A DNA stretch of 64,000 nucleotides from an uncultured Bacteroidota bacterium (GTDB taxonomy: Bacteria > Bacteroidota > Bacteroidia > Chitinophagales > Chitinophagaceae), in contig CAIRYK010000046.1 of NCBI GenBank assembly GCA_903882805.1, forward strand, positions 1 through 64,000, written 5' to 3'. Positions 1-64,000 of the stretch are shown piece after piece; within the stretch, counting starts at the first letter, position 1; each line of letters begins with the position of its first letter. The notes below the pieces were generated by a model. The model had not been told where the DNA came from. It made no database searches and saw nothing but the letters and a program-made list of their open reading frames with translations. Position numbers and translations under genes: made by a program.

Positions 1-13
1 ATCACAATAAAAA

Positions 14-38
14 AAGCCAGCAAATTTGCTGGCTTTTT
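14..38 (-). terminator. Hairpin terminator behind tRNA-Asn
   Basis: A perfect 9-bp stem (GCCAGCAAA with TTTGCTGGC, positions 16-33) is flanked by an A-run and a T-run, so it can terminate in both directions. It lies just downstream of the minus-strand tRNA. Confidence 0.8.
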
Positions 39-43
39 GTCTG

Positions 44-117
44 CTCCCCCTTCAGGACTTGAACCTGAGACCCCATGATTAACAGTCATGTGCTCTAACC
101 AACTGAGCTAAGGAGGA
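44..117 (-). tRNA. tRNA-Asn (anticodon GTT)
   Basis: The reverse complement folds into a full cloverleaf. The acceptor TCCTCCT pairs with AGGGGGA, the D arm reads AGCTCAGTTGGTTAGAGC, the anticodon loop is CTGTTAA and the T loop is TTCAAGT. Anticodon GTT reads Asn codons. The 3' CCA is not encoded: after the discriminator base the genome reads CA then GAC. A terminator hairpin follows within 10 nt. Confidence 0.95.
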
Positions 118-140
118 TTGTTACGCCCCGTTTGGGATTG

Positions 141-170
141 CAAAAATAGGAAGAAATTCGTTCCTGCAAA
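141..170 (-). promoter_or_regulatory. Bacteroidota-type promoter for tRNA-Asn
   Basis: On the minus strand TTTG (170-167) is followed after 18 nt by TATTTTTG (148-141). This matches the Bacteroidota -33/-7 pattern TTTG-N~19-TAnnTTTG. The -7 element ends 24 nt before the tRNA 5' end. Confidence 0.6.
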
Positions 171-473
171 ATTATTTTTGTGGTTTTTTAAAGATATTTT
201 TTGTGTTTATTTGAAATTTTAATTTCGATTGAATATTCTAAAAAATCTAACAACTAATTTGCTGGTTTTTAGTGAGTTATGTATTGTTTCGCTTTTGTCT
301 GTTTTTTGTATTGGTCCAGATTATGGTAATTTATTTTTGTTGAGCCGCTGTAAAAGTAGGGTTGAGTTTGCCATTTTACCGCGAATGAAACAGATGTTTT
401 TGCGAAGACGAATATCCTGAGCGGTCCTGCAATTTGCAATTGGTACCCGTTGTTATGGTAATGGCAATTTTGG
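171..473. other. AT-rich intergenic stretch, no gene seen
   Basis: No convincing gene is present. A 63-codon frame at 229-420 on the plus strand has no recognisable domain, an unusual Cys/Arg-rich tail and no promoter, so I do not call it. Confidence 0.5.
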
Positions 474-704
474 TTAATCGTCGTTACCCTTGCTCCTTAT
501 TCGGCCCGCCGAAACTACCATCGCCACGCCGGCGAGGGCTATAATACCGCCTGCATAAGCCCACCAGCCTACCTGAGGTTGTTCTTTTTTTACTACTTTA
601 AAATCGCGCAAATCGAGCATTTTGTCATCTGAACTGTCATTGCAGCTGTTTACGAAAAAAGTAATAGTGCCGGCAAGTATTAATATCAATCCTACAAGAC
701 GCAT
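474..704 (-). CDS. Small membrane protein, two hydrophobic segments
   Basis: This 76-residue protein has a hydrophobic N-terminus (MRLVGLILILAG) that could be a signal or first membrane helix, then a short polar stretch (residues 20-45). A second hydrophobic segment (about 47-66) ends in a basic tail. The layout resembles small DUF3185-type membrane proteins, but I cannot assign a family. It stands alone, transcribed towards the tRNA. The conventional membrane-protein composition makes it more likely real than the neighbouring short frames. Function unknown. Confidence 0.6.
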   Translation of the reverse strand: MRLVGLILILAGTITFFVNSCNDSSDDKMLDLRDFKVVKKEQPQVGWWAYAGGIIALAGVAMVVSAGRIRSKGNDD

Positions 705-999
705 ATGGAGAGTATTTCAAGGTTTTGAAAGAATAATCATGCAAGATAGTTTGTAAATTTTTGTATCAAAACTCACATGATTAAAATAGGTTGTTAAAGA
801 TGTGTTTTTAACTCAAAATTTTACTTTCCCGGCAATAAATTCATTTTACTTGTTCAGATTTGGGTGATGGCTCAAAGCGCTGAAAAATAGTAGCAGGGCA
901 TTGAATTTGGGTGTGCCAACTGTGTTGCTCAATTATTGGCGCTAAAATTCGCCTACCGCCTTGCAAGATTATACTATCCTATGCCTGTTCGTATAACTA

Positions 1000-1148
1000 A
1001 TACCGTTTGGACATTAAAAATCGCCATGCGAAAATTGTTGCGACCCTACGGGGCGCAGCCTATAAATAATAAGTTACTCAACTACAAACCTGTAGCGCCT
1101 AACGGCGCAATGACATGCTTTGGCGCCGAATTTTAATCGATTTGGTAT
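1000..1148 (-). repeat. Dispersed ~150-bp extragenic repeat, copy 1
   Basis: The element starts ATACCGTTTGGAC and ends TCGATTTGGTAT, so its ends are imperfect inverted repeats beginning ATACC. Inside is a GCGCC-TAAC-GGCGC hairpin. It is inverted relative to copies at 21,928 and 39,327. It contains a plus-strand open frame (936-1136) that is not a gene. The upstream 705-999 stretch holds nothing I recognise. Confidence 0.85.
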
Positions 1149-1167
1149 AATAAGTAAAAGGTTGCCA

Positions 1168-1206
1168 TAAAAAAACTGCCTCCGGTAAAGAAGGCAGTTT
1201 TTAAAA
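1168..1206 (-). terminator. Terminator of the DUF2723 gene
   Basis: AAAAACTGCC pairs perfectly with GGCAGTTTTT across a 12-nt loop, with A/T runs on both sides. It lies 20 nt beyond the stop of the minus-strand gene at 1225. Confidence 0.8.
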
Positions 1207-1224
1207 AGTATTGATTTATTGTTG

Positions 1225-4200
1225 TTATTCCTCTTCAGCGGCGCCTTGTGGCATGCTGCGCGTGTTGAGCAGGTCCTTAACCTTAGGTCCTATTGTTTGT
1301 ATTTTCTCAAATATGCGCTTAGCAGTAACCGAGTCGCCCGCCTGATATGCAGTAGTGCTCAGGTTCTGCATAATCTGAAACTGTTGTTTCACCTCGTCAG
1401 CCATAGATCCACGGCCTTCGTCGTTCAGCGTAGCAATCCAGTTTACATATTGTTCTGCATTGCGCGTCAGCTTCATGCTCAGGCTATCGCCTTTGGCAAC
1501 CGCTCCTGCTCTGTAGTAGGCTGCCGCCATAAAGTAAGCAGTATAGTCGTATGCATAAGCATGCTCGCTTACATTAGCCATTACTTTGTCCAGTACCTGT
1601 ACTGCTTTGTCCTTTTTGCCTTCAGCCACCAGTTGGTTAGCCAGGAACGATGCATCCATACGATAAGTAACTAATTCGTGGCGGTTTGGCTCGTCAAAAT
1701 AAACGTCGTTTCTTTCGCTGCCACCCCACAGGTAGGTATCCATAAACAGTTTGTAACTTTTGTCTGTATTAATCGTACCCAGCACTTCTCTGTTCACCTT
1801 ACCAGCATCTGCATATTTGTAAGGCATCAGGCGGTATACATTACCTTCCATTTGCAGGTATTCGCCAGTTCCGCCATAGTCGCCCGATCTCAATCCTGCG
1901 TCAAAGTACAATGGACGTTTCCAACCTTCATTGGCTACAGCAGCTATGATATTCAATATAGCCAGATCGCTTTTTGAGGCTGCATTCTTAGGATAAGTAA
2001 ACTTCATGTCGGTAATCACTCTCGCTGTGTCTTCTGCTTTTACCAATCCTCTTGCCACCAGTTCCTCTTTAGAAGGAGATGGGGTAAAGAAGTTCTTGGC
2101 AGGTATGTAGTTTACCGGCTCAGAACCACGTGTCATACCCATATTAGCAGGGTCTTTGCTGATAATAAACTTGCAGATATCTGTCAGATTAAAATACTTA
2201 TCAGCAGGTAGCTGTGGGTTTTGGTTGTAGCCTATATAGTTGTGGTGGTCGCCAATATAATCATCTTTTTTCCAGATCATAGGCACGGCATCCGCATCAT
2301 TTATTTTGTAGTTCAGTTGGTCTATATACCAGTCTATACCCAAAAGGCTAGTATTGATAATACGCACATCTTTTCTGAAACCTTCAACCTCCTGTATATA
2401 CCACAACGGATATGTCTGGTTGTCGCCAAAAGTAAACAGCACGGCGTTTTTCTCGCAGCAAGATAGGGTGTTGTAAGCCACAGTGCGCGCCAGTGTTTTG
2501 TGCGATCTGTCGTGGTCGTCCCACTCTACAAAGCCCATCAATGCAGGCACTGCAGTAAGGCACAGCGCTATAGATACATATACCATTGCCGGGCTCGGGC
2601 TCAGGCTTTTCAGCCATTGGTATACCATGAGCACACCCAACCCTATCCATATTGTGAAGGTATACGTACAGCCTGCAAAGGCGTAGTCGCGTTCGCGGGG
2701 TTGCAGTGGAGGCATGTTAAGATATATGCCTATCGCGGCGCCAGTAAAGAAGAACAGGGTTAGTACAATAATACCATCTTGCTTGTTGCGTTTGAACTGG
2801 TATATGATACCAATAATACCCAATATCAGCGGCAGGAAGTATAATTTGTTGTGCGCGCCATTATCGCTGTAGCCGCTACCCATATTGTCTGTATTACCCA
2901 AACCTCTCATTTGGTCTACAATCGGAATACCCGATATCCAGTTGCCTCTCTGTGGGTCGCCCTGACCTTCAAAGTCGTTCTGACGGCCTGCAAAGTTCCA
3001 CATAAAGAAGCGCAGCCACATCCAGTTCATCTGGTAGCCTACAAAGTACTTCAGGTTGTCGGCGCTTGTTGGCTCGTCTTTAGGGCCAAGTCCCAGAAAG
3101 CTACGATAGTAGTTTACGTGGTTGGGGTCGTTGCCATCATATATTCTTGGGAAGAAGTGCGACTGATCGCCGCCATATACAGGCTCAAATTTGCGACCTA
3201 CCACGTCGTATTTGTCTTTGCCGTTTTCTTTTACCTGAGCATATATTTTACCTTTTTCATCAACCGATTCGTATTGGCTGGTGTAGTAAGGACCAAAAAG
3301 CAAAGGTTGCTGACCAAACTGCTCACGGTTTACATAGTCGAGGAATGTAATCGGGTTGTCGGGATTGGTCATATCTATAGGCACATCAGCGCGAGAGCGA
3401 ATGATTGCAGAGAAATAGCTTGAGTAACCGATTACGATGAAAATAACGCATAATACGCCGGTATGCATCACATAATATTTCTTGTTTTTAGCAAACAAAA
3501 GCAATGCAGCAAGCAGGCCAGCCAATAATAAAAGGAATATAATAGAGCCAGTGTCGAACGATGCGCCAAAGCTGTTAGTAAAGAAAATATCGAATTTGGA
3601 AGCTATGCGCGGGATATACTGAATAACGCCAAACTGAACGAACGCAAGCACTACGCAACCCATAACAAATGCAATCGCAGTGCCCATTGGGGTTGCTTTG
3701 TACCGACGGAAGTAATATACCATTGCCAATGCAGGTATGGTAAGTAAGTTCAAAAGGTGGACGCACACTGAAATACCCACCAGATAAGCTATCAATACCA
3801 GCCATCTGTCGGCATATTTATTATCTGCCACATGTTCCCATTTCAGGATAGCCCAAAAGGTAACGGCAGTAAAGAAAGACGACGTTGCATAAACCTCGGC
3901 CTCAACGGCAGAAAACCAGATACTGTCTGAAAAAGTGCAAGCCAGCGCTCCCACAAGGCCAGCGCCCATTATCTGAGCGACTTCGTTGCCTGTAGGTTCT
4001 GCTGTGTTCGGGGCAACCAGCTTTTTGGCAAAATGGGTGATGATCCAAAACAGGAACAGAATAGAAAGCGCCGTATTCAGCGCCGACAATGAGTTGATTG
4101 CCGCCGCTGCGTTCATAGACGGACCGCCAGTAGCAGTTTCACCGCCGGCAAACAGGGCAAATATGCGCTGAATCATTGCAAAGAAAGGCGCCCCAGGCGA

Positions 4201-4347
4201 GTGACCTACTTCCAGTTTGTAGGCGCAAGAAAGAAACTCGCCGCAATCCCAAAAACTGGTAGTGCGTTCCATTGTAAGCAGATAAACGATAAAAGCGATA
4301 GCTCCGGTAATCCAACCGACAAGGTTGTTGACTTTACGATAGTTCAT
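1225..4347 (-). CDS. DUF2723 membrane protein, putative O-mannosyltransferase-like (GT117)
   Basis: This 1,040-residue polytopic inner-membrane protein begins with the diagnostic DUF2723 segment. There is a first helix at residues 11-26, then TMERTTSFWDCGEFLSCAY and the HSPGAPFF motif. Many hydrophobic segments follow to about residue 610. After that comes a large periplasmic-type region ending in a helical, TPR-like part (about 890-1010). DUF2723 proteins are widespread in Bacteroidota and are classed with PMT-type glycosyltransferases acting on secreted proteins. The substrate cannot be told from sequence. It is monocistronic, with its own terminator. A TATTTTTG -7 element lies at 4376-4369, 22 nt before the start. 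Confidence 0.85.
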   Translation of the reverse strand: MNYRKVNNLVGWITGAIAFIVYLLTMERTTSFWDCGEFLSCAYKLEVGHSPGAPFFAMIQRIFALFAGGETATGGPSMNAAAAINSLSALNTALSILFLFWIITHFAKKLVAPNTAEPTGNEVAQIMGAGLVGALACTFSDSIWFSAVEAEVYATSSFFTAVTFWAILKWEHVADNKYADRWLVLIAYLVGISVCVHLLNLLTIPALAMVYYFRRYKATPMGTAIAFVMGCVVLAFVQFGVIQYIPRIASKFDIFFTNSFGASFDTGSIIFLLLLAGLLAALLLFAKNKKYYVMHTGVLCVIFIVIGYSSYFSAIIRSRADVPIDMTNPDNPITFLDYVNREQFGQQPLLFGPYYTSQYESVDEKGKIYAQVKENGKDKYDVVGRKFEPVYGGDQSHFFPRIYDGNDPNHVNYYRSFLGLGPKDEPTSADNLKYFVGYQMNWMWLRFFMWNFAGRQNDFEGQGDPQRGNWISGIPIVDQMRGLGNTDNMGSGYSDNGAHNKLYFLPLILGIIGIIYQFKRNKQDGIIVLTLFFFTGAAIGIYLNMPPLQPRERDYAFAGCTYTFTIWIGLGVLMVYQWLKSLSPSPAMVYVSIALCLTAVPALMGFVEWDDHDRSHKTLARTVAYNTLSCCEKNAVLFTFGDNQTYPLWYIQEVEGFRKDVRIINTSLLGIDWYIDQLNYKINDADAVPMIWKKDDYIGDHHNYIGYNQNPQLPADKYFNLTDICKFIISKDPANMGMTRGSEPVNYIPAKNFFTPSPSKEELVARGLVKAEDTARVITDMKFTYPKNAASKSDLAILNIIAAVANEGWKRPLYFDAGLRSGDYGGTGEYLQMEGNVYRLMPYKYADAGKVNREVLGTINTDKSYKLFMDTYLWGGSERNDVYFDEPNRHELVTYRMDASFLANQLVAEGKKDKAVQVLDKVMANVSEHAYAYDYTAYFMAAAYYRAGAVAKGDSLSMKLTRNAEQYVNWIATLNDEGRGSMADEVKQQFQIMQNLSTTAYQAGDSVTAKRIFEKIQTIGPKVKDLLNTRSMPQGAAEEE

Positions 4348-4368
4348 GTTATATTATTAGACAGGCGA

Positions 4369-4376
4369 CAAAAATA
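4369..4376 (-). promoter_or_regulatory. Probable -7 element of the DUF2723 gene
   Basis: On the minus strand the sequence is TATTTTTG, matching TAnnTTTG, 22 nt upstream of the start codon at 4347. No clear TTTG -33 partner is visible at the usual distance. Confidence 0.4.
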
Positions 4377-4623
4377 ACAAAAGTTGTCAGTTTGCCTGAT
4401 TTTTTTGATGTGAATAACGTTAATAATGGTTAATCGGTGGCAGATGCAAATAAATAAAATGCGCCCTTGGGCAGCCTTACAGCGCTTTATTTGGGCTACC
4501 TGTACTGCCAAACACTATTTGTCTAAGTAATGTAGTAGAAACTTCAGATCAGTAGGCTGCAACAACAATCATTGAAAAAATATTGTTTTCATTCCGTTGG
4601 TTGTTGCCGTAATTAGAATTTAT

Positions 4624-5061
4624 CTATATAAGAAGATTGCTGAGTGTTTTTATTTGAGTAGGATCGAGCGTAATGGCCAACTGAATTTCAGGGAATTTTT
4701 GTAGCTCTTTTATTATCCATTTCGCATCTTCTTCAGGTTTGGCAGTCTGCACGAGCCACAGATAATCTATTTTTTTAGTTTCTGGCAGCAAGCATGCAGC
4801 TCCGTCTTTTAGTTTATAGAGCAAGTATTTCTGGTGGCTGTTGGGTATCTGGTATTCGTATATGGGGAAATAGTTTTTTACACCGTTTTTATTTTCCATG
4901 CAAATATCGTGTTCAGGGTCGCGTATCAGGTTTATATCAAAGTGTTTATTCAGCATCCAGCAAAAACGGTAGCCGGGTTGCGCAGTAACAATACCTATTA
5001 GCGCAGACTCTTCAAAAAAATCTTCCTGCATTGCATTATTGTCCAATACTAATTTTGTCAT
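4624..5061 (-). CDS. IPExxxVDY family protein
   Basis: This 145-residue soluble protein carries LPETKKIDYLWLVQ at about residues 94-107. That is a variant of the IPExxxVDY signature which names a small Bacteroidota family of unknown function. It has an acidic N-terminal half, with the motif near the start of the C-terminal third, and the length is typical of the family. It is divergent from the SPFH gene at 5163 and shares a 100-bp promoter region with it. The biochemical role is unknown. Confidence 0.75.
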   Translation of the reverse strand: MTKLVLDNNAMQEDFFEESALIGIVTAQPGYRFCWMLNKHFDINLIRDPEHDICMENKNGVKNYFPIYEYQIPNSHQKYLLYKLKDGAACLLPETKKIDYLWLVQTAKPEEDAKWIIKELQKFPEIQLAITLDPTQIKTLSNLLI

Positions 5062-5162
5062 AAGCGGCGATTTTCTTCAAACGTCAAAAATAGCGGTCAA
5101 TTTTTGTTTTTGGTAAAAAAATATAGTTGTAGCCTGTAATATTCGGGTGAGGGCGTTATTTT

Positions 5163-6149
5163 ATGTTCGAAAATAATATTGTACTTTTCCATTCTAAACT
5201 ATTAGTTATGGGGTCTATAGGTGTAGTGTTTATATTGTTTATAGTAGCAATATTGGTCATGAGTTTTGTTACTGTTCAGCAAGGTACAGTAGCGGTTATC
5301 ACTGTTTTTGGTAAGTTCAGGCGCATTCTGCACCCCGGATTGAATTTTCGGATACCTGTTATCGAGCAGATATTCAAACGTATTTCCTACCAAAACAGGT
5401 CTATAGAACTCAAATTTCAGGCTATTTCGCAAGATCAGGCCAATGTGTACTTTACCGCCATGTTGCTGTACTCTGTGCTTAACGAGGAGAGCGCTACGAT
5501 AGAAAATGTGGCATTTAAGTTTGTAGACGAACGGAGTTTTATGCAAGCCCTTATACGGTCGGTGGAAGGAGCGGTGAGGGCTTTTGTGGCTACCAAGAAA
5601 CAATCTGAAATTTTGTTGTTGCGTACAGAAATCATACATCACGTAAAGGAGCAACTGGACATACAACTGGAAGGGTGGGGGTATCATCTAATGGACCTTC
5701 AGATCAACGATATCAACTTTGACGAGGACATACTTAAGTCAATGTCGCGAGTTGTAGCGTCAAACAATCTGAAAGCTGCAGCAGAAAATGAAGGTCAGGC
5801 ATTGCTGATTACCAAAACCAAGGCTGCTGAGGCTGAAGGAAACGCCATTAAAATATCGGCCGATGCCGAACGTACTGCTGCGCAGATGCGTGGTCAGGGC
5901 GTGGCGCTGTTTCGGGAGGAGGTGGCCCGCGGTATGGCATCGGCTGCAAAAGAAATGGAAAATGCAAATCTGGATGCGTCTTTCATCCTGTTTTCTATGT
6001 GGACCGACGCCATTAAGCACTTTGCCGAATATGGAAAAGGTAATACTATTTTTCTGGATGGGTCGGCCAATAATTACCAACGTACTATGCAGCAATTAAT
6101 GTCTACGCTGCAGGGCTTTGATCCAGAAAAAGAAAAAGAAAAATTATAA
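5163..6149 (+). CDS. SPFH/Band 7 (prohibitin-like) membrane protein
   Basis: This 328-residue protein has one N-terminal membrane helix (about 13-37) followed by a Band 7 core. The core contains VQQGTVAVITVFGKFRRILHPG (start of the domain) and the RSVEGAVRAFVATKK region. A long Ala/Glu-rich coiled coil follows (about 195-260), typical of oligomer-forming SPFH proteins such as stomatin and prohibitin. The family organises membrane microdomains or scaffolds proteases. No NfeD or protease partner is next to it. The downstream purA has its own promoter, so it is probably monocistronic. Confidence 0.85.
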   Translation: MFENNIVLFHSKLLVMGSIGVVFILFIVAILVMSFVTVQQGTVAVITVFGKFRRILHPGLNFRIPVIEQIFKRISYQNRSIELKFQAISQDQANVYFTAMLLYSVLNEESATIENVAFKFVDERSFMQALIRSVEGAVRAFVATKKQSEILLLRTEIIHHVKEQLDIQLEGWGYHLMDLQINDINFDEDILKSMSRVVASNNLKAAAENEGQALLITKTKAAEAEGNAIKISADAERTAAQMRGQGVALFREEVARGMASAAKEMENANLDASFILFSMWTDAIKHFAEYGKGNTIFLDGSANNYQRTMQQLMSTLQGFDPEKEKEKL

Positions 6150-6239
6150 GCTACCGGTCAGGAGTAATTATCTTTGGAGCTTGAAAAAAATGCAACAACC
6201 ATAAAGCGGCTGCCCCAGGGTTTTAATGTTTTATTGTTG

Positions 6240-6270
6240 TTTGGTTTTTATTTCAGGATGTTTACTTTTG
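6240..6270 (+). promoter_or_regulatory. Promoter of purA
   Basis: TTTG (6240-6243), a 19-nt spacer and TACTTTTG (6263-6270) form a near-perfect Bacteroidota promoter. The start codon follows 22 nt after the -7 element. Confidence 0.7.
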
Positions 6271-6292
6271 AATTTTAGTTAAAAGAAGTTTC

Positions 6293-7558
6293 ATGATAGA
6301 TGTTTTGTTGGGGTTGCAGTGGGGCGATGAGGGAAAGGGTAAGATAGTAGATTATCTAGCCCAGAAATACGATATTATAGCCAGGTTTCAGGGGGGGCCA
6401 AACGCTGGTCATACTCTGTATGTAGATGGTAATAAAGTGGTGTTGCACACCATTCCGTCGGGTGTTTTTCAGGAACACTGTCTGAACCTAATAGGTAACG
6501 GCGTTGTGATTGACCCTGTTACTTTGCAAAACGAAATCCAGAAAATACTGCCGCTTTGCCCATCGTTGCTGAGCCGTTTATTTGTGTCGCACAGAGCCCA
6601 TATTATTACCCCAACACACCGCGCGCTCGATGCTGCCTCTGAGCTGGCGAAGGGCGCAGACAAGATAGGCTCAACGCTCAAAGGCATCGGTCCGGCCTAT
6701 ATGGATAAAACCGGAAGAAACGGATTGCGCGTGGGTGATATAATGAGCCCTAATTTTAACGAGAAATACGAGAAACTTAAAAATAAACACTTGCAAATGC
6801 TTCGCCAGTACGATCAGGTTGTCGATTGGCAGGCGTGGGAAGAGCCCTTTCTTACGGCGGTAGAGCAGATGAGGCATTTACAAATAGTAAATGCAGAATA
6901 CTGGTTGGATAACCACCTGAATGCAGGCAAGAAAGTACTGGCTGAGGGTGCGCAGGGTAGTATGCTCGATATCGATTTTGGCACCTATCCATTCGTAACC
7001 TCATCTAATACCATAGCGGCAGGCGTATGCAGCGGCCTTGGTGTTGCGCCATCGCGTATAGGCGAGGTGTATGGCATCACAAAAGCATATTGTACACGTG
7101 TAGGCGGCGGACCATTCCCTACAGAACTGCACGACGAAACAGGCGCTGAGCTGAGGGCCGCAGGTAACGAGTTTGGCGCAACTACAGGTCGCCCACGCCG
7201 TTGCGGCTGGATTGACCTCGTGGCATTACGTTATTCGGTTATGCTAAGCGGCGTTACGCAGCTCATCATAACCAAAGCCGATGTGATGGATCAGTTCAAC
7301 CCTGTAAAAGCCGCGGTTGCTTATCTGGTCAATGGCGTTGAGACCAAAGAATTTCCTTACGATGTTTGCGATATGGAGATAACTCCAGTATATCAGTCGT
7401 TTGCCGGCTGGGACAAACCAGTTGCTGAATGCACCAGTTACGATGAGTTGCCACAGGTATTTAAAAATTATTGTCATTTTGTAGAACAGTACCTGCAAAC
7501 CAAGATAGCATACGTTTCTAACGGTACAGGGAGAGATCAACTGTTAGCTATTTCTTAA
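6293..7558 (+). CDS. purA: Adenylosuccinate synthase
   Basis: This enzyme joins IMP and aspartate using GTP to make adenylosuccinate, the first committed step from IMP to AMP. The 421-residue protein has the N-terminal GTP-binding loop GDEGKGK (about 11-17) and the GGPNAGHT motif (about 34-41). It also has GSTLKGIGPAY (IMP-binding loop), the nucleotide-contact region GVCSGLGVAPS and the TTGRPRRCGW segment. Length and motif order are those of a complete bacterial enzyme. It has its own promoter. The next gene begins 82 nt downstream in the same direction. Confidence 0.97.
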   Translation: MIDVLLGLQWGDEGKGKIVDYLAQKYDIIARFQGGPNAGHTLYVDGNKVVLHTIPSGVFQEHCLNLIGNGVVIDPVTLQNEIQKILPLCPSLLSRLFVSHRAHIITPTHRALDAASELAKGADKIGSTLKGIGPAYMDKTGRNGLRVGDIMSPNFNEKYEKLKNKHLQMLRQYDQVVDWQAWEEPFLTAVEQMRHLQIVNAEYWLDNHLNAGKKVLAEGAQGSMLDIDFGTYPFVTSSNTIAAGVCSGLGVAPSRIGEVYGITKAYCTRVGGGPFPTELHDETGAELRAAGNEFGATTGRPRRCGWIDLVALRYSVMLSGVTQLIITKADVMDQFNPVKAAVAYLVNGVETKEFPYDVCDMEITPVYQSFAGWDKPVAECTSYDELPQVFKNYCHFVEQYLQTKIAYVSNGTGRDQLLAIS

Positions 7559-7640
7559 AAAAAAATATATTTTTCTGAACAAAAAAAATTTGGCAATTTC
7601 ACCAAACTATTAAAATTTTACGGCATCAAGATTAAGAGTT

Positions 7641-8177
7641 ATGAAATCAAATACCGATAAAAAGACCGCGAGCAAAAAGAGCGCAACACCAAGCGCAAAA
7701 TCAACGCCTAAAAAAGCCGCTTCAAAAGCTAAGAAAGCAGATTTAGACGATGACGATGATTTGGATGAGGACATAGTTGCCCCTTCTAAAAAGTCTGTTG
7801 TTAAAAAATCGGCTACTGCAGCATCAAAGAAGAAAAAGGTGGATGATGACGATGATGACGACGATATTGATGAAACTCCAAAGAAGAAAACAGCATCGAA
7901 AAAAGCAGCTACCAAAAAAAGTAAGGTAGATGACGACGACGATGATGATGACGATGATCTGGATGATGATGACGATGATTTTAATAAAGCGGACGACGAC
8001 GATTTTGATCTGGACAAAGAATTTGAAGAATTTGATTTGCCAAAATCAAAGAGTAAAGCGCCGAAGAAAAAGTCATCAAAGTCTGATGATTTTGATGTAG
8101 ACGACGATTTTAAAGATCTCGGATTTTTCGCAGAAGGCGGCGGCGGTGGATTTGATGACGACGACGACGATTTTTAA
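7641..8177 (+). CDS. Lys/Asp block-copolymer low-complexity protein
   Basis: The 178-residue protein is built almost only from alternating basic blocks (KKTASKK, KKAATKK) and acidic blocks of 4-10 aspartates. It ends in a Gly/Phe/Asp tail (about 160-178, FAEGGGGGFDDDDDDF). The basic half resembles Bacteroidota histone-H1-like proteins, while the acidic tracts would make it intrinsically disordered. No catalytic domain is visible. It sits between purA and pabB. A strong hairpin 74 nt after its stop probably terminates its mRNA. A nucleic-acid-binding or condensate role is only a guess. Confidence 0.7.
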   Translation: MKSNTDKKTASKKSATPSAKSTPKKAASKAKKADLDDDDDLDEDIVAPSKKSVVKKSATAASKKKKVDDDDDDDDIDETPKKKTASKKAATKKSKVDDDDDDDDDDLDDDDDDFNKADDDDFDLDKEFEEFDLPKSKSKAPKKKSSKSDDFDVDDDFKDLGFFAEGGGGGFDDDDDDF

Positions 8178-8250
8178 TTAAACAACCTTGCAGGCTTTTG
8201 CAAAGACATAATAAAAGTTTCGCCCTTGCAGCAGTGCAGGTAAATGAAAT

Positions 8251-8303
8251 AAAAACAAGGATGCTGAATTGGGCTAAACAATTCAGCATCCTTGTTTTTT
8301 TAG
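8251..8303 (+). terminator. Perfect 20-bp hairpin overlapping the pabB start codon
   Basis: Positions 8251-8270 pair perfectly with 8280-8299 across a 9-nt loop, followed by further Ts. It has the form of an intrinsic terminator for the upstream Lys/Asp gene. Yet the ATG at 8261, the best start of pabB, lies inside the left arm, and the right arm encodes residues 8-13 of PabB. Confidence 0.75.
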
Positions 8304-9496
8304 ATAGCAATGGCTATAGTAATACGGCGGGCCACTATGAGTGCATGGTTGCAGTGGGCGGCGCAAATGAGCTGTCTCCCGATAGTTATTGCGACAGCCT
8401 GAAAGGCTTGCAAGCGCTACACGATGCGAATAAAGATTGGCTGTTCGGACATATCAGCTACGATTATAAAAATGAATTGGAGCCGGGGCTTAACTCGCGC
8501 CACAGCAGCAAGTCGGGATTCCCGTTGATGCACTTTTTTGTGCCCTTTACCGTTTGTTATATGGTCAGGGGGCAGGCAACGCTGGTCATAGAAACTTTTG
8601 GCGACCCCGACGCTGTTTTTGCGCAAATATTGGGCTTGGGGGTTTCGCGGCTACCTGCCTCGCTTCCTAAACTAAATTTTAAGTCGGTTACCGATAAAAC
8701 AACATACCTCGATACGGTTTGTAGGCTGCGAGCGCATATAAAAGAGGGCGATTGCTACGAAATCAACTATTGCAACGAACGCTATTGCGCCGGTGTGGCA
8801 ATAGATCCTGCCGCTGTGTTTACTGCGCTCAATGAGCTGTCGCCTGCGCCATTTGCAGCCTACTACAGGTTCCGAAACAACTATCTTATGTGTGCGAGCC
8901 CGGAGCGGTACCTTAGTAAAACCGGGGATATCCTGCTTGCTCAACCCATAAAAGGCACGGCCCGTCGCGGCGAAGATGCCGAAGCTGACGCACAAATGAA
9001 AATCGCGCTGCAGCACGACCAGAAAGAACGTGCAGAGAATGTGATGATTGTAGACCTGATACGCAACGATCTAGCCCGTAGCTGTGTGGTAGGGTCGGTA
9101 GCGGTTGATGAGTTGTTTGGTATTTATACCTTTCCGCAAGTGCACCAAATGATATCAACAATTAGCGGGAAACTAAGGCCCGACTGCAGTCTGACAGATG
9201 CAATAAAACACTCCTTCCCAATGGGCAGCATGACCGGCGCCCCTAAGTATAAAGTAATGCAACTAACGGAGCAGTATGAACGATCGGCAAGGGAGGTCTA
9301 CTCGGGCACGGTGGGATACATTACGCCAGCGGGCGATTTCGACTTCAACGTAGTGATACGCAGTCTTGTGTATAATGCCGATACGCAATATCTCTGCTAC
9401 CAGACAGGTGGAGCCATAACTTATGATAGCATACCGGAAAATGAATGGGAGGAAACACGCCTTAAAGCATGGGCTATGGAGCGGTTGTTTCAATAG
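8261..9496 (+). CDS. pabB: Aminodeoxychorismate synthase component I
   Basis: This enzyme converts chorismate and ammonia to 4-amino-4-deoxychorismate for folate synthesis. The chorismate-binding fold is present. PIKGTARRG at about 229-237 has the lysine that separates PabB-type enzymes from TrpE (PIAGT). Also seen are GDCYEINYCNE, MIVDLIRNDLAR, the SFPMGSMTGAPK motif and the C-terminal GAITYDSIPENEWEET. I chose ATG 8261 (411 residues) because homologous proteins begin MLNWA-. The frame is open back to 8198 but that extension is not family-like. No glutaminase (PabA) is adjacent. The start codon sits inside a strong hairpin. Confidence 0.88.
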   Translation: MLNWAKQFSILVFLDSNGYSNTAGHYECMVAVGGANELSPDSYCDSLKGLQALHDANKDWLFGHISYDYKNELEPGLNSRHSSKSGFPLMHFFVPFTVCYMVRGQATLVIETFGDPDAVFAQILGLGVSRLPASLPKLNFKSVTDKTTYLDTVCRLRAHIKEGDCYEINYCNERYCAGVAIDPAAVFTALNELSPAPFAAYYRFRNNYLMCASPERYLSKTGDILLAQPIKGTARRGEDAEADAQMKIALQHDQKERAENVMIVDLIRNDLARSCVVGSVAVDELFGIYTFPQVHQMISTISGKLRPDCSLTDAIKHSFPMGSMTGAPKYKVMQLTEQYERSAREVYSGTVGYITPAGDFDFNVVIRSLVYNADTQYLCYQTGGAITYDSIPENEWEETRLKAWAMERLFQ

Positions 9497-9515
9497 TTTT
9501 GCCGTAACATATTCC

Positions 9516-9558
9516 AAAAGCAAAGCCCCGGAATTTTGTGGTCCGGGGCTTTGCTTTT
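9516..9558. terminator. Bidirectional terminator between convergent genes
   Basis: A perfect 17-bp stem (9516-9532 with 9542-9558, core AAAGCCCCGGA) has A and T tails. It separates pabB on the plus strand from the minus-strand gene ending at 9576. Confidence 0.85.
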
Positions 9559-9575
9559 GTATAGTGTGTTGTTTT

Positions 9576-10472
9576 TTATTTGTTTTCAATGCCTAATGGC
9601 GATTCACCGTCTTTCAGTATGGTTATAGGCATAATGTCGCGCTGATACATCCACGATTCGCCGCCCCAGATAAAGCCGTCGTACTGACCGCTGGCTACAA
9701 AAGTGTACTTGCGGTTAGGGTCGTTTACCTGCGATACCAATTTGTCAAAAACAATCATTTTACGTTCTGCATCCCAGTTCATAGATGCCTGCGTATGTTT
9801 TTTGTATTCTAGTATAAAACGGTTTATACGCCTGTTAGGGAATACATTACTCGCTACATCAAAAATAGGCGCGCCAAAGCTAACGCCGTTAGCCTCCAAT
9901 ATCATAGGGTCGAGCACTTTTTTGTTGCTGATAGCGCTTGCCTGATTAAATCCGAACATGGTGTACACCTTAATACCCCTAACCTCCTGCGGCATTATGC
10001 GATACACTATAGCGCCATACCATTTACGATTGGTAAGAATGCTGTCTTCTGCTCCTTTGCCCAGTTGTTCAGAATAATCCAGCAATCCGAACAGCTTTAG
10101 CGTTGGGCCAGGTAACTGTATGGCGCCATAATAACGCTTGGTGATTTGAGATGGCGTAATTTCCCAGTTAAACATTTTGAAGGCATTATCATCGGAATAG
10201 ATAATGTTGATGAGTTTCTTTAACGTATCGAACGGGTAGTAGTAAGAATTGGGTATTTTCAGCGTTCGAACCAATTGTCGCACTAGTCGCTCGGAGTAGG
10301 CTATGTGAGTGTCGGGTAGGAAAGCTTCATACATTGAGTCGGCTGTAAGCACCATAGAGTCTTCCATGATCCTGAATTTCTCCATGTCTTGCGGACTTAT
10401 AGTTTGGGCTTTTGCAGCGCCACCGCAAACCAGCATTACTAATACACTTATGAAAATAAACGTTTGTTTCAT
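9576..10472 (-). CDS. Secreted conserved hypothetical protein
   Basis: The mature protein is about 275 residues after a clear signal peptide (MKQTFIFISVLVMLVCGGAAKAQ). The body has no motif I recognise. It includes a segment KWYGAIVYRIMPQEVRG and a C-terminal FIWGGESWMYQRDIMPITI, a pattern seen in uncharacterised Bacteroidota exported proteins. The frame is open to 10,544, but a -7 element at 10,503-10,496 would place transcription start near 10,489. I therefore take the Met at 10,472 (10,481 or 10,490 are possible). It is monocistronic, with a terminator at 9516-9558. Confidence 0.65.
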   Translation of the reverse strand: MKQTFIFISVLVMLVCGGAAKAQTISPQDMEKFRIMEDSMVLTADSMYEAFLPDTHIAYSERLVRQLVRTLKIPNSYYYPFDTLKKLINIIYSDDNAFKMFNWEITPSQITKRYYGAIQLPGPTLKLFGLLDYSEQLGKGAEDSILTNRKWYGAIVYRIMPQEVRGIKVYTMFGFNQASAISNKKVLDPMILEANGVSFGAPIFDVASNVFPNRRINRFILEYKKHTQASMNWDAERKMIVFDKLVSQVNDPNRKYTFVASGQYDGFIWGGESWMYQRDIMPITILKDGESPLGIENK

Positions 10473-10495
10473 TAGCGGCATTTTTTTCATCAGTT

Positions 10496-10503
10496 CAAAC
10501 GTA
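10496..10503 (-). promoter_or_regulatory. Probable -7 element for the gene at 9576-10472
   Basis: The minus strand reads TACGTTTG, matching TAnnTTTG. A TTTG lies 23 nt further upstream (10,530-10,527), slightly longer than the usual spacing. Its position argues against starts upstream of about 10,489. Confidence 0.45.
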
Positions 10504-10649
10504 ATCAATTTTTTGTTAAAGATACACAAAAAGGTAACGGTCATTGGCCGGGAGAGCTTTCAGCGCGCGCAGATCAGCGGTAATGCGTAGGCATAACTAA
10601 TAATGATGGGCAGATAAAAGTCTTTTTTGCCGTTTTTATATTTTTTAAA

Positions 10650-10679
10650 TTGCTTTTGGGTGTCCTCTTTTTACCTTTG
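10650..10679 (+). promoter_or_regulatory. Promoter of the Fe-S membrane protein gene
   Basis: ATTG (10,649-10,652), a 19-nt spacer and TACCTTTG (10,672-10,679) fit the Bacteroidota promoter pattern, 60 nt before the start codon at 10,740. Confidence 0.55.
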
Positions 10680-10739
10680 ACCTTTTAAAGTTCGTACTTA
10701 CGGTAAAACCCATTATTTTCGAATTAAAATTGACCCGGG

Positions 10740-12056
10740 ATGCATATAGCACAACAAATTTTGTTTATAGTTTGCGCAGTCACAGCTATTTATTTTTTCT
10801 CTAAAAAAGTAGCGGAGTTGCGCCGCAACATATTGCTGGGGCGCGATGAAGACCTGACCGACAATAGCAATCAGCGATGGAAAAATATGGTGTTGCTGGC
10901 GCTGGGTCAGAAGAAAATGTTTAAAAAACCGCTGCCGGCTATTTTGCACCTTGCTGTATATGCCGGCTTCATTATAATAAATGTAGAGATTCTGGAAATT
11001 GTGCTAGATGGCATATTGGGTACACACCGTTTGTTTGCTCCTATGTTGGGTGGGCTGTATTCCTTTCTTATAGGTTTCTTCGAGGTGTTGGCTGCTTTGG
11101 TGCTTATAGGTTGCGTTATTTTTTTATTGCGCCGCAATGTAATGAAGCTGAAGCGCCTGAATATGAAGGAGCTTAATGGCTGGCCCAAAAACGATGCCAA
11201 CCTGATATTAATAACCGAAGTTGTGTTGATGAGCATGCTGCTGGTAATGAATGGCGCCGACCTGGCGCTGCAAGCTCAGGGAGCCGAACATTATCACAGC
11301 ACGGCTCCGTTCCTCGTGTCCAGTCATCTCACCGGCATGTTTTCTGGTATGTCGCAGGGCGCACTGATAGGCTTGGAGCGCACTTGCTGGTGGTTGCATA
11401 TTATAGGCGTATTCCTGTTTCTGAATTATCTGCCTTATTCTAAGCATTTGCATGTGTTGCTCGCCTTCCCCAATGCCTACTATGGCAAGCTGGTTCCGCA
11501 AGGCGAAGCAAAGAATATGCCCGAAATACAGAACGAAGTGCTGTATATGATGGAGCCCGACAAAGCGCCGCCAGCGCCTGCCGAACCTGCTGAGCCCAGA
11601 AACTTTGGAGCTAAGGATGTAACAGACCTAAGCTGGAAAAATCTGCTCGACGCCTACTCCTGTACAGAGTGCGGTCGCTGCACCGATTCGTGCCCGGCAA
11701 ACATGACAGGTAAGAAGCTGAGCCCTCGTAAAATAATGATGGATACCCGCGACCGACTGGAAGAAGTGGGCAAGAACATAAACGAACACAAAACTTTTCA
11801 GCCAGATGGTAAATCGCTGATAAACGATTATATAACCGTTGAGGAACTGCGCGCCTGCACCACCTGCCAGGCATGCGTAGAGGCTTGTCCGGTGTCTATC
11901 GATCCGGTGTCTATTATCATGCAGTTGCGTCGTAGCCTGGTAATGGACGACAGCAATGCGCCTCAAGAATGGAACATGATGTTTGGCAACATAGAAAACA
12001 ACATGGCCCCCTGGAAGTTTAGCCCCGATGACAGGGATGCCTGGGTGAATGGGTAG
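10740..12056 (+). CDS. Membrane-bound 4Fe-4S electron-transfer protein (HdrC-like)
   Basis: The 438-residue protein has an N-terminal membrane part with about five hydrophobic segments (to about 245). A cytoplasmic dicluster ferredoxin domain follows, with CTECGRCTDSCP at 308-319 and CTTCQACVEACP at 373-384, two complete 4Fe-4S ligand sets. This matches Bacteroidota (Fe-S)-binding proteins related to HdrC/GlpC and the NarI-like membrane partner. The next gene supplies the matching CCG-domain (HdrB-like) subunit, so the two probably form a membrane-linked oxidoreductase. The electron donor and acceptor are not evident. Confidence 0.85.
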   Translation: MHIAQQILFIVCAVTAIYFFSKKVAELRRNILLGRDEDLTDNSNQRWKNMVLLALGQKKMFKKPLPAILHLAVYAGFIIINVEILEIVLDGILGTHRLFAPMLGGLYSFLIGFFEVLAALVLIGCVIFLLRRNVMKLKRLNMKELNGWPKNDANLILITEVVLMSMLLVMNGADLALQAQGAEHYHSTAPFLVSSHLTGMFSGMSQGALIGLERTCWWLHIIGVFLFLNYLPYSKHLHVLLAFPNAYYGKLVPQGEAKNMPEIQNEVLYMMEPDKAPPAPAEPAEPRNFGAKDVTDLSWKNLLDAYSCTECGRCTDSCPANMTGKKLSPRKIMMDTRDRLEEVGKNINEHKTFQPDGKSLINDYITVEELRACTTCQACVEACPVSIDPVSIIMQLRRSLVMDDSNAPQEWNMMFGNIENNMAPWKFSPDDRDAWVNG

Positions 12057-12184
12057 GGTTGCGTTTGTAATGGAAGTTTCCTGTTAGAAACAATTTTATT
12101 TGCCGTGCATTGTGATAGGTACTGTTTTAGGCAATGGTTCTGACAACCCAATCAATTTTTAAAAATCTTGTATAAACTAATTAT

Positions 12185-12964
12185 ATGCCAGTAAAATCAA
12201 TGGCCGAATACGCCGCAAACGGCGAAACTCCGGAAGTTCTGTTTTGGGTGGGGTGCGCAGGTAGTTTCGATCAGCGCGCGCAGAAGGTGACTCGCGCTTT
12301 TGCCCAAATACTTGATAAGGTAGGCGTTAAGTTTGCCATTTTAGGTAAGGAAGAAATGTGCACCGGCGATCCTGCGCGCCGAGCAGGCAATGAGTTCCTG
12401 TTTCAAATGATGGCCTACAACAATATTAATGTTATGAATGCCTACGGCATTAAAAAGGTGGTAACCATTTGTCCGCATTGCTTCAATATTTTCAAAAACG
12501 AATATCCTGCATTGGGCGGCAAATATGAGGTGATGCACCACACAACCTTTTTGCAGGGACTGATAAACGAAGGCAAAATAAAGCTAAAAGACGGCGGCGC
12601 ATTTAAAGGGCAGAAGATCACTTACCACGATAGTTGCTACCTGGGCAGGGGTAATGGTATATACGAGGCTCCGCGCGAGGTGCTGCAGGCGTTTGATAGC
12701 GAACTGATAGAAATGAAGCGCTGCAAAAGCAATGGTATGTGCTGTGGCGCAGGCGGCGCTCAGATGTTTAAAGAAGAAGAAGCCGGTACAAGCCGCGTCA
12801 ACTTTGAGCGCTCTGAGCAGGCTTTGGAAACCGGAGCTACGGTTATTGCGTCTAACTGTCCGTTTTGTATGACGATGCTTACCGATGGTGTGAAAAACAA
12901 AGAAAAAGAAGATTCGGTTAAGGTGATGGATATTGCCGAAATGGTGGCTATGTCTATGGCATAA
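12185..12964 (+). CDS. CCG-domain heterodisulfide-reductase-related protein (HdrB-like)
   Basis: This 259-residue soluble protein has two cysteine-rich CCG repeats. The first has WVGCAG (about 21), EMCTGDPARR and CPHCFN (about 97). The second has HDSCYLGRGN (about 150), MCCGAGGAQ (about 184) and SNCPFCMTML (about 219). Such domains bind non-cubane Fe-S clusters in HdrB, GlpC, LutA and YkgE. It follows the HdrC-like membrane gene by 128 nt in the same direction, so they likely work as one complex. Substrate unknown. Confidence 0.85.
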   Translation: MPVKSMAEYAANGETPEVLFWVGCAGSFDQRAQKVTRAFAQILDKVGVKFAILGKEEMCTGDPARRAGNEFLFQMMAYNNINVMNAYGIKKVVTICPHCFNIFKNEYPALGGKYEVMHHTTFLQGLINEGKIKLKDGGAFKGQKITYHDSCYLGRGNGIYEAPREVLQAFDSELIEMKRCKSNGMCCGAGGAQMFKEEEAGTSRVNFERSEQALETGATVIASNCPFCMTMLTDGVKNKEKEDSVKVMDIAEMVAMSMA

Positions 12965-13017
12965 GCCGGCGAGTTGCTAAGAATGGCGCCCAATGCGACA
13001 TTGGAAAAATCAGAATT

Positions 13018-13380
13018 ATGAAAAATAAAACTTTAGTATTGGGCGCTTCCGAAAAGCCCGACAGATATAGCAATATGGCCATTATCAAATTGTTGAACCA
13101 CAATCACGAGGTGGTGGCTGTAGGTAATAAGGATGGTATGGTGAAGACTGTGCCTATTGTAAAAGAATGGGTAAATACACCCGATATAGATACAGTGACT
13201 CTATACCTGAACCCACAAAACCAGCAGCCTTACTACGACTATATATTATCGTTGCAGCCCCGACGTATTATTTTCAATCCCGGCACAGAAAATACCGAGC
13301 TGGAACGTATGGCTATAAAAAAGGGTATTGATACTATAGAAGCCTGCACGCTGGTACTGCTTAGCACTGGGCAGTACTAG
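13018..13380 (+). CDS. CoA-binding Rossmann protein (YccU-like)
   Basis: The 120-residue protein is a single CoA_binding_2 domain. It has the nucleotide-fold start KTLVLGASEKPDRYSNMAI, a VKTVPIVKEW strand, and the typical end RIIFNPGTENTELERMAIKKGI-TIEACTLVLLSTGQY. Related small proteins (YccU, Hcg) bind CoA, but their physiological role is unclear. It is 53 nt after the HdrB-like gene in the same direction and may be cotranscribed. Confidence 0.8.
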   Translation: MKNKTLVLGASEKPDRYSNMAIIKLLNHNHEVVAVGNKDGMVKTVPIVKEWVNTPDIDTVTLYLNPQNQQPYYDYILSLQPRRIIFNPGTENTELERMAIKKGIDTIEACTLVLLSTGQY

Positions 13381-13495
13381 TTTACTTGTGTAGATGTAGC
13401 ATTTGGTATTGTGTTATCAAAAAAATGATGAAACTCATTGACGTTTGTGAGTAAAATCATATTTCAATTGGCGATTTTACAATTTATTTGACTTT

Positions 13496-14527
13496 ATGGA
13501 ACAAAAACAACGACCACCGGTACATTATAAAGAATATTTGCAGCTCGATAAAATACTGAACGCTCAATTTCCGGAAAGCGATAAAGAAGGTATTCGGGCC
13601 GACGATGAGATGCTGTTTATCATCATTCACCAAACTTACGAATTGTGGTTTAAGCAAATATTGCATGAATTGGGCATAGTGCGCAACATATTTAAGCAGC
13701 CCAATATAGAAAACAGCGCGCCAGATATTTACAACAGTGTGCACAGGCTAAAACGTATTTGCCGGATACTGGAAGTAGCAGTAATGCAGATGGGTGTGCT
13801 GGAAACAATGACGCCGCTTGATTTTCTTGATTTTCGCGATCTGCTGCGCCCGGCATCGGGTTTTCAGAGTATACAGTTTAAAATGATAGAGGCAATGCTG
13901 GGGCTTACTTACGAACATCGTCATGGTAAGGCGTATTACACCTCTCAGCTCGATCAGGGAGATAAAGAAAAGGTGATGAATGCCGAACACGAAAAATCGT
14001 TGCTGGTACTGCTCAATCAGTGGCTGGAGCGCATGCCGTTTGTAAAGAGCGAATCGTACTGGCTGGAAAATTCAGGAAGTCAGTTTTGGCTCAAATATCG
14101 CGAGGCGTATGCTAATAGCTTGTCGCCGGCCGAAACACATAATTTGCAGGTGTTCGATAATATGTTTGTAGTTGATGCCAACTATCCGCAAGGTCGGTCA
14201 TTTAGCGCCGACGCTGGTAGAAATGCATTGTTTATTATGTTGTATCGCGACTATCCGTTGCTGCAATTGCCGTACGAATTGCTCAACACACTGCTGGAGA
14301 TAGACGAATCGCTCTCTATGTGGCGCCACAGGCATATACATCTGGTGCAGCGCACTATAGGTAAGCGGGTAGGCACCGGCGGTAGCACCGGCGCAGAATA
14401 CCTGCGTGGGGCAGCCGATAGCCATTATGTGTTTAAAGAGCTATCTGAACTTACTTCGTTCTTGTTGCCAAGACATCTGTTACCGCAACTACCCAAGAAG
14501 CTGGTAGATGATCTTAGTTACCGTTAG
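13496..14527 (+). CDS. kynA: Tryptophan 2,3-dioxygenase
   Basis: This haem enzyme opens the indole ring of L-tryptophan to N-formylkynurenine, the first step of the kynurenine route. The 343-residue protein shows HYKEYLQLDKIL near the start and the HQTYELWFKQ helix (about 43-52). The haem-ligand segment WRHRHIHLVQRTIG begins at W276, with H280 in the position of the axial histidine. The substrate loop GTGGSTGAEYL follows. An ACMSD-type decarboxylase of the same route lies 9 kb away. The gene ends at a pair of imperfect repeats shared with the convergent cytochrome gene. Confidence 0.93.
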   Translation: MEQKQRPPVHYKEYLQLDKILNAQFPESDKEGIRADDEMLFIIIHQTYELWFKQILHELGIVRNIFKQPNIENSAPDIYNSVHRLKRICRILEVAVMQMGVLETMTPLDFLDFRDLLRPASGFQSIQFKMIEAMLGLTYEHRHGKAYYTSQLDQGDKEKVMNAEHEKSLLVLLNQWLERMPFVKSESYWLENSGSQFWLKYREAYANSLSPAETHNLQVFDNMFVVDANYPQGRSFSADAGRNALFIMLYRDYPLLQLPYELLNTLLEIDESLSMWRHRHIHLVQRTIGKRVGTGGSTGAEYLRGAADSHYVFKELSELTSFLLPRHLLPQLPKKLVDDLSYR

Positions 14528-14539
14528 TTTTGATTAGTT

Positions 14540-14646
14540 AGTCTATAGTAGATAGTCCACAGTAGATAGTCCACAGTTGCGAGTTTTTATATACTTCACT
14601 CGCGACTATGGACTATTTACTAATTACTATGGACTGATTACTATCT
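14540..14646. repeat. Direct and inverted repeats between convergent genes
   Basis: The unit AGTAGATAGTCCAC occurs twice in tandem (14,547-14,574). Positions 14,566-14,583 pair with 14,599-14,616 at 16 of 18 positions, giving a hairpin that could terminate both flanking genes. Further ACTATGGACT copies follow. Confidence 0.65.
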
Positions 14647-14658
14647 AATTAAAACGCT

Positions 14659-15666
14659 CTAAAAAACCACCGGTATATTGTGCGCCTTGTGGTAGTCTAT
14701 AATTGGCTTGTATGGGCCAAACTTGTGTTGCATGGCTGAAAACGTATCGAGGTATGGACCTGTGCCGTAGTCGATAGGTTTCACCTTAATATCCGGATAG
14801 TCGGGTATAGATTTGTCGCGCTTTTCGGGGCGGGGGTGTATGCGGTCGTCGTTTATGAAGGCTGCTACATCTATACATTGCTCGTCGGTAAGGAACGGCT
14901 TGTACCAAAACGCCTTTTTATCAGGCATATTAGCCTTAATAAACCTTGCATCCTTGAGCACTCTGTGCGGGCTCGATCCTTTTTGGTAGGCATGTTCGCC
15001 CCACAGCGGTGGATAAGCATATGCAACCGAATCGGGCTGTAGCATTCCTTGTCCTGTGGCGCCGTGGCACGATGCGCAATGCTCGGTGTAAATAGCAGCG
15101 CCTTTGGTGGGGTCGGCGGGGCGGGTGGGGTAGTCCAGCTCCATGCCTTCGTCGCCCTTCACATGTTGTCCTACCGGCACATTGCCGCTAAGCCACCTCA
15201 TATAGCTTACCATGGCCACCATTTCTTTACTATCCAAGGGCATGGGGCGACCATTGTGTGGGCGTTCTATGCAGTTATTTATACGCTCAGATAGTGTAAG
15301 CACCCTGTTTTCGCGCCCACGATACTGAGGGTAGCGCGCATGCGAACTGAAAAAGTTGAAGCCGTAGGGGCGCGTACCTGCATCGAGATGACAGTTACTG
15401 CAGTTCATTTTATTGCCGAGGTATTGCCCAGCAATGCCATCCGGACCTATATAATAGGCTGTATTTGTAATAAGCTGACGGCCATACCTTACCGCATCGC
15501 CAAAAGCATCGTGAGGGATAGAAGATGTGTCGGGTGGGGAAAATAGTTCCTGAACATTTTCATTTTTTCCATTTTCTTTCTTTTCGTCTATATTATTGTG
15601 TTCACAAGACAAAATACCCAAAATGGCGGCGATAGTTAGCGTAGCTAATAGTTTAGGGTGAGGCAT
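14659..15666 (-). CDS. TsdA-like dihaem cytochrome c lipoprotein
   Basis: The 335-residue protein begins with a lipoprotein signal (LGILSC, lipid-attachment Cys about 20). It has two c-type haem motifs, CSNCH (about 89) and CASCH (about 196). The first domain shows the thiosulfate-dehydrogenase pattern: GNKMNCSNCHLDAGT, YPQYRGRENRVLTLSERINNC and NGRPMP. In TsdA a cysteine in this region ligates one haem, and NNC here may correspond. TsdA oxidises thiosulfate to tetrathionate or reduces tetrathionate. Anchoring as a lipoprotein fits a periplasmic role. No sulfur-oxidation genes are nearby, so the substrate is uncertain. Confidence 0.8.
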   Translation of the reverse strand: MPHPKLLATLTIAAILGILSCEHNNIDEKKENGKNENVQELFSPPDTSSIPHDAFGDAVRYGRQLITNTAYYIGPDGIAGQYLGNKMNCSNCHLDAGTRPYGFNFFSSHARYPQYRGRENRVLTLSERINNCIERPHNGRPMPLDSKEMVAMVSYMRWLSGNVPVGQHVKGDEGMELDYPTRPADPTKGAAIYTEHCASCHGATGQGMLQPDSVAYAYPPLWGEHAYQKGSSPHRVLKDARFIKANMPDKKAFWYKPFLTDEQCIDVAAFINDDRIHPRPEKRDKSIPDYPDIKVKPIDYGTGPYLDTFSAMQHKFGPYKPIIDYHKAHNIPVVF

Positions 15667-15686
15667 CCCGGTATTGTTAAGTATAT

Positions 15687-15694
15687 CAAAGGTA
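15687..15694 (-). promoter_or_regulatory. Probable -7 element of the cytochrome gene
   Basis: The minus strand reads TACCTTTG, 21 nt before the start codon at 15,666. No good -33 element is visible. Confidence 0.45.
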
Positions 15695-15720
15695 CAACAC
15701 CAATTGTTACTTATTTGTAA

Positions 15721-16194
15721 TTAAACTGCAAAAAACAAATGGCCATGCTTTTTTTAGCGTATTCCAATAAACTGAAGGGTAGTGTTGAAGCAAAAAATAG
15801 TTTAGGTAGCAAATGGCGTGCTAATGCCTAAATCTCCGATGTGGAGAAGTAAATTGATAAAACTAAAAGCCACAATGCGTTAATAAGGTGTGCATAACTG
15901 TCTTTTTAAAGAAAATTCACGGAAAAGTAATATCCTGAAAATATTGTGGAAAATTATTTTTGTGACTATGGGCTATTTTTAGCGATTTATTTCGTTAAAT
16001 TTACCTTTAATTGACTATTATTGTTGCGAGTTAATATTTTTTTCATGATTATGGTTGTCCGATAATAAAAAGGGCAGTTATAGTTATGGTAATACTCTTT
16101 AAAAGGAGCAATTGAAGAATGTTGGCGCTACATTGTTTTTAGTTCTTGGTTAAAGTACTTATATTGTCCATTATTTTCTAAAAGTCATCTTTTT
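15721..16194. other. AT-rich upstream region of the repeat adhesin, no gene seen
   Basis: About 470 bp lie between the cytochrome promoter and the adhesin start. I see no open frame with coding character, RNA gene or repeat. It probably holds the adhesin promoter and leader. Confidence 0.45.
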
Positions 16195-19100
16195 ATGAAA
16201 AAACTTTTCCTTAAAAAACTGTCCATCCTAGTACTGGTGGTATTTGGATGTAGTTTGGTTTCCTCTGCTCAAACGTCCGTTTATTCCTATACAGGGAGTA
16301 TAACGAATTATACGGTACCGGCAGGTATGACGTTAATTCGCATATCGGCAGCGGGTGCGCAAGGAGGTTCGTCAAGCGCTGGATCAGGTGGTCTCGGTGC
16401 AATTATGACGGGTACATTCACCGTTACACCCGGTCAGGTACTTAAGGTATTGGTTGGGGGATCAGGTCAAAATGCGTCAAATACTGGCGGCGGCGGCGGC
16501 GGATCTTTTGTTTGGGACAATGCTTCAAGCAGTCTGTTAATTGCAGCTGGCGGCGGTGGCGGCGCAGGTTTAAGCGGTACTACCAACAGCGGAGTTGATG
16601 CAGTAACTACAGCTAATGGCACTCAGGGAAGAGCCGGCGTTGGCGGTGGCGGTGTTGGCGGTAATGGAGGAACAGCTCCTTCTCATACATATTATGCAGG
16701 CGGCGGCGCAGGATGGTTATCAAATGGCGCCAATGGAAACTATAATTGTGGCGGCGTTGTTTCTCAAGGCGGTACAAGACCGTTATTGGGTGGCGCGGGC
16801 GGCGCATACAGCGGTTCTGCAGGTTCAAACGGTAGCGGTGGATTTGGCGGCGGCGGCGGCTCTCAAGGTCGTTGCGGAGCTGTTGGCGGCGGCGGCGGCG
16901 GCGGTTATAGCGGCGGCGGCGCAGGTAGCGATGCAGGTAGCGGCGCATTTTTTGCAGGCGGCGGCGGCGGTTCTTTTAGCGCAGGTAGCGCCACTTCATC
17001 TAGCGTATCAAATACAGGCAACGGTCAGGTTACTGTTACTACACTATGTTTTGTGCCAACAGGAGGCACTATTACCGGCGCTACCGTTGCATGCGGAGCA
17101 GGCGCTAACTTCCCTTTGACGACTACTGGCGCTAGTCCAGGCGGTGTTTGGAGCAGCAGCAACCTTGCTGTTGGTTCTATAAGCAATACTGGCGTTGTTA
17201 CGAGCGTTAGTCCAGGTTCAACTGTTATCAGTTACACTGCAACAAGTTGTTCTGTGTCTGCTAGCAGCACTTATACTATTACGGTGAATCCACTACCTGC
17301 TCCAATTTCAGGTACATCTACATTATGCGCAAATACGTCAACTACTCTTACTAACACATTGTCTCCGGGCGGTGTATGGAGTTCAAGCAACACATTTCAG
17401 GCGACTATAGGCAGTACTTCTGGCGTGCTTACTGGCGTTTCCGCAGGAAACCCAACTATTACATATACCCTGCCTACAACTTGCTATGCTGTTAGAACTA
17501 CTACAGTTAACGCTGCTCCAGATGTAATCACCGGTACGCCTGCAGTTTGCCAAAGCAGCACAACTACGTTGTTTAATACTACTACTGGCGGCACATGGTC
17601 TAGCGCAGGTGTTGGCGTTGCGTCTGTAGTATCTGGTACCGGTGTCGTTACCGGCGTTACTCCGGGTACTACTACTATATCTTATACGCTTACCTCTACG
17701 GGTTGTGCAGCAACAAGTACTGTGCGCGTTAATGCATTGCCTACTCCATTCTCGCTGATAGCAACTGGCCCAACAAGTTATTGCACTGGCGGCACTGGGG
17801 TTCGTGTATTGCTTTCAGGTTCACAAATTGGCGTAAACTATCAGTTGTTCAACAACTCGACTACAATGGGTGGTTTGTCTGCAGGTACTGCAGGAGCTAT
17901 AGATTACGGTATGCTCACTCCAGCAGGTAGTTATTCTGTGGTTGCAACAAATGCGTCTACAGGCTGTACCCGTTCTATGACAGGCGGCGTAAATGTTGCT
18001 ATCAATCCATTGCCAGTTGTATACAACGTTGGCGGCGGCGGATCTATGTGCGCTGATGGCACAGGACTCGATATTACATTAGATAACTCACAAACTGGCA
18101 TTAGCTATCAGGTATACCAGAATGGAACTACCCCATACGGCAGCGCGACATTTGGCACTGGCGGCGCCATTACTTGGCCTGCTATCATGGATCCGGGTGT
18201 TTATACAGTATTGGCTTACAATATCTCAACTGGTTGCTCTAACAATATGGCCGGCAGCGCCACTATTACTATCAATGCATTACCTAACGTACAAAATGTA
18301 ACCGTAGCTAATTCAGGTCACTATTGTTCAGGTGGTATAGGTGTAAACGTTGGACTTGATAATTCTGTACCAGGTATTAGCTATCAGTTATGGAATGGTG
18401 TTCCGCTAGTAGGTACTACTGTAGGCAGCCCAAGAACAGGTTCTAGTTCAGCGCTCGATTTTGGTCCAATAGTTCCATCAGGCACTTATTTTGTGCGCGC
18501 TACAAACGTAGCTACTGGTTGTGCTATAGATATGGCTAACAGCGTAGATGTTACTCCCGATCCTTTGCCTAATCCATATGTTGTATCTTCTGGCGGTAGC
18601 CGTTGTTTCGGCGCTGCGGGCGTTAACATAAACGTTTCACCATCTGATTTCGGTATCGATTATCAACTATACATGGGCACAACCCCAATAGGTTTGCGTG
18701 TTTCTGGTAATGGCGGTCTGGTAGATATGGATTCTCATTTTGCCGACGGTGTATATACTGTTGTAGGTATCGATCAGCTTACAGGGTGCAGAAACAACAT
18801 GACAGGTTCAGCGCGTATCATAGTTAATCCATTGCCAATAATAGAAACGGTAACCGGCGACGGTAACTATTGCCTCGGCGGCGCTGGTTCACATGTTCGT
18901 ATGTCTCCTTCACAAACAGGTATTGAATATCAGGTAATGTATATGGGCGCTCCTTCAATGACTCCAATGATAGGTACAGGCGGCGCTCTTGATTTCGGCG
19001 CTCGTTTCGATACAGGCGTTTATACGATCATTGCTACCAACACATTTACTACCTGCCAGAGCGAAATGGCCGGCAATGCAACTATACTTGTTAACCCATT

Positions 19101-21804
19101 GCCAGAAGCGCACACTGTAACTATCAGCGGCGACGGTAGCTATTGCGCAGGCAGCGGCGGTGTTCATGTAGGTCTTAATTATTCAAATCTGGGTATCAAC
19201 TACCAATTATACAGAGGTACTACCCTGATAGGCGGCGTAACAGCAGGTACTAACACTCCTTACGATTTCGGTTTGCAGACTATTGCAGGCAACTACCATG
19301 TTGAAGCTACAAACAGCGCTACCGGTTGTGCAAACACAATGTCAAATACAGTAGACGTAGTAGTTAATCCATTACCTACTGCTTACAGCGTTACAGGTAG
19401 CGGAAGCTATTGCGCTGGCGGCGCAGGATTGCGTGTAGGCGTTGCAGGTTCTCAGGTTGGCGTTAGCTATCAGTTAATCAGAAACGGTTCAGTTTATGTT
19501 GGCGGTCCATTGGCTGGTTCTGGTGTGTCACTTGACTTTGGCGCTCAAACAGCTCCCGGCGTTTACACGGTAATTGCTACAAACAACGCTACTAACTGTA
19601 CTAAACAAATGACAGGCAATGCTACAATAGCTATCAATGCACTTCCTTCTGTATATAATGTAACAGGCGGCGGTCAGTATTGTGCAGGCGGTTCTGGCGT
19701 AAACATTAACATCAGCGGTACTAACACAGGCATCAACTATCAGTTGTACAATGGTTCAACTCCGGTTGGCGCATTGGTAAATGGTACTGGTAGCGCTATC
19801 AGTTTTGGTTTGCAAACAGCGGCTGGCACTTACAAAGTAATGGCTATCAATGCAACAAATACATGTAGCTCATTAATGTCCGACAGCGGTATAATTTCAG
19901 TTAATCCATTGCCAGCATTGCAACTGGTAACAGGCGGCGGCAATTACTGCACAGGCGGAACAGGCGTTCACATTGGTTTGATGGGATCAGTAACAGGTAT
20001 CAGCTATCAGCTTTGGAACGGTTCTGCAAGAGTTGGTTCATTGGTTCCTGGTAATACTGGTTCTGACATCGACTTCGGCGTGCAGACAATAGGAGGTTCT
20101 TATACTGTAACTGCAATCAATCCTATTACATCTTGCGGTAACACAATGGTTGGCTCAGCTACAATCACTCCTGTATCATTACCTACAGCCTACACAGTTA
20201 CCGGCGGCGGCAGCTTCTGCGACGGCGGAGCCGGAATGCATGTTCGCCTTACAGGTTCTACTTCAGGCATTAAATACCAGCTTTACAACGGTATCAATCC
20301 AGTAGGTACCCCTGTAACGGGCACCGGCGCTTCAATAGATTTTGGTTCTAAGACAGATGCAGGCGTTTACACAGTAATAGCAACAAACCCTGTAACAAGC
20401 TGCGTAAATAATATGACAGCAAGCGCTACTATCAATGTTAATGCATTGCCGGTAGCCTACACAGTTACTGGCGGCGGCAGCTACTGCGCAGGCGGAGCTG
20501 GTGTAAATATCTCATTGCTTGCATCTGGTTTGGGCAACAACTATCAGTTGTACAATGGTACAACAGCGGTTGGCTTGCCAATAGGCGGTACAGGCGCATC
20601 ATTAAATTTTGGTTTGAATACTGCCGCTGGCAACTACACTATAGTAGCTACTAATACTACTACAGGTTGCGGAAATACAATGACAGGTTCTGCAAATATT
20701 GCAATCACTCCATTGGTAACTCCAGCTGTAACTGTTGCATCTGATATGGGCGCTCTGGTTTGCCCTGGCGTTGTAACTCACTATACGGCTACTCCGGTTA
20801 ATGGCGGTTCTACTCCTGTTTACCAGTGGATGGTAAATGGCGTATACATGGGCGGTTCAAATACATTCAGCTATGTTCCTGCAAACGGCGATACAGTAGC
20901 TGCTACAATGACCACCAGCGCTACATGTCCTTCTACTCCATCTGCAAGCAGCGCAATGGTGATGAGCCTCCGTAGCTATGTATTGCCAGAAGCTGATATC
21001 ACAGCAAGCACAGGAACCACAATATGCCCCGGCACAAACGTTACATTTACTGCTACTACACTCAATGAAGGCACTACTCCAAGCTACACTTGGTTGAAAA
21101 ATGGTATCGAAGTGGGTACAGGTAAGACAATCAGCTTTGTACCAGCAAATGGCGATGTAATGATCTTCAGATTGATCAGCAACCAGATTTGCCGCACTAA
21201 CGATACCGTTTACAGTAACAATCTGTTGATGAGCATTCAGTCAGCAACAGCTCCTGTATTTACCATTACTTCTCATATGGATACTGTAATAGGTGTAGGC
21301 GTTCGCGATACATTGAGAGCTGTAGTAGTAGGTAGCGTAGTAGACCTTACTTATCAATGGTACATCAATGGCGCGAAAGTTCGCGGCGCAACCAATGCAA
21401 GATTTATTTGCGATACCATCTTCAACAATGATGTTGTTCGTTGCGATGTTACTCGTATGGATCCTTGCGGTGGAGTTACCACTTCACAAGACATCACTAT
21501 ATACTTGCGTAATGTAGGTGTTGAGCAGGTTGCAGGCGCTATCACAAACCTGAACGTTGTACCTAACCCAAGTAAGGGCGCGTTTACAGTGAAAGGTAAC
21601 ATCAACGTAACCGACGATAAAGAAGTGACTTTGGAAGTGGCTAATTTGCTCGGTCAGGTAGTTTATTCAACTACTATTATGACTCATAACGGATCAATGA
21701 ACGAGCGTGTAACATTACCTAATACATTGTCGAGCGGTATGTACTTGTTGAACGTACATTCTTCTACAGATAAGAAAGTATTCCACGTAGTAATCGAACA
21801 ATAG
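16195..21804 (+). CDS. Giant T9SS-secreted repeat adhesin (Gly-rich, Ig-like repeats)
   Basis: The protein has 1,869 residues. A signal peptide (1-26, ending SSAQ) is followed by a Gly-rich domain (about 40-275). Three BIG2-like Ig domains follow (about 285-515; motif GGVWSSSN, TGVVT, TISY), then eleven tandem ~90-residue repeats (about 516-1507). Each repeat has a GGG.YC.GG.G motif and a second Cys near TN..T.C. Three PKD/Ig-like domains (YQW/YTW.NG motifs) come next, and a C-terminal sorting domain (about 1785-1869: VVPNPSKGAFTVKG, ending KVFHVVIEQ). The tail marks it for the type IX system and the cell surface. An adhesion or matrix role is inferred. A perfect palindrome terminates it. Confidence 0.85.
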   Translation: MKKLFLKKLSILVLVVFGCSLVSSAQTSVYSYTGSITNYTVPAGMTLIRISAAGAQGGSSSAGSGGLGAIMTGTFTVTPGQVLKVLVGGSGQNASNTGGGGGGSFVWDNASSSLLIAAGGGGGAGLSGTTNSGVDAVTTANGTQGRAGVGGGGVGGNGGTAPSHTYYAGGGAGWLSNGANGNYNCGGVVSQGGTRPLLGGAGGAYSGSAGSNGSGGFGGGGGSQGRCGAVGGGGGGGYSGGGAGSDAGSGAFFAGGGGGSFSAGSATSSSVSNTGNGQVTVTTLCFVPTGGTITGATVACGAGANFPLTTTGASPGGVWSSSNLAVGSISNTGVVTSVSPGSTVISYTATSCSVSASSTYTITVNPLPAPISGTSTLCANTSTTLTNTLSPGGVWSSSNTFQATIGSTSGVLTGVSAGNPTITYTLPTTCYAVRTTTVNAAPDVITGTPAVCQSSTTTLFNTTTGGTWSSAGVGVASVVSGTGVVTGVTPGTTTISYTLTSTGCAATSTVRVNALPTPFSLIATGPTSYCTGGTGVRVLLSGSQIGVNYQLFNNSTTMGGLSAGTAGAIDYGMLTPAGSYSVVATNASTGCTRSMTGGVNVAINPLPVVYNVGGGGSMCADGTGLDITLDNSQTGISYQVYQNGTTPYGSATFGTGGAITWPAIMDPGVYTVLAYNISTGCSNNMAGSATITINALPNVQNVTVANSGHYCSGGIGVNVGLDNSVPGISYQLWNGVPLVGTTVGSPRTGSSSALDFGPIVPSGTYFVRATNVATGCAIDMANSVDVTPDPLPNPYVVSSGGSRCFGAAGVNINVSPSDFGIDYQLYMGTTPIGLRVSGNGGLVDMDSHFADGVYTVVGIDQLTGCRNNMTGSARIIVNPLPIIETVTGDGNYCLGGAGSHVRMSPSQTGIEYQVMYMGAPSMTPMIGTGGALDFGARFDTGVYTIIATNTFTTCQSEMAGNATILVNPLPEAHTVTISGDGSYCAGSGGVHVGLNYSNLGINYQLYRGTTLIGGVTAGTNTPYDFGLQTIAGNYHVEATNSATGCANTMSNTVDVVVNPLPTAYSVTGSGSYCAGGAGLRVGVAGSQVGVSYQLIRNGSVYVGGPLAGSGVSLDFGAQTAPGVYTVIATNNATNCTKQMTGNATIAINALPSVYNVTGGGQYCAGGSGVNINISGTNTGINYQLYNGSTPVGALVNGTGSAISFGLQTAAGTYKVMAINATNTCSSLMSDSGIISVNPLPALQLVTGGGNYCTGGTGVHIGLMGSVTGISYQLWNGSARVGSLVPGNTGSDIDFGVQTIGGSYTVTAINPITSCGNTMVGSATITPVSLPTAYTVTGGGSFCDGGAGMHVRLTGSTSGIKYQLYNGINPVGTPVTGTGASIDFGSKTDAGVYTVIATNPVTSCVNNMTASATINVNALPVAYTVTGGGSYCAGGAGVNISLLASGLGNNYQLYNGTTAVGLPIGGTGASLNFGLNTAAGNYTIVATNTTTGCGNTMTGSANIAITPLVTPAVTVASDMGALVCPGVVTHYTATPVNGGSTPVYQWMVNGVYMGGSNTFSYVPANGDTVAATMTTSATCPSTPSASSAMVMSLRSYVLPEADITASTGTTICPGTNVTFTATTLNEGTTPSYTWLKNGIEVGTGKTISFVPANGDVMIFRLISNQICRTNDTVYSNNLLMSIQSATAPVFTITSHMDTVIGVGVRDTLRAVVVGSVVDLTYQWYINGAKVRGATNARFICDTIFNNDVVRCDVTRMDPCGGVTTSQDITIYLRNVGVEQVAGAITNLNVVPNPSKGAFTVKGNINVTDDKEVTLEVANLLGQVVYSTTIMTHNGSMNERVTLPNTLSSGMYLLNVHSSTDKKVFHVVIEQ
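17740..20715 (+). repeat. Eleven tandem ~270-bp coding repeats inside the adhesin
   Basis: Each unit encodes about 90 residues starting LP.-.YTVTGGGSYCAGGAG-type and containing GISYQL-NG and DFG. The last two units (about 20,190-20,715) are the most alike. Earlier units diverge more, which suggests duplication towards the 3' end. Confidence 0.8.
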
Positions 21805-21814
21805 TAGATTTCTA

Positions 21815-21872
21815 CCTAATAATAATTCGAAAGGCTACCCGCGGGTAGCCTTTCGAATTATTATTAGGTTTT
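21815..21872 (+). terminator. 54-nt perfect palindrome, terminator of the adhesin
   Basis: Positions 21,815-21,840 are the exact reverse complement of 21,843-21,868. Only GC sits between them, which itself pairs. TTTT follows. It starts 10 nt after the stop codon. Confidence 0.85.
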
Positions 21873-21927
21873 GGAACTGCAGCTAAACAGGTATACAGAG
21901 TTGTGTATTTCGCATTATGCTTATATT

Positions 21928-22077
21928 ATACCAAGTCGATTAAAATACGGCGCCAGCGCATGTCATTGCGCCGTTAGGCGCTAAAGGTTTGTAGTTGCGC
22001 TATTTATTATTTATAAGCTGCGCCCCGGAGGGTAGCAACAAATCCCCGCATGGCGATTTTTAATGTCCAAACGGTAT
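21928..22077 (+). repeat. Dispersed ~150-bp extragenic repeat, copy 2
   Basis: It starts ATACCAAGTCGATTAAAAT and ends TGTCCAAACGGTAT, with the GCGCC-GTTA-GGCGC hairpin at about 21,968-21,981. It has the same orientation as copy 3 at 39,327 and is inverted relative to copy 1. Confidence 0.85.
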
Positions 22078-22242
22078 TAGATTGTCATTACTTGCAGTTG
22101 CTTAGCCCACACGCGCTGTATCTATCAACATACAATAGATAGGTATAGCGTCGCAAAAGCTGTTTTTACGCCTATTAATAATTTTTTGGCTAAACCGGCG
22201 TTATCACTACACTTTAGTATTTTTACACCATAACCACCAATA

Positions 22243-23700
22243 ATGAAATTGAACGTAAAGAGTATCTTTTTTGTAATTGTGGCGGTAGCGCTTATTATGC
22301 TTCAGCCCTCGTGTAAGAAAGATAAGATACTGACTACCGGCGGCGTATTGACATTTTCAACCGATACCTTAGCTTTCGATACTGTTTTTACTGCGGCAGG
22401 CAGCTATACGTCTGGATTGCTTATTTACAATACACAGAGTCAGGAGATTGTACTTAGTTCGGTACAGCTTAAAAACGGGGCAAATTCCTATTTTCATTTA
22501 AATGTAAATGGTTTTGAAGGCAATAATATACCTAACCTCAAAATACCGGCCCACGATAGCATTTATGTATTTGCAACCGTAAACATTAATCCTACCGATA
22601 CGCTTACTCCTTTTCTGGTTACAGATGAGCTCGTAGCAACACTTAACGGTAAACAATTCTCGGTACCCTTTACAGCCTATGGGCAGAACGCACACTATAT
22701 AATTAGCGATAGCATTTATAGTAATACTACGTGGCTTACAGATAAACCCTATGTAGTAATGCACTCGTGCGTAGTAGGACCCAGAGCTAAGCTAAATATA
22801 CCACATGGATGCAAGGTGTATATGCACCAGGATGCACGTTTTTTTGTATATGGCGAATTTAATGTTGGCCAGGATAATAAGACGGAGCGTGATAGTGTAG
22901 TTTTTCAGGGCGACAGGCTTGATAGGGCCTACTTCGGTTATATAGGTTATCCAGGTGAGTGGGGGGGTATTTACCTTGTACCTGGTGGTTTGGGTAATAT
23001 TAAAGATGCAGTTATCAAGAATTGCGGAGGTTCAACCCGTTACTACAACTATGGCATACCGTCGGCAGCGATTGAGGTGGATACCGCGGCTTTATTGGTA
23101 ATAAAGAATTCTACGGTTAAGAACTCCATTGGTTATGGGATATTGAGCATGCAAGGTAATGTTGTGGCAACAAACTGTCTGGTGCACACTACAGGCGCAC
23201 AGGCTCTTGCAGTGATAAAAGGAGGATTCGATTCTATCACCAATTGTACTTTTGCCAACTATGGCTCGGGTGCAATTTCTCATGCCACAAACGGAACCGT
23301 AGCTATACTCAACTATTTCAATAATGGCGACGGCACCTGGAATCCCGGCGACCTATATGCTGTACTCACCAACTGCATTGTATATGGTACGCTGGATAGC
23401 GGAGAAACAATTTGCGATTCGCTTAAAGGCGCTACTGCTACCCTAAAGTTTAATAATTGCCTGTTGAATATGGGCACGCGTATCGAACCGTTTGTGCAAA
23501 TGAATAACTGCATTATCAGTCAGGCGCCTACATTCAAGTTCGATCCATTATTTGTTAATACTTCGGTGGGTGATTTTCATTTACAATCATCCTCGCCGGC
23601 ATTAGGTAAGGGTGTTAGCGTACCCGGGGTAACTAATGATTTAGATGGTAATATGCGCCCTGGTAGCGCTGTAGATATTGGTTGTTATCAGCGGCAATAG
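22243..23700 (+). CDS. Lipoprotein with right-handed beta-helix domain
   Basis: The 485-residue protein has a lipoprotein signal (about 1-24, LQPSCKKDK). An N-terminal beta domain (about 30-160) shows a TFSTDTLAFDTVFTAAGS start found in many Bacteroidota lipoproteins. A parallel beta-helix part follows (about 165-440) with pectate-lyase-type repeats such as VIKNSTVKNSIGYGILSM and ALAVIKGGFDSITNCTFANYG. The end (SPALGKGVSVPGVTNDLDGNMRPGSAVDIGCYQ) is the choice-of-anchor tail common to these proteins. A polysaccharide-binding or surface role is likely. No catalytic residues can be assigned. Confidence 0.8.
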   Translation: MKLNVKSIFFVIVAVALIMLQPSCKKDKILTTGGVLTFSTDTLAFDTVFTAAGSYTSGLLIYNTQSQEIVLSSVQLKNGANSYFHLNVNGFEGNNIPNLKIPAHDSIYVFATVNINPTDTLTPFLVTDELVATLNGKQFSVPFTAYGQNAHYIISDSIYSNTTWLTDKPYVVMHSCVVGPRAKLNIPHGCKVYMHQDARFFVYGEFNVGQDNKTERDSVVFQGDRLDRAYFGYIGYPGEWGGIYLVPGGLGNIKDAVIKNCGGSTRYYNYGIPSAAIEVDTAALLVIKNSTVKNSIGYGILSMQGNVVATNCLVHTTGAQALAVIKGGFDSITNCTFANYGSGAISHATNGTVAILNYFNNGDGTWNPGDLYAVLTNCIVYGTLDSGETICDSLKGATATLKFNNCLLNMGTRIEPFVQMNNCIISQAPTFKFDPLFVNTSVGDFHLQSSSPALGKGVSVPGVTNDLDGNMRPGSAVDIGCYQRQ

Positions 23701-23757
23701 TTTGCATAAATGATAAAGTCGCGGGTTTTGGCTCGCGACTTTATTATTTATGCAAAA
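23701..23757. terminator. Two-tier hairpin between convergent genes
   Basis: The inner stem ATAAAGTCGCG/CGCGACTTTAT (23,713-23,723 with 23,734-23,744) is extended by an outer TTTGCATAAA/TTATGCAAA pairing. It serves the beta-helix gene and the convergent decarboxylase gene. Confidence 0.8.
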
Positions 23758-23766
23758 TTCATTCAG

Positions 23767-24765
23767 TTATTTAGCCGTCAGGCCCATCCAGTCCATTGCG
23801 TTTTTGTAGAGTAGTTTATTCTTCATGTCAGCAGGATACGCGCTGCTTTCGATGAGTTTTCCGGGGTGGTGTTCACCAAGCGGGAACGGATAATCGCTAC
23901 CCATACATATTTTGTCGTGCCCCATAATATCTATTGCAAAATCGAGCGCTTTAGGGTCGTGTACAAGCGCATCTATCCAAAACTTGCCTATATAGTCGCG
24001 AGGGTTTTTGGGATTGTCTATAGCGCAAAGGTCGGGACGCACGTTGAAACCATGTTCTATACGGCCAATGGTAAGAGGGAAACTACCCCCGCCATGCGCG
24101 AAAGCAATACGTAGTTTGGGGTATTTTTCGAATATGCCGCCAAATATCAATGAGCAAATAGCTCGACTGGTTTCGGCGGGCATACCTACCAGCCAGGGCA
24201 GCCAGTAGCGTTGCATATCGTTTTCCCCCATCATCTCCCATGGGTGTACAAACAAACAGCAGCCTAATTGTTCGGCCGCTTCCCAAAAAGGATGGAACGA
24301 TGGATCGCTAAGGTTTTTGTTATTGATGTTAGATCCTATTTCCAGTCCCGGCATTTTCAGTTCGGTAACACAGCGCTCCATTTCTTTGATAGCAGTATCT
24401 ACATCTTGCATGGGCACAGTGCCTATGCCCATGAATCTATTGGGGTGGTGGTCTACACATTGGGCTATATGATCGTTGAAAAACCGCGACGTTTCGAGGG
24501 CATGTTCTGGTTTAGCAAAGTAGTTGAATAAAACAGGTATGGTGGAGAGTACTTGCATGCCTACCTCTGTCATATCCATTTCCTTTACGCGCGTATGCGG
24601 GTCCCAGCAGTTCTGATCTATTTCACGAAACACCTTATCTCCTTTAATCATGCGTGCACAGCATGGTTTGTGATGTTCCAGTCTTATAAATTCACCATAT
24701 CCAAACTTTTGAAACCAGTTTGGTATATGTTCGGGCATTATGTGGGTATGTATATCTATTTTCAT
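23767..24765 (-). CDS. nbaD: 2-amino-3-carboxymuconate-6-semialdehyde decarboxylase
   Basis: This amidohydrolase-fold enzyme decarboxylates ACMS in the 3-hydroxyanthranilate branch of tryptophan degradation. The 332-residue protein has the metal motif MKIDIHTHIMP (H6, H8) and EHHKPCC. It has LFVHPWEM (metal histidine about 173), FAHGGGSFP with the loop GRIEHGF, and the C-terminal metal aspartate in GSDYPFPLGE (about 293). These match ACMSD rather than generic amidohydrolases. The gene follows the PLP enzyme gene by 43 nt on the same strand. Tryptophan 2,3-dioxygenase is elsewhere in the window; the middle pathway steps are not. Confidence 0.88.
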   Translation of the reverse strand: MKIDIHTHIMPEHIPNWFQKFGYGEFIRLEHHKPCCARMIKGDKVFREIDQNCWDPHTRVKEMDMTEVGMQVLSTIPVLFNYFAKPEHALETSRFFNDHIAQCVDHHPNRFMGIGTVPMQDVDTAIKEMERCVTELKMPGLEIGSNINNKNLSDPSFHPFWEAAEQLGCCLFVHPWEMMGENDMQRYWLPWLVGMPAETSRAICSLIFGGIFEKYPKLRIAFAHGGGSFPLTIGRIEHGFNVRPDLCAIDNPKNPRDYIGKFWIDALVHDPKALDFAIDIMGHDKICMGSDYPFPLGEHHPGKLIESSAYPADMKNKLLYKNAMDWMGLTAK

Positions 24766-24808
24766 GGCGTTTCTGTTTTGCTTGCCTGCTATTCTAATGG
24801 TTGTGTTT

Positions 24809-26035
24809 TTAGTTTATGGCCTGTGCCAGATCGTTTATAATGTCGCCAATGTTCTCCATGCCCACGCTCATACGTATCAACCCGTCTGTAATACCGAACT
24901 CTAAGCGTTTTTCGCGCGGCACCCCCATGTGGGTTGACGATGCTGCGTGGCATACCAGCGTGTCGCAGGTCCCGAGCGATACAGCATTTGTGCACAATCT
25001 TAGGCGGTTAATAAAATTAACGCCTGCGTCGAACCCGCCTTTCAGCTCAAAACTCAACATGGCTCCTGCATGCCGCATTTGTTTCTGCGCGATAGCATAA
25101 TCGGGGTGCGAACTGAGTCCAAGATAATTAACGCGCTCCACCAGTGGGTGGTTATGCAGAAAATCAGCGACAGCGATAGCATTTGCACAGTGGCGTTCCA
25201 TGCGCAGTGCAAATGTGCGCAGCCCATTGGTGAGCAGAAAGGCATCGAACGCATTGCTGTTGCCGCCGAGAAGTCGGTGCATTTTGGTGAGTCCTTTGTT
25301 CATTCTATCCATATCCTTACCTACAAGTACGCCGCCTATTGCTGTGCCGTGGCCATTCAGGAATTTTGTAGTTGAATGCATAACATAGTCTACTGCATAC
25401 TTGAATGGTTGCTGTAGGTAGGGCGTGGCAAAGGTATTGTCGGCGCATACCACAAGGCCGTGTCGCTTGCCTATAGCTGAAAGCGCCTCCAGATCCACAC
25501 ATTGAAGCGTTGGGTTGGCCGGCGTTTCTATGTGCATAAGCGCTATTGCGCTATCTGATTGTATGGCGTTTTCCACAGCTTGCAAATCATGGAAATCGAC
25601 TATTACGGAGTCTATACCCAGGTCGGGAAGTATTTTTTCTACCAGCTCGTGCGTGCCGCCATAAAGCGATTGATGCGTAATTACTTTTTGTCCGGCTTTG
25701 AGATTGCCCATAAGCATGGTGCATAAAGCCGCCATGCCCGATGCATGCAAAATAGCTTTTAACTGTAATTGGTTGCCGTTTTCGTCTTTCAATCCATAGG
25801 CTTCCAGCAAGGCTATTTTTTCTTCGGCTTCTGTAATTGTAGGATTGCCCCAGCGGCCATAAATGTATCCCTTCTCATCGCCTTTAAACACGGCAATTGC
25901 TTGTTCTGCTGTATCGAATGTGTATGTGCTCGATGTGTATATGGGCGTAAGGTGTGCGCGATTGCTCTCTGCTGAGTGCCCGCCATGTATACATAATGTA
26001 TCTATACCTAAGTCTTGGGGCAATGAATTGGCCAT
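24809..26035 (-). CDS. Cys/Met metabolism PLP-dependent enzyme
   Basis: This 408-residue fold-type I PLP enzyme belongs to the cystathionine gamma-synthase, gamma-lyase and O-acylhomoserine sulfhydrylase family. It has IYTSSTYTFDT, YGRWGNPT, the cofactor-stacking region SLYGGTHELVEKILP, CADNTFATPYLQQP and the PLP lysine in HSTTKFLNGHG. The C-terminal GTCDTLVCHAASSTH and RMSVGMENIGDIINDL are typical. Sequence alone does not separate lyase (methionine gamma-lyase) from synthase, although the GTCDTLVCHAASSTH loop resembles methionine gamma-lyase-like members. It is probably cotranscribed with the downstream ACMSD gene (43-nt gap). Confidence 0.88.
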   Translation of the reverse strand: MANSLPQDLGIDTLCIHGGHSAESNRAHLTPIYTSSTYTFDTAEQAIAVFKGDEKGYIYGRWGNPTITEAEEKIALLEAYGLKDENGNQLQLKAILHASGMAALCTMLMGNLKAGQKVITHQSLYGGTHELVEKILPDLGIDSVIVDFHDLQAVENAIQSDSAIALMHIETPANPTLQCVDLEALSAIGKRHGLVVCADNTFATPYLQQPFKYAVDYVMHSTTKFLNGHGTAIGGVLVGKDMDRMNKGLTKMHRLLGGNSNAFDAFLLTNGLRTFALRMERHCANAIAVADFLHNHPLVERVNYLGLSSHPDYAIAQKQMRHAGAMLSFELKGGFDAGVNFINRLRLCTNAVSLGTCDTLVCHAASSTHMGVPREKRLEFGITDGLIRMSVGMENIGDIINDLAQAIN

Positions 26036-26193
26036 GTTATTTTATTTGGCGTTAAAGTTACAAAATAGGGTGAACCAATATGCAAGCCTCAAATCCGAAT
26101 CTCTATTTATGAAGGAATATCAAAAGCTGTTCATTTTCTGGTTTATTTTACGATAATGAAAAATAGTAAAGCTATTATTTAAAGTTGTTTAGC

Positions 26194-26201
26194 TATCTTT
26201 G
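26194..26201 (+). promoter_or_regulatory. -7 element upstream of the Sua5/TsaC gene
   Basis: TATCTTTG matches TAnnTTTG. The start codon is 95 nt downstream, which would leave a long leader. No clear -33 partner is seen. Confidence 0.4.
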
Positions 26202-26296
26202 CGGTGCGTTTTGTTTGGCAGGGTAAATTGTATAGTAAGTGAAAAGTAAATTGTTGGAAACAAAGCGATAGTCAGTTAGGTAAACTTGATATATTT

Positions 26297-27271
26297 ATGA
26301 CATTCGTAACTGAAACCGGCAAGGATATAGAAAAAGCGGCGAAGCTGCTTACAGAAGGATCGTTAATAGCTATACCTACAGAAGCAGTGTATGGGTTGGC
26401 TGGTAATGCACTTAATGAGGCTGCGGTTGCCCAGATTTTTGAAGTTAAGAAAAGACCTGCTAACAATCCGTTGATTGTTCATATACATGATATAGATCAG
26501 TTGAACGGCATTGTGCGCCATACACCCGATTTGGCATTGAAATTATTTGATGCGTTTAGTCCCGGACCACTTACCATTATTTTACCTAAAAGCACAGCGG
26601 TGAGCAGCCTGGTATCTGCAGGGCAGAATACTGTGGCAGTGCGTATACCCGATAATAAGATTACCTTAGATTTACTTCGTTTAGTACAGTTTCCGCTTGC
26701 TGCTCCCAGCGCCAATACTTTTATGAGTATTAGTCCTACCCGGCCGGCGCATGTGTTAGCGCAGTTGGGCGGTATGATACCCTACATTTTAGATGGGGGT
26801 AGCTGCAATCGTGGCATTGAGTCTACAATAGTAGGCATAGAGGATAACAGGATTGTTGTTTACAGGTCGGGGGCGGTATCAGCAACTGAGTTGAGCCGGT
26901 TGGGAGTAGAGGTTGTACCTGTTTCTAACAGCGCCGGAGTGCGCGCACCGGGAATGTTTAAAAAGCACTATGCGCCTAAAACAAAGTTCATACTTACCAA
27001 TAGCTTAACGGAAACGGTAGCCATGTATGAAGGTAATTCGATAGGCTTGCTAACTTTTGGGGATGGGGTAGTGACAGGTAATTTTGAAGTTGTACGCAAT
27101 TTAAGTACTTCAGGCGATGTAAATGAAGCTGCTTACAACCTGTATGATGCACTTTTTGAACTCGATAATTTATCGCTCGATTTTATTATTTGTCCCTTTT
27201 TACCCGACTGCGGTATTGGTGTAGGTATAAATGACCGACTGCAAAAAGCAGCAACAATTATTATTAACTAA
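26297..27271 (+). CDS. tsaC: L-threonylcarbamoyladenylate synthase (Sua5/YwlC type)
   Basis: It makes threonylcarbamoyl-AMP from threonine, bicarbonate and ATP for the universal t6A37 modification of ANN-decoding tRNAs. The 324-residue protein has the YrdC domain: GSLIAIPTEAVYGLAGNA (about 26-43), KKRPANNPLIVHI, PGPLTIILP, VAVRIPDN, LAAPSANTFMSISPT and the RGIESTIVGI motif. A C-terminal Sua5 domain (about 215-324) follows a linker with RAPGMFKKHYAPKT. The extra domain makes it Sua5-type rather than short TsaC. The transporter gene starts 10 nt later. Confidence 0.92.
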   Translation: MTFVTETGKDIEKAAKLLTEGSLIAIPTEAVYGLAGNALNEAAVAQIFEVKKRPANNPLIVHIHDIDQLNGIVRHTPDLALKLFDAFSPGPLTIILPKSTAVSSLVSAGQNTVAVRIPDNKITLDLLRLVQFPLAAPSANTFMSISPTRPAHVLAQLGGMIPYILDGGSCNRGIESTIVGIEDNRIVVYRSGAVSATELSRLGVEVVPVSNSAGVRAPGMFKKHYAPKTKFILTNSLTETVAMYEGNSIGLLTFGDGVVTGNFEVVRNLSTSGDVNEAAYNLYDALFELDNLSLDFIICPFLPDCGIGVGINDRLQKAATIIIN

Positions 27272-27281
27272 ACGCTGAAAT

Positions 27282-28244
27282 ATGAATTGCTCATTGTTGA
27301 TTGAAAATTTGACTAATCCGGCTCTACTGTTTTTTGTGCTGGGTATTATTGCCGTATACTTAAAAAGCGATCTCGAAATACCGCCCAATTCCTCTAAGTT
27401 TATTTCATTGTACTTGCTGTTCTCCATTGGTTTTAAAGGTGGGCAAGAGCTGTCGAGAGAAGTGTTTACCAGTGAAATAATATGGTCAATGCTTTTTGGT
27501 ATATGTATAGCCATGTTGATACCTGTGTACACGTTTTTTATACTTAAGCGAAAGCTCAATATTTTTGACTCGGGGGCTATTGCTGCAGCCTATGGCTCAG
27601 TTAGCGCCGTAACTTTTGTTACAGCAGTATCATATCTTGATATGAAACAAATAGCCCTTCACGGGCACATGGTAGCTATAATGGCGCTTATGGAGGCGCC
27701 AGCAATAATCATTGGATTGTTACTGATATCGATGTTCAATAAAGAAGATAAAACTGAGGTTGACAATGGGTCGGTTATTGCACATTCGTTTACCAACGGT
27801 AGTGTGTTGTTGATACTGGGTAGCCTGATAATAGGCTATTTGGCAAATGCTAAACAGGCTGAAGGAATTAAGCCATTTACAAATGATATTTTCAAGGGTT
27901 TTTTGGCAATTTTCCTGCTTGATATGGGAATAACCAGTGGCCGAAAACTAAAAACTTTTTTTGCTTTCGGCTGGTTTCCTATGATTTTTGCTATTGTTAT
28001 ACCAATAGTTAATGGCGTTATTTTTGCCTTGCTTAGTTCGTTTGTAACTAATGATTTATCTAACAGATTTATATTTTCCGTGTTAGCGGCCAGCGCCTCG
28101 TATATAGCCGTACCTGCAGCAATGAAAATTACTGCCCCTAAAGCTAATCCGGGATTGTTTTTGCCCATGGCGCTCGCGGTTACTTTTCCTGTCAACATCA
28201 CCATTGGCTTACCCTTATACTTCTATATAGCGCAACATTTTTAA
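27282..28244 (+). CDS. SbtA-family sodium/bicarbonate-type permease
   Basis: The 320-residue membrane protein has about ten hydrophobic segments and the SbtA (DUF897) pattern. NLTNPALLFFVLG at the start is followed by DLEIPPNSSKFISLYLLFSIGFKGG, AAYGSVSAVTFVTA, GHMVAIMALMEAPAIIIGL, FLLDMGITSGR and the end ASASYIAVPAAMK-APKANPGLFLP. Cyanobacterial SbtA imports bicarbonate with sodium; in heterotrophs the substrate is less certain. It lies 10 nt behind the Sua5 gene. That pairing is notable because Sua5 consumes bicarbonate, though a functional link is inference. Confidence 0.85.
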   Translation: MNCSLLIENLTNPALLFFVLGIIAVYLKSDLEIPPNSSKFISLYLLFSIGFKGGQELSREVFTSEIIWSMLFGICIAMLIPVYTFFILKRKLNIFDSGAIAAAYGSVSAVTFVTAVSYLDMKQIALHGHMVAIMALMEAPAIIIGLLLISMFNKEDKTEVDNGSVIAHSFTNGSVLLILGSLIIGYLANAKQAEGIKPFTNDIFKGFLAIFLLDMGITSGRKLKTFFAFGWFPMIFAIVIPIVNGVIFALLSSFVTNDLSNRFIFSVLAASASYIAVPAAMKITAPKANPGLFLPMALAVTFPVNITIGLPLYFYIAQHF

Positions 28245-28263
28245 TATGGTGGTTTTTTGCCGT

Positions 28264-29841
28264 TTACTTAATTAGCTTTTGTGTGAACAACAAACCAGTC
28301 TCCCTATTGTGAACGGACAATATATATACGCCGCTGGGTAGCGATTCCGTGTTTATTATTTGGCAGTCCCGTCCGGTAAATACGTTTTGTCCGTTTGCAT
28401 TATTAATAGTTACTGCAAATGGCGGCGCGCATGTAATATTAACAACATTTTGCATGGGGTTTGGGTATACTGCTACCTTTGGTGTGCCAGTACAGATGGG
28501 TACGTCGCTGCCATTATTTAATTTTACCATCCAGAAATCTGAGTTAAAATCTGTTCCGTGCTTACCAGTTACATCGCCATCGGCCGAGCTGGTATATCCT
28601 GCTACAACATATCCTCCGTCAGAAGTTTGGTTAACATCAAAAGCCCATTCAAGCGATAATCCACCAATACTTTTTTGCCAGAGAATATTGCCATCTTGAG
28701 TCAGTTTTACTATCCAGAAGTCACCACCTCCATGGTTTCCGGTGACATCGCCGTCGTTAGGGCCACCTGCTCCAACAATTACATAGCCGCTATCCGTTGT
28801 TTGGATTATTTTTCCAGCTTTGTCGTAGTCGCTGGTTCCATAGCATTTTTGCCATACAATCCTTCCTGTATCATTTAGCTTTACTACCCAATAGTCTTCC
28901 AGGTTATGGTTGCCGGTTACTTGGTCGTTGCGGGAGTCTGAGCCGGCAGAAAGTATATAACCGCCATCGAATGTGCCAGAGATACTTACTCCATAGTCGC
29001 TGCCGGTTCCTCCGTATGATTTACTCCATAATAGTCCGCCGTTGCGGTCAGTCTTAAATACCCATACGTCCCAGCTACCGTGACTTTGCATTACGTCGCC
29101 GTTTGCTGTTCTGCTTGTTCCGCATACAATAAATCCGGAATCTGGAGTTTGATTAATGTCGTGAATAGATTCGTAGTCGCTGCCGCCATAAGTGTTTTGC
29201 CATGTAATAGCGCCTGTTGCCGATAACCGAACAAGCCAGCCATCGTGAAAGCCATGGTAGCCGCTCACATCGCCATTTGATGATACGGTTGCGCCAGCAA
29301 CCAAGTAGTCACCTTCGAATGTTTGAACAACGGCATAAGCTTCATCGTTTCCCGATCCACCGAGTGATTTCTGCCACATAATGCTACCATCGGCAGCAAG
29401 TTTTACCACCCAAGCATCGTAATTGTAAACGGAATCGCCATGCGTGGTAGTAGAGGAGTCGCCATGGTGACCTGATACATCGCCATCGTCCGATGTACTG
29501 AACCCCGCTATGATATAGCCATTATCGGCAGTTTGCTTAATGGATTTGGCTACATCTTTGCCCGTGCCGCCATATGTTTTACTCCATTCTGTTGCGCCAG
29601 AAGCAGATAATTTGATGATCAAAAACTCTGAACTGTCATGTCTGGCTAAAACATCGCCGTCTGTTGATGAGGTAACCCCTGCCATAATATATCCGCCGTC
29701 TCTGGTTTTACTGACGCAATATCCTTCATCGCTCGAAGAGCCGCCAATTGCTTTTTGCCAGGCTATAGCAGGCGCCTGACCAGATGCCGAATATAGCACA
29801 GAAAAGAAAAACAGTAACAGTAACAGATAATGTTTGTTCAT
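28264..29841 (-). CDS. T9SS-secreted seven-bladed propeller-like protein
   Basis: The 525-residue protein has a signal peptide (1-21, SASGQ), then seven repeats of about 55-65 residues. The repeats follow the pattern WQK.(I/Y)GG..D......QT.DGGY(I/V).AG...S..GDV.G.HG...(F/W)(W/V)VKL...G. Seven copies suggest a closed beta-propeller. The C-terminus (VAVYPNPMQNVVNITCAPP to the end, LFTQKLIK) is a type IX sorting domain, so the protein is exported to the surface or medium. Ligand unknown. It converges with the SbtA gene, separated by only 19 nt. Confidence 0.85.
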   Translation of the reverse strand: MNKHYLLLLLFFFSVLYSASGQAPAIAWQKAIGGSSSDEGYCVSKTRDGGYIMAGVTSSTDGDVLARHDSSEFLIIKLSASGATEWSKTYGGTGKDVAKSIKQTADNGYIIAGFSTSDDGDVSGHHGDSSTTTHGDSVYNYDAWVVKLAADGSIMWQKSLGGSGNDEAYAVVQTFEGDYLVAGATVSSNGDVSGYHGFHDGWLVRLSATGAITWQNTYGGSDYESIHDINQTPDSGFIVCGTSRTANGDVMQSHGSWDVWVFKTDRNGGLLWSKSYGGTGSDYGVSISGTFDGGYILSAGSDSRNDQVTGNHNLEDYWVVKLNDTGRIVWQKCYGTSDYDKAGKIIQTTDSGYVIVGAGGPNDGDVTGNHGGGDFWIVKLTQDGNILWQKSIGGLSLEWAFDVNQTSDGGYVVAGYTSSADGDVTGKHGTDFNSDFWMVKLNNGSDVPICTGTPKVAVYPNPMQNVVNITCAPPFAVTINNANGQNVFTGRDCQIINTESLPSGVYILSVHNRETGLLFTQKLIK

Positions 29842-30581
29842 CGCTTTGTTGGGTTTAGAGTGTGCAAATACTAATGTTTATATAAATTAATGTTTCGGGA
29901 GTAGGGGCAAAGCTGCTACAATTTCATTTTTTGTATCGATTGTTGTGTGTAAAATAGCGTAGCAAAATTAGCGCCAGCTATTAGGTATAGCAATAATTGG
30001 TTGTTTTTTCAGGGTGGTAGTTTTGGGCGATTCTTGTTAATAGCCTAACCAGCCAACTGCAATAGGATAGTAGTTGTTATTAGATTATTGATGTTTACCC
30101 ATTTTATAAAAATGCTGCGTTGAATTGGCAATCAGGAAAATGTTGCTGAAAGAATCATATACTATTCACATAGTAGGGCTGCTCGTGCAACTGCACTAAT
30201 AGCAATTATCGAATTGTTAGGAGCGGACAATACATCATTTATACCGATAATTGGCGCGCCAGCCAGCGCTTGAACTTTTTTTTACTGTGCGTACTTTCTG
30301 AATTGTTGTTGGTTTAAATGGTTTATCAGAAACTTTTGTCAGAAAAATATACCATAGCTCCAAATACTACTAATGTTAGGGGTGAGGAAGTGTGTTTCTA
30401 CAGATATCTTTGCCCAATAAGGTTAGGTAAAGCAACTGGTTATAGTCTTCGGTATTACAAGTATTGAAAATACACGATTGTGTTTCTGTCTTATTTAGTG
30501 CAATATGTGCAGAAATATTTGTTTCAATTTGCGATAAGAATTATGTAACTTCAATTACCTAAATAGAAAACAACGACACTA
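29842..30581. other. 740-bp intergenic region, nothing recognised
   Basis: This is the upstream region of both the propeller gene (minus) and the histidine kinase gene (plus). It is AT-rich with many stops in all frames. No tRNA, hairpin with T-run or repeat shared with the rest of the window was seen. Decayed gene remnants cannot be excluded. Confidence 0.45.
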
Positions 30582-32579
30582 ATGTACTCAGGTATTCTTA
30601 GCTATAACCTTACCGACCTGCCTCAGAACCAGAGTAATCTGTTGCTGCTGGATACGGGGCCTGAAAAAGCGTTTGATAACTTAGTTAGGCTGGCCAATCT
30701 AATTTGTCACACTCCGGTTTCTTTTATTGCCATTTGCGACAAACAGCGACTATGGCTGAAGGCAAAACAAGGTGTTGATCTACAAGAAATACCTGTGTAT
30801 CGAGAATTGAGCGAGGTGTCGTTATTTCCTACAGATTTAACCGTAATTAATGATTTAAGCCAACGAGCAGAGTTTAAATACCACCCTTTGATAAATTCGC
30901 TAAACGGTGTATTGTTTTTTGCAAGTCTGAAAATTAGGGATGTCAATGGTATTTGCGTTGGCTATTTTTGTATCGCCGATACCTTTCCCCGCGAATTCTC
31001 TGAAACGCAGTCGGAGTCCTTTCAGCTATTAGGTAGCCAACTTACTGAGTTGCTGAACAATCGAAAGAGGATAATTGAACTGAGCCGAGACAACAGTGAT
31101 TCATCTGCAAACCGGGAACAGGTAGGTTCTATTTTTCAGAATGCAATTGCTTCAGTTGTCGTCGTAGATAGCAGGGGCGTCATTTTACAATGGAATTTAA
31201 GGTCGGAAGCAATATTTGGGTGGGCAGAACACGAAGCAGTAGGGCGATATCTGCATGAACTAATTATTCCCGAAAAACAAATTAATGATTATCTGGCAGC
31301 CATAGTGAACTATGTTAGCCACAACCAGGAAAGCCACAGAATTTTTGAACTTACTGCTGCAACAAAAAATAAGGGCGAGATCGAAATAGAATTAGGCATT
31401 TCGCACATGCTTGCCGGGGGACAGAATCATTTTATTAATTTCATTAGCGATATTTCTGAGCGCAAATCCGTATTGCGACGCCTCGATGAGCAAAAAGCAT
31501 TTTACGAAAATATATTAAACACCATACCTGCCGATATCGTAGTTTTTGATCCCAATCACCGATACCTGTTTGTGAATCCTGGGGCCATAAAGGACGAACA
31601 ACTCAGAAAGTTTATTGTTGGAAAGGATGATTTTGAGTACTTTGAATACAGAAAATGGGATCTTGACGTAGCGCAGCTAAGGCGAGAACAATTTTTGCAG
31701 GTAGTAGAGTCGGGAATAGCAAAGCGTTGGGAAGATAATAGGGTAGATCCTAATGGTAATTTAATCACCCATCTGCGTATTTTATTTCCTGTAAAAGATG
31801 AGTTACAAAAGGTGTCGTTTGTAATTGGTTTTGGTATAGATATTACCGATAGGAAAATAATGGAAGACAAGCAAGAGCAACTGGTAAAGCAGTTGTCGGC
31901 CCAAAACCTGCAGTTGGTAGATTTTTGCAATATTGTATCCCATAACTTGCGTGGTCCGCTTGTTAATATTGCGATGTTGGTAAGGTTTATTGAAGAAAGC
32001 GCCAGCGACGAAGAACGCGGTATAATGATAGGTAAGCTGAACCCTGTATTGGCAAATTTGAATAGTACGTTTAATGAACTCGTAGAGACTGTGCAGGTAA
32101 GGCAGGACGTGGATATACCCTACGAACTTAATAAACTTGATGAAATATTGCGGCGGATAATCGTTGGCTCTGAGGTGCAGATTGTTACAGCCGGAGCCAA
32201 CATTGTAACTGATTTTACCGATGCGCCATATATTTTAGCGCCCACTAAATACCTGCAGAGCATTTTATACAACCTGCTGAATAATGCACTAAAATATAAA
32301 TCGCCCCTGCGACCACCCGAAATTGCAATAACTACCAAAAATACAGGCACATCTATTTTGCTTTCTGTAGCAGACAATGGCTTGGGTATTGACTTAAACA
32401 GACATAAAGAGAAGATATTTAAAATTGGAAAGGTATTTCATCGGCATCCAGAGGCAAAGGGTTTTGGTTTGTTTATGACCAAAACTCAGGTGGAAGCGAT
32501 GAATGGGCAAATATGGGTGGAAAGCAAGCCCGAAGTAGGTACTACCTTTTTTATCGAATTTAAAAACCAAAACTTATGA
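30582..32579 (+). CDS. GAF-PAS-PAS sensor histidine kinase
   Basis: The 665-residue protein is soluble, with no membrane helix. It has a GAF-like domain (about 20-165; TPVSFIAICDKQRLWLKA), PAS 1 (about 178-300; VVVDSRGVILQWN, FINFISDISERK) and PAS 2 (about 305-425; DIVVFDPNHRYLFVNPGA, GFGIDITDRK). The histidine kinase core follows with SHNLRGPLVN (phospho-acceptor H454), N box NLLNNALKYKSP (about 564), DNGLGID (about 598) and GFGLFMTKTQVEAMNG (about 628). The response regulator gene overlaps its end by 4 nt (ATGA), so they form a two-component pair. The signal is unknown. Confidence 0.9.
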   Translation: MYSGILSYNLTDLPQNQSNLLLLDTGPEKAFDNLVRLANLICHTPVSFIAICDKQRLWLKAKQGVDLQEIPVYRELSEVSLFPTDLTVINDLSQRAEFKYHPLINSLNGVLFFASLKIRDVNGICVGYFCIADTFPREFSETQSESFQLLGSQLTELLNNRKRIIELSRDNSDSSANREQVGSIFQNAIASVVVVDSRGVILQWNLRSEAIFGWAEHEAVGRYLHELIIPEKQINDYLAAIVNYVSHNQESHRIFELTAATKNKGEIEIELGISHMLAGGQNHFINFISDISERKSVLRRLDEQKAFYENILNTIPADIVVFDPNHRYLFVNPGAIKDEQLRKFIVGKDDFEYFEYRKWDLDVAQLRREQFLQVVESGIAKRWEDNRVDPNGNLITHLRILFPVKDELQKVSFVIGFGIDITDRKIMEDKQEQLVKQLSAQNLQLVDFCNIVSHNLRGPLVNIAMLVRFIEESASDEERGIMIGKLNPVLANLNSTFNELVETVQVRQDVDIPYELNKLDEILRRIIVGSEVQIVTAGANIVTDFTDAPYILAPTKYLQSILYNLLNNALKYKSPLRPPEIAITTKNTGTSILLSVADNGLGIDLNRHKEKIFKIGKVFHRHPEAKGFGLFMTKTQVEAMNGQIWVESKPEVGTTFFIEFKNQNL

Positions 32580-32983
32580 AAACGGTAAGATTAATGATTG
32601 TAGATGATGATGAACTTGTGTTTTTTCTAACTTCAAGGATGATCGCGGCGTTGCATCTGCCTACCGAGGTGATTTCGTGCACAGATGGGTTGGAGGCAAT
32701 CACTTACTTCAAGAATAACATAAATAATGCAGACGAGTTGCCCGATGTGGTATTTTTAGACCTAAGTATGCCCATTATGGACGGGTGGGAGTTTTTAGAT
32801 GAGTACTCAGTATTGCGTTCAGGTATTGCAAAGCAGAATACCTTATATGTGCTTTCATCCTCCGTGTCGCCACATGATGTAGAGCGGTCGAAGCAATATT
32901 CGTTTGTTGTAGATTTTTGTGTAAAACCATTGAGTAAGGATCTCATACATAAAATACTTACCGAACTAATTGCACAGCAATAA
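32576..32983 (+). CDS. CheY-like single-domain response regulator
   Basis: The 135-residue receiver domain has acidic pocket D10-D12 (IVDDDE), phospho-acceptor D62 in FLDLSMPIMDGWEF, a conserved Ser/Thr region (LSSSV, about 98) and K116 in CVKPL. There is no output domain, so it acts by protein contact or passes phosphate on. Translation is coupled to the kinase gene (4-nt overlap). An imperfect hairpin at 32,985-33,020 follows. Confidence 0.9.
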   Translation: MKTVRLMIVDDDELVFFLTSRMIAALHLPTEVISCTDGLEAITYFKNNINNADELPDVVFLDLSMPIMDGWEFLDEYSVLRSGIAKQNTLYVLSSSVSPHDVERSKQYSFVVDFCVKPLSKDLIHKILTELIAQQ

Positions 32984-32984
32984 T

Positions 32985-33021
32985 AAAGCGCGCTATTTAT
33001 GATGAACAAATAGCGCTTTAT
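32985..33021. terminator. Imperfect hairpin between convergent genes
   Basis: ATAAAGCGCGCTATTT pairs with AAATAGCGCTTTAT, with two bulged bases, across a short loop. It lies between the response regulator and the minus-strand DinB-like gene. Confidence 0.6.
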
Positions 33022-33042
33022 GCCACTAATAAAGCTGGTCTA

Positions 33043-33525
33043 TTAAACGTTAGTTACATCGCTTTGTAGCGTTATTTTTTTGATAATCGCTATTTGTCCT
33101 AAATGATAATGGGCGTGCTCAATAATACCATGTAAATTGCGGTAATAGGCGCCGTATTTCTCGTTGGTGAAATGTTCGTGGATTTTCTCGTCAGGCAGAC
33201 TTTCAACGAGTTGCGCGAATGTTTCTGCTTCGGCCCAAATGCTGTTCAGGAAATGTTGCCATTCGTCGTCAGTGGCAATGCTTGGGAGATCGAAACTGTA
33301 TTTGTCGTGCGCATCCAAGGGGCCGCCCTGCAATACCTTTGTAGCTGCCCGTACGTAGTAATGCATGTGGTAAACAAGAACCGAGATGGTATTTAATCCA
33401 TTTACTTGCATTGTTGCTTGCTTCAAGGTCACGGTTGTTAGCGTATCTCTTAGGTTTACGCAAGTCCAGTTGCCACCAAAATACACTTCCCTGAAATGTT
33501 TTGCTATATGCTGAGGAATATTCAT
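33043..33525 (-). CDS. DinB-like / DUF1572 family protein
   Basis: The 160-residue helical protein has the four-helix-bundle pattern of the DinB superfamily. It has NTISVLVYHMHYYVRAATKVLQGG near the first metal-type histidine and W-HFLNSIWAEAE in the middle. The C-terminal IIEHAHYHLGQIAIIKK contains the typical HxxxH. Related proteins are putative metal-dependent enzymes or thiol transferases, and no specific activity can be assigned. It is monocistronic. Confidence 0.75.
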   Translation of the reverse strand: MNIPQHIAKHFREVYFGGNWTCVNLRDTLTTVTLKQATMQVNGLNTISVLVYHMHYYVRAATKVLQGGPLDAHDKYSFDLPSIATDDEWQHFLNSIWAEAETFAQLVESLPDEKIHEHFTNEKYGAYYRNLHGIIEHAHYHLGQIAIIKKITLQSDVTNV

Positions 33526-33680
33526 GAGTAGTTACAATTATGGGGTAAAATTAGCGTTTGTAGTTTTTGAGCGCAACGATTGTTAACTACAATAATTGAG
33601 CTTTTTACTACAGGTTGGTATTTTCCATTTACGATTTGAATATGTGCTCAGTAAAAATAGCGCTAGCAGATGCAAAATGA

Positions 33681-34289
33681 TTATAGTCGCCAAAATTTCC
33701 AAAACGGTTTCTTTTTATCAGGTGTATCATCATCGTAGCGTTTATGCCTCCCAATTTCTGCGCCTTTAGTATCAATATTGAAATAGAACTTGATCCATTC
33801 ATCCGCATCAGATGTGGGATGGTAGGAATAGCCACTAACTATGTTGCCATTGATCTCCAGTTCTTTGATGCCGTCAAAAGATAAACGTGTACTTGCCCAA
33901 ACTGAACCATCGCTATTGATTATTACTAAATTTGTGTTATCTGCAGCTACATATCTTCCATCTTCGGTTCGAAGTAGATCTGTTATCGCTGTTCCAAAAG
34001 TAGTAATTGCATTTTGCTGATCAGCACACATTACATAGCCTTGTCCGTTTGCGATAACTACGATTTTACCAGCCGATGGAAGTTCGAAAATAGTTGAGAA
34101 ATTTGACCAGCCTATCTTGAAATTTGCGACCCAATTAGTACCATCGCTTTTTGTAAACCTCACTACAAAACCTTCACTGAATAATTGCTCATCATTTTCA
34201 GAGATCGAAACATACATTGGCCCATAGGGAGGAAGACCCTTTAAACATTCGTATCTTTTTGCGGTTTGCATGGGTATTTTTAATGGCAT
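33681..34289 (-). CDS. Uncharacterised beta-rich cytoplasmic protein
   Basis: The 202-residue protein has no signal peptide. It has short beta-strand repeats (KIVVIANGQGYVMCAD, RYVAADNTNLVIINSDGSVWAS) like part of a WD/propeller fold and a basic tail (KKKPFWKFWRL). I recognise no named family. It ends 155 nt from the DinB-like gene and is preceded by the tRNA-Gln terminator. The start at 34,289 may instead be the Met at residue 7 (MQTAKRYECL). Confidence 0.55.
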   Translation of the reverse strand: MPLKIPMQTAKRYECLKGLPPYGPMYVSISENDEQLFSEGFVVRFTKSDGTNWVANFKIGWSNFSTIFELPSAGKIVVIANGQGYVMCADQQNAITTFGTAITDLLRTEDGRYVAADNTNLVIINSDGSVWASTRLSFDGIKELEINGNIVSGYSYHPTSDADEWIKFYFNIDTKGAEIGRHKRYDDDTPDKKKPFWKFWRL

Positions 34290-34318
34290 AGTTCTAAATG
34301 CCCTGCGATATTACAAAC

Positions 34319-34346
34319 AAAAACCCTTGCTCAGCAAGGGTTTTTG
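34319..34346 (-). terminator. Hairpin terminator behind tRNA-Gln
   Basis: AAAACCCTTGC pairs with GCAAGGGTTTT around a 3-nt loop, 8 nt beyond the tRNA 3' end. Confidence 0.85.
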
Positions 34347-34353
34347 TGGGAAG

Positions 34354-34424
34354 TAGTTCGACCTGGATTCGAACCAAGACAAACAGAGTCAGAGTCTGTT
34401 GTGCTACCGTTACACAATCGAACT
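34354..34424 (-). tRNA. tRNA-Gln (anticodon CTG)
   Basis: On the minus strand the acceptor AGTTCGA pairs with TCGAACT. The D arm is TGTGTAACGGTAGCACA. The anticodon stem-loop ACAGA-CTCTGAC-TCTGT gives anticodon CTG. The T arm is CTTGG-TTCGAAT-CCAGG. CCA is not encoded. A weak TAATATTG -7-like element lies at 34,448-34,441. Confidence 0.93.
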
Positions 34425-34717
34425 GTTTTGTTTCGGTGTGCAATATTAGCAGATTTTTCAGAAAAAGCCAAAAAATGACTTGTATAAATTTTGGTTGTTC
34501 GGGTGCAAAAGATGAGTGTTGAGATGGTATTTATTTAATATGCCCCGAAAAAAGTTTGTTTTACTGACTTTAACAGGGCGCTCATACTCTATAATATGGG
34601 CTGCTCATTGTATGTGTTCTAAGAGTGAGGTTTTTTTGATATATATCATATTTTTCCAGCAAAAAGTCGCATCAACACTATCTGTATTTGGGCCCTAAAG
34701 CTCAAACAAGCGCAATG

Positions 34718-34900
34718 TTAATCTTTGCTCCGTATTTTGGTATAGTAGACGTATAAACCTAATAAGCCGATTGCTATCTCGATAATGGAAAGCAATTTAT
34801 GGTTTTCATGTTTTGTAAAGCCCCTAAGCAGCGAAGTGCAACTGCCAAAAAATAGTAGGAATGCAAAAATTCTCTGCGCTGGTTTGGGGTGTTCGTTCAT
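34718..34900 (-). CDS. Small two-helix membrane protein
   Basis: The 60-residue protein has two hydrophobic segments (RIFAFLLFFGSCTSLL at about 10-25 and IIEIAIGLLGLYVYYT at about 39-54) separated by a charged loop, and a basic end. It is too short to assign to a family. The regular two-helix layout and good start make it plausible. The surrounding 34,425-34,717 and 34,901-35,186 stretches hold nothing else recognised. Confidence 0.5.
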   Translation of the reverse strand: MNEHPKPAQRIFAFLLFFGSCTSLLRGFTKHENHKLLSIIEIAIGLLGLYVYYTKIRSKD

Positions 34901-35186
34901 TGGATATCAAATTTATAGGATGTTCACAAAGTTTGAACTCAACTAAGCAGGTATAAGCGCTAAATCTGTAATGTTATCTATAGGCGATTATGTGATATGC
35001 CTGTTAGTTTGTGTTGATAGTATTTTGGGTAATAGGAGGGTTGGGAGTAAAGTTACACACAGTGCGAGTAGTATGTGTAGCAATTTAATGTGTGTTAAAT
35101 TGGGTTTAGTATTCCTACAAATTATTAGGTTGATAAATAGTATGCAAGGCTGCGGCGCAACCGACGGATTAGTTTTTTAAACACTG

Positions 35187-36281
35187 CTATTTCTTGGTAG
35201 CAGCAATTATTTTATCCATCAGTAAATGAAGTTTCCTGATTTCCGCCCTGCCATTTTCTTCACCGCACGAGCATGCCGTTACTATAACCAGCTCTAAATC
35301 GGGAACAATGCAAATGAGCTGGCCGCAAACGCCGCTTGCCACATAAACCTGGTGTTTGTTCGATTGTCTGCGCCACCAGAAATATCCATAGCCGTTTGCG
35401 CCGGGAAGCACATCCCAGTAATTGAGCTGCGCTTGTTTTGCTGTCGATTCTTTCACCCAATTTTCAGAAATAATTTGTAGTCCGTTAATTTTACCTTTTT
35501 TTAGATATAGTATCCCGAACCGCATCATGTCATGAGCCGTAAAATACATATCGCAGCCGCCAATGTATCGGCCCATTGCATCGGTGTTCCAGCGTTGCAG
35601 TTTCATTCCGGCGGGGGCAAACAAAAAAGAATCCGCAAATTTCCATAAATCAAAGGGTATATGCCGGGCAAGCGCTACCCCGAAAGTGTGTGCGCCACCG
35701 CTGCAATAGTTAAATTTTTTGCCTGGCGCATATTCCTCGGAAAAGGGGAGATCTAATGTGAAGCGTACGGGATCGGATGAATTGACAAATGCCTGACAGA
35801 TAGGTCCGAAATCGTTCCATTCCAGACCTGTTTGCATGGTTATTAAATTTCGCAAAGTCAGGGTTTGTAGTATTGAATCATCCCTTTTCATATCTTCTGC
35901 AAACCATGTTCCCGGCGTGTGTCTGTTCAAATTATAATTTGGCAACGCATCCAACACTTTTGTGTCAAGAGTTTTTAAATATCCTTGCGCCATCGCTACG
36001 CCGGCTATCGCAGAAAGTACGCTTTTAGAGGCCGATTTGATATTGAAAGTACTGTCGCGATTAAAGTTGTGGAAGTATTTTTCGTAAATAAGCGCGTCCT
36101 TTTGCCAAATCAGAAATGCATCGAGGTTGGGTACTTGCTTCGACGCTTCAACTGCAATAGTCTTTAAAAAACCAGCGGCATATCCGCGACTTTCAGGCAA
36201 AGCGGTGGGAAGTGATTTACCCGTGTTTTGCGCTGTCAATTGCAAGGGAATAATTAGGAATAATAGGTATAGGTTGCGCAT
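35187..36281 (-). CDS. Secreted serine hydrolase (class C beta-lactamase fold)
   Basis: The 364-residue protein has a signal peptide (MRNLYLLFLIIPLQLTAQ). The catalytic SxxK is S83-A-S-K86 (IKSASKSVLSA). The second motif reads NYCSGG, where YxN or YSN is usual. A domain with YGYFWWRRQ and VYVASGVCGQLICIVPDLELVIV stands in place of the KTG region. The family includes esterases, D-aminopeptidases and beta-lactamase-like proteins, and the substrate is not predictable. It is monocistronic and probably periplasmic. Confidence 0.85.
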   Translation of the reverse strand: MRNLYLLFLIIPLQLTAQNTGKSLPTALPESRGYAAGFLKTIAVEASKQVPNLDAFLIWQKDALIYEKYFHNFNRDSTFNIKSASKSVLSAIAGVAMAQGYLKTLDTKVLDALPNYNLNRHTPGTWFAEDMKRDDSILQTLTLRNLITMQTGLEWNDFGPICQAFVNSSDPVRFTLDLPFSEEYAPGKKFNYCSGGAHTFGVALARHIPFDLWKFADSFLFAPAGMKLQRWNTDAMGRYIGGCDMYFTAHDMMRFGILYLKKGKINGLQIISENWVKESTAKQAQLNYWDVLPGANGYGYFWWRRQSNKHQVYVASGVCGQLICIVPDLELVIVTACSCGEENGRAEIRKLHLLMDKIIAATKK

Positions 36282-36488
36282 ATTGTGTGCAAAGTAGAAA
36301 CTATAAACTGTAAATTACAAAGAGGGATGTTTATAGCGTCTATACGAAGCCAACAGATAATGTAGGGCGAAGATATGTAAATTTAGTGTTTGCCGTTGTT
36401 TGTCTCAAAGCCAACTATCGATGGAAGGGTTGTTATTGATTGCTCTATATTTGAGTTTGTTTCATTTTTTAGAAGGCAATTAGCCGGT

Positions 36489-37931
36489 TTATTTAGGAGA
36501 ATAGGGTATTGGCTCAGCAATCTTCTCAATCATTCCTTTAAAGATTAATCCGTGAAATGGTAGCACAGAGTACCAGTACAGTCTGCCCAACACACCCAAT
36601 GGTCTGAAAGTAGCCGTTTGAGTAAGCAGGTTGTTTTTGTCGATTTTAAATTCTAGCCAGGCCTCACCGGGTAACTTCATTTCTGCATACAGAAGCAGCC
36701 GTTGTTCATTTTTGTTAGCCAATAGCACGCGCCAAAAATCGAGCGCTTCGCCGGATGCCAGTTCGGTGTCGCTCTTCCTACCTCGCCTCATGCCTACACC
36801 GCCGGCAAGCTGATCTAAGAAGCCTCGTAGTTTCCAAAGCCAGTTGCCATAATACCATCCCGTTTTACCGCCTATTGCCCAGATCTTTTCAAGAGAAGCA
36901 ACAGGGTTACTAATGTTCATCGTTCGTATATCTTTGAAACAACCGTTAACTGGCACTTCAATATATTTTGAAAGCCCGCCTGTAAATATGGCGCTTGTTT
37001 GTGCATCTTTCCAACTGGAAAGTACTTGGTTTTGTTCTATTCTGTCGAACGCCATTTCGATGGCAGTTTCATATTTGATGAGTTTAATGCCAAGCAGTGC
37101 AGCTAAATTGTTAGGTGTACAAATTACCTCAATTTTCATGCTGTTAACCAGGTTTTTTGCAAGGGCGAACGAAGTAGCAGTTACAAAATATAACCAATAC
37201 GACGAGATTTTAGGCGTCATTACCGGTACAATTACTATGCTCCTTTTTAATCCTCTTATTTTAGCAAAAATTAAAAGCATCTCCTTGTAACTTAATACGT
37301 CGGGCCCGCCAATATCGTAACTTTTATTGTAGGTTTCTGTTTTACCTAATACGCCAATCAGAAATTCTACAACATTGCGAATGGCAATGGGCTGACACTT
37401 TGTTTTTAGCCAACTTGGCGTAATCATAAACGGTAACTTTTCAACCAAATCGCGGATTATTTCAAAAGAAGCGCTGCCAGACCCTACTATTATGCCAGCC
37501 TTTAAGGTAGTCAATGCGAAAGTAGAACCAGACAAAACTGTTTCAACGTTTTTGCGGGAAGATAAATGCTTAGATAACTCGCTTGCATTGCTAATACCGC
37601 TGAGGTACACAACCTGCTTTGCGTTTGTTTGCTCTATCCTGTTTTTGAAATTAGTTGCGCAGACCGCCTCCATATTTTCAAAGTCGCCTGTTTCGGTCGA
37701 CATCGAATGAATCAGATAGTACGCAACATCTATGTCATTGGGGATTTGTTGTAAGGTAGCGCTATTCAAAAAATCAGCTTCAATTACTGTCAGGTTTTGC
37801 GCCGAATAGTTTTTGTAATTGAACCTGTTCTTGTCTCTCACACAGCAAATTACTTCATGCTTATCGCCTAAAAGAACTGGCAAAAGTCTTTGTGCAATGT
37901 ATCCTGTAACACCAGTGAGTAGAATCTTCAT
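36489..37931 (-). CDS. NAD(P)-binding SDR/DUF2867 protein
   Basis: The 480-residue protein has an N-terminal atypical-SDR Rossmann domain (LLTGVTGYIAQRLLPVLL at 4-21, VAYYLIHSMS, VVYLSGISN) to about residue 290. A DUF2867 domain follows (about 320-475; IWAIGGKTGWYYGNWLWKLRGFLDQLAGG and RPLGVLGRLYWYSVLPFHGLIF). This two-domain layout is a known Bacteroidota/Proteobacteria type called SDR family oxidoreductase, of unknown substrate. Close to the C-terminus are hydrophobic stretches that may contact membranes. Confidence 0.85.
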   Translation of the reverse strand: MKILLTGVTGYIAQRLLPVLLGDKHEVICCVRDKNRFNYKNYSAQNLTVIEADFLNSATLQQIPNDIDVAYYLIHSMSTETGDFENMEAVCATNFKNRIEQTNAKQVVYLSGISNASELSKHLSSRKNVETVLSGSTFALTTLKAGIIVGSGSASFEIIRDLVEKLPFMITPSWLKTKCQPIAIRNVVEFLIGVLGKTETYNKSYDIGGPDVLSYKEMLLIFAKIRGLKRSIVIVPVMTPKISSYWLYFVTATSFALAKNLVNSMKIEVICTPNNLAALLGIKLIKYETAIEMAFDRIEQNQVLSSWKDAQTSAIFTGGLSKYIEVPVNGCFKDIRTMNISNPVASLEKIWAIGGKTGWYYGNWLWKLRGFLDQLAGGVGMRRGRKSDTELASGEALDFWRVLLANKNEQRLLLYAEMKLPGEAWLEFKIDKNNLLTQTATFRPLGVLGRLYWYSVLPFHGLIFKGMIEKIAEPIPYSPK

Positions 37932-38127
37932 AAAGTTAAATTACTCGTTTTAAGTGTTTTCAGAACAGCGCAACAGGTAGTAAATATAGCCAATAAACGG
38001 GTCATTTACATAGAAAGTTGGTAGAAAATGGTTATGAGAAAGTGCATTGGAAGCAAAGCCAGTCATTTGATGATAAGCATTTAGTAAATTGGAGACGCTG
38101 GCTTGCATAAAAAAACATCGTCCGAAA

Positions 38128-38165
38128 TAAAAAGCCTTGAAAGTGTTAGCTATCAAGGCTTTTCT
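38128..38165. terminator. Hairpin with T-run downstream of the SDR promoter region
   Basis: AAAAGCCTTGA (38,130-38,140) pairs with TCAAGGCTTTT (38,153-38,163). A diverged copy of the same sequence, including the AAGTGTT loop, lies at about 43,165-43,196. No gene clearly ends here. The rest of 37,932-38,413 holds no gene I can support. Confidence 0.6.
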
Positions 38166-38413
38166 AAGTTACTTGGTTAAGCGTTTTCACGATCTCGATA
38201 TCATCCTTGCATTTGGGTGTCATTGCCTAAATACCTTGGTATAGCAGGTGTTTGTTCAAATGCGTTAGCTGTAGTATTCCGTGCGAACATTATTAACCTA
38301 TATCAGGCAATGCTATTAATAAGTGCGCTTGTTGCTTGGGTAGGTCTAATTCACCTCGGTAGCCGTGTGGTTTTTACTGTATGGTTGATTTTGTAGTAGT
38401 TATTAATGCGCAC

Positions 38414-38908
38414 TTACTTGATATTGGCTAATAACTGCTCCAGATAGGTGAGTGTCATGGTGAAGCCTCCCTGAAAGCCCATTTCAATCATTTTTTCCAT
38501 TTGCTCGAGCGAATCATGTTTTATTACAATACTCACTTTTGTTGTTCCATTTTGTTCGCTAAAACTCAAGTCCCAATCAGTGCCCGGCAACTCAGGGTTT
38601 TCATCTTTGTCTGCAAAGGCGTTTATCATTTTGAAGTTGGTTTTCGGGCTAATGGACACAAATTTTTGTAGCGACCAATGCTCCTGACCCTCTGGGCTTA
38701 CCATAGCGTAGAATCTATGCCCACCAACTTTGAAATCCATGAATTTTGATTTTGATAACCATGGCTTGGGCGCCCACCACTGGTCGAGGATTTCTTGTTT
38801 GGTAAAAGCATCCCATACCAGCGATAGGTCGGCATCAAATTCTTTGTTTACGAATGCCGTTTTTGATGCTTTGTCTACGATAAAATCAAATAGCAGATTC
38901 TTGCTCAT
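38414..38908 (-). CDS. AHSA1/SRPBCC-domain protein
   Basis: The 164-residue protein is a START-like hydrophobic-cavity domain. It has [44 protein letters not shown] and a C-terminal [18 protein letters not shown]. Such AHSA1-type proteins are often encoded next to ArsR regulators, as here: the regulator gene overlaps its start by 23 nt. Ligand unknown. Regulation by the upstream ArsR protein is inferred from this coupling. Confidence 0.88.
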
Positions 38909-39224
38909 TTTTTTCTTTTTTTATTGTTGATAATAAATTGTCGAGTTGATTGAAACGCGTTTCCCAGATTTTGCGGAATTGTGCAAGCCAATGGTCTACC
39001 TCTTTCATTTTATCTATTTCGAGTTGGTAATAGATTTCTCTTCCTTTCTGATCGCTGGTGACCAATCCGCACTCCTGCAGAATTTGTATGTGTTTTGACA
39101 CAGTTTGCCGCGTAGAGTCGAATTGTTCGGCTATGGCATTGGGTGTCATCGCCTGTATTGCAAGCAGGGCAATAATAGCCCTGCGGGTAGGGTCTGCAAT
39201 GGCCTGAAAAATGTCCCGTCTCAT
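38886..39224 (-). CDS. ArsR-family transcriptional regulator
   Basis: The 112-residue winged-helix protein has [47 protein letters not shown] as its helix-turn-helix and KGREIYYQL as the wing. It lacks the metal-binding ELCVCDL motif, so it is likely not a metal sensor. It overlaps the AHSA1 gene it precedes. The promoter region contains paired dyads that probably serve as its own operator. Confidence 0.9.
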
Positions 39225-39240
39225 TGTTTGATTTATTTAT

Positions 39241-39281
39241 GCAGTTGATTGACTGCAAATATAATGCAGTTAATCAACTGC
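39241..39281 (-). promoter_or_regulatory. Promoter and paired dyad operator of the ArsR gene
   Basis: The minus strand has the -7 element TATATTTG (39,263-39,256). It is flanked by the dyads GCAGT-N6-ACTGC (39,241-39,256) and GCAGTT-N4-AACTGC (39,266-39,281). The outer halves also form GCAGTTGATT with AATCAACTGC. Confidence 0.6.
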
Positions 39282-39326
39282 GCAATATTTTTTTGAATTT
39301 TATACGCTTGTTATAGATTGGTAATC

Positions 39327-39484
39327 ATACCAAATCGACATAAAAATTTGGCGCCAGCGCATGTCATTGCGCCGTTAGGTGCATTAGGTTTGTAGTAGCG
39401 TTATGTATTATTAATTATTTATAAGCTGCGCTTCGTAGCGTCGTAACAAACCTCGCATGGCGATTTTTAATTTTCAAACAGTAT
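39327..39484 (+). repeat. Dispersed ~150-bp extragenic repeat, copy 3
   Basis: It starts ATACCAAATCGAC and ends TTTTCAAACAGTAT. The conserved hairpin reads GCGCC-GTTA-GGTGC, so one pair became a G-T wobble. It is slightly longer than the other copies owing to an insertion near TATTATTAATTATT. Confidence 0.8.
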
Positions 39485-39592
39485 AGTTCACCTGGTGTTT
39501 GATCTTGTTTGCTTTATTTAAAATCTATCCAAAACCAGTTGAGGAGGTACAAACAATAAAGGAAGAACATTTAAACCATATAAACCCTGGCC

Positions 39593-40690
39593 CTATTTTG
39601 TGCAAGTCGGTCGAAATTTTGATAACCAGAATTTAGTCCGTTTCAGGTAATAATCGGGGGATAATGGTGCGTAACTTTCATAGCGAAATTCGTTGAAGGT
39701 AAAAGGTATTGCCGGTTCAATTTGCGTGCCTTCGTGCCACTCATTGAAAGATGTAATTCCGATCATTTTCAAATTTGCTTGGAATGCTGCTGCAAACATT
39801 TCATCATAATATTTTCCCTGCCTCCTTGGTTTTGTATTCGATTTATTCCATGGACGTATGCGATTATCGTTATAACCGGGACCAACCGACGGTATAAAAA
39901 GTTTATTATGCTTATCTGCCCACGACTGCATATTAGGCCAGTTAGCGGGAGTAGATCCATAGGTGAATCCACTACTTGCGAAATAAGTGTACATGCCGTC
40001 GAAGCCGCCGTCTATAAATGTTTGTTCGTCATCTTTGTTTACCCAAAGCCCAATAATATCGGCATCGTGTGTTGTATGCCGGATGGTATGGCTGCCGGTA
40101 TCGGTTAATATCTGCGCCCATTGTATGGCAGGTATCATATAGGAGTCGTATACGAAAAAAATCGGTCTGCCTGTTTTTTGATCTCTGTAAAATGCCGGGT
40201 GATTGCCAAATCGATCGATTAGCAATGCAATTGCCGCTTTGGTTGTCAATACTGTCTTTCTAACCACAGGTTCGATCTGAAAACACACCTTAACGCGATG
40301 ATGATAGGCGGCATTCAGAATTGGCGCTACAGATTTATAGGTGTAATCATCCTCGCCAAGCCAGGTAACGGCTATTACGCCTATGCCGGCATAGGCGATT
40401 TGTGCTAAATGCCTATCTATAAGCGCTGAATCTGCGCTACTATACTCACCCGATTTTGGGTAATAATCAGCGCCTATATCGCCATTGCCCACAAACATCT
40501 TTTTAGTAGTGTCTTTGTCATTTTGCGGCATCACCGGATGCGACCAATGATAAAGTTGCTTATCTGTAGCTTTGTTGCCATACCAATTGTAGTAAAAACA
40601 AAAGGCGCGATAATTTAGTGAGTCGGTTGGCTGCGCTTTTGCAGCCAAACTAAGTGAAAGTAGAAAAATATGTATAATAAATTTCATCAA
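39593..40690 (-). CDS. GH99-like glycoside hydrolase, secreted
   Basis: The 365-residue protein has a signal peptide (MMKFIIHIFLLSLSLAAKA) and a GH99/GH71-type barrel. The evidence is YRAFCFYYNWYGN, ADYYPKSGEYSSADSALIDRH, GIGVIAVTWLGED, KVCFQIEP and SFNEWHEGTQIEPA near the C-terminus, which contains the conserved glutamate region. GH99 enzymes are endo-alpha-mannosidases or mannanases that cut within alpha-mannan or N-glycan mannose. The exact substrate here is uncertain. No SusC/D pair is adjacent. Confidence 0.85.
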   Translation of the reverse strand: MMKFIIHIFLLSLSLAAKAQPTDSLNYRAFCFYYNWYGNKATDKQLYHWSHPVMPQNDKDTTKKMFVGNGDIGADYYPKSGEYSSADSALIDRHLAQIAYAGIGVIAVTWLGEDDYTYKSVAPILNAAYHHRVKVCFQIEPVVRKTVLTTKAAIALLIDRFGNHPAFYRDQKTGRPIFFVYDSYMIPAIQWAQILTDTGSHTIRHTTHDADIIGLWVNKDDEQTFIDGGFDGMYTYFASSGFTYGSTPANWPNMQSWADKHNKLFIPSVGPGYNDNRIRPWNKSNTKPRRQGKYYDEMFAAAFQANLKMIGITSFNEWHEGTQIEPAIPFTFNEFRYESYAPLSPDYYLKRTKFWLSKFRPTCTK

Positions 40691-40967
40691 TTCTAAATGC
40701 AGTAAAGCCGTTTAAAAATTTCAAAATGATCTCGATGCCGCTAATCTTTACACGCTAAATTTGGAAAGCCTCGATCCATGCTCTAGCAAGTGGGTTAAAG
40801 TTCACAACAAAGCTGCCAAGGTACTGATTTTAGCATTTACAGCCCAGCCCAATTAGTGATATGCAGATGGTTGTGGTAGAGTTTAAAAGAGGATTTTTCA
40901 TTAGGTAGTTTATTATTTTCTTTTAACTTTCGAAACTCCTTTGGCAGAAATTTTATAATTTAACCCT

Positions 40968-42932
40968 GTGAATAAAGTTAGAAAGCAGGGCGTTTTGCCT
41001 AAAATGGATGTTCCCAATGTAAAAAGGCCGACAGATAATGGCGGCATACGTAATTTCAGTAGCGCTTTTATTCGTTTCCCAATTCAGGCAATTATACTTG
41101 CTGCTATAGCTTTCGTTTTATATTTCAATACCTTCACTAACGAATATGCGCTAGATGATGTAATGGTTATACAGCAAAATGAGTATGTACACCAAGGCTT
41201 AAAGGGTATTCCATCTATCATTGCCAAAGATACCTATGATAGTTATTTTAGGCAGGCAAATTCCACTAATGAGCTTTCCGGGGGAAGATATCGTCCTTTG
41301 TCTGTAATTACATTTGCTATAGAGGAAGAACTGCTTGGCAAGGACAATGATGAAAACCCGGCATTGGGTCAAACCATAAGCGAGCAAGCTGCAAAGTATA
41401 TGCATACAAGGCATGTGGTCAATGTATTGCTATATATGCTTTCAGTTGTGGTATTCCTTTACTTTCTGCGCAAAATAATTTTTCAGAATGCCTCATTAGT
41501 TGCTTTTGTAGCGGCCTTACTATTTACCATTCATCCCATCCATACAGAGGTTGTGGCTAATATAAAAAGCAGAGACGAGTTGTTGTCGTTCCTCTTTATC
41601 TGTTTCACTTTCATCAATGCATATAAGTATGCAGAGGATAAAAAAATTAGCGCTTTGGTAGTTGCACTGGTATGTTATACGCTGGCGCTTTTTTCTAAAG
41701 AATATGCAATTGTTATGGTGGGTTTAATTCCACTCATGTATTATCTGTTCAAACGCGATACCTTCAAGAATAGCATTAAGGGCGCCGTACCTTTTTTAAT
41801 AATACTGGCGGGATATTTATTGGTTCGTTTTTCGGTAGTAGGGCATAAATCACCAATTGTGGATACCGATCTTCAAAATAACCCTTACCTGTATGCTACA
41901 GGTTTGCAAAAAATAACAACAGAAATAGCCACTTTACTTAATTATCTTAAACTGTTATTATTACCCTATCCATTATCAGCCGACTACTCTTACAGCCAAA
42001 TACCCTATAATGGTCTTTCAGCATTGAAGTTTTGGGTGTCTTTGGCCGTGCATCTCGGCCTGGTTATTTTGGGTATAAGCTTGTTTTTGAAACGAAATGT
42101 ATTGTGTTTTGCAATTGTATTTTATCTACTTAACCTGTTATTGGTTTCTAATCTGCTTTTTGATCTTGGGGCTACTATGGGGGAGCGACTTATCTATCAT
42201 TCATCTGCCGGTTTTGTTATGGCAATTTCATGGTTGCTGGTAGCAGGTATTGAAAAAATAAAGGTGTATTTACCCTACAGAATTGTTTATTTGGCAATAT
42301 TAATTGTTCTTGTGGTAGTAAGCGGGTACGAAGTAATAACCCGAAATGAAGACTGGAAAAATACAAATACTTTGTTCGCAAAGGATGTTCAAACAGTACC
42401 CGCAAGTTTTCTCGCCAACGGAATTGCCGGGGTAGGGTATTGTGCAATGTCAGATTTGCCGGAAAATAAAGTAAAAAGGGTAGAACTGATTGAAAAGGGA
42501 ATAGCTTATCTCGACAGGTCGATTGCGATTAATGGCAAATATGTAAATGGGTATTTTAACCGGGCATTGGCATACAATTCTCTTTCGCAATGGGATAAGC
42601 AACTTAGCGATCTGGATTCTGTGAAAAAGTATAAGCCCGATTATCCCGGGTTAGCCGACCAATACCAGTACCTGTACCACGACAAGGGTTTAGACTGCTG
42701 GAAGTCGAAGAAATTTGACGACGCTGTAAATGCTTTCAAACGAGGCTGTGAGCTGGCGCCCAAAGATCCAGAAATGTGGTATATGCTCGGTATAACTTAT
42801 TATAGTATGAAGGATTATACGGCCGCTATCAAGGTATGGGATGTAACGCTAAAATTAAATCCTAACCATCAAGGTGCGAAAAGTGCATATCCGGTCGCTT
42901 TGAAATTCATAGGGTCGTCAGGAGGAAAATAA
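40968..42932 (+). CDS. Polytopic membrane protein with C-terminal TPRs (TMTC-like)
   Basis: The 654-residue protein has about ten membrane segments (from about 40 to 455), then a TPR region (about 480-640; YLDRSIAINGKYVNGYFNRALAYNSL and WYMLGITYYSMKDYTAAIKVW). The first loop has YALDDVMVIQQNEYV and the HPIHTEVVANIKSRDELLSFLF motif of the GT-C fold seen in TMTC and related O-mannosyltransferases. A glycosyltransferase role is inferred. The frame opens with GTG at 40,968; the ATG at 41,004 is an alternative start. Confidence 0.82.
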   Translation: MNKVRKQGVLPKMDVPNVKRPTDNGGIRNFSSAFIRFPIQAIILAAIAFVLYFNTFTNEYALDDVMVIQQNEYVHQGLKGIPSIIAKDTYDSYFRQANSTNELSGGRYRPLSVITFAIEEELLGKDNDENPALGQTISEQAAKYMHTRHVVNVLLYMLSVVVFLYFLRKIIFQNASLVAFVAALLFTIHPIHTEVVANIKSRDELLSFLFICFTFINAYKYAEDKKISALVVALVCYTLALFSKEYAIVMVGLIPLMYYLFKRDTFKNSIKGAVPFLIILAGYLLVRFSVVGHKSPIVDTDLQNNPYLYATGLQKITTEIATLLNYLKLLLLPYPLSADYSYSQIPYNGLSALKFWVSLAVHLGLVILGISLFLKRNVLCFAIVFYLLNLLLVSNLLFDLGATMGERLIYHSSAGFVMAISWLLVAGIEKIKVYLPYRIVYLAILIVLVVVSGYEVITRNEDWKNTNTLFAKDVQTVPASFLANGIAGVGYCAMSDLPENKVKRVELIEKGIAYLDRSIAINGKYVNGYFNRALAYNSLSQWDKQLSDLDSVKKYKPDYPGLADQYQYLYHDKGLDCWKSKKFDDAVNAFKRGCELAPKDPEMWYMLGITYYSMKDYTAAIKVWDVTLKLNPNHQGAKSAYPVALKFIGSSGGK

Positions 42933-43418
42933 AGAAGATTTTAGGTTTTACAAAAGGGGAAGCAAATATTGCGTAGTGCATAAATTTATTAATTGTCGTT
43001 AGCTAAAATCTGGACTAAATCTAACTGGTCTTATACTTCTTTATTTAATGCATAATGCCAGAAGGCGCTATGAAAATTAATTTGCTTGGGGCCGTAATCG
43101 TTCGCTGATGACGTTGTGCAAAGATGAAATGATACATCAAATGCAACCCAGCAGGGTAATGAAAAACCTTAAAAGTGTTGGTTATCAATGATTTATGAAA
43201 CGATCCTGTTTGTGGTGAGTTTGTTGACATGTATTTGCAACTATTTGAACCAAATTCACTCCATGTTTTATTTGGTTATCTAGATAAATGACGCGCTGTG
43301 AAGCAAAAAGAAACAAAATACTTATAAACTGCCACAAATCAGCTACTACTAGAACAAGCGTCCCGCTTGCGAAATAAAAACAAAAAAGCGGAGCGATTTA
43401 TGCACTCCGCTTTCTAAA
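42933..43418. other. Left flank of the island with remnant sequences
   Basis: No supportable gene. The stretch 43,045-43,196 resembles 37,950-38,163 (shared AAAGTGTT-G-TATCAA core and short frames with matching ANTFK/TNTFK residues), suggesting decayed copies of one repeat. A degenerate att-like segment (GATCC at 43,202) and TGCCACAAATC at 43,330 may be remnants of an older element end. Confidence 0.4.
43385..43413. terminator. Hairpin immediately left of the island repeat
   Basis: AAAGCGGAG pairs with CTCCGCTTT. The stem ends 5 nt before the left 16-bp repeat. A different hairpin occupies the equivalent position before the right repeat. Confidence 0.7.
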
Positions 43419-43434
43419 GTGATCCGGATTGGAT
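43419..43434 (+). repeat. Left attachment-type repeat
   Basis: The sequence GTGATCCGGATTGGAT is identical to 63,439-63,454. Read on the minus strand it has the layout of a tRNA 3' end: a 5-nt T-stem, a 7-nt acceptor strand and two more bases. Confidence 0.75.
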
Positions 43435-43549
43435 GTAAAATTATTTATATAAAATCAGCTAATATAGACCTAACTCTTACCGGGCTTCGCCTTGGTCATA
43501 ATGCAACCTGAGTTAATGTGAATTAAGATGAAACAAATTGAGTCGCACT

Positions 43550-43566
43550 TGCCACAAATCTGCCAC
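43550..43566 (+). repeat. TGCCAC-N5-TGCCAC direct repeat, left element end
   Basis: The spacer is AAATC. It begins exactly 131 nt from the start of the left 16-bp repeat. The equivalent pair at 63,570 stands at the same distance from the right repeat. Confidence 0.65.
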
Positions 43567-43761
43567 AAAGGCTTGTTTCAATAAATTAAAAAAACAGAAA
43601 ATTGTTGTGCTTACGTAAATTGCTGTAAACTCTATTGAAGTGAATGATTGCCGAATTTATCAGTGTTAATATCAGCCTAAAATCTACATGTATTTCTTCT
43701 GTTTCTTGCAATTTTGGACAATAAGAGCGATATTTGTGGATAATTCACAAAATACTCAGTT

Positions 43762-45081
43762 ATGCTTATTGAATTTAAGTTCGGGAATTACCGTTCATTC
43801 AAAGATGAAGCAACCTTTAGCCTTGTAGCCTCTTCTCTGAAGGATAAAAAGGTCGATAATCTTGCAGTAATGTATAGTCCTATAAAAAACAACAAGCTTC
43901 GCTTGCTGAAGAGTGCTGCAATTTTTGGAGCAAATGCAAGTGGGAAATCAAACTTTGTTGAAGCGATTCGTTTTTTCAGACAGTTTATCGTTAATTCTTC
44001 AAGAGGCACTCAAGTTGATGAAAATGTTGATGTTGATAATTTCAAATTGAGTACAGAAACAGAAAATGAGCCAAGTATTTTTGAAGTAGTGTTTCTGTGG
44101 AAAGAAAATTATTACCGCTATGGTTTTGCTGTTTCCCCTAAAAAAGTTGAGGGTGAATGGTTATATATTAAGGATATAAAGCCAAAGGCAAAAGAGATTG
44201 AACTATTTTTCAGAGATATTGACTCTTTTCCAGTCGTGCATGAAAAATTCACTATTGGAAAAGATGTTGTGCAAAAAAACATGGTTCGCCCCAATGCCTT
44301 ATTACTTTCAGTTGCGGCTCAATTTAACGAACCTATTGCGAATGAGATTTTCCAGTGGCTTTTGTCTTTAAATGTTATTTCTGGACTACATGACGAGCGG
44401 TATGCGGGGTACACAATAACTAAATTACAAGACCCAATTTATAAGCAGCGGATTGTTGACTTTACAAAGTATGCAGATTTGGGCATTGATGATATTCAAG
44501 TTACAGAGGGTGATTTGGTGAACGAGCAGGAGAATACATCTGTTGATTCGGATGATATTCGAAAACCACGTTTGGCTAAGTCCATTAATTCAATTTTAAG
44601 TTTTCATAAAAAATATGATGACAAATTTCAAGTTGAGTCGAAGCCAGTAGAATTCTCATTTACCAAAAGCGAATCGCATGGAACAAAAAAATATTTCAGT
44701 TTAGCCGGACCGATTCTTGACACTTTGGATAATGGAAAAACATTAGTTATCGATGAATTGGATTCTAAACTACATCCATTGCTTACACAAAAGATAATTT
44801 CTCTATTCAACTCGACAGAAACCAATCCTAAAAACGCACAGTTAATTTTTACGACTCACGATACTAATTTATTGAGCGCACTAGTATTTAGAAGAGACCA
44901 AATATGGTTTACAGAGAAAAACCGATACGGTGCTACAAGTATGTACTCCTTATCAGAATATGCAGTCAGAAATGATGCTTCATTTGAAAAAGATTATTTG
45001 GCGGGTAAATACGGCGCTGTGCCTACATTCAAAAATTTCAAAAAATTGTTTACTTCAAATACCTCAACTAATAATGGCTAG
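43762..45081 (+). CDS. rloA: RloA-like AAA/ABC-type ATPase
   Basis: The 439-residue OLD/SMC-like ATPase has an FKFGNYRSFKDEATFSLVA start and Walker A GANASGKSN at 56-64. Walker B is in TLVIDELDSKLHP (about 327-339), and a C-terminal switch histidine lies in IFTTHDTNLLS. This is the AAA15/RloA type. It is followed, with an 8-nt overlap, by an RloB-like gene, the usual partner. RloA/RloB genes were first noted inside type I restriction loci and occur in defence islands; the mechanism is not firmly established. It is the first gene inside the left end of the island. Confidence 0.85.
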   Translation: MLIEFKFGNYRSFKDEATFSLVASSLKDKKVDNLAVMYSPIKNNKLRLLKSAAIFGANASGKSNFVEAIRFFRQFIVNSSRGTQVDENVDVDNFKLSTETENEPSIFEVVFLWKENYYRYGFAVSPKKVEGEWLYIKDIKPKAKEIELFFRDIDSFPVVHEKFTIGKDVVQKNMVRPNALLLSVAAQFNEPIANEIFQWLLSLNVISGLHDERYAGYTITKLQDPIYKQRIVDFTKYADLGIDDIQVTEGDLVNEQENTSVDSDDIRKPRLAKSINSILSFHKKYDDKFQVESKPVEFSFTKSESHGTKKYFSLAGPILDTLDNGKTLVIDELDSKLHPLLTQKIISLFNSTETNPKNAQLIFTTHDTNLLSALVFRRDQIWFTEKNRYGATSMYSLSEYAVRNDASFEKDYLAGKYGAVPTFKNFKKLFTSNTSTNNG

Positions 45082-45625
45082 TATAGATATACCACAAAAG
45101 GTTAAGCGTATATGGGACAAACGCAAAGAACGGAGTATTGAGAGATTTAATAATAATACCAGAGAAATTAAACAATCTTTCTTGATTATTTGTGAAGGAG
45201 AAAATACAGAACCTGACTATTTTAATGAGTTTAAGTTAGGTTCAGCAAAAGTAGAGTCTGTTGGTCAGGGAATGAATACAATTTCATTGGTAGAAAGAGC
45301 AATTTTTATAAAAAAGGATTATGCAAGAAAGGGACATGTTTACAATCAATATTGGGTAGTTTTTGACAAGGATGATTTTAGTAACAATGATTTTAACAAT
45401 GCCATATGGGTGGCTCAAGCGGCTGGTTTTCAGGTAGCATACTCTAATCAGTCATTTGAATTGTGGTACTTGCTTCACTACAATTTGCACCAAGGTGAAA
45501 TAAATAGGTCCCTGTACGCCGATATTTTAACTAATTATCTAGGATTTGCTTACACAAAAGAAAAGGAAGTTAGCGAGAAAATGTGTGCATCATTATGGAG
45601 TAACCGCCTTACGATCTTGATTTAA
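45074..45625 (+). CDS. rloB: RloB-like protein, apparently truncated at the C-terminus
   Basis: The 183-residue protein has the RloB/Toprim-like pattern: FLIICEGENTEPDYFNEF (about 35-52), YWVVFDKDDFSNNDFN (about 93-108) and AYSNQSFELWYLLHYN (about 123-138). I start it at 45,074 (MASIDIPQKVKR), overlapping the rloA stop. The frame is open upstream but that part is rloA read in another frame. After KEVSEKM the protein ends in an unrelated tail (CASLWSNRLTILI), and its last 33 nt overlap the 3' end of the convergent gene. The usual C-terminal helix region is missing, consistent with a deletion. Confidence 0.75.
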   Translation: MASIDIPQKVKRIWDKRKERSIERFNNNTREIKQSFLIICEGENTEPDYFNEFKLGSAKVESVGQGMNTISLVERAIFIKKDYARKGHVYNQYWVVFDKDDFSNNDFNNAIWVAQAAGFQVAYSNQSFELWYLLHYNLHQGEINRSLYADILTNYLGFAYTKEKEVSEKMCASLWSNRLTILI

Positions 45626-47530
45626 TATTATCGGTATTTTCTTTGCTATATCCCATTGATGTTCATTTGCGTTTAAATATGCGTAAAATTTAAGTATCCA
45701 TTCATCAGATTGTTGTTCTATAAATTTAGACGTTATTTTTTTTAAAATTTTGGGGAGCTCAAGACATTCTTTCACAACTGAACGGATATACTTCTCTAAT
45801 GTTTTATCTACCGCATTGACCGCCTTTAGCCATTTTGAAATAAACACCCAACCTGCATCAGCATTATCCATTAGCGTACTAACTTGCTCGTCAGAAAAAA
45901 TTTCTGTAATTCTGGTATCTGGTAACCAATACGCTTTATTGGATTCATAGTATTTGCCAGTATCCAATCTTCCTGGTACTATTTGCTCATTTTTAAATTT
46001 ATTGAGTATAGAATCATAAAAAGGCTTAAAAGAAATTTTTTCATTGTTATTTATGTCTGTAAAATCAGTTTCTCTGTAGGGGACAATATCCAATATGGTG
46101 TCATCTATAAGATAAGTTTTATCTTTTATTCCAATTTCTTTTAGGTAGTAAAGTGTATCGGCAGCTAAATAGGCTAATTGCTGAATGAGATCAATATTCA
46201 ATTTTTCTCCTGCCATAATGCCTTCCCTATTATCGGTTAGCATAAAAGGAGCCTGAATAATGAATCCCAAATTCGTCTTTTCTTTCGTTGGAAAAAAGCA
46301 AAAAGCATCATATTGCTTTCCGGTTTTTAGTTTCTTGTCGTTTTGGATAAAAAAACCAACTACAATTTTATGTTTGGATTGTAATGGTTTATAAATAATG
46401 TTCCTTGAAAAAAGCCAAATATTCTCTGTATGAATTTCATCATTTCTAATACTCGTAACTTCTAACAGTGAGGATTCCGTATCAGGAAACCGCTCGCTTC
46501 TGATTATCTTTTTTGAGTATTCACCACTATTATTTGCCGAAGCCCAATTTATTTTCTCAAGACAATTCAAAAATAATATTGGCTGAAAAATAGACATCAA
46601 TTTTTCTTCTATCTCAAAATAGGCATCCTCTTTACTTTTGGCATCATGGTTGAATGGAAAGTAAAATAACGTCTCTCCCTTTCTGCGATTTTCCAATATT
46701 GGCTCTATCTCTATTGGAATAATGTAGTTTTCTAATTTGAAATTAAAATTGTCATCATAAATTTCAGGCGTACTACTATATGCAAAAACAGATTTAAACC
46801 CTATGCCAAATTTTCCTATTTTCTGATCGTCAATTTTTGAAGAATTACCAATTGAAGTAATGGCATTCAAATCACCAAGTTTACCAGAATTTGTATCTGT
46901 TTTGGTAGTATCAGTATCAGAAATAGAAAAATTTTTGCCGTTATGTTTAAACCAGAATCCATTAGGCTCTAATCCAAATTCAACCCATGTAGCTCTTACA
47001 TCATCAGCATTTTGCAATAATTCATAAATGAAATGAGCTTTTGCAGAGTATTTTTTAATTGCAGTTTCCCAAATTCCACGATATTCCCAATCTAAAAGAA
47101 CTTCGGCATCTTTTTTCCTTTTATTGCTTAATTTATGAAATAGAGAAAAATAATCGCCACCCTCGATATTGTCAGAATCATTTATGTTATTGATTGCGAC
47201 CATGTCAAAGGGTACAATAGATACGCTACTATTGCTATCATTTATTATTTCAGTTTTTTTTATTTTTATCTCTGGTAAATCACTCATCTCTTCATTTCCT
47301 TTGAGATAATATGTACCCGCTTTTGCCCTGATAATTTCTCCTTCATTAAATAATATTCCCAAATCCCTATGAAGGGTATTTAATGGCGTTTTTGAATTTG
47401 TAAAATCGCAATATCCTCGTTCAATTATATGCTCATATATTTCTCTTACAGTTGCTGTCTTATTTAGATCTCGCAAACTTTGTAAGCAAGCCGTTTTTAT
47501 GGTCATTTCGCTGATTTTTACGTTAATCAT
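45593..47530 (-). CDS. HARE-HTH plus sacsin-type GHKL ATPase, C-terminally truncated
   Basis: The 645-residue protein has an N-terminal HARE-HTH winged helix (about 9-77; TIKTACLQSLRDLNKTATVREIYEHI). A sacsin/Hsp90-like GHKL ATPase follows (about 140-330) with FIYELLQNADD (N174, D177) and IGKFGIGFKSVF (238-249). The rest is an uncharacterised helical part. Relatives with this ATPase usually run on for many hundreds of residues and often end in a nuclease or DUF3883 domain. Here the frame stops after QDRKAVTP, exactly where rloB is also cut. The start could be Met9 (47,506). Two copies of a shared motif lie upstream. Confidence 0.72.
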   Translation of the reverse strand: MINVKISEMTIKTACLQSLRDLNKTATVREIYEHIIERGYCDFTNSKTPLNTLHRDLGILFNEGEIIRAKAGTYYLKGNEEMSDLPEIKIKKTEIINDSNSSVSIVPFDMVAINNINDSDNIEGGDYFSLFHKLSNKRKKDAEVLLDWEYRGIWETAIKKYSAKAHFIYELLQNADDVRATWVEFGLEPNGFWFKHNGKNFSISDTDTTKTDTNSGKLGDLNAITSIGNSSKIDDQKIGKFGIGFKSVFAYSSTPEIYDDNFNFKLENYIIPIEIEPILENRRKGETLFYFPFNHDAKSKEDAYFEIEEKLMSIFQPILFLNCLEKINWASANNSGEYSKKIIRSERFPDTESSLLEVTSIRNDEIHTENIWLFSRNIIYKPLQSKHKIVVGFFIQNDKKLKTGKQYDAFCFFPTKEKTNLGFIIQAPFMLTDNREGIMAGEKLNIDLIQQLAYLAADTLYYLKEIGIKDKTYLIDDTILDIVPYRETDFTDINNNEKISFKPFYDSILNKFKNEQIVPGRLDTGKYYESNKAYWLPDTRITEIFSDEQVSTLMDNADAGWVFISKWLKAVNAVDKTLEKYIRSVVKECLELPKILKKITSKFIEQQSDEWILKFYAYLNANEHQWDIAKKIPIILNQDRKAVTP

Positions 47531-47600
47531 TATTTAGTCGTGCAACTTCTACTATTTTCTAATAGAACACCTAATGCTCATTTGTGAGTTTTTATTGTTC

Positions 47601-47688
47601 TATCAAATGGCCATCAAATAAAAAAGCATTGATTTTCAATGGGTTTAATGTTCCTACGAGGTTCTTTATCAAATAACCATCAAATAAG
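47601..47688 (-). promoter_or_regulatory. Two copies of an ATCAAATAA-based motif upstream of the sacsin-type gene
   Basis: Motif copies are at 47,601-47,621 and 47,667-47,687. Each contains TATCAAAT and CCATCAAATAA. The second is identical over 24 nt (47,665-47,688) to 49,151-49,174, upstream of the next minus-strand gene. Confidence 0.6.
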
Positions 47689-47689
47689 A

Positions 47690-49141
47690 TTAAGCCCAAA
47701 AAGGGATGTACTTTGAATATTTAAATGACTTATTATTCGGATCATCATCTTTAATCAAATTCGCCTCTTTCGTCTCATTAATTATTCTTGATACAAGGGC
47801 AGAGTTTTTTTCATCAATTTTAAACCGTTCTCTTAAAGTTTGATTGGTCATTTTTTCATTTGAGACATACTTTAAGCAACAATGCTGATAACAGGCTCTT
47901 ATCTTATCCTGTTTGTCCATTTGATTTAAAGTTTGGTGAGCATACATTATTATTTTAGTATGCTTTTCCTGTGTCTGAAAATCCGGTGCTGGTAATTGAT
48001 ATGCTTCGCACCCGTAAATCACCTTGTCAATGCCGCTGCCTTTTTCTTCACAAATCCGTAACCTGCGCATCAGGTCGGCTAATATTTCATTGCGGCTTTG
48101 GTAATCGTCAATAAAACGGATCGGAGTTATGATTGGCAGTCCAGGATTACTAAATTCAATCCTATCAGTATAAATTTCCACAACCGGATTACCCTTCTCC
48201 CTAAAATCCTGATGAATAATAGCATTTGCTATTAACTCACGAACTCCTATTTCCGGGTACATTTTAACCATTTCACGCAAGGCTTTACTGATTTCTTCAT
48301 TTTGAGGAAGCTGATCGTTGATGTAATGCACCAAACTTTCAAATCCTAAAGCATAACCTTTTGAATCTGTAATGTCTTTAATGGTTTCCAGCTTGTTCTT
48401 GCCTTTATAAACAATTACCCTAACCGCCTTTCGACTAAGTCCGTCAAATTCATTTAGGTTTTTGGCAAACAATAAACCTCCTAAATTGGTGATCGAATAC
48501 TTAGTGCCATTTGTAAGTACCAGCTTTTCAGAAGTCATTTTTTCCAAGACCCCTTGCTGATTAGTTGGATAAGGCAACTTCATCAAGTCGAAATAGTATT
48601 GTGTATCCAGCAACCTTATAACATCGGCAGCCGAAACGCTTTTGACCGCAATTTCCTTTTCGAAAGGCACCTCCGGTTCTTTCTTCCAGATTTTTCTTTC
48701 TTTCTCAGGAAATTCACTCAACCTCCGGGTAATGCTGGCCACCCGGATGTAAGCATTATGCATGAAACTAACGGGTTGATTATGCGTTGCCGGAACTTCA
48801 AAAACTGCAATATGCTTACCACTATAATCAAATTCATAAATATGAAAATCAATTCGGGGGTTAAGTCTTTGAGCCAACCAATGCTCAATATCTTCTTTTT
48901 TATGTTTGAATGTTTTGGGATTAAATGTCGTACCCTCTATGGTTTGGTTATCATTACGAACACCAAATATGAGATAGCCGTAAGGTTGGCCTTCCAGACA
49001 AGCACCGTTAGATAAAGCTGATAGCCGTTCACCTATTTCTTCCGCACTATGGAAGTTTAGTTTAAACTCTACCCACTCACTCTCTTTGCTCTGCTTAATC
49101 AGCTTTTCTAATAGACTATGGAGTTCCTTATCAGACATCAT
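47690..49141 (-). CDS. AlbA_2 (Schlafen-type) and GHKL-ATPase-like regulator
   Basis: The 483-residue protein has an N-terminal AlbA_2/Schlafen domain (about 18-140). The evidence is SEWVEFKLNF, GYLIFGVRNDNQTIEG and AYIRVASITRRLSEFPEK. A middle winged-helix region follows. A HATPase_c_4-like domain (about 295-380) has VRELIANAIIHQDF and IYTDRIEFSNPGLP, with the dimer-type motif RRLRICEEKGSGIDKV. A C-terminal winged helix (about 430-480) ends it. Such proteins are annotated as ATP-binding or RNA-binding transcriptional regulators and are frequent in defence islands. It shares an upstream motif with the following sacsin-type gene. Confidence 0.82.
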   Translation of the reverse strand: MMSDKELHSLLEKLIKQSKESEWVEFKLNFHSAEEIGERLSALSNGACLEGQPYGYLIFGVRNDNQTIEGTTFNPKTFKHKKEDIEHWLAQRLNPRIDFHIYEFDYSGKHIAVFEVPATHNQPVSFMHNAYIRVASITRRLSEFPEKERKIWKKEPEVPFEKEIAVKSVSAADVIRLLDTQYYFDLMKLPYPTNQQGVLEKMTSEKLVLTNGTKYSITNLGGLLFAKNLNEFDGLSRKAVRVIVYKGKNKLETIKDITDSKGYALGFESLVHYINDQLPQNEEISKALREMVKMYPEIGVRELIANAIIHQDFREKGNPVVEIYTDRIEFSNPGLPIITPIRFIDDYQSRNEILADLMRRLRICEEKGSGIDKVIYGCEAYQLPAPDFQTQEKHTKIIMYAHQTLNQMDKQDKIRACYQHCCLKYVSNEKMTNQTLRERFKIDEKNSALVSRIINETKEANLIKDDDPNNKSFKYSKYIPFWA

Positions 49142-49150
49142 TTTTAGGCT

Positions 49151-49243
49151 TTTATCAAATAACCATCAAATAAGGAAACCCTTGCGTAGCAAGCGTTTTA
49201 CCATTTTCCGGTATTTATTCGGTCAAAGCTATCAAATAAGGAT
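49151..49243 (-). promoter_or_regulatory. Motif copies upstream of the AlbA_2 gene
   Basis: A 24-nt segment (49,151-49,174) is identical to 47,665-47,688, and a half copy (TATCAAATAAGGAT) lies at 49,230-49,243. The full copy ends only 9 nt before the start codon, so a bound protein could block translation or transcription start. Confidence 0.6.
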
Positions 49244-49517
49244 AGCATTTTATCATCATTTCGATTTTTTTAATGTCTTTTCTCTATTTTAAACAAAATA
49301 TATAATTGGGCGACTGGTTTCAATATGCAGGTAACCGATTTTCAACTTGGAGGTAAATAGTTGGCAATAAAAAAATGAAATGTCTTCAGTTTCCCGTGAT
49401 AGGCATAAGAATGACGTCTATTGACTAGAAAACTATGCAGTAGTTATTGCAGAAGTGCGAAAATATTTTGAGGAGATTTTTTCATGAATTATACCCGAAC
49501 GGTCTGCTGTAGGTAGA
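49244..49517. other. Intergenic stretch, nothing recognised
   Basis: An AT-rich region between the AlbA_2 promoter and the 19-residue-repeat gene. I see no gene, strong hairpin or repeat. Confidence 0.45.
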
Positions 49518-49919
49518 TTAATATGCCAATATCAACCTTGTAAAAATGGCTATAAGAATTGCCTCATCTATAACACCGTCAATAGTTAGAATAGGTTGAC
49601 CACCTGTAACTGCTCCTGTTCGCAAGCAATTATTGGTGACATTGTACAGTGGCTGACCACCTGTTATACCTCCTTTACGTATTTGCCCGTTCTTGAAGTT
49701 GTATAAAGGTTGGCCTCCAGTAATAGCACCTTCGCGAAGTTCCCCGTTTACATAATTGTACAATGGGGAACCAGCCGTTGTCCCACCTTTGCGTATGCAG
49801 CCGTTCTTATAGTTATATAAGGGTTGGCCGCCAGTAACTCCCCCATCACGAAGCTCACCATTTATGTAATTGTACAATGGTTGACCGCCAGTTGTACTAC
49901 CTTTTCTTATACAGTTCAT
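49518..49919 (-). CDS. Small protein of six 19-residue tandem repeats
   Basis: The 133-residue protein starts directly with the repeat and has no signal peptide. Six units of 19 residues follow the pattern NG.(I/L)R.G..TGGQPLYNY. (residues 1-114), then a hydrophobic tail (about 115-133, ILIAIFTRLILAY) that could sit in a membrane. The units differ at the DNA level, so this is an old, protein-level repeat. It might form a small beta-solenoid. I know no function. The island contains a second small repeat protein at 56,288. Confidence 0.7.
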   Translation of the reverse strand: MNCIRKGSTTGGQPLYNYINGELRDGGVTGGQPLYNYKNGCIRKGGTTAGSPLYNYVNGELREGAITGGQPLYNFKNGQIRKGGITGGQPLYNVTNNCLRTGAVTGGQPILTIDGVIDEAILIAIFTRLILAY

Positions 49920-49974
49920 TTTTAAAGTAGTTCTAATAATGGTTAATGAAAATTCGAGAGAAAAAATTTTAGCA

Positions 49975-50814
49975 TCATTTTTTTAACCTTGAGTTCATTT
50001 CTGCTTGTAATGCAAAAATACACTTCTGGTCATCGGCACTATCTGCTCTGCCGGATTTTACCCTTTCTTCATACATCCCTATCGCAACTTCAATTTCATT
50101 TGTAGTCATCGTCCGTGGTCTAATAAAACCGTATTCGCCAACTATTGTATCAATTTCTGCAATCTTATTGTCGCAATTATAGATATATTGAAACAATGGT
50201 TTACCATGTTCGTATCTTGTTACTTTTCTCGCCGTGTAGCAATTATAATCACCAATATCGGCAGATTGATGGTCAACCCATGTGCCATGTTTTAACTCAA
50301 CTGAATCATATACACTGAATGAAACAGGCTTCCCTAATTCGTTGTAATGGATTTCATATCTCTTTATTATTTTAGAATAATTCCAGTAAACTACTGATAC
50401 TGGTTGCCCTTGCATATCACATTCAAGCAATAAACCTTCATATTCATCATTGTTTTTTAAAACTTGCTTATACTCATATGCTGTTTTCTTTTTAGTTATA
50501 TTGTTAGTATAGTATTCAATATGATCGTAGTGTGTTTTGTTTGTTACATCAATATCAATATCCTTAAAATAGTAAGGCCAACCGTACAGAATAGCACCGT
50601 GGTATTTAGGCCATAATGTAGGTGTATTGTTACAATTTGCTATCTGGTCTACGGTCAAATATGGTCTTGCAGATTGATTTGTGGCCTTTCGGGGCGACTG
50701 TTTCCGGTCAAGACCTGGATGTTTTCCCCCAGGCGTTGATTCCGATGTGTTGGTCTGCCCAAAAGATATTTGCATCAAAAATATCATAACGCATATTAGT
50801 TTCATCTTTTTCAT
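49975..50814 (-). CDS. Secreted hypothetical protein
   Basis: The 279-residue protein has a signal peptide (MKKMKLICVMIFLMQISFGQ). A Ser/Pro/Lys-rich linker (about 22-50) is followed by a beta-rich body with YEHGKPLFQYIYNCDNKIAEIDT and RYEIHYNELGKPVSFSVYD. These repeats loosely resemble MORN/YwqK-type strands. The C-terminal 50 residues are helical. No family is recognised. It sits 55 nt upstream of the repeat-protein gene on the same strand, so the two may be cotranscribed. Confidence 0.62.
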   Translation of the reverse strand: MKKMKLICVMIFLMQISFGQTNTSESTPGGKHPGLDRKQSPRKATNQSARPYLTVDQIANCNNTPTLWPKYHGAILYGWPYYFKDIDIDVTNKTHYDHIEYYTNNITKKKTAYEYKQVLKNNDEYEGLLLECDMQGQPVSVVYWNYSKIIKRYEIHYNELGKPVSFSVYDSVELKHGTWVDHQSADIGDYNCYTARKVTRYEHGKPLFQYIYNCDNKIAEIDTIVGEYGFIRPRTMTTNEIEVAIGMYEERVKSGRADSADDQKCIFALQAEMNSRLKK

Positions 50815-50912
50815 GCTTTTTATTTTTTACAAAGTAGTCGTTGTATAATTACCCTCGGACTTCCCAGCCATATACTGATTGCTTATTGGCAAATGGCATA
50901 CTCTCAGACTGA

Positions 50913-51830
50913 TTAGTATTGTTCAAATGCTCGCTGATGAGCAGCCCTAATTTCATTGGCTAATATTTTCGGTTTTAGGACTTTCACATTATTGCCAAAA
51001 GACAGCAACTCCATGAGCAGATCGTGAGTAACATGCAGATGCAGTTTTACTTGTAGTTCGTCTGCATTGTCTATTAAAACCTGCTGGGTTTCGTGAAGGG
51101 GTAATGTCTTTATATATTTCCCCTGAAAAGGATCAAATGACAATATTATTTCTTGTGGTTTTTCATCAGTAGGGCTGATAATCCCAAAACAGTAACGATA
51201 GCTTTCTTCTGCACTATAATTAGCAGGCAATATAAAAGTTACGTTAGTAATTTCAAGGCTTGACATACGGTCTAAGGCAAAACTTTTAACCCTGCCATCA
51301 TTATTATCCTTAGCTAAAATATACCAGCGGTTTTTAAACTCTTTTAAAACATAGGGATCGGTAACTCTTTCGCTTTTTTCTTCTTCCCAGAATTTTTGGT
51401 AGGAAAATTTTATTTTCAACCTGTTTTTAACAGCATGAAGCAGTCCATACAAATTTTCTGTTCCCTGAGGCCGTCGTTTTTCTAAGTGAACATGAGGAGA
51501 TAAATCCTGCGCAAGCCGCAAAGAATTGAATACATCAAAAGTCTCCATCATCCTTTGAAAATTTAGATTTTCCATTTCGCCCTGGTTGATAAAATAACCA
51601 CCTGCTGATTTTGAGTATTCTATGTCTATGCCGAATATATTACTTATCTCCCGGATGTCGCGTTGAAAGGTGCGCTTAGAAAAGCCAATATCCAATGTAT
51701 CATCCCGCATTTGCATGTTGTCAACCTTGTTTTCAATATACTGGTTCAACTCCTCATAAGAACTATAAGGTTTTGCTTTCAGCTTTTTAAGGATGAGCAG
51801 GTAGCGAGATATGTAGCCACGTTTAGACAT
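50913..51830 (-). CDS. WYL-domain transcriptional regulator
   Basis: The 305-residue protein has an N-terminal winged helix (about 1-75; FSKRTFQRDIREISNIFGIDIEYSKSAGGYFI) and a WYL domain (about 125-225). The WYL domain has IKFSYQKFWEEEKSERVTDPYVLKEFKNRWYILAKD and the FALDRMSSLEI strand. A WCX-type C-terminus ends near FGNNVKVLKPKILANEIRAAHQRAFEQY. WYL proteins sense nucleic-acid-like ligands and often repress phage-defence operons (CapW and BrxR are examples). Its place next to the DUF262 cluster suggests such a role, by inference. Confidence 0.85.
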   Translation of the reverse strand: MSKRGYISRYLLILKKLKAKPYSSYEELNQYIENKVDNMQMRDDTLDIGFSKRTFQRDIREISNIFGIDIEYSKSAGGYFINQGEMENLNFQRMMETFDVFNSLRLAQDLSPHVHLEKRRPQGTENLYGLLHAVKNRLKIKFSYQKFWEEEKSERVTDPYVLKEFKNRWYILAKDNNDGRVKSFALDRMSSLEITNVTFILPANYSAEESYRYCFGIISPTDEKPQEIILSFDPFQGKYIKTLPLHETQQVLIDNADELQVKLHLHVTHDLLMELLSFGNNVKVLKPKILANEIRAAHQRAFEQY

Positions 51831-52144
51831 CTAAATACACATTTTACATTTATACACAAAACACAATTGTCGCATTTCAAATTTCTCAATTTTCTGCGTG
51901 ACTGTTTGTATGTATTGATAACGATTCAACTAATTCTTGAGAACACATAAATGGTTCCATTAGCGGAATGTTCCTTTACTGTTGCTTTGACGGCTTCTAA
52001 GTATATACCTACAAACTTGATATGCTTTTTTGCTAGAAAAAGGTAACATATTTTCTTTATACTACTCAACTACCATTGAGGACAGCATGAAAGTACGACG
52101 CCCCGCACAATGAATTTTTAGCCATCGTGGGAAGCAACAGTGTA
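51831..52144. other. 314-bp gap between WYL gene promoter and DUF262 gene end
   Basis: No gene recognised. It should contain the WYL promoter and the 3' end of the DUF262 operon transcript. No strong terminator hairpin is seen. Confidence 0.4.
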
Positions 52145-54076
52145 TTAGACCTCTGCCAAACTCGATTCGATAGAGTCCAAATCATATTCATCAGTATCTG
52201 CGGTAACTTTTATATTGTAAGGGAAAAATATAGTATTTTCAACTAAAATAAAACGTTTCCCGTTCATCCAACACCATGAATTTTGTACTTTTGTTGTGTG
52301 CAGAAATGCTATTACTTTCTTTCTGTATTCATCCGTGTCTCTTGCAATACAATTATCGATAATCAATGCAATTGTAATACCAGCAGCTAATTGCGTAAAA
52401 ATACCCTTAAACACATCACCTTGAATGTGCTTTCTCCAAAAAAGGGAATCACCTGATTTACCTAGATAGTACCTATGCCCCTCCATTGTTGTTGACCAAC
52501 CATCGTGAAATTCCCAAAAATTTCGACTTGAAGCTAACATAGCAATTCGCAATTGTTCAATAGCTAAATCGCCAGTCAAATCCAAAAATACCTCATAAAG
52601 TCTAATAAATTCTGACAGTAAAAACGTAAAATCAACCTGCAATAGAGCTCCATCCATTGCAGCCAATATTGGAGTAACTTTCCCATTTAAAAATTGATGG
52701 TCCTCTGCTTCCCAAAATCTATCTTCCAGCGCTTTTCTTTCATTTTCATCTTTGCAGCTTTTGTATAACCTAAGCTTGAACTTTTCTTCTTCTGTTAATA
52801 TAGAATCAAATTGTGTTTCCCCTAAGTATAGAAAATCAACCACATCAGACTTTTGACCAACGCTTTTTGCTAATAGAACTGCTTCAGTTTTGGCTTCTGT
52901 ACTCTTAGCCAAATTCGAAAAGAAACGCATGTAGCGATAGAAACTATCATAGTCAACTTCGTCAAATTTGATAAAGTAACGAGTGCCATCAAAAGATACC
53001 CATTCCGTGTTGACCAGTTTAACCAAACAGGGATATAGCACTATAGTCTGCGGTTTATTATTCCTTTTAAATTCGGTCTTAACATTTACGATTTCAAATT
53101 TTCTGGTTTTTGCCAGTCTTTCCTGAATACCGATTAGAAGGAAGAAAGCTTTAAAATAACTTTCGATGATCACGAAGGAAAGATCTTTTGCTTTTTCAAT
53201 ATCTTCTATCCAATCTAAAAAAGCGTTAAAACTTTCATCTGCACTCAACTGACCCTCAGGTCTGTTTTGCCAAAAAAAATCCTGCCATATTTCCCATTTC
53301 TCTGTTCCTTCTATTCGTTCGCTGGCACATAATTTTGATAGCAGAATTGATTTTTGATGTTCGTTTTTTTCCATTGGATCGCCACATGTATTTACTATCT
53401 CATACATCTTCTCGCCGTACTCTCTTATTATCGAATACGTTTTCTCGGTCACAACATCATTAGCCTCCAATTTTATATAAACGAAACCTATTTTGTCCAA
53501 AATATAGTTCTTGATTTCCTCCGCATTACCTGTGTTAACCAAGCTTTTAATGTCCTTCAATGCTTTCACCATATTGGATACTGACGGATCATTTTCATAT
53601 TCACCTCGAAACCAGGTTGCCTTTTTAATGTCATCTAAATGAGCGAATTTTTGTTTTAGAAATACTTCATGTAGCAAATCTTTAATAAAATAGTCAGTCG
53701 AGTTTCTGACCTCATATTTCAACCGGGGTTGTGAATTGCTTAACTGCAATAAACTTATCAAGCCTGAACTTGGCACATAGCAGTTTAACACACCTAGTAT
53801 CAGGTATAGTGTTGTCAATCTTTGTTGTCCATCACACAAATACAGGAATGAATCTGGATATTCATAGGTGTATATTATACCATAAGAATATTCCTTTATA
53901 GATGATTGCTTTTGGGCATCATTTACCAAGTCGTTGGTGAAATTGTATACCAGACTTGTTTTTTTGCCATTAGGCACAGTTTCTCCCCAGCAATAGTCCC
54001 GTTGTAAGTCCGGTATTATTAATTTATTATTATCGCTAAATAAGGCAGTAAGTAAGTTGAATGCTCCTTGGATCAT
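52145..54076 (-). CDS. DUF262-domain protein, second of the pair
   Basis: The 643-residue protein has an N-terminal DUF262 (ParB-like nuclease-fold) domain with FNLLTALF, LIIPDLQRDYCWGE and FLYLCDGQQRLTTLYL (DGQQR at about 82-86). A long helical remainder follows. No DUF1524 His-Me finger motif is visible. DUF262 hydrolyses or binds nucleotides in GmrS-type enzymes that cut glucosylated phage DNA. The frame is open to 54,136, but I take Met at 54,076 because DUF262 proteins begin close to this point; 54,100 is an alternative overlapping the upstream stop. It is translationally coupled to the upstream DUF262-DUF1524 gene. Confidence 0.8.
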   Translation of the reverse strand: MIQGAFNLLTALFSDNNKLIIPDLQRDYCWGETVPNGKKTSLVYNFTNDLVNDAQKQSSIKEYSYGIIYTYEYPDSFLYLCDGQQRLTTLYLILGVLNCYVPSSGLISLLQLSNSQPRLKYEVRNSTDYFIKDLLHEVFLKQKFAHLDDIKKATWFRGEYENDPSVSNMVKALKDIKSLVNTGNAEEIKNYILDKIGFVYIKLEANDVVTEKTYSIIREYGEKMYEIVNTCGDPMEKNEHQKSILLSKLCASERIEGTEKWEIWQDFFWQNRPEGQLSADESFNAFLDWIEDIEKAKDLSFVIIESYFKAFFLLIGIQERLAKTRKFEIVNVKTEFKRNNKPQTIVLYPCLVKLVNTEWVSFDGTRYFIKFDEVDYDSFYRYMRFFSNLAKSTEAKTEAVLLAKSVGQKSDVVDFLYLGETQFDSILTEEEKFKLRLYKSCKDENERKALEDRFWEAEDHQFLNGKVTPILAAMDGALLQVDFTFLLSEFIRLYEVFLDLTGDLAIEQLRIAMLASSRNFWEFHDGWSTTMEGHRYYLGKSGDSLFWRKHIQGDVFKGIFTQLAAGITIALIIDNCIARDTDEYRKKVIAFLHTTKVQNSWCWMNGKRFILVENTIFFPYNIKVTADTDEYDLDSIESSLAEV

Positions 54077-54083
54077 GGTGGTG

Positions 54084-55787
54084 TTATTTGAAAAAATCAT
54101 TAAAGTCTGTTGTGAACGCTCTTTTATTACTCTCAATTTCTTCGGCTAACCAATCTGATTTGCTTCCAAAAACCGACAATGTATGCAACCATAGACCTTG
54201 ATTTTTCGTGCTTATATTTAAAATCTCCTTAAAGAGAATTTCTTTTTTCTCGTGAAAAGACCAGTTACTCAATTTGCTATTCAAACCACGGGGAACTAAA
54301 ACCAGATTGCCAATAGTATTAGTTAAGGAATTTAAATGCATTAGCTCACCTTCACTTAAATTGAGATTTACGTAAGTCTGGGGCTTTATGTGCTCAAGGC
54401 TTCTTGTTTTGTCAACATCGATGTCTTTCTTTTTTAGATTGTCCTCCTCGTACAAATCAAATTCGAATTTATGTTTTTGTTTATTTGCCATCATTGCATT
54501 CATTCTTAACAATTGTCGGCAAACAGGGGTATAAAGTTGGTGGTATGCGTCAAGTTCATTCAGCAGTGATTTGAGAAAATCTTCCTTTGTTGTTTCTTCG
54601 AAGATTATTTTAATATATTGATTCCGAACTTCCTTTATAAATCCATTTTTGTTCTCTAAATACCGATTTATTAGTTCAAGTAATTTTTCTTCTCTCCCTC
54701 TTCCTATTAAACCACTCCCTTTGAACAGCAGCCCCAAATAATTATAAATCTCATGGCTTTCAAACCATTCCTGAATGATATTTTGTAATAAACGTAACCG
54801 TTCCCACACCTGTAGTGCTTGTATGTTGGAATCTTCAGTTGCCGCTATCTTGTCCTTAAAATACTCAAATAGCCCATTGTCATTGTCCTTAGTTTTGTCG
54901 TCTTGAACGTATCGTTGATATAGCTTAAATAAAATAGCCAAATTTGGCTCGGGATCTTTCGGTTTGGATGGCAACGCTATCATTTTTGCAAAGGAGAAAT
55001 GTCGTTCATCTTCCCACCATTTTCTCCAATCGTCCCACTCCGTTGCATATTTTGTCCTCAGTTGATTTATCTGCCATTCCAAACCATCCAGTTGATTTTC
55101 TCCCTGTTGCTGGCTAATTTCATGATAAACTTGCCTAGATGCCTCTCTGAGTATATTGGACTTAATAAGGTCTGTTTGACTCATTTCGGCCTTATCTTGA
55201 TTCATCATGGAGAAAACTTTTGTCTCATCCTGATTATGATCCAATGTTATGTAAATTATTTTTATGTTATTCTGAATAAACTCGCCAAATAATTCCAAGT
55301 CGTTTACCCCTAATAACTCTTCTTCACAAATGCGCCAAGCTTTTTTAAGTGCCGCAATATCCTGCACCTGCTCATCCCCTTCACATTTTCCTTTCAAAAA
55401 ACCTTGTAATACTTTATTTGCGGCATCCCTTACATTGTATTTCATTTTATTTTCTAAACTGAAGCTCAGCGAGAGACCCTTACTTTTGAATAAACAAAAC
55501 AGAATAAAGAGTGAAGTAGTGCGTTGCTGACCATCCACCAATTCTATTTCATTCGCTGTTTGCTTAGTTGTAATACCCTGAAGATGGTATTCATAATTGG
55601 GAATAATTTTACCATCACGTATTGCGCTATTGAATTCACGTTTGAAATCGGTAAGCAACAATCTTAAATGCAGGTCACCTCGCTTTTCATTTTTTTGTAA
55701 GCTCCATTTATACCCTCTTTGATAATAGGGGACAACAAATAACCGACGGTCGCTAAAGTATTGGGCGAGTGTTTTAAAATTGGACAT
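54084..55787 (-). CDS. DUF262-DUF1524 protein (GmrSD-like nuclease)
   Basis: The 567-residue protein has DUF262 motifs FVVPYYQRGYKWS (about 17-29) and ELVDGQQRTTS (about 82-92). Its C-terminal DUF1524 domain has a His-Me finger pattern, LEHIKPQ at 464-470 and NTIGNLVLVPRGLNSKLSN (about 490-508). This order is that of GmrSD type IV restriction enzymes and the related BrxU, which cleave modified phage DNA with NTP. It is followed directly by a second DUF262 gene and preceded by a DEDDh exonuclease gene 17 nt away. It is a core gene of the proposed defence cluster. Confidence 0.85.
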   Translation of the reverse strand: MSNFKTLAQYFSDRRLFVVPYYQRGYKWSLQKNEKRGDLHLRLLLTDFKREFNSAIRDGKIIPNYEYHLQGITTKQTANEIELVDGQQRTTSLFILFCLFKSKGLSLSFSLENKMKYNVRDAANKVLQGFLKGKCEGDEQVQDIAALKKAWRICEEELLGVNDLELFGEFIQNNIKIIYITLDHNQDETKVFSMMNQDKAEMSQTDLIKSNILREASRQVYHEISQQQGENQLDGLEWQINQLRTKYATEWDDWRKWWEDERHFSFAKMIALPSKPKDPEPNLAILFKLYQRYVQDDKTKDNDNGLFEYFKDKIAATEDSNIQALQVWERLRLLQNIIQEWFESHEIYNYLGLLFKGSGLIGRGREEKLLELINRYLENKNGFIKEVRNQYIKIIFEETTKEDFLKSLLNELDAYHQLYTPVCRQLLRMNAMMANKQKHKFEFDLYEEDNLKKKDIDVDKTRSLEHIKPQTYVNLNLSEGELMHLNSLTNTIGNLVLVPRGLNSKLSNWSFHEKKEILFKEILNISTKNQGLWLHTLSVFGSKSDWLAEEIESNKRAFTTDFNDFFK

Positions 55788-55804
55788 AATTTTCGATTAG
55801 GTGT

Positions 55805-56284
55805 TTAGCTAAATTTCAAATGCTTCAAATACAATTCCCCACAAGCCATAGCATCACTCAGCGCATCGTGGTGATTAAGAGTAATATTATGCTTTATACA
55901 CAGAGATTTCAAGCTTTCTCGGTAAATTTTATAGGTGCAATGCCCGGTGTAGTCGGGCACTTCAAGTTTGTAATAATCCAATGTTTGCCTGAGGCATTGA
56001 AAATCAAATGCGAAACCATTGTGTGCTACCAAATTTTGGTTTAAAATGAATGGTTTTATTTTATCCCAAACATGGTTGAACGTTGGCGCATCTGCTGTTA
56101 GTACAGGAGTAATTCCATGAATATCAATGAAATTGTTCCAATAGAAATTATTCGGTGGCTGCACCAAAATTGATAGTTTTTCTATTGTCATCCCATTTTC
56201 AATACGGACAAGCCCCACCTGGCAAATGCTCCAACGCTTCCCATGTGCTGTTTCAAAATCAATAGCTGTAAAAGAACTGTTCAT
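55805..56284 (-). CDS. DnaQ-like 3'-5' exonuclease (DEDDh)
   Basis: The 159-residue protein is a bare exonuclease domain. It has TAIDFETA (D9, E11) as motif ExoI, AHNGFAFDFQCLRQTL as ExoII and NHHDALSDAMACGELY (HxxxxD) as ExoIII. All four acidic residues and the histidine are present, so it should be active on single-stranded DNA or RNA 3' ends. It resembles the free-standing exonuclease family rather than a polymerase proofreading subunit. It sits 3 nt behind the SWIRTYD-repeat gene and 17 nt before the DUF262-DUF1524 gene. Confidence 0.85.
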   Translation of the reverse strand: MNSSFTAIDFETAHGKRWSICQVGLVRIENGMTIEKLSILVQPPNNFYWNNFIDIHGITPVLTADAPTFNHVWDKIKPFILNQNLVAHNGFAFDFQCLRQTLDYYKLEVPDYTGHCTYKIYRESLKSLCIKHNITLNHHDALSDAMACGELYLKHLKFS

Positions 56285-56287
56285 GGA

Positions 56288-56590
56288 TCAGGCGCTTTTT
56301 TCACTTAACCTTTTACATTTCTTATCATACGTCCTTAACCAACTTCCCTCTTTTGTGGTAAATGTTTGTCCGGCAGCGGCTCTAACAGTCTTATTGCTGG
56401 CCGACATTTCTGCAATTCTCTTGCAGTGCTCATCATAAGTCCTTATCCATGAGCCTTCTTCGGTCACAAAAAAGTCAGAACCGATGCCCACTACTTCCTT
56501 ATTAGAAGCAGACATTTCCGAAATTCTTTTACTTTTTTCGTCATAAACTCTTATCCAAGAGCCTTCATTTTGAACGTTTGAAATTGGCAT
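56288..56590 (-). CDS. Small SWIRTYD-repeat protein
   Basis: The 100-residue protein consists of three ~37-residue units. Each has the pattern EGSW(I/L)R.YD.K.KR(I/L)(S/A)E.SAS, joined by VVGIGSDFFVTE-type linkers. It starts with MPISNVQNEGSW and ends just after the third unit. There is no signal peptide, and it is highly charged with Trp, Arg and Tyr at fixed positions. It resembles small Bacteroidota repeat proteins of unknown role. Its tight packing (3 nt before the exonuclease, 58 nt after the AAA gene) makes it part of the cluster. Confidence 0.7.
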   Translation of the reverse strand: MPISNVQNEGSWIRVYDEKSKRISEMSASNKEVVGIGSDFFVTEEGSWIRTYDEHCKRIAEMSASNKTVRAAAGQTFTTKEGSWLRTYDKKCKRLSEKSA

Positions 56591-56648
56591 AACTGTGGTT
56601 TTTATATTACGTGCCTACTCTATCCAGTTTTCGGCATCCCTGTGTATT

Positions 56649-57782
56649 TTATCTTAAAGAGGAACTTTTAAAACCAATAGCATTATTTTTCCCGGTTTGT
56701 TGAAAGTCCTTCTCCTCTTGATTGTAAATTGCTGTCAATGTCATAGGCTTATTTATGCTTGTCGCAAACCCTAATTTCTGCGATAACATTTGGGCTTTGT
56801 CAACTTCTAACTCATTAAACTCATATTTTGCAATTAACCTCCCCTTGCGCATCAATGCAGCATCCACTTTTGAAATATCAGTATTAAATGAACAAATTAT
56901 TTGTATGTTCAAACAATCGGATAGCAGGCCGTCAGAAATATTTAATAATGCAGAAACAGGAGAATTCCCGTCTTTTTCCCGGTCAACAACAATATTCTCC
57001 GCATCTTCAATAACGAACACAGAATTGGGGTTTTCAATAAGTACCGAAATTAAATCAGGATTTGTAATTGCCCCAGCCATGTTTGGCGGTAAAAAGATAA
57101 TGTCTTTTTTCAGCAATGATATAAGATACCGGATATAGGAGGTCTTGCCTGTACCCGGCTTACCATGCAAAAGCACCAGCCCTTTATCATTTTTCTTCGC
57201 AAGTCTTTTCAGGATAGTTTGGTGTATATCCTTAAAATCATCGTTGTAGTTGTCTGTTATGTTTAATTTAGGTTTTGTTATCTCCAATGATTTAGTAGTA
57301 ATACCAAGCTTTGAACTCACTAACAGTGAAATCTTAGGTTTTTTTCTGCTCTTCTTTTCCCTGAATTTTTGAATTCCATTTATTATTTCCTCAACTTTTT
57401 CAATCCCGGTTTTGCGAAAAAGTAATCTTACCGTAGATTGATTCGTATCAAAGTCGACAATCAAATCTTCATCCAAAATATAGAAAATATCATCAAGTTC
57501 AGCTTTCCTTCTGCTGTTGAAATACCTCTTATCAAAATGGAAATCCTTGATTTCTGTTTTATAGGTTTCCATGAACCATCCATTTGCTTTTTTACAATCA
57601 ATATTTATTTCGTTAATGAAATTTGGGATCGTATTGAAATAAGCAAGGAACAAGGTAAATTCATTCAAATAAGAACCATTACGTTCTGCGAAAATTTCAG
57701 ATAAATCCATATTGGTTGCTGACTTGTTCAATCCAAATTCTTTTGTTTGTAAATCCTTAAAGCTGATTGTTTTTGATGTCAT
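56649..57782 (-). CDS. BCS1-like AAA ATPase
   Basis: The 377-residue protein has an unknown N-terminal region (about 1-170). The AAA domain that follows has Walker A GKPGTGKTS (207-215), Walker B VFVIEDAE (255-262) and sensor-1 asparagine at N300 (ICSFNTDI). Arginines of the MRKGRL box are at 312 and 315. The layout is that of BCS1-type AAA proteins, which also appear in bacterial defence and toxin contexts. It is the first gene of the five-gene minus-strand cluster. The upstream region is shared divergently with the gene at 58,066 and contains direct repeats. Confidence 0.82.
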   Translation of the reverse strand: MTSKTISFKDLQTKEFGLNKSATNMDLSEIFAERNGSYLNEFTLFLAYFNTIPNFINEINIDCKKANGWFMETYKTEIKDFHFDKRYFNSRRKAELDDIFYILDEDLIVDFDTNQSTVRLLFRKTGIEKVEEIINGIQKFREKKSRKKPKISLLVSSKLGITTKSLEITKPKLNITDNYNDDFKDIHQTILKRLAKKNDKGLVLLHGKPGTGKTSYIRYLISLLKKDIIFLPPNMAGAITNPDLISVLIENPNSVFVIEDAENIVVDREKDGNSPVSALLNISDGLLSDCLNIQIICSFNTDISKVDAALMRKGRLIAKYEFNELEVDKAQMLSQKLGFATSINKPMTLTAIYNQEEKDFQQTGKNNAIGFKSSSLR

Positions 57783-57952
57783 GGCTATAAATTTCTATTC
57801 TTTGTCAAAAGTAAATGCCATGAACGCCAAACTATGTCGCTATGAAATTTTATTTTTAATTTACTGTTGCGAATAAAAAAGAGAGCAGATACGATCAACA
57901 TTGTCTGTATCCGGTTACTTATCCTTGTGCTTTAAATACAAAAGATACGTTG

Positions 57953-57985
57953 GCGAATGGTTTTGAATGTCGAGCGAATGGTTTT
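57953..57985. repeat. GCGAATGGTTTT direct repeat in a divergent promoter region
   Basis: Two 12-nt copies start at 57,953 and 57,974, exactly 21 bp (two helical turns) apart. A weaker GACGAATAGTGT follows at about 58,007. They lie between the AAA gene and the divergent gene at 58,066, so a regulator site is plausible. Confidence 0.5.
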
Positions 57986-58065
57986 CAACTCGTGGTCGAA
58001 TTGCTGACGAATAGTGTAATAGTGTTCAAATGTCATGTTCAAATTCTTTTTGATAGTTTTGTGGT

Positions 58066-58839
58066 ATGGAGGATAAAATACAACTTAAACCTAACCGGGA
58101 AGAATTTGCTCATCTGCTGGCAAAGAAATTTTGGAATGATTATTTGGAAGTGCTAACCCGTTATAATCACGCTGAGAAAATAGAAATAACCGAGCATCTC
58201 ATGCTTATTTTTCAATTGGCATCCGGCTATATTAAAACAGGCAATGAAAAGTTTGCTGAATTAATCGAAAGTTATGAAGATGATTTGCTCACGAAGTACC
58301 GTAGTCGTTTAGTAGCTTATTTTAGTAAAGGATTCATTAAATATCTTCTATTTGACAATGTTATTAGCGAAATGAATCTGGTTACAAAAGAGGAGTTTGA
58401 TGCTATGACACCAGGGGAGCAAGAGTTTAAAGAGGAAGACAAGGAGGAGTTTTTACTAATGTCTCAGAATGCGCTTTCCCATGCGAGGAAGTTGCTTTAT
58501 TTACACGATAAAGGCGATGTTTTGCCAACCTTTACCATAGAGGAAACAACCATCACGGCAGACGAACCTGATAAGGGTATGACCAAAGCCCGCCAGCTAC
58601 TTGCCATTTACTACTTTCTGAAAGCATCTTTAGGTATAGAAGGCCGGGATAGCAGTTCGATTAGCGGAATAGCCCGTTTTATTCATTTACTAACAGGTAC
58701 AAAATTTACAACCATTCAGAACTCTGATATTTATAAGAAATACCTGCAAATGCCGAATTATAAAAAGGATAACCAACTTATAACTGATTTAAAGTTCATC
58801 CGTCCTTATTTTGTGGACTTAGGTTTAGACAGTGCGTAA
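58066..58839 (+). CDS. Uncharacterised element-associated protein
   Basis: The 257-residue cytoplasmic protein is helical and acidic in the middle (FKEEDKEEFLLM). The C-terminal part (about 165-257) has ARQLLAIYYFLKASLG, ARFIHLLTGTKFTTIQNSDIYKKY and a final FIRPYFVDLGL. This arrangement recurs in proteins of Bacteroidota mobile elements and resembles no enzyme I know. It opens a plus-strand group that leads to the recombinase. Function unknown. Confidence 0.62.
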   Translation: MEDKIQLKPNREEFAHLLAKKFWNDYLEVLTRYNHAEKIEITEHLMLIFQLASGYIKTGNEKFAELIESYEDDLLTKYRSRLVAYFSKGFIKYLLFDNVISEMNLVTKEEFDAMTPGEQEFKEEDKEEFLLMSQNALSHARKLLYLHDKGDVLPTFTIEETTITADEPDKGMTKARQLLAIYYFLKASLGIEGRDSSSISGIARFIHLLTGTKFTTIQNSDIYKKYLQMPNYKKDNQLITDLKFIRPYFVDLGLDSA

Positions 58840-58841
58840 AG

Positions 58842-58916
58842 ATGATTGATGAAGAGATAAATAGAGCTATTAAAGAACTACCATTTGGGGAACGCAAAAA
58901 GTTCAATGATCTTTAA
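58842..58916 (+). CDS. Possible 24-residue peptide
   Basis: A short frame (MIDEEINRAIKELPFGERKK then FNDL) starts 2 nt after the previous stop and ends 10 nt before the next start. The amphipathic helix composition and tight spacing suggest it may be translated, but nothing else supports it. Confidence 0.3.
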   Translation: MIDEEINRAIKELPFGERKKFNDL

Positions 58917-58926
58917 ACAAAAAAAT

Positions 58927-59667
58927 ATGACTATTGAAGAGCAATATGATTACTTAACTACATGGGCTAAAGAAAAGGCCATTTTGTTGATTAGTGCGGA
59001 AGTTAAAACCAATAAAGCCCCGTTAATAACTTTTAATGCGAGTGAAACAAACAGCATAAATGACTTTACCAATCTTGTTAGTAGTTCAGGTGGTAAGGCT
59101 GTTTTTTACGAAAGTCTTTTATTTACGGAAGATGACTATAGTGAATATTTGGGTTATGTATCGAAATTGGAAGATGAGGAAATGAAGAGTGATTTTACAA
59201 AGCTTGAGCCTTATAAGAATAAAATTCTAAAGTTTAGTTTTCATTTTATCCATTATGGTTCAATCTATGTCTTTGAAAATTCATCACAGGAAGCGGAGAT
59301 TTTCCATGATATTCAAGCTACGCTAATAGATATTATCCATAATGCTCAGGCTAATGAATTGCCGGAAGATAAAGCAAATGAAATAGGTCGGCAATTGGCG
59401 GAGCATGAGCAATTTAGCAAAGTAAAAAACAGGTCTCAAAGAGATTTTTTGGCGAAAAAGCTATTTCCTGAACTTGCGGATTATGATGGGAATGCTTTTT
59501 ATGCCGTCACTCAAATTGCGGAAAGCATATATGAAATAGAGATTAAACCTCGAAAGGAACAACAGTTGGTACAGAATATCCAACAGCTAAAAAAAGAAGG
59601 CAAAACAAAGGTTGTCATTTGTCAAGAATTACAAATAAGTAAGGACACGTTAAATAAATATTATTAG
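58927..59667 (+). CDS. Uncharacterised protein with C-terminal HTH-like end
   Basis: The 246-residue protein starts at MTIEEQYDYLTTW; the frame is open 42 nt upstream, overlapping the small peptide frame. The middle is acidic and helical. The last 35 residues (QNIQQLKKEGKTKVVICQEL then QISKDTLNKYY) look like the helix-turn-helix tail of resolvases and Hin-type proteins, suggesting DNA binding. No catalytic motif. It probably shares a transcript with the gene at 58,066. Confidence 0.6.
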   Translation: MTIEEQYDYLTTWAKEKAILLISAEVKTNKAPLITFNASETNSINDFTNLVSSSGGKAVFYESLLFTEDDYSEYLGYVSKLEDEEMKSDFTKLEPYKNKILKFSFHFIHYGSIYVFENSSQEAEIFHDIQATLIDIIHNAQANELPEDKANEIGRQLAEHEQFSKVKNRSQRDFLAKKLFPELADYDGNAFYAVTQIAESIYEIEIKPRKEQQLVQNIQQLKKEGKTKVVICQELQISKDTLNKYY

Positions 59668-59694
59668 CAAGTTTACTCATTGCTTCCCCCGTTA

Positions 59695-59847
59695 CCGTTA
59701 AACGGCTGTTCCGTTTAACGTAAGAATATTTAGCCGACTATAAAAAGTCGGCATTTTTTATTCAATTACGCTGCGAAATCAGTGTTATAGGGGCTTTTAG
59801 CGTTTAACGTTTAATCCGTTTAACGTAACACCAGTTACCGTTTATCG
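59695..59847. repeat. Cluster of CGTTTAACG motifs with two duplicated hairpins
   Basis: CCGTTTAACG-type motifs lie at 59,695 (inverted), 59,711, 59,801, 59,816 and 59,838 (CCGTTTATCG). Each group is followed by a TTTAGCCG hairpin. More copies occur inside the zinc-ribbon gene at 60,432, 60,450, 60,561 and 60,615. Confidence 0.65.
59731..59760 (+). terminator. Hairpin 1 of a duplicated pair
   Basis: GCCGACT (59,733-59,739) pairs with AGTCGGC (59,746-59,752), followed by ATTTTTTATT. It may terminate the transcript of the gene ending at 59,667. Confidence 0.7.
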
Positions 59848-59860
59848 CTAAAAATATGTT

Positions 59861-59888
59861 TAGCCGTCTGTAAAAAGACGGCTTTTGT
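59861..59888 (+). terminator. Hairpin 2 of a duplicated pair
   Basis: GCCGTCT (59,863-59,869) pairs with AGACGGC (59,876-59,882), followed by TTTTG. The middle pair differs from hairpin 1 on both arms, so pairing is kept. Confidence 0.7.
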
Positions 59889-59974
59889 ATGTCAAGATTT
59901 TTCAAAAGATAGGTACACCAATAGGGGCATCCCACCGCAAAAAACGGTCGGAGCTTTGTACCAAAATCGGAAAT

Positions 59975-60277
59975 ATGGTAAAGACTAATGCAATGCAAAT
60001 GAAATCTCACACAGTAAATGTGAATGTAGTAATGGATGTAATGAGCATCCTGTTTAACAACGATATTCCTTTTCAGGTCGAAGGGATAAATGAGCATGAG
60101 AACACAATGCTTATCAGGACAACCACGAACCCGAAACTAACCCGGCATAAAAAAGCACTGGATAACCTTAAAACACTTATCTCCGATTATAGCTATTACC
60201 GACATGAATCGGAAAGTGGTAATACCCATAATAGCGAAGCTGACAATAACGATTATGAAGATGAGGACGAATATTAA
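59975..60277 (+). CDS. Small acidic-tailed hypothetical protein
   Basis: This is about 100 residues from the Met at 59,975 (MVKTNAMQMKSHTVNVNVVM). The frame is open back to 59,885 but that part overlaps the hairpin and has no coding character. The protein has a short beta-type core (MSILFNNDIPFQVEGINEHEN) and an acidic tail (NDYEDEDEY). Small acidic proteins of this type are common in Bacteroidota mobile elements. It is followed by the zinc-ribbon gene after 25 nt. Function unknown. Confidence 0.55.
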   Translation: MVKTNAMQMKSHTVNVNVVMDVMSILFNNDIPFQVEGINEHENTMLIRTTTNPKLTRHKKALDNLKTLISDYSYYRHESESGNTHNSEADNNDYEDEDEY

Positions 60278-60302
60278 AAATTAGTTAAACCAAAATTTCA
60301 AT

Positions 60303-61196
60303 ATGACAGATTTCATAAAAAAATGTTTGCATTGTGGAGCATCTATGCAAACTCAAAGAAGCACTAAAAAATACTGCTCTGATACCTGTAAACAGGCAGC
60401 CTTTTACAGCCGGGGCGCACAACCATCGATTGCGTTAAACGGCAGCGAACCGTTAACGGCAATAGAACTTGATGGGGAAGACACCGATGAGGAGCAGATA
60501 GACCGTTCCAACAACGTTGAGCGGGAATCATTCAATGATGAGCAATTACCGGATAAGATACCGTTTAACGTAAGCCGTAACGTAAAAAACTATGATGATC
60601 CTGAACCGCCATTACCGTTTATCGTTAGAAAACCCACCAGCCAACAAACCGTACCGGAGCCATATAACGCTAAACGTAGGGAAGAAGATAAGACCAAAGG
60701 ACACTCTAAACGCTACGATGATACCGAGGTTGAAGAAGAACCTTACGAGTGGATTCGATCAGAATTGATTGATGACATTGCCGACTATGTGCAGGACAAC
60801 TATAAGACCTCCGAAATGTTTCAGTATCCAAAGAAATACTGGTACGGTTCAGATTTGGAAAAGGTAAAATGGGTAAGTGTTCGGTTTCTGTGCATAATAG
60901 AAAACCTGCTTCATTTTGATAATTCAATAGTTGAACGCAAGACTTTGGTAACTATAAATAAGTCCTTGATAGCTATGATGGAAGCATGGAATTTTAAATA
61001 CATGCCGCACAATTACCCACTGAAAAATGAAATAAAAGCACAGCAACAAAGGATAGAGAAAATAATAAAAGTATGTGATAAAAGTATTCGGCTTGGCTTT
61101 AAAAGGGAGACAAAAGTTAAGCTAATCGCTTTAAGGTTTCAACTGGCAGACCTCGTACCAAAAGTTAGATTTCACTGCCTTGATTTTTCAAAATAG
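60303..61196 (+). CDS. Zinc-ribbon protein of mobile-element type
   Basis: The 297-residue protein has an N-terminal zinc-binding motif CLHCG-x15-CSDTC (about 8-29) in the form KYCSDTCKQAAF. That form is seen in small replication- or integration-associated proteins of Bacteroidota elements. The central part (about 35-150) is low-complexity and charged, and a helical C-terminal domain (about 160-297) follows. Several codons in the central part spell the CGTTTAACG motif also found upstream of the gene. It may bind DNA; the function is unknown. Confidence 0.65.
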   Translation: MTDFIKKCLHCGASMQTQRSTKKYCSDTCKQAAFYSRGAQPSIALNGSEPLTAIELDGEDTDEEQIDRSNNVERESFNDEQLPDKIPFNVSRNVKNYDDPEPPLPFIVRKPTSQQTVPEPYNAKRREEDKTKGHSKRYDDTEVEEEPYEWIRSELIDDIADYVQDNYKTSEMFQYPKKYWYGSDLEKVKWVSVRFLCIIENLLHFDNSIVERKTLVTINKSLIAMMEAWNFKYMPHNYPLKNEIKAQQQRIEKIIKVCDKSIRLGFKRETKVKLIALRFQLADLVPKVRFHCLDFSK

Positions 61197-61206
61197 AAAC
61201 AGCAAT

Positions 61207-61368
61207 ATGGGAAATAAAGCACGGGAACCGCCTCTTAACGGGGCTGCAAAAAAGAAGATGAATTTTAAACAACTAAAAAAACAAAAACAAAATGAAGACA
61301 GTAATTGTGAAAAAAGAAATAGAAGTGCCTGTTGGGATACTGATGGAAGTAGCAGACCTGCTAATTGA
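61207..61368 (+). CDS. Possible small basic peptide
   Basis: A 53-residue Lys/Asn-rich frame (MGNKAREPPLNGAAKKK) starts 10 nt after the zinc-ribbon stop and overlaps the next gene by 77 nt in another frame. Composition is poor evidence; it may be only a leader. Low confidence. Confidence 0.25.
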   Translation: MGNKAREPPLNGAAKKKMNFKQLKKQKQNEDSNCEKRNRSACWDTDGSSRPAN

Positions 61369-61534
61369 AAATGAACTCTCACACGAGATCATCGGAACTG
61401 ATGCAGAGAATAATTGCCTCACCCTGGAGATCGCTTATGAAAAAGACGAAAGGGATACTATCCATGAAATTGAAAACCTTATAGATGATTATGAGGAAGA
61501 CGATGACGATGAGGAGGAAGAGGAACACAACTAA
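61292..61534 (+). CDS. Small acidic protein
   Basis: The 80-residue protein starts MKTVIVKKEIEVPVGILMEVADLL and ends in a run of Asp and Glu (DDYEEDDDDEEEEEHN). It has alternating beta and helix and no motif I know. Acidic tails on small element proteins may mimic DNA or bind basic partners, but this is speculation. A hairpin at 61,556-61,588 follows. Confidence 0.55.
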   Translation: MKTVIVKKEIEVPVGILMEVADLLIENELSHEIIGTDAENNCLTLEIAYEKDERDTIHEIENLIDDYEEDDDDEEEEEHN

Positions 61535-61555
61535 ATATTCATCCTGATAATTGAT

Positions 61556-61588
61556 TGATGCAGAAGGGCGAAAGCCCTTTTTGCATCA
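61556..61588 (+). terminator. Two-tier hairpin after the acidic protein gene
   Basis: The outer arms TGATGCA and TGCATCA enclose an inner GGGC-GAAA-GCCC stem, with TTTTT on the descending side. Confidence 0.6.
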
Positions 61589-61673
61589 AGCTAATGTTGC
61601 CGAATAAAACGTTAAAAAGACCCCATACAGAAAAATATAACCACATTGATAATCAAGTAGTTGTAACTTAGCC

Positions 61674-61961
61674 ATGAGAAAAGAGAAGAATAATAAAATC
61701 ATCCCATTTAGAGGAACAACCGATAATGTCGGGGTAGCAGCAGAAGATCAGATGCCTTTAGCAAAGTGCAGGGAACTGCTAAAAGGTAGGGGCAAGAAAT
61801 ATACTGATGAAGATATACTACTGATAAGGGATTGGTTTTATAAGCTTGTTGAACTTACCTACGATGAATACTTTATTAATCAGCAACCGTGTATTATAAT
61901 ACCACTAACAGAAAATCAAAATGATGACAATGAGGAACGCCATTATTTACGTGCGGGTTAG
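61674..61961 (+). CDS. Small protein preceding the recombinase
   Basis: The 95-residue protein has PFRGTTDN at the start and LAKCRELLKGRGKKYTDEDI in the middle. Its last 41 nt overlap the recombinase start. A small gene in this place is usual in front of Bacteroidota serine-recombinase genes. The overlap suggests translational coupling; a regulatory or directionality role is guesswork. Confidence 0.6.
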   Translation: MRKEKNNKIIPFRGTTDNVGVAAEDQMPLAKCRELLKGRGKKYTDEDILLIRDWFYKLVELTYDEYFINQQPCIIIPLTENQNDDNEERHYLRAG

Positions 61962-63459
61962 CACAGAAGAACAATCAGAAAAGGGTTACAGCCTTGCGCA
62001 TCAGGAAGAAAGACTGCGGAATTATTGTAAGCAGCACAACATCACTGTAGTTGGCTTTTACAAAGAAGACCATTCGGCTAAAACATTCGAGCGGCCTGCT
62101 TTTAATGAGCTATTATCTTATCTTAAAAAGAACAAAAAAGCCGTTGACCTGCTATTGTTCCTTAAATGGGATAGGTTTAGCCGTAACGCAGGAGATGCCT
62201 ATGGCATGATAAATACGCTGCACAAGCTCGGAGTAGAGCCACAGGCTATGGAGCAACCGCTGGACTTATCCGTACCCGAAAACAAAATAATGCTGGCATT
62301 CTATCTTGCTGCGCCCGAAGTGGAGAATGACCGCCGTTCACTAAATGTAATTGCAGGAATGCGCAGGGCTATGAAGGACGGTAGATATTGTACGACTGCA
62401 CCTAAAGGCTACAAGAATGTACGCAACGACATGAACAGGCCGATCATTGTGCCGGGAAATGATGCTCATTTGGTACGATGGCTTTTTGAAGAAGTAGCTA
62501 ATGGTATCAATAACGTAAAAGACCTTTGGCGGGTAGCGGTCAAAAAAGGGCTAAAGGTTGGTAGAAGCAATATTTTCTACCTGCTTCGCAATCCTGTTTA
62601 CATGGGGAAGCTTTATGTTCCTGCCTACAAGGATGAGGAAGCAATGATGGTAAAAGGGATACATGAGTCGTTAATTTCCGAAGGGCTGTTTTATGAGGCA
62701 CAGGATGTATTAGATGGCAAGAAAAGAAAACAGGCATCCGTACAAACGGGTAAAGCTGAATTGCCATTGAGAGGCTTTTTAATCTGCCGTAAATGCGGTA
62801 GCAGGTTAACAGGCAGTGCATCTACCGGAAGAAACGGTAAATACTTCTATTATCATTGTACGAGTAAATGCGGGGAAAGATACAAGGCAGAAGAAGCCAA
62901 TGACCACTTTTTTTCGGAACTGCAAAAATTCAGCACCTATGAAGAGGAGATTTCACTTTTCGAGGGTATTGCTGCCGATTATTATAAAAAGGCAGGGAAG
63001 CATAAGAGTATTAGCTTAAAAGACATAGACGAGGCTATAGAGAAGAACCAAGCAAGGATAACTAACGCATTACGCAAAATGTCGGACGATGAAATAACCT
63101 CTTTGGATTACAGGGAGATTAAAAACCTCTACGAACCCGAAATAGAGAAGCTTACCAAAAAGAAATATGACTTGAGTAAGGTAGATGATAACCTGATGGC
63201 GTACATCAGCACGGCGACAAAGGTTTTGCGTGACCTGCCGAACTACTATGAGAAAGCAACGCTATCTACTAAGCAAAAGTTGATTGGTTCGATGTACCCT
63301 GAGAAATTGGTTTACGAAAATAAATCTTATCGAACCGCAAGAATTAACGAGGCTGCCCGTGTAATATGCAACCCTGACGGGCTTTTAGAAGGATTAAAAA
63401 AAGGACAGGCTTCCGAAATTGGAAGCCTGTCCGAACAGGTGATCCGGATTGGATACTAA
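61921..63459 (+). CDS. Large serine recombinase (integrase of the island)
   Basis: The 512-residue protein catalyses site-specific strand exchange through a 5'-phosphoserine. The resolvase domain is at about 7-150, with catalytic Ser14 in YVRVSTEEQ and the R cluster WDRFSRNAGDAYG. A recombinase domain follows (about 170-270), then a zinc ribbon CRKCG...CTSKCGERY (about 289-325). The C-terminus has a coiled coil. The last 20 residues (KGQASEIGSLSEQVIRIGY and neighbours) are encoded by a hairpin and by the right 16-bp repeat. The start may be Met4 (61,930). It lacks the length of phage integrases but fits transposon-type members. Confidence 0.9.
   Translation: MMTMRNAIIYVRVSTEEQSEKGYSLAHQEERLRNYCKQHNITVVGFYKEDHSAKTFERPAFNELLSYLKKNKKAVDLLLFLKWDRFSRNAGDAYGMINTLHKLGVEPQAMEQPLDLSVPENKIMLAFYLAAPEVENDRRSLNVIAGMRRAMKDGRYCTTAPKGYKNVRNDMNRPIIVPGNDAHLVRWLFEEVANGINNVKDLWRVAVKKGLKVGRSNIFYLLRNPVYMGKLYVPAYKDEEAMMVKGIHESLISEGLFYEAQDVLDGKKRKQASVQTGKAELPLRGFLICRKCGSRLTGSASTGRNGKYFYYHCTSKCGERYKAEEANDHFFSELQKFSTYEEEISLFEGIAADYYKKAGKHKSISLKDIDEAIEKNQARITNALRKMSDDEITSLDYREIKNLYEPEIEKLTKKKYDLSKVDDNLMAYISTATKVLRDLPNYYEKATLSTKQKLIGSMYPEKLVYENKSYRTARINEAARVICNPDGLLEGLKKGQASEIGSLSEQVIRIGY
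63403..63432 (+). terminator. Hairpin immediately left of the right repeat, inside the recombinase frame
   Basis: A perfect 12-bp stem (GGACAGGCTTCC with GGAAGCCTGTCC) has a 6-nt loop and an A-run before it. It ends 6 nt before the right 16-bp repeat, as the left hairpin does on its side. Confidence 0.7.
63439..63454 (+). repeat. Right attachment-type repeat
   Basis: GTGATCCGGATTGGAT is identical to 43,419-43,434. It encodes VIRIG near the end of the recombinase. The following sequence (ACTAAAATT) resembles the sequence after the left copy (GTAAAATT) rather than a tRNA body. Confidence 0.75.
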
Positions 63460-63569
63460 AATTTACATGTTATTTTACCTTGTTTCATGCTAATCAGCGC
63501 CCTCATTGACTTATGTGAAATTTGACTATAAAGTAGAATTTGTTAGTGTTCATTAGCATGAATAAATAC

Positions 63570-63586
63570 TGCCACTTTTCTGCCAC
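63570..63586 (+). repeat. TGCCAC-N5-TGCCAC direct repeat beyond the right att copy
   Basis: The spacer is TTTTC. It begins 131 nt from the start of the right 16-bp repeat, the same distance as at the left end. Confidence 0.65.
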
Positions 63587-63614
63587 CCCGGTAATTTTGC
63601 GGCAATAATTTCAT

Positions 63615-64000
63615 TTACGCAGCAATGGACTTGGTTATTAAACGTCTTACTTGTTCGGGCCCGAAATGATTGCCCCGTGCGGTTTTAAAGCCAGCCTCAT
63701 TTAATTCCGTGGCTATCTCCCGCAGAGATTTTCCGTTGCGGCTTAACAGGTTGATTACTTTTTTTGCTTTTTGATTATGAGGATTTGATAGAGCAATTTG
63801 TTTAAGTTTCAATGGTCCCATTTTCCTCACTGCATCTGTAAAGTTCTCCGGTGTGCCGAGGCATGTACCCCTTGCTTTAAGTGCCGCTAATGCTTCTTTC
63901 GTCCGGCTGCTTATTCTCTTACGTTCCCACTGGGCAAGCGCACCAAATATATGTATCGTAAGCTCATTAGCATCAGGCATATCGCAGCAAATGAAACGAA
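63615..64000 (-). CDS. Serine recombinase/resolvase, N-terminus cut by the window edge
   Basis: At least 128 residues are visible, and the frame stays open to the last base of the window. It reads RFICCDMPDANELTIHIFGA, AQWERKRISSRTKEALAALKARG, then a HTH-type C-terminus (LSRNGKSLREIATELNEAGFKTARGNHFGPEQVRRLI). This is the second half of a small resolvase/invertase-type catalytic domain plus DNA-binding domain. The methionine at 63,980 is internal (CCDMPDANE), so the gene should continue beyond 64,000 with the catalytic serine outside the window. It may belong to a second element next to the island. Confidence 0.85.
   Translation of the reverse strand, partial: RFICCDMPDANELTIHIFGALAQWERKRISSRTKEALAALKARGTCLGTPENFTDAVRKMGPLKLKQIALSNPHNQKAKKVINLLSRNGKSLREIATELNEAGFKTARGNHFGPEQVRRLITKSIAA

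Follow-up and report, generated by a model that had tools for sequence, protein, structure and literature searches.

Six minus-strand genes of an uncultured Chitinophagaceae bacterium probably form a modification-dependent (type IV) restriction cassette under the control of a WYL regulator, in which a common chassis is combined with an exchangeable effector; the restriction activity is the part that we infer. The cassette lies within the window, that is, the whole stretch of 64,000 nucleotides that was analyzed. Its chassis would comprise a Bcs1-type AAA ATPase and a small protein of possible IceA2 fold at the 5' end and the WYL regulator at the 3' end, and its effector would be a nuclease, here a GrwAB-like pair (DUF262-DUF1524 plus DUF262), partnered by a DEDDh exonuclease. 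From first to last, the genes are:

56649..57782, minus strand: AAA ATPase (AAA), 377 aa; first gene, mostly constant part; predicted Bcs1/YjoB-type fold; PF00004 at 1.4e-10
56288..56590, minus strand: small SWIRTYD-repeat protein (SWIR), 100 aa; constant part; predicted all-beta, IceA2-like fold possible
55805..56284, minus strand: DEDDh 3'-5' exonuclease (EXO), 159 aa; PF00929 at 2.9e-14; varies with the nuclease in some comparisons
54084..55787, minus strand: DUF262-DUF1524 (GmrSD) nuclease, 567 aa; cargo, GrwA-like architecture; PF03235 at 1.5e-21, PF07510 at 9.1e-13
52145..54076, minus strand: second DUF262 protein with a long C-terminus, 643 aa; cargo, GrwB-like architecture; PF03235 at 8.3e-18 only
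50913..51830, minus strand: WYL-WCX transcriptional regulator (WYL), 305 aa; last gene, constant part; PF13280 at 3.3e-15, PF25583 at 2.0e-9

Gene content, gene order, and catalytic residues are observed. A sequence-only reading of the window had described the first five genes as a packed minus-strand cluster, which is real, and its assignments hold for the exonuclease, whose catalytic residues are all present (D9, E11, D94, H139, and D144), and for the GmrSD-like enzyme, which in addition to its two PFAM matches carries the QR, DGQQR (at 85), and FxxxN motifs and the His-Me nuclease of DUF1524 (H466). DGQQR is also found in the second DUF262 protein, at 82. The BCS1-like label given to the ATPase agrees with the PF00004 match and with the predicted structure (model pLDDT 79), which has fold matches to the Bcs1/YjoB type; its Walker A, Walker B, and arginine-finger residues are invariant in 16 aligned sequences, the window included. 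Of the architecture of BrxR/CapW-type regulators (an N-terminal HTH, then WYL and WCX), the profile search of the regulator matched WYL and WCX, and no HTH model was listed at E up to 0.1. Other defence-type genes are present nearby in the window.

Relatives of EXO were searched for in 84,980 species genomes, and at least 566 were confirmed among the stretches matching two exonuclease patterns. The best 80 of these were examined, of which 79 were usable (L139, with no complete EXO ORF, was left out of locus counts), so that the figures describe a sample and not a full census. Genes were named by BLASTP (E 1e-3) with a hand-made query set against mechanical ORFs; the sample holds near-duplicate loci (L121/L122, L119/L120), and three loci bear two labels (L182 = L036, L126 = L211, L125 = L216). 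Among the 79 usable loci, the order AAA-SWIR-EXO-DUF262-DUF262-WYL is found in six (L119-L124), and two more (L126 and L131) have a single GmrSD in place of the pair, giving a total of 8/79. Contigs with this order have been assigned to three or more families of Bacteroidota. The five genes thus co-occur elsewhere as a set, in the same order in 6/79 loci, and the association is not confined to the two DUF262 genes. The WYL gene, regarded earlier as lying just downstream, is instead a member of the cassette, since it closes all eight AAA-SWIR-EXO-DUF262 runs found (in L119 with an ORF of only 109 aa). More broadly, WYL is within the same-strand run of EXO in 46 of the 79 usable loci of the best 80. 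EXO is immediately followed by DUF262 in 30 of these 79, by PDDEXK_4 in four, and by an McrB-like gene in two; in 29 loci WYL is downstream of EXO, and in 20 of those a nuclease of one of these three families lies in between. L190 has McrB and McrC in this position. In a control with the same query set, none of seven distant DEDDh loci (L098-L104, 42-48% identity) had WYL or DUF262 within 15.7-20 kb, and one of them, L104, had a weak McrB match (4e-4). The families are also found apart: 25 of the 79 usable EXO loci have a same-strand run with neither WYL nor the three nuclease families, partly owing to contig ends, and, of 27 other AAA places in the Bacteroidota sample (17 taken with wide flanks, including 13 good matches), EXO adjoins AAA at one of the 13.

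A fixed five-gene system was ruled out by the presence of similar AAA, SWIR, and WYL genes with different nucleases, and by the DNA edges of the exchanged region. Loci whose AAA, SWIR, and WYL are 89-98% identical hold DUF262 enzymes that are 23-29% identical, and on similar chassis the slot holds a pair in GrwAB-like order, a TgvAB-like pair, or a single GmrSD. As an example, L124 and L123 share 98% identity in AAA, 98% in SWIR, and 97% in WYL versus 23-26% in the cargo, which in L123 is in TgvAB order, with DUF7834 also present in the first protein. Their DNA is 94.8% identical as far as 10483, just short of the EXO end at 10489, and 92.7% identical from 14353, just before the WYL start at 14355, with nothing aligned between. 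Homology breaks off within the final 31 bases of the EXO gene and is back at the start of WYL, comparisons with L131 and L126 show nearly the same edges, and the same-cargo pair L121 and L124 aligns unbroken over 7,478 columns. Because rapid evolution of DUF262 enzymes is possible, a low identity of the cargo is by itself a weak sign; the DNA edges together with the change of cargo type are stronger ones, both coming from the relatives and not from the window. The content of the slot has been exchanged among the loci of these relatives. L131 also shows divergence at the beginning of AAA (64-77% DNA identity, versus 87-95% in the remainder), so that the chassis itself is a mosaic.

Identities of the chassis and EXO were compared over 36 locus pairs, 32 with different and four with the same cargo. 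In DNA identity, EXO trails SWIR by 15-18 points in seven different-cargo pairs (L131 versus five loci, and the window versus L119 and L120) and by only 2-6 points in another seven, and it is more similar than SWIR in 18, all between distant groups, while it remains within 2 points of SWIR in 4/4 same-cargo pairs. In the tree (L129, L185, and L193 left out; bootstrap not settled), EXO of L131 groups with L125 and not with L121-L124. EXO clearly changes with the nuclease in about two lineages, and elsewhere slightly or not; that it always moves with the nuclease was ruled out by the recount over all 36 pairs. Given the two lineages, at least EXO appears tied to the nuclease.

This bears on the alternative that survives best, and which we consider rather unlikely, namely that two independent modules are stacked: AAA-SWIR-WYL, perhaps with EXO, would be an autonomous defence or toxin-antitoxin system, on which the GmrSD genes hitchhike as tgvAB does in a type I RM operon. 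The slot is empty in 5/29 EXO-WYL loci (L135, L141, L160, L165, and L182, the first two reading AAA-ZnR-EXO-WYL), and AAA-WYL stands alone at C43 (L045) in the window's own genome; yet a single functional class, DNA nucleases, accounts for most of the slots (20/29), and in two lineages EXO varies along with the nuclease. Independent modules would also fit the 24 runs without a window-type AAA among the 35 that combine WYL with one of the three nuclease families (79 usable loci), and GmrSD genes are described as embedded in other operons (PMC11411939). A core of AAA, EXO, and WYL with an incidental DUF262 was set aside, since the slot holds mostly nucleases; it survives partly within this alternative.

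For the restriction cassette that we prefer, we infer every functional step, the anti-phage function included. WYL would keep the operon low and free its expression on an infection signal. Modified phage DNA would be sensed by the DUF262 pair with NTP and cut by the His-Me domain, EXO would degrade the DNA from the newly made ends, and the ATPase and the small protein would assemble or restrain the complex.

A quite improbable alternative places EXO in the control circuit, where it would trim a ligand of WYL (ssDNA or other) and set the expression threshold rather than attack phage DNA. In 18 of the 79 usable loci of the best 80, the gene immediately upstream of EXO is WYL, and the WYL proteins DriD and PafBC are reported to bind ssDNA; but in L131, and in the window versus L119 and L120, WYL is better conserved than EXO, which varies with the nuclease, whereas an EXO-WYL pair would lead one to expect the reverse. 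A precedent that could be read this way is the CBASS operon of E. coli upec-117, reported to combine the WYL protein CapW, a TRIP13-type AAA (Cap6), and a 3'-5' exonuclease (Cap18), and in which catalytically dead Cap18 left protection unchanged (PMC9122588), which also speaks against the restriction cassette that we prefer. Unlike that operon, the window's six genes have a GmrSD-type DNA nuclease and no cyclase among their Pfam and PADLOC hits; with no CD-NTase in those hits, CBASS-type signalling was rejected for them. Ordinary crowding in a defence island, with a known GrwAB-like pair beside unrelated genes, would accord with the other defence-type genes near the cluster but is highly improbable, as chance adjacency is already contradicted by the recurrence of one order in contigs of at least three Bacteroidota families.

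The nuclease pair is of a known kind (PMC12137116, PMC11411939). For the chassis and the slot, a literature search directed at the cassette turned up no description. GrwAB of V. cholerae WASA is reported as a two-gene GmrSD-like restriction system, tested as modification-dependent (PMC12137116). Compared by architecture and motifs, it shares with the window a DUF262-DUF1524 protein followed by a long-C-terminus DUF262 protein and the QR, DGQQR, and FxxxN-type motifs; it differs in that no description of a chassis was found for it and in that the words "WYL" and "exonuclease" do not occur in the main text of that report. TgvAB, also reported as tested modification-dependent, consists of two DUF262 proteins, one with DUF1524, and likewise sits inside another operon, a type I RM system; its DUF262 protein comes first and its DUF262-DUF1524 protein second, the reverse of the window and the same as L123 (PMC11411939). 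In BREX islands the GmrSD enzyme BrxU is described under the WYL regulator BrxR, and genes of the BrxR family are said often to accompany type IV restriction (PMC8565348, PMC9122601). No BREX genes are among the six here, where WYL is the last gene of a compact cassette whose slot content is exchangeable.

A wider reading, which we offer tentatively, is that AAA, an interchangeable small repeat protein (of IceA2 fold or a zinc-ribbon), and WYL make up a general-purpose chassis in Bacteroidota around an exchangeable nuclease slot, often with an adapted DEDDh exonuclease, the slot taking GrwAB-like, TgvAB-like, single GmrSD, and, in related loci, McrBC nucleases. The complete cassette is flanked in several hosts by sites resembling integron recombination sites, so that shuffling of defence would act both on the whole cassette and on the effector. 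None of 12 relatives' genomes had an integron integrase above the family cut-off. Within the window, TTATAGCC directly precedes the start codon of AAA but was rejected as an integron boundary, since the base before it is T and not G; a search of the window for hairpins ending in AACGTT gave none with z below -2.5. Among 27 plasmid matches of EXO, seven neighbourhoods were viewed, with a DUF262 pair and WYL in two (Chryseobacterium and Prevotella) and absent in five; of nine plasmids with the second DUF262 protein, four were viewed, one with WYL and EXO, one with WYL, and two with neither. Sixteen EXO relatives (best 54%) are in viral contigs, none with other cassette genes matched. If our reading is right, single GmrSD, GrwAB-like, TgvAB-like, and perhaps McrBC nucleases use one regulatory and processing chassis, and the exonuclease works together with the cutting enzyme and is not a bystander. 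The loci would then offer a natural swap experiment (constant chassis, different nuclease, different phages), and EXO beside WYL would be a search handle for unknown nucleases in Bacteroidota.

The reading would also suggest what small repeat proteins, IceA2 of H. pylori among them, might do. The SWIRTYD protein is predicted to be all-beta with 11 strands, by which fold it is possibly a beta-flower protein, and its closest near-whole-chain fold match is IceA2 (7xfp), making an IceA2-like fold possible. IceA2 is reported from the iceA restriction locus, where iceA adjoins the methyltransferase gene hpyIM and the iceA1 allele is a restriction enzyme (PMC13340068). No sequence similarity to IceA2 was found. 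The beta-flower Pfam models PF21784-PF21786 were not listed for the SWIRTYD protein at E up to 0.1, its profile matched no PDB sequence at E up to 1, and a single-sequence search of PDB gave one chance-level match (E 0.98). There was no match in PLSDB plasmids or INPHARED phages. A SWIRTYD-type protein is found in 12 of 395 genomes, in eight of which no EXO or DUF262 match is near it and in two of which it is within this cassette.

The sequence-only reading had placed five closely packed minus-strand genes at 52145-57782, with gaps of 58, 3, 17 and 7 nt, and the gene listing bore out both the cluster and its spacing. The cassette's catalytic residues are intact, those claimed for its DEDDh 3'-5' exonuclease (EXO) included. 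A sixth gene, after a gap of 314 nt, completes the cassette:

50913-51830, minus strand, WYL gene, the cassette's sixth (gene listing)

Pfam assigned the window genes to AAA, RNase_T (EXO), GmrSD_N plus GmrSD_C (DUF262 and DUF1524, both over cut-off in the window cargo), GmrSD_N alone, and WYL plus WCX; the 100-aa SWIRTYD-repeat protein had no Pfam family above its cut-off. PADLOC matches were to single-gene models, including DEDDh, Orf5, HEC-06, SspE and WYL. The cassette is real, recurring and modular, and from the sequences we infer that it functions as a restriction cassette. Among the best 80 of at least 566 EXO relatives, the order AAA-SWIRTYD-EXO-DUF262-DUF262-WYL was found at six loci (L119-L124), and the same order with a single DUF262 protein at L126 and L131. 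Since L121 and L122 share 99.9% DNA identity, and L119 and L120 95%, independent cases are fewer than these counts. In L119 the ORF assigned to WYL spans just 109 aa, L132 has a 127-aa ORF at the SWIRTYD position, and L135 and L141 read AAA-zinc-ribbon repeat protein-EXO-WYL, with the nuclease absent.

The modularity lies in the cargo, the nuclease gene or genes between EXO and WYL. Protein identity between L123 and L124 is 98% for AAA, 98% for SWIRTYD, 88% for EXO and 97% for WYL, and 23-26% for the nucleases. DNA alignment of L124 to L123, L131 and L126 begins before or within the AAA start, stops at 10483, 10469 and 10458, respectively (EXO ends at 10489), and restarts at 14353, 14354 and 14354 (WYL starts at 14355), with no DNA alignment to any of the three between these edges; L121, which has the same cargo as L124, aligns to it unbroken over 7478 columns. 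The window and L120 are 85% identical in AAA, 95% in SWIRTYD, 80% in WYL, 70% in EXO and ~25% in the nucleases. The L123 cargo, DUF262-DUF7834 followed by DUF262-DUF1524, has a TgvAB-like order, and that of L124 comprises two DUF262 proteins, one 565 and the other 731 aa long. No DUF1524 was found in the 565-aa protein at E 1e-3, and its 62% identical relative in L119 scores 21.0 bits, under the 23-bit cut-off, so that "GrwAB-like" at these two loci rests on size and order. L126 carries one GmrSD with both domains, and L131 a single 705-aa GmrSD, in a cassette whose SWIRTYD and WYL are 96-98% and whose AAA is 78% identical to those of L121, L122 and L124. Other cargo includes McrB-like and McrC genes after EXO (L128; ahead of WYL in L190), and PDDEXK_4 proteins (PADLOC candidate PDC-S26) occur at other EXO loci.

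An alignment of four exonucleases was used to scan 84,980 species genomes; the best 80 of at least 566 relatives were kept, of which 79 were counted (L139 has no complete EXO gene), and the same-strand run around EXO was listed for each. Within these best relatives, WYL was present in 46/79 runs, DUF262 in 32, PDDEXK_4 in 11 and McrC in two; 43 runs had one or more of the three nuclease families, and 25, some of them at contig ends, had neither WYL nor such a nuclease. The gene directly 3' of EXO encoded DUF262 at 30, PDDEXK_4 at four and a McrB-like protein at two of the 79 loci, and the gene directly 5' WYL at 18, a zinc-ribbon repeat protein at ten and SWIRTYD at nine. WYL lay downstream of EXO at 29 of these 79 best loci; at 20 of them a nuclease from the three families separates the two genes, at four other genes do, and at five nothing does. 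In 9/79 of these runs, none of which had the window-type AAA, there was a larger AAA protein encoded by an ORF of 525-612 aa; the one checked with PADLOC (L145) was IetA-like. Among more distant DEDDh loci used as a control, WYL or DUF262 was found at 0/7, and a weak McrB match at one. The window's genome has five WYL and five DUF262 genes in its 4.94 Mb, so the chance of either within 20 kb would be ~2% each. In other EXO loci a zinc-ribbon-like protein with C-x-x-CG...SSLTS repeats replaces SWIRTYD, and a small metallophosphoesterase-like protein was matched in 7/79 of the best loci; both names are judged from sequence:

L113:6764-6994, zinc-ribbon-like repeat protein
L036:11488-11739, zinc-ribbon-like repeat protein
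L112:3803-4081, zinc-ribbon-like repeat protein
L138:9358-9996, metallophosphoesterase-like protein
L178:5596-6231, metallophosphoesterase-like protein
L140:10492-11160, metallophosphoesterase-like protein

The exonuclease changes with the nuclease in part, clearly in two lineages. In DNA, L124 and L131 are 88-98% identical in SWIRTYD, 88-95% in WYL and 70-77% in EXO past its first 60 nt; L124 and L123 share 90-98% over 300 nt of EXO and then 78-88%. In all 36 pairs of nine cassettes, EXO was within 2 points of SWIRTYD in the four same-cargo pairs; in the 32 different-cargo pairs it was 15-18 points below in seven (L131 against five loci; the window against each of L119 and L120) and 2-6 points below in another seven. 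The other 18, which all compare distant groups, had EXO 3-8 points higher than SWIRTYD. The exonuclease tree places L131 with L125 (96/84), apart from L121-L124. The L131 AAA gene (371-1516) is 64-77% identical to that of L124 over its first 720 nt and 87-95% over the remainder, as though the N-terminal AAA domain had been swapped along with EXO and the nuclease; part of AAA may thus change with the effector too.

In five relatives the cassette begins at TTATAGCC; the positions noted in them are:

L121:8157 and 15620
L122:4445 and 11908
L124:8158 and 15626
L123:3368-8153
L131:4 and 5582-5720

The setting in these relatives looks like an integron-type array. AttC-like hairpins ending in AACGTT (z -3.7 to -6.1) close the cassette in L121, L122 and L124, and four more (z -3.7 to -5.4, spaced 0.8-1.2 kb), plus two weak ones, lie upstream in L123, in a scan that is not specific, as comparable z values occur on the opposite strand in L119, L123 and L151. 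L131 has a -43 kcal/mol hairpin 3' of WYL, and L121 a divergent 360-aa tyrosine recombinase 164 bp ahead of the cassette. An integron integrase reaching the TIGR02249 cut-off was found in 0/12 genomes; one Bacteroidetes integron is named as complete in the IntegronFinder 2.0 paper (PMC9024848).

The proposal that no described system has this gene set holds in part: nuclease pairs of this kind have been described, and the swap-slot arrangement and exonuclease partner appear undescribed in the literature searched. GrwAB and TgvAB are two-protein, GmrSD-like, modification-dependent systems whose activity requires both proteins and the nuclease motif (PMC12137116, PMC11411939). WYL regulators of the BrxR/CapW family are described as repressors of operons for defence, and genes for BrxR relatives are found alongside type IV restriction (PMC9122588, PMC9122601). 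One CBASS combines WYL, AAA and a 3'-5' exonuclease, with protection unaffected by a dead exonuclease (PMC9122588). No description of the chassis (AAA, SWIRTYD, WYL) or its slot was found in the open-access literature searched.

The predicted co-occurrence of the five genes stood, in that the same gene set recurs at other loci. Across 296 Bacteroidota genomes, among them that of the window, AAA was matched in 23, the exonuclease in 43 (E 1e-10), the second DUF262 protein in six (E 1e-6) and SWIRTYD in three; not all of these families are thus restricted to the cassette. One genome (G146) has the order AAA-EXO-WYL; of 13 other good AAA loci (19-20 kb around each), one had this exonuclease and five a WYL match. 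A class-wide search found SWIRTYD in 12/395 genomes: within the cassette in two (the window's and G319), as a longer SWIRTYD-type ORF adjoining an EXO-PDDEXK_4-WYL run in one (G622), ahead of a DUF262 gene in one (G084), and with neither EXO nor DUF262 nearby in eight. Plasmids carry related orders: WYL-EXO-DUF262-DUF262 in Prevotella sp. E2-28, zinc-ribbon protein-EXO-DUF262-DUF262-...-AAA-...-WYL in Chryseobacterium balustinum, and WYL-zinc-ribbon-DUF262-DUF262 in Hymenobacter cellulosilyticus; in Segatella hominis and Aliarcobacter faecis the DUF262 pair is accompanied by neither WYL nor EXO. Elsewhere in the window's genome (contig C43:45221-47269; L045:9221-11269) a second AAA (41%) is directly followed by WYL (43%), with neither exonuclease nor nuclease between them.

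Around the cassette, the window holds:

43762-45625, plus strand, ATPase gene, then small partner gene, presumably resembling RloA/RloB
45593-49141, minus strand, 645-aa protein with a match (1.5e-43, PADLOC) to the N-terminal portion of TmtA models, and a Schlafen AlbA_2 / RecG-C protein (Pfam)
49518-49919, minus strand, 133-aa six-fold beta-flower protein (PF21786, 4.9e-15) downstream of WYL, a further small repeat protein near the cassette
61921-63459, plus strand, 512-aa putative large serine recombinase, upstream of the cassette

The TmtA-like and Schlafen neighbours place the cassette among other defence-type genes.
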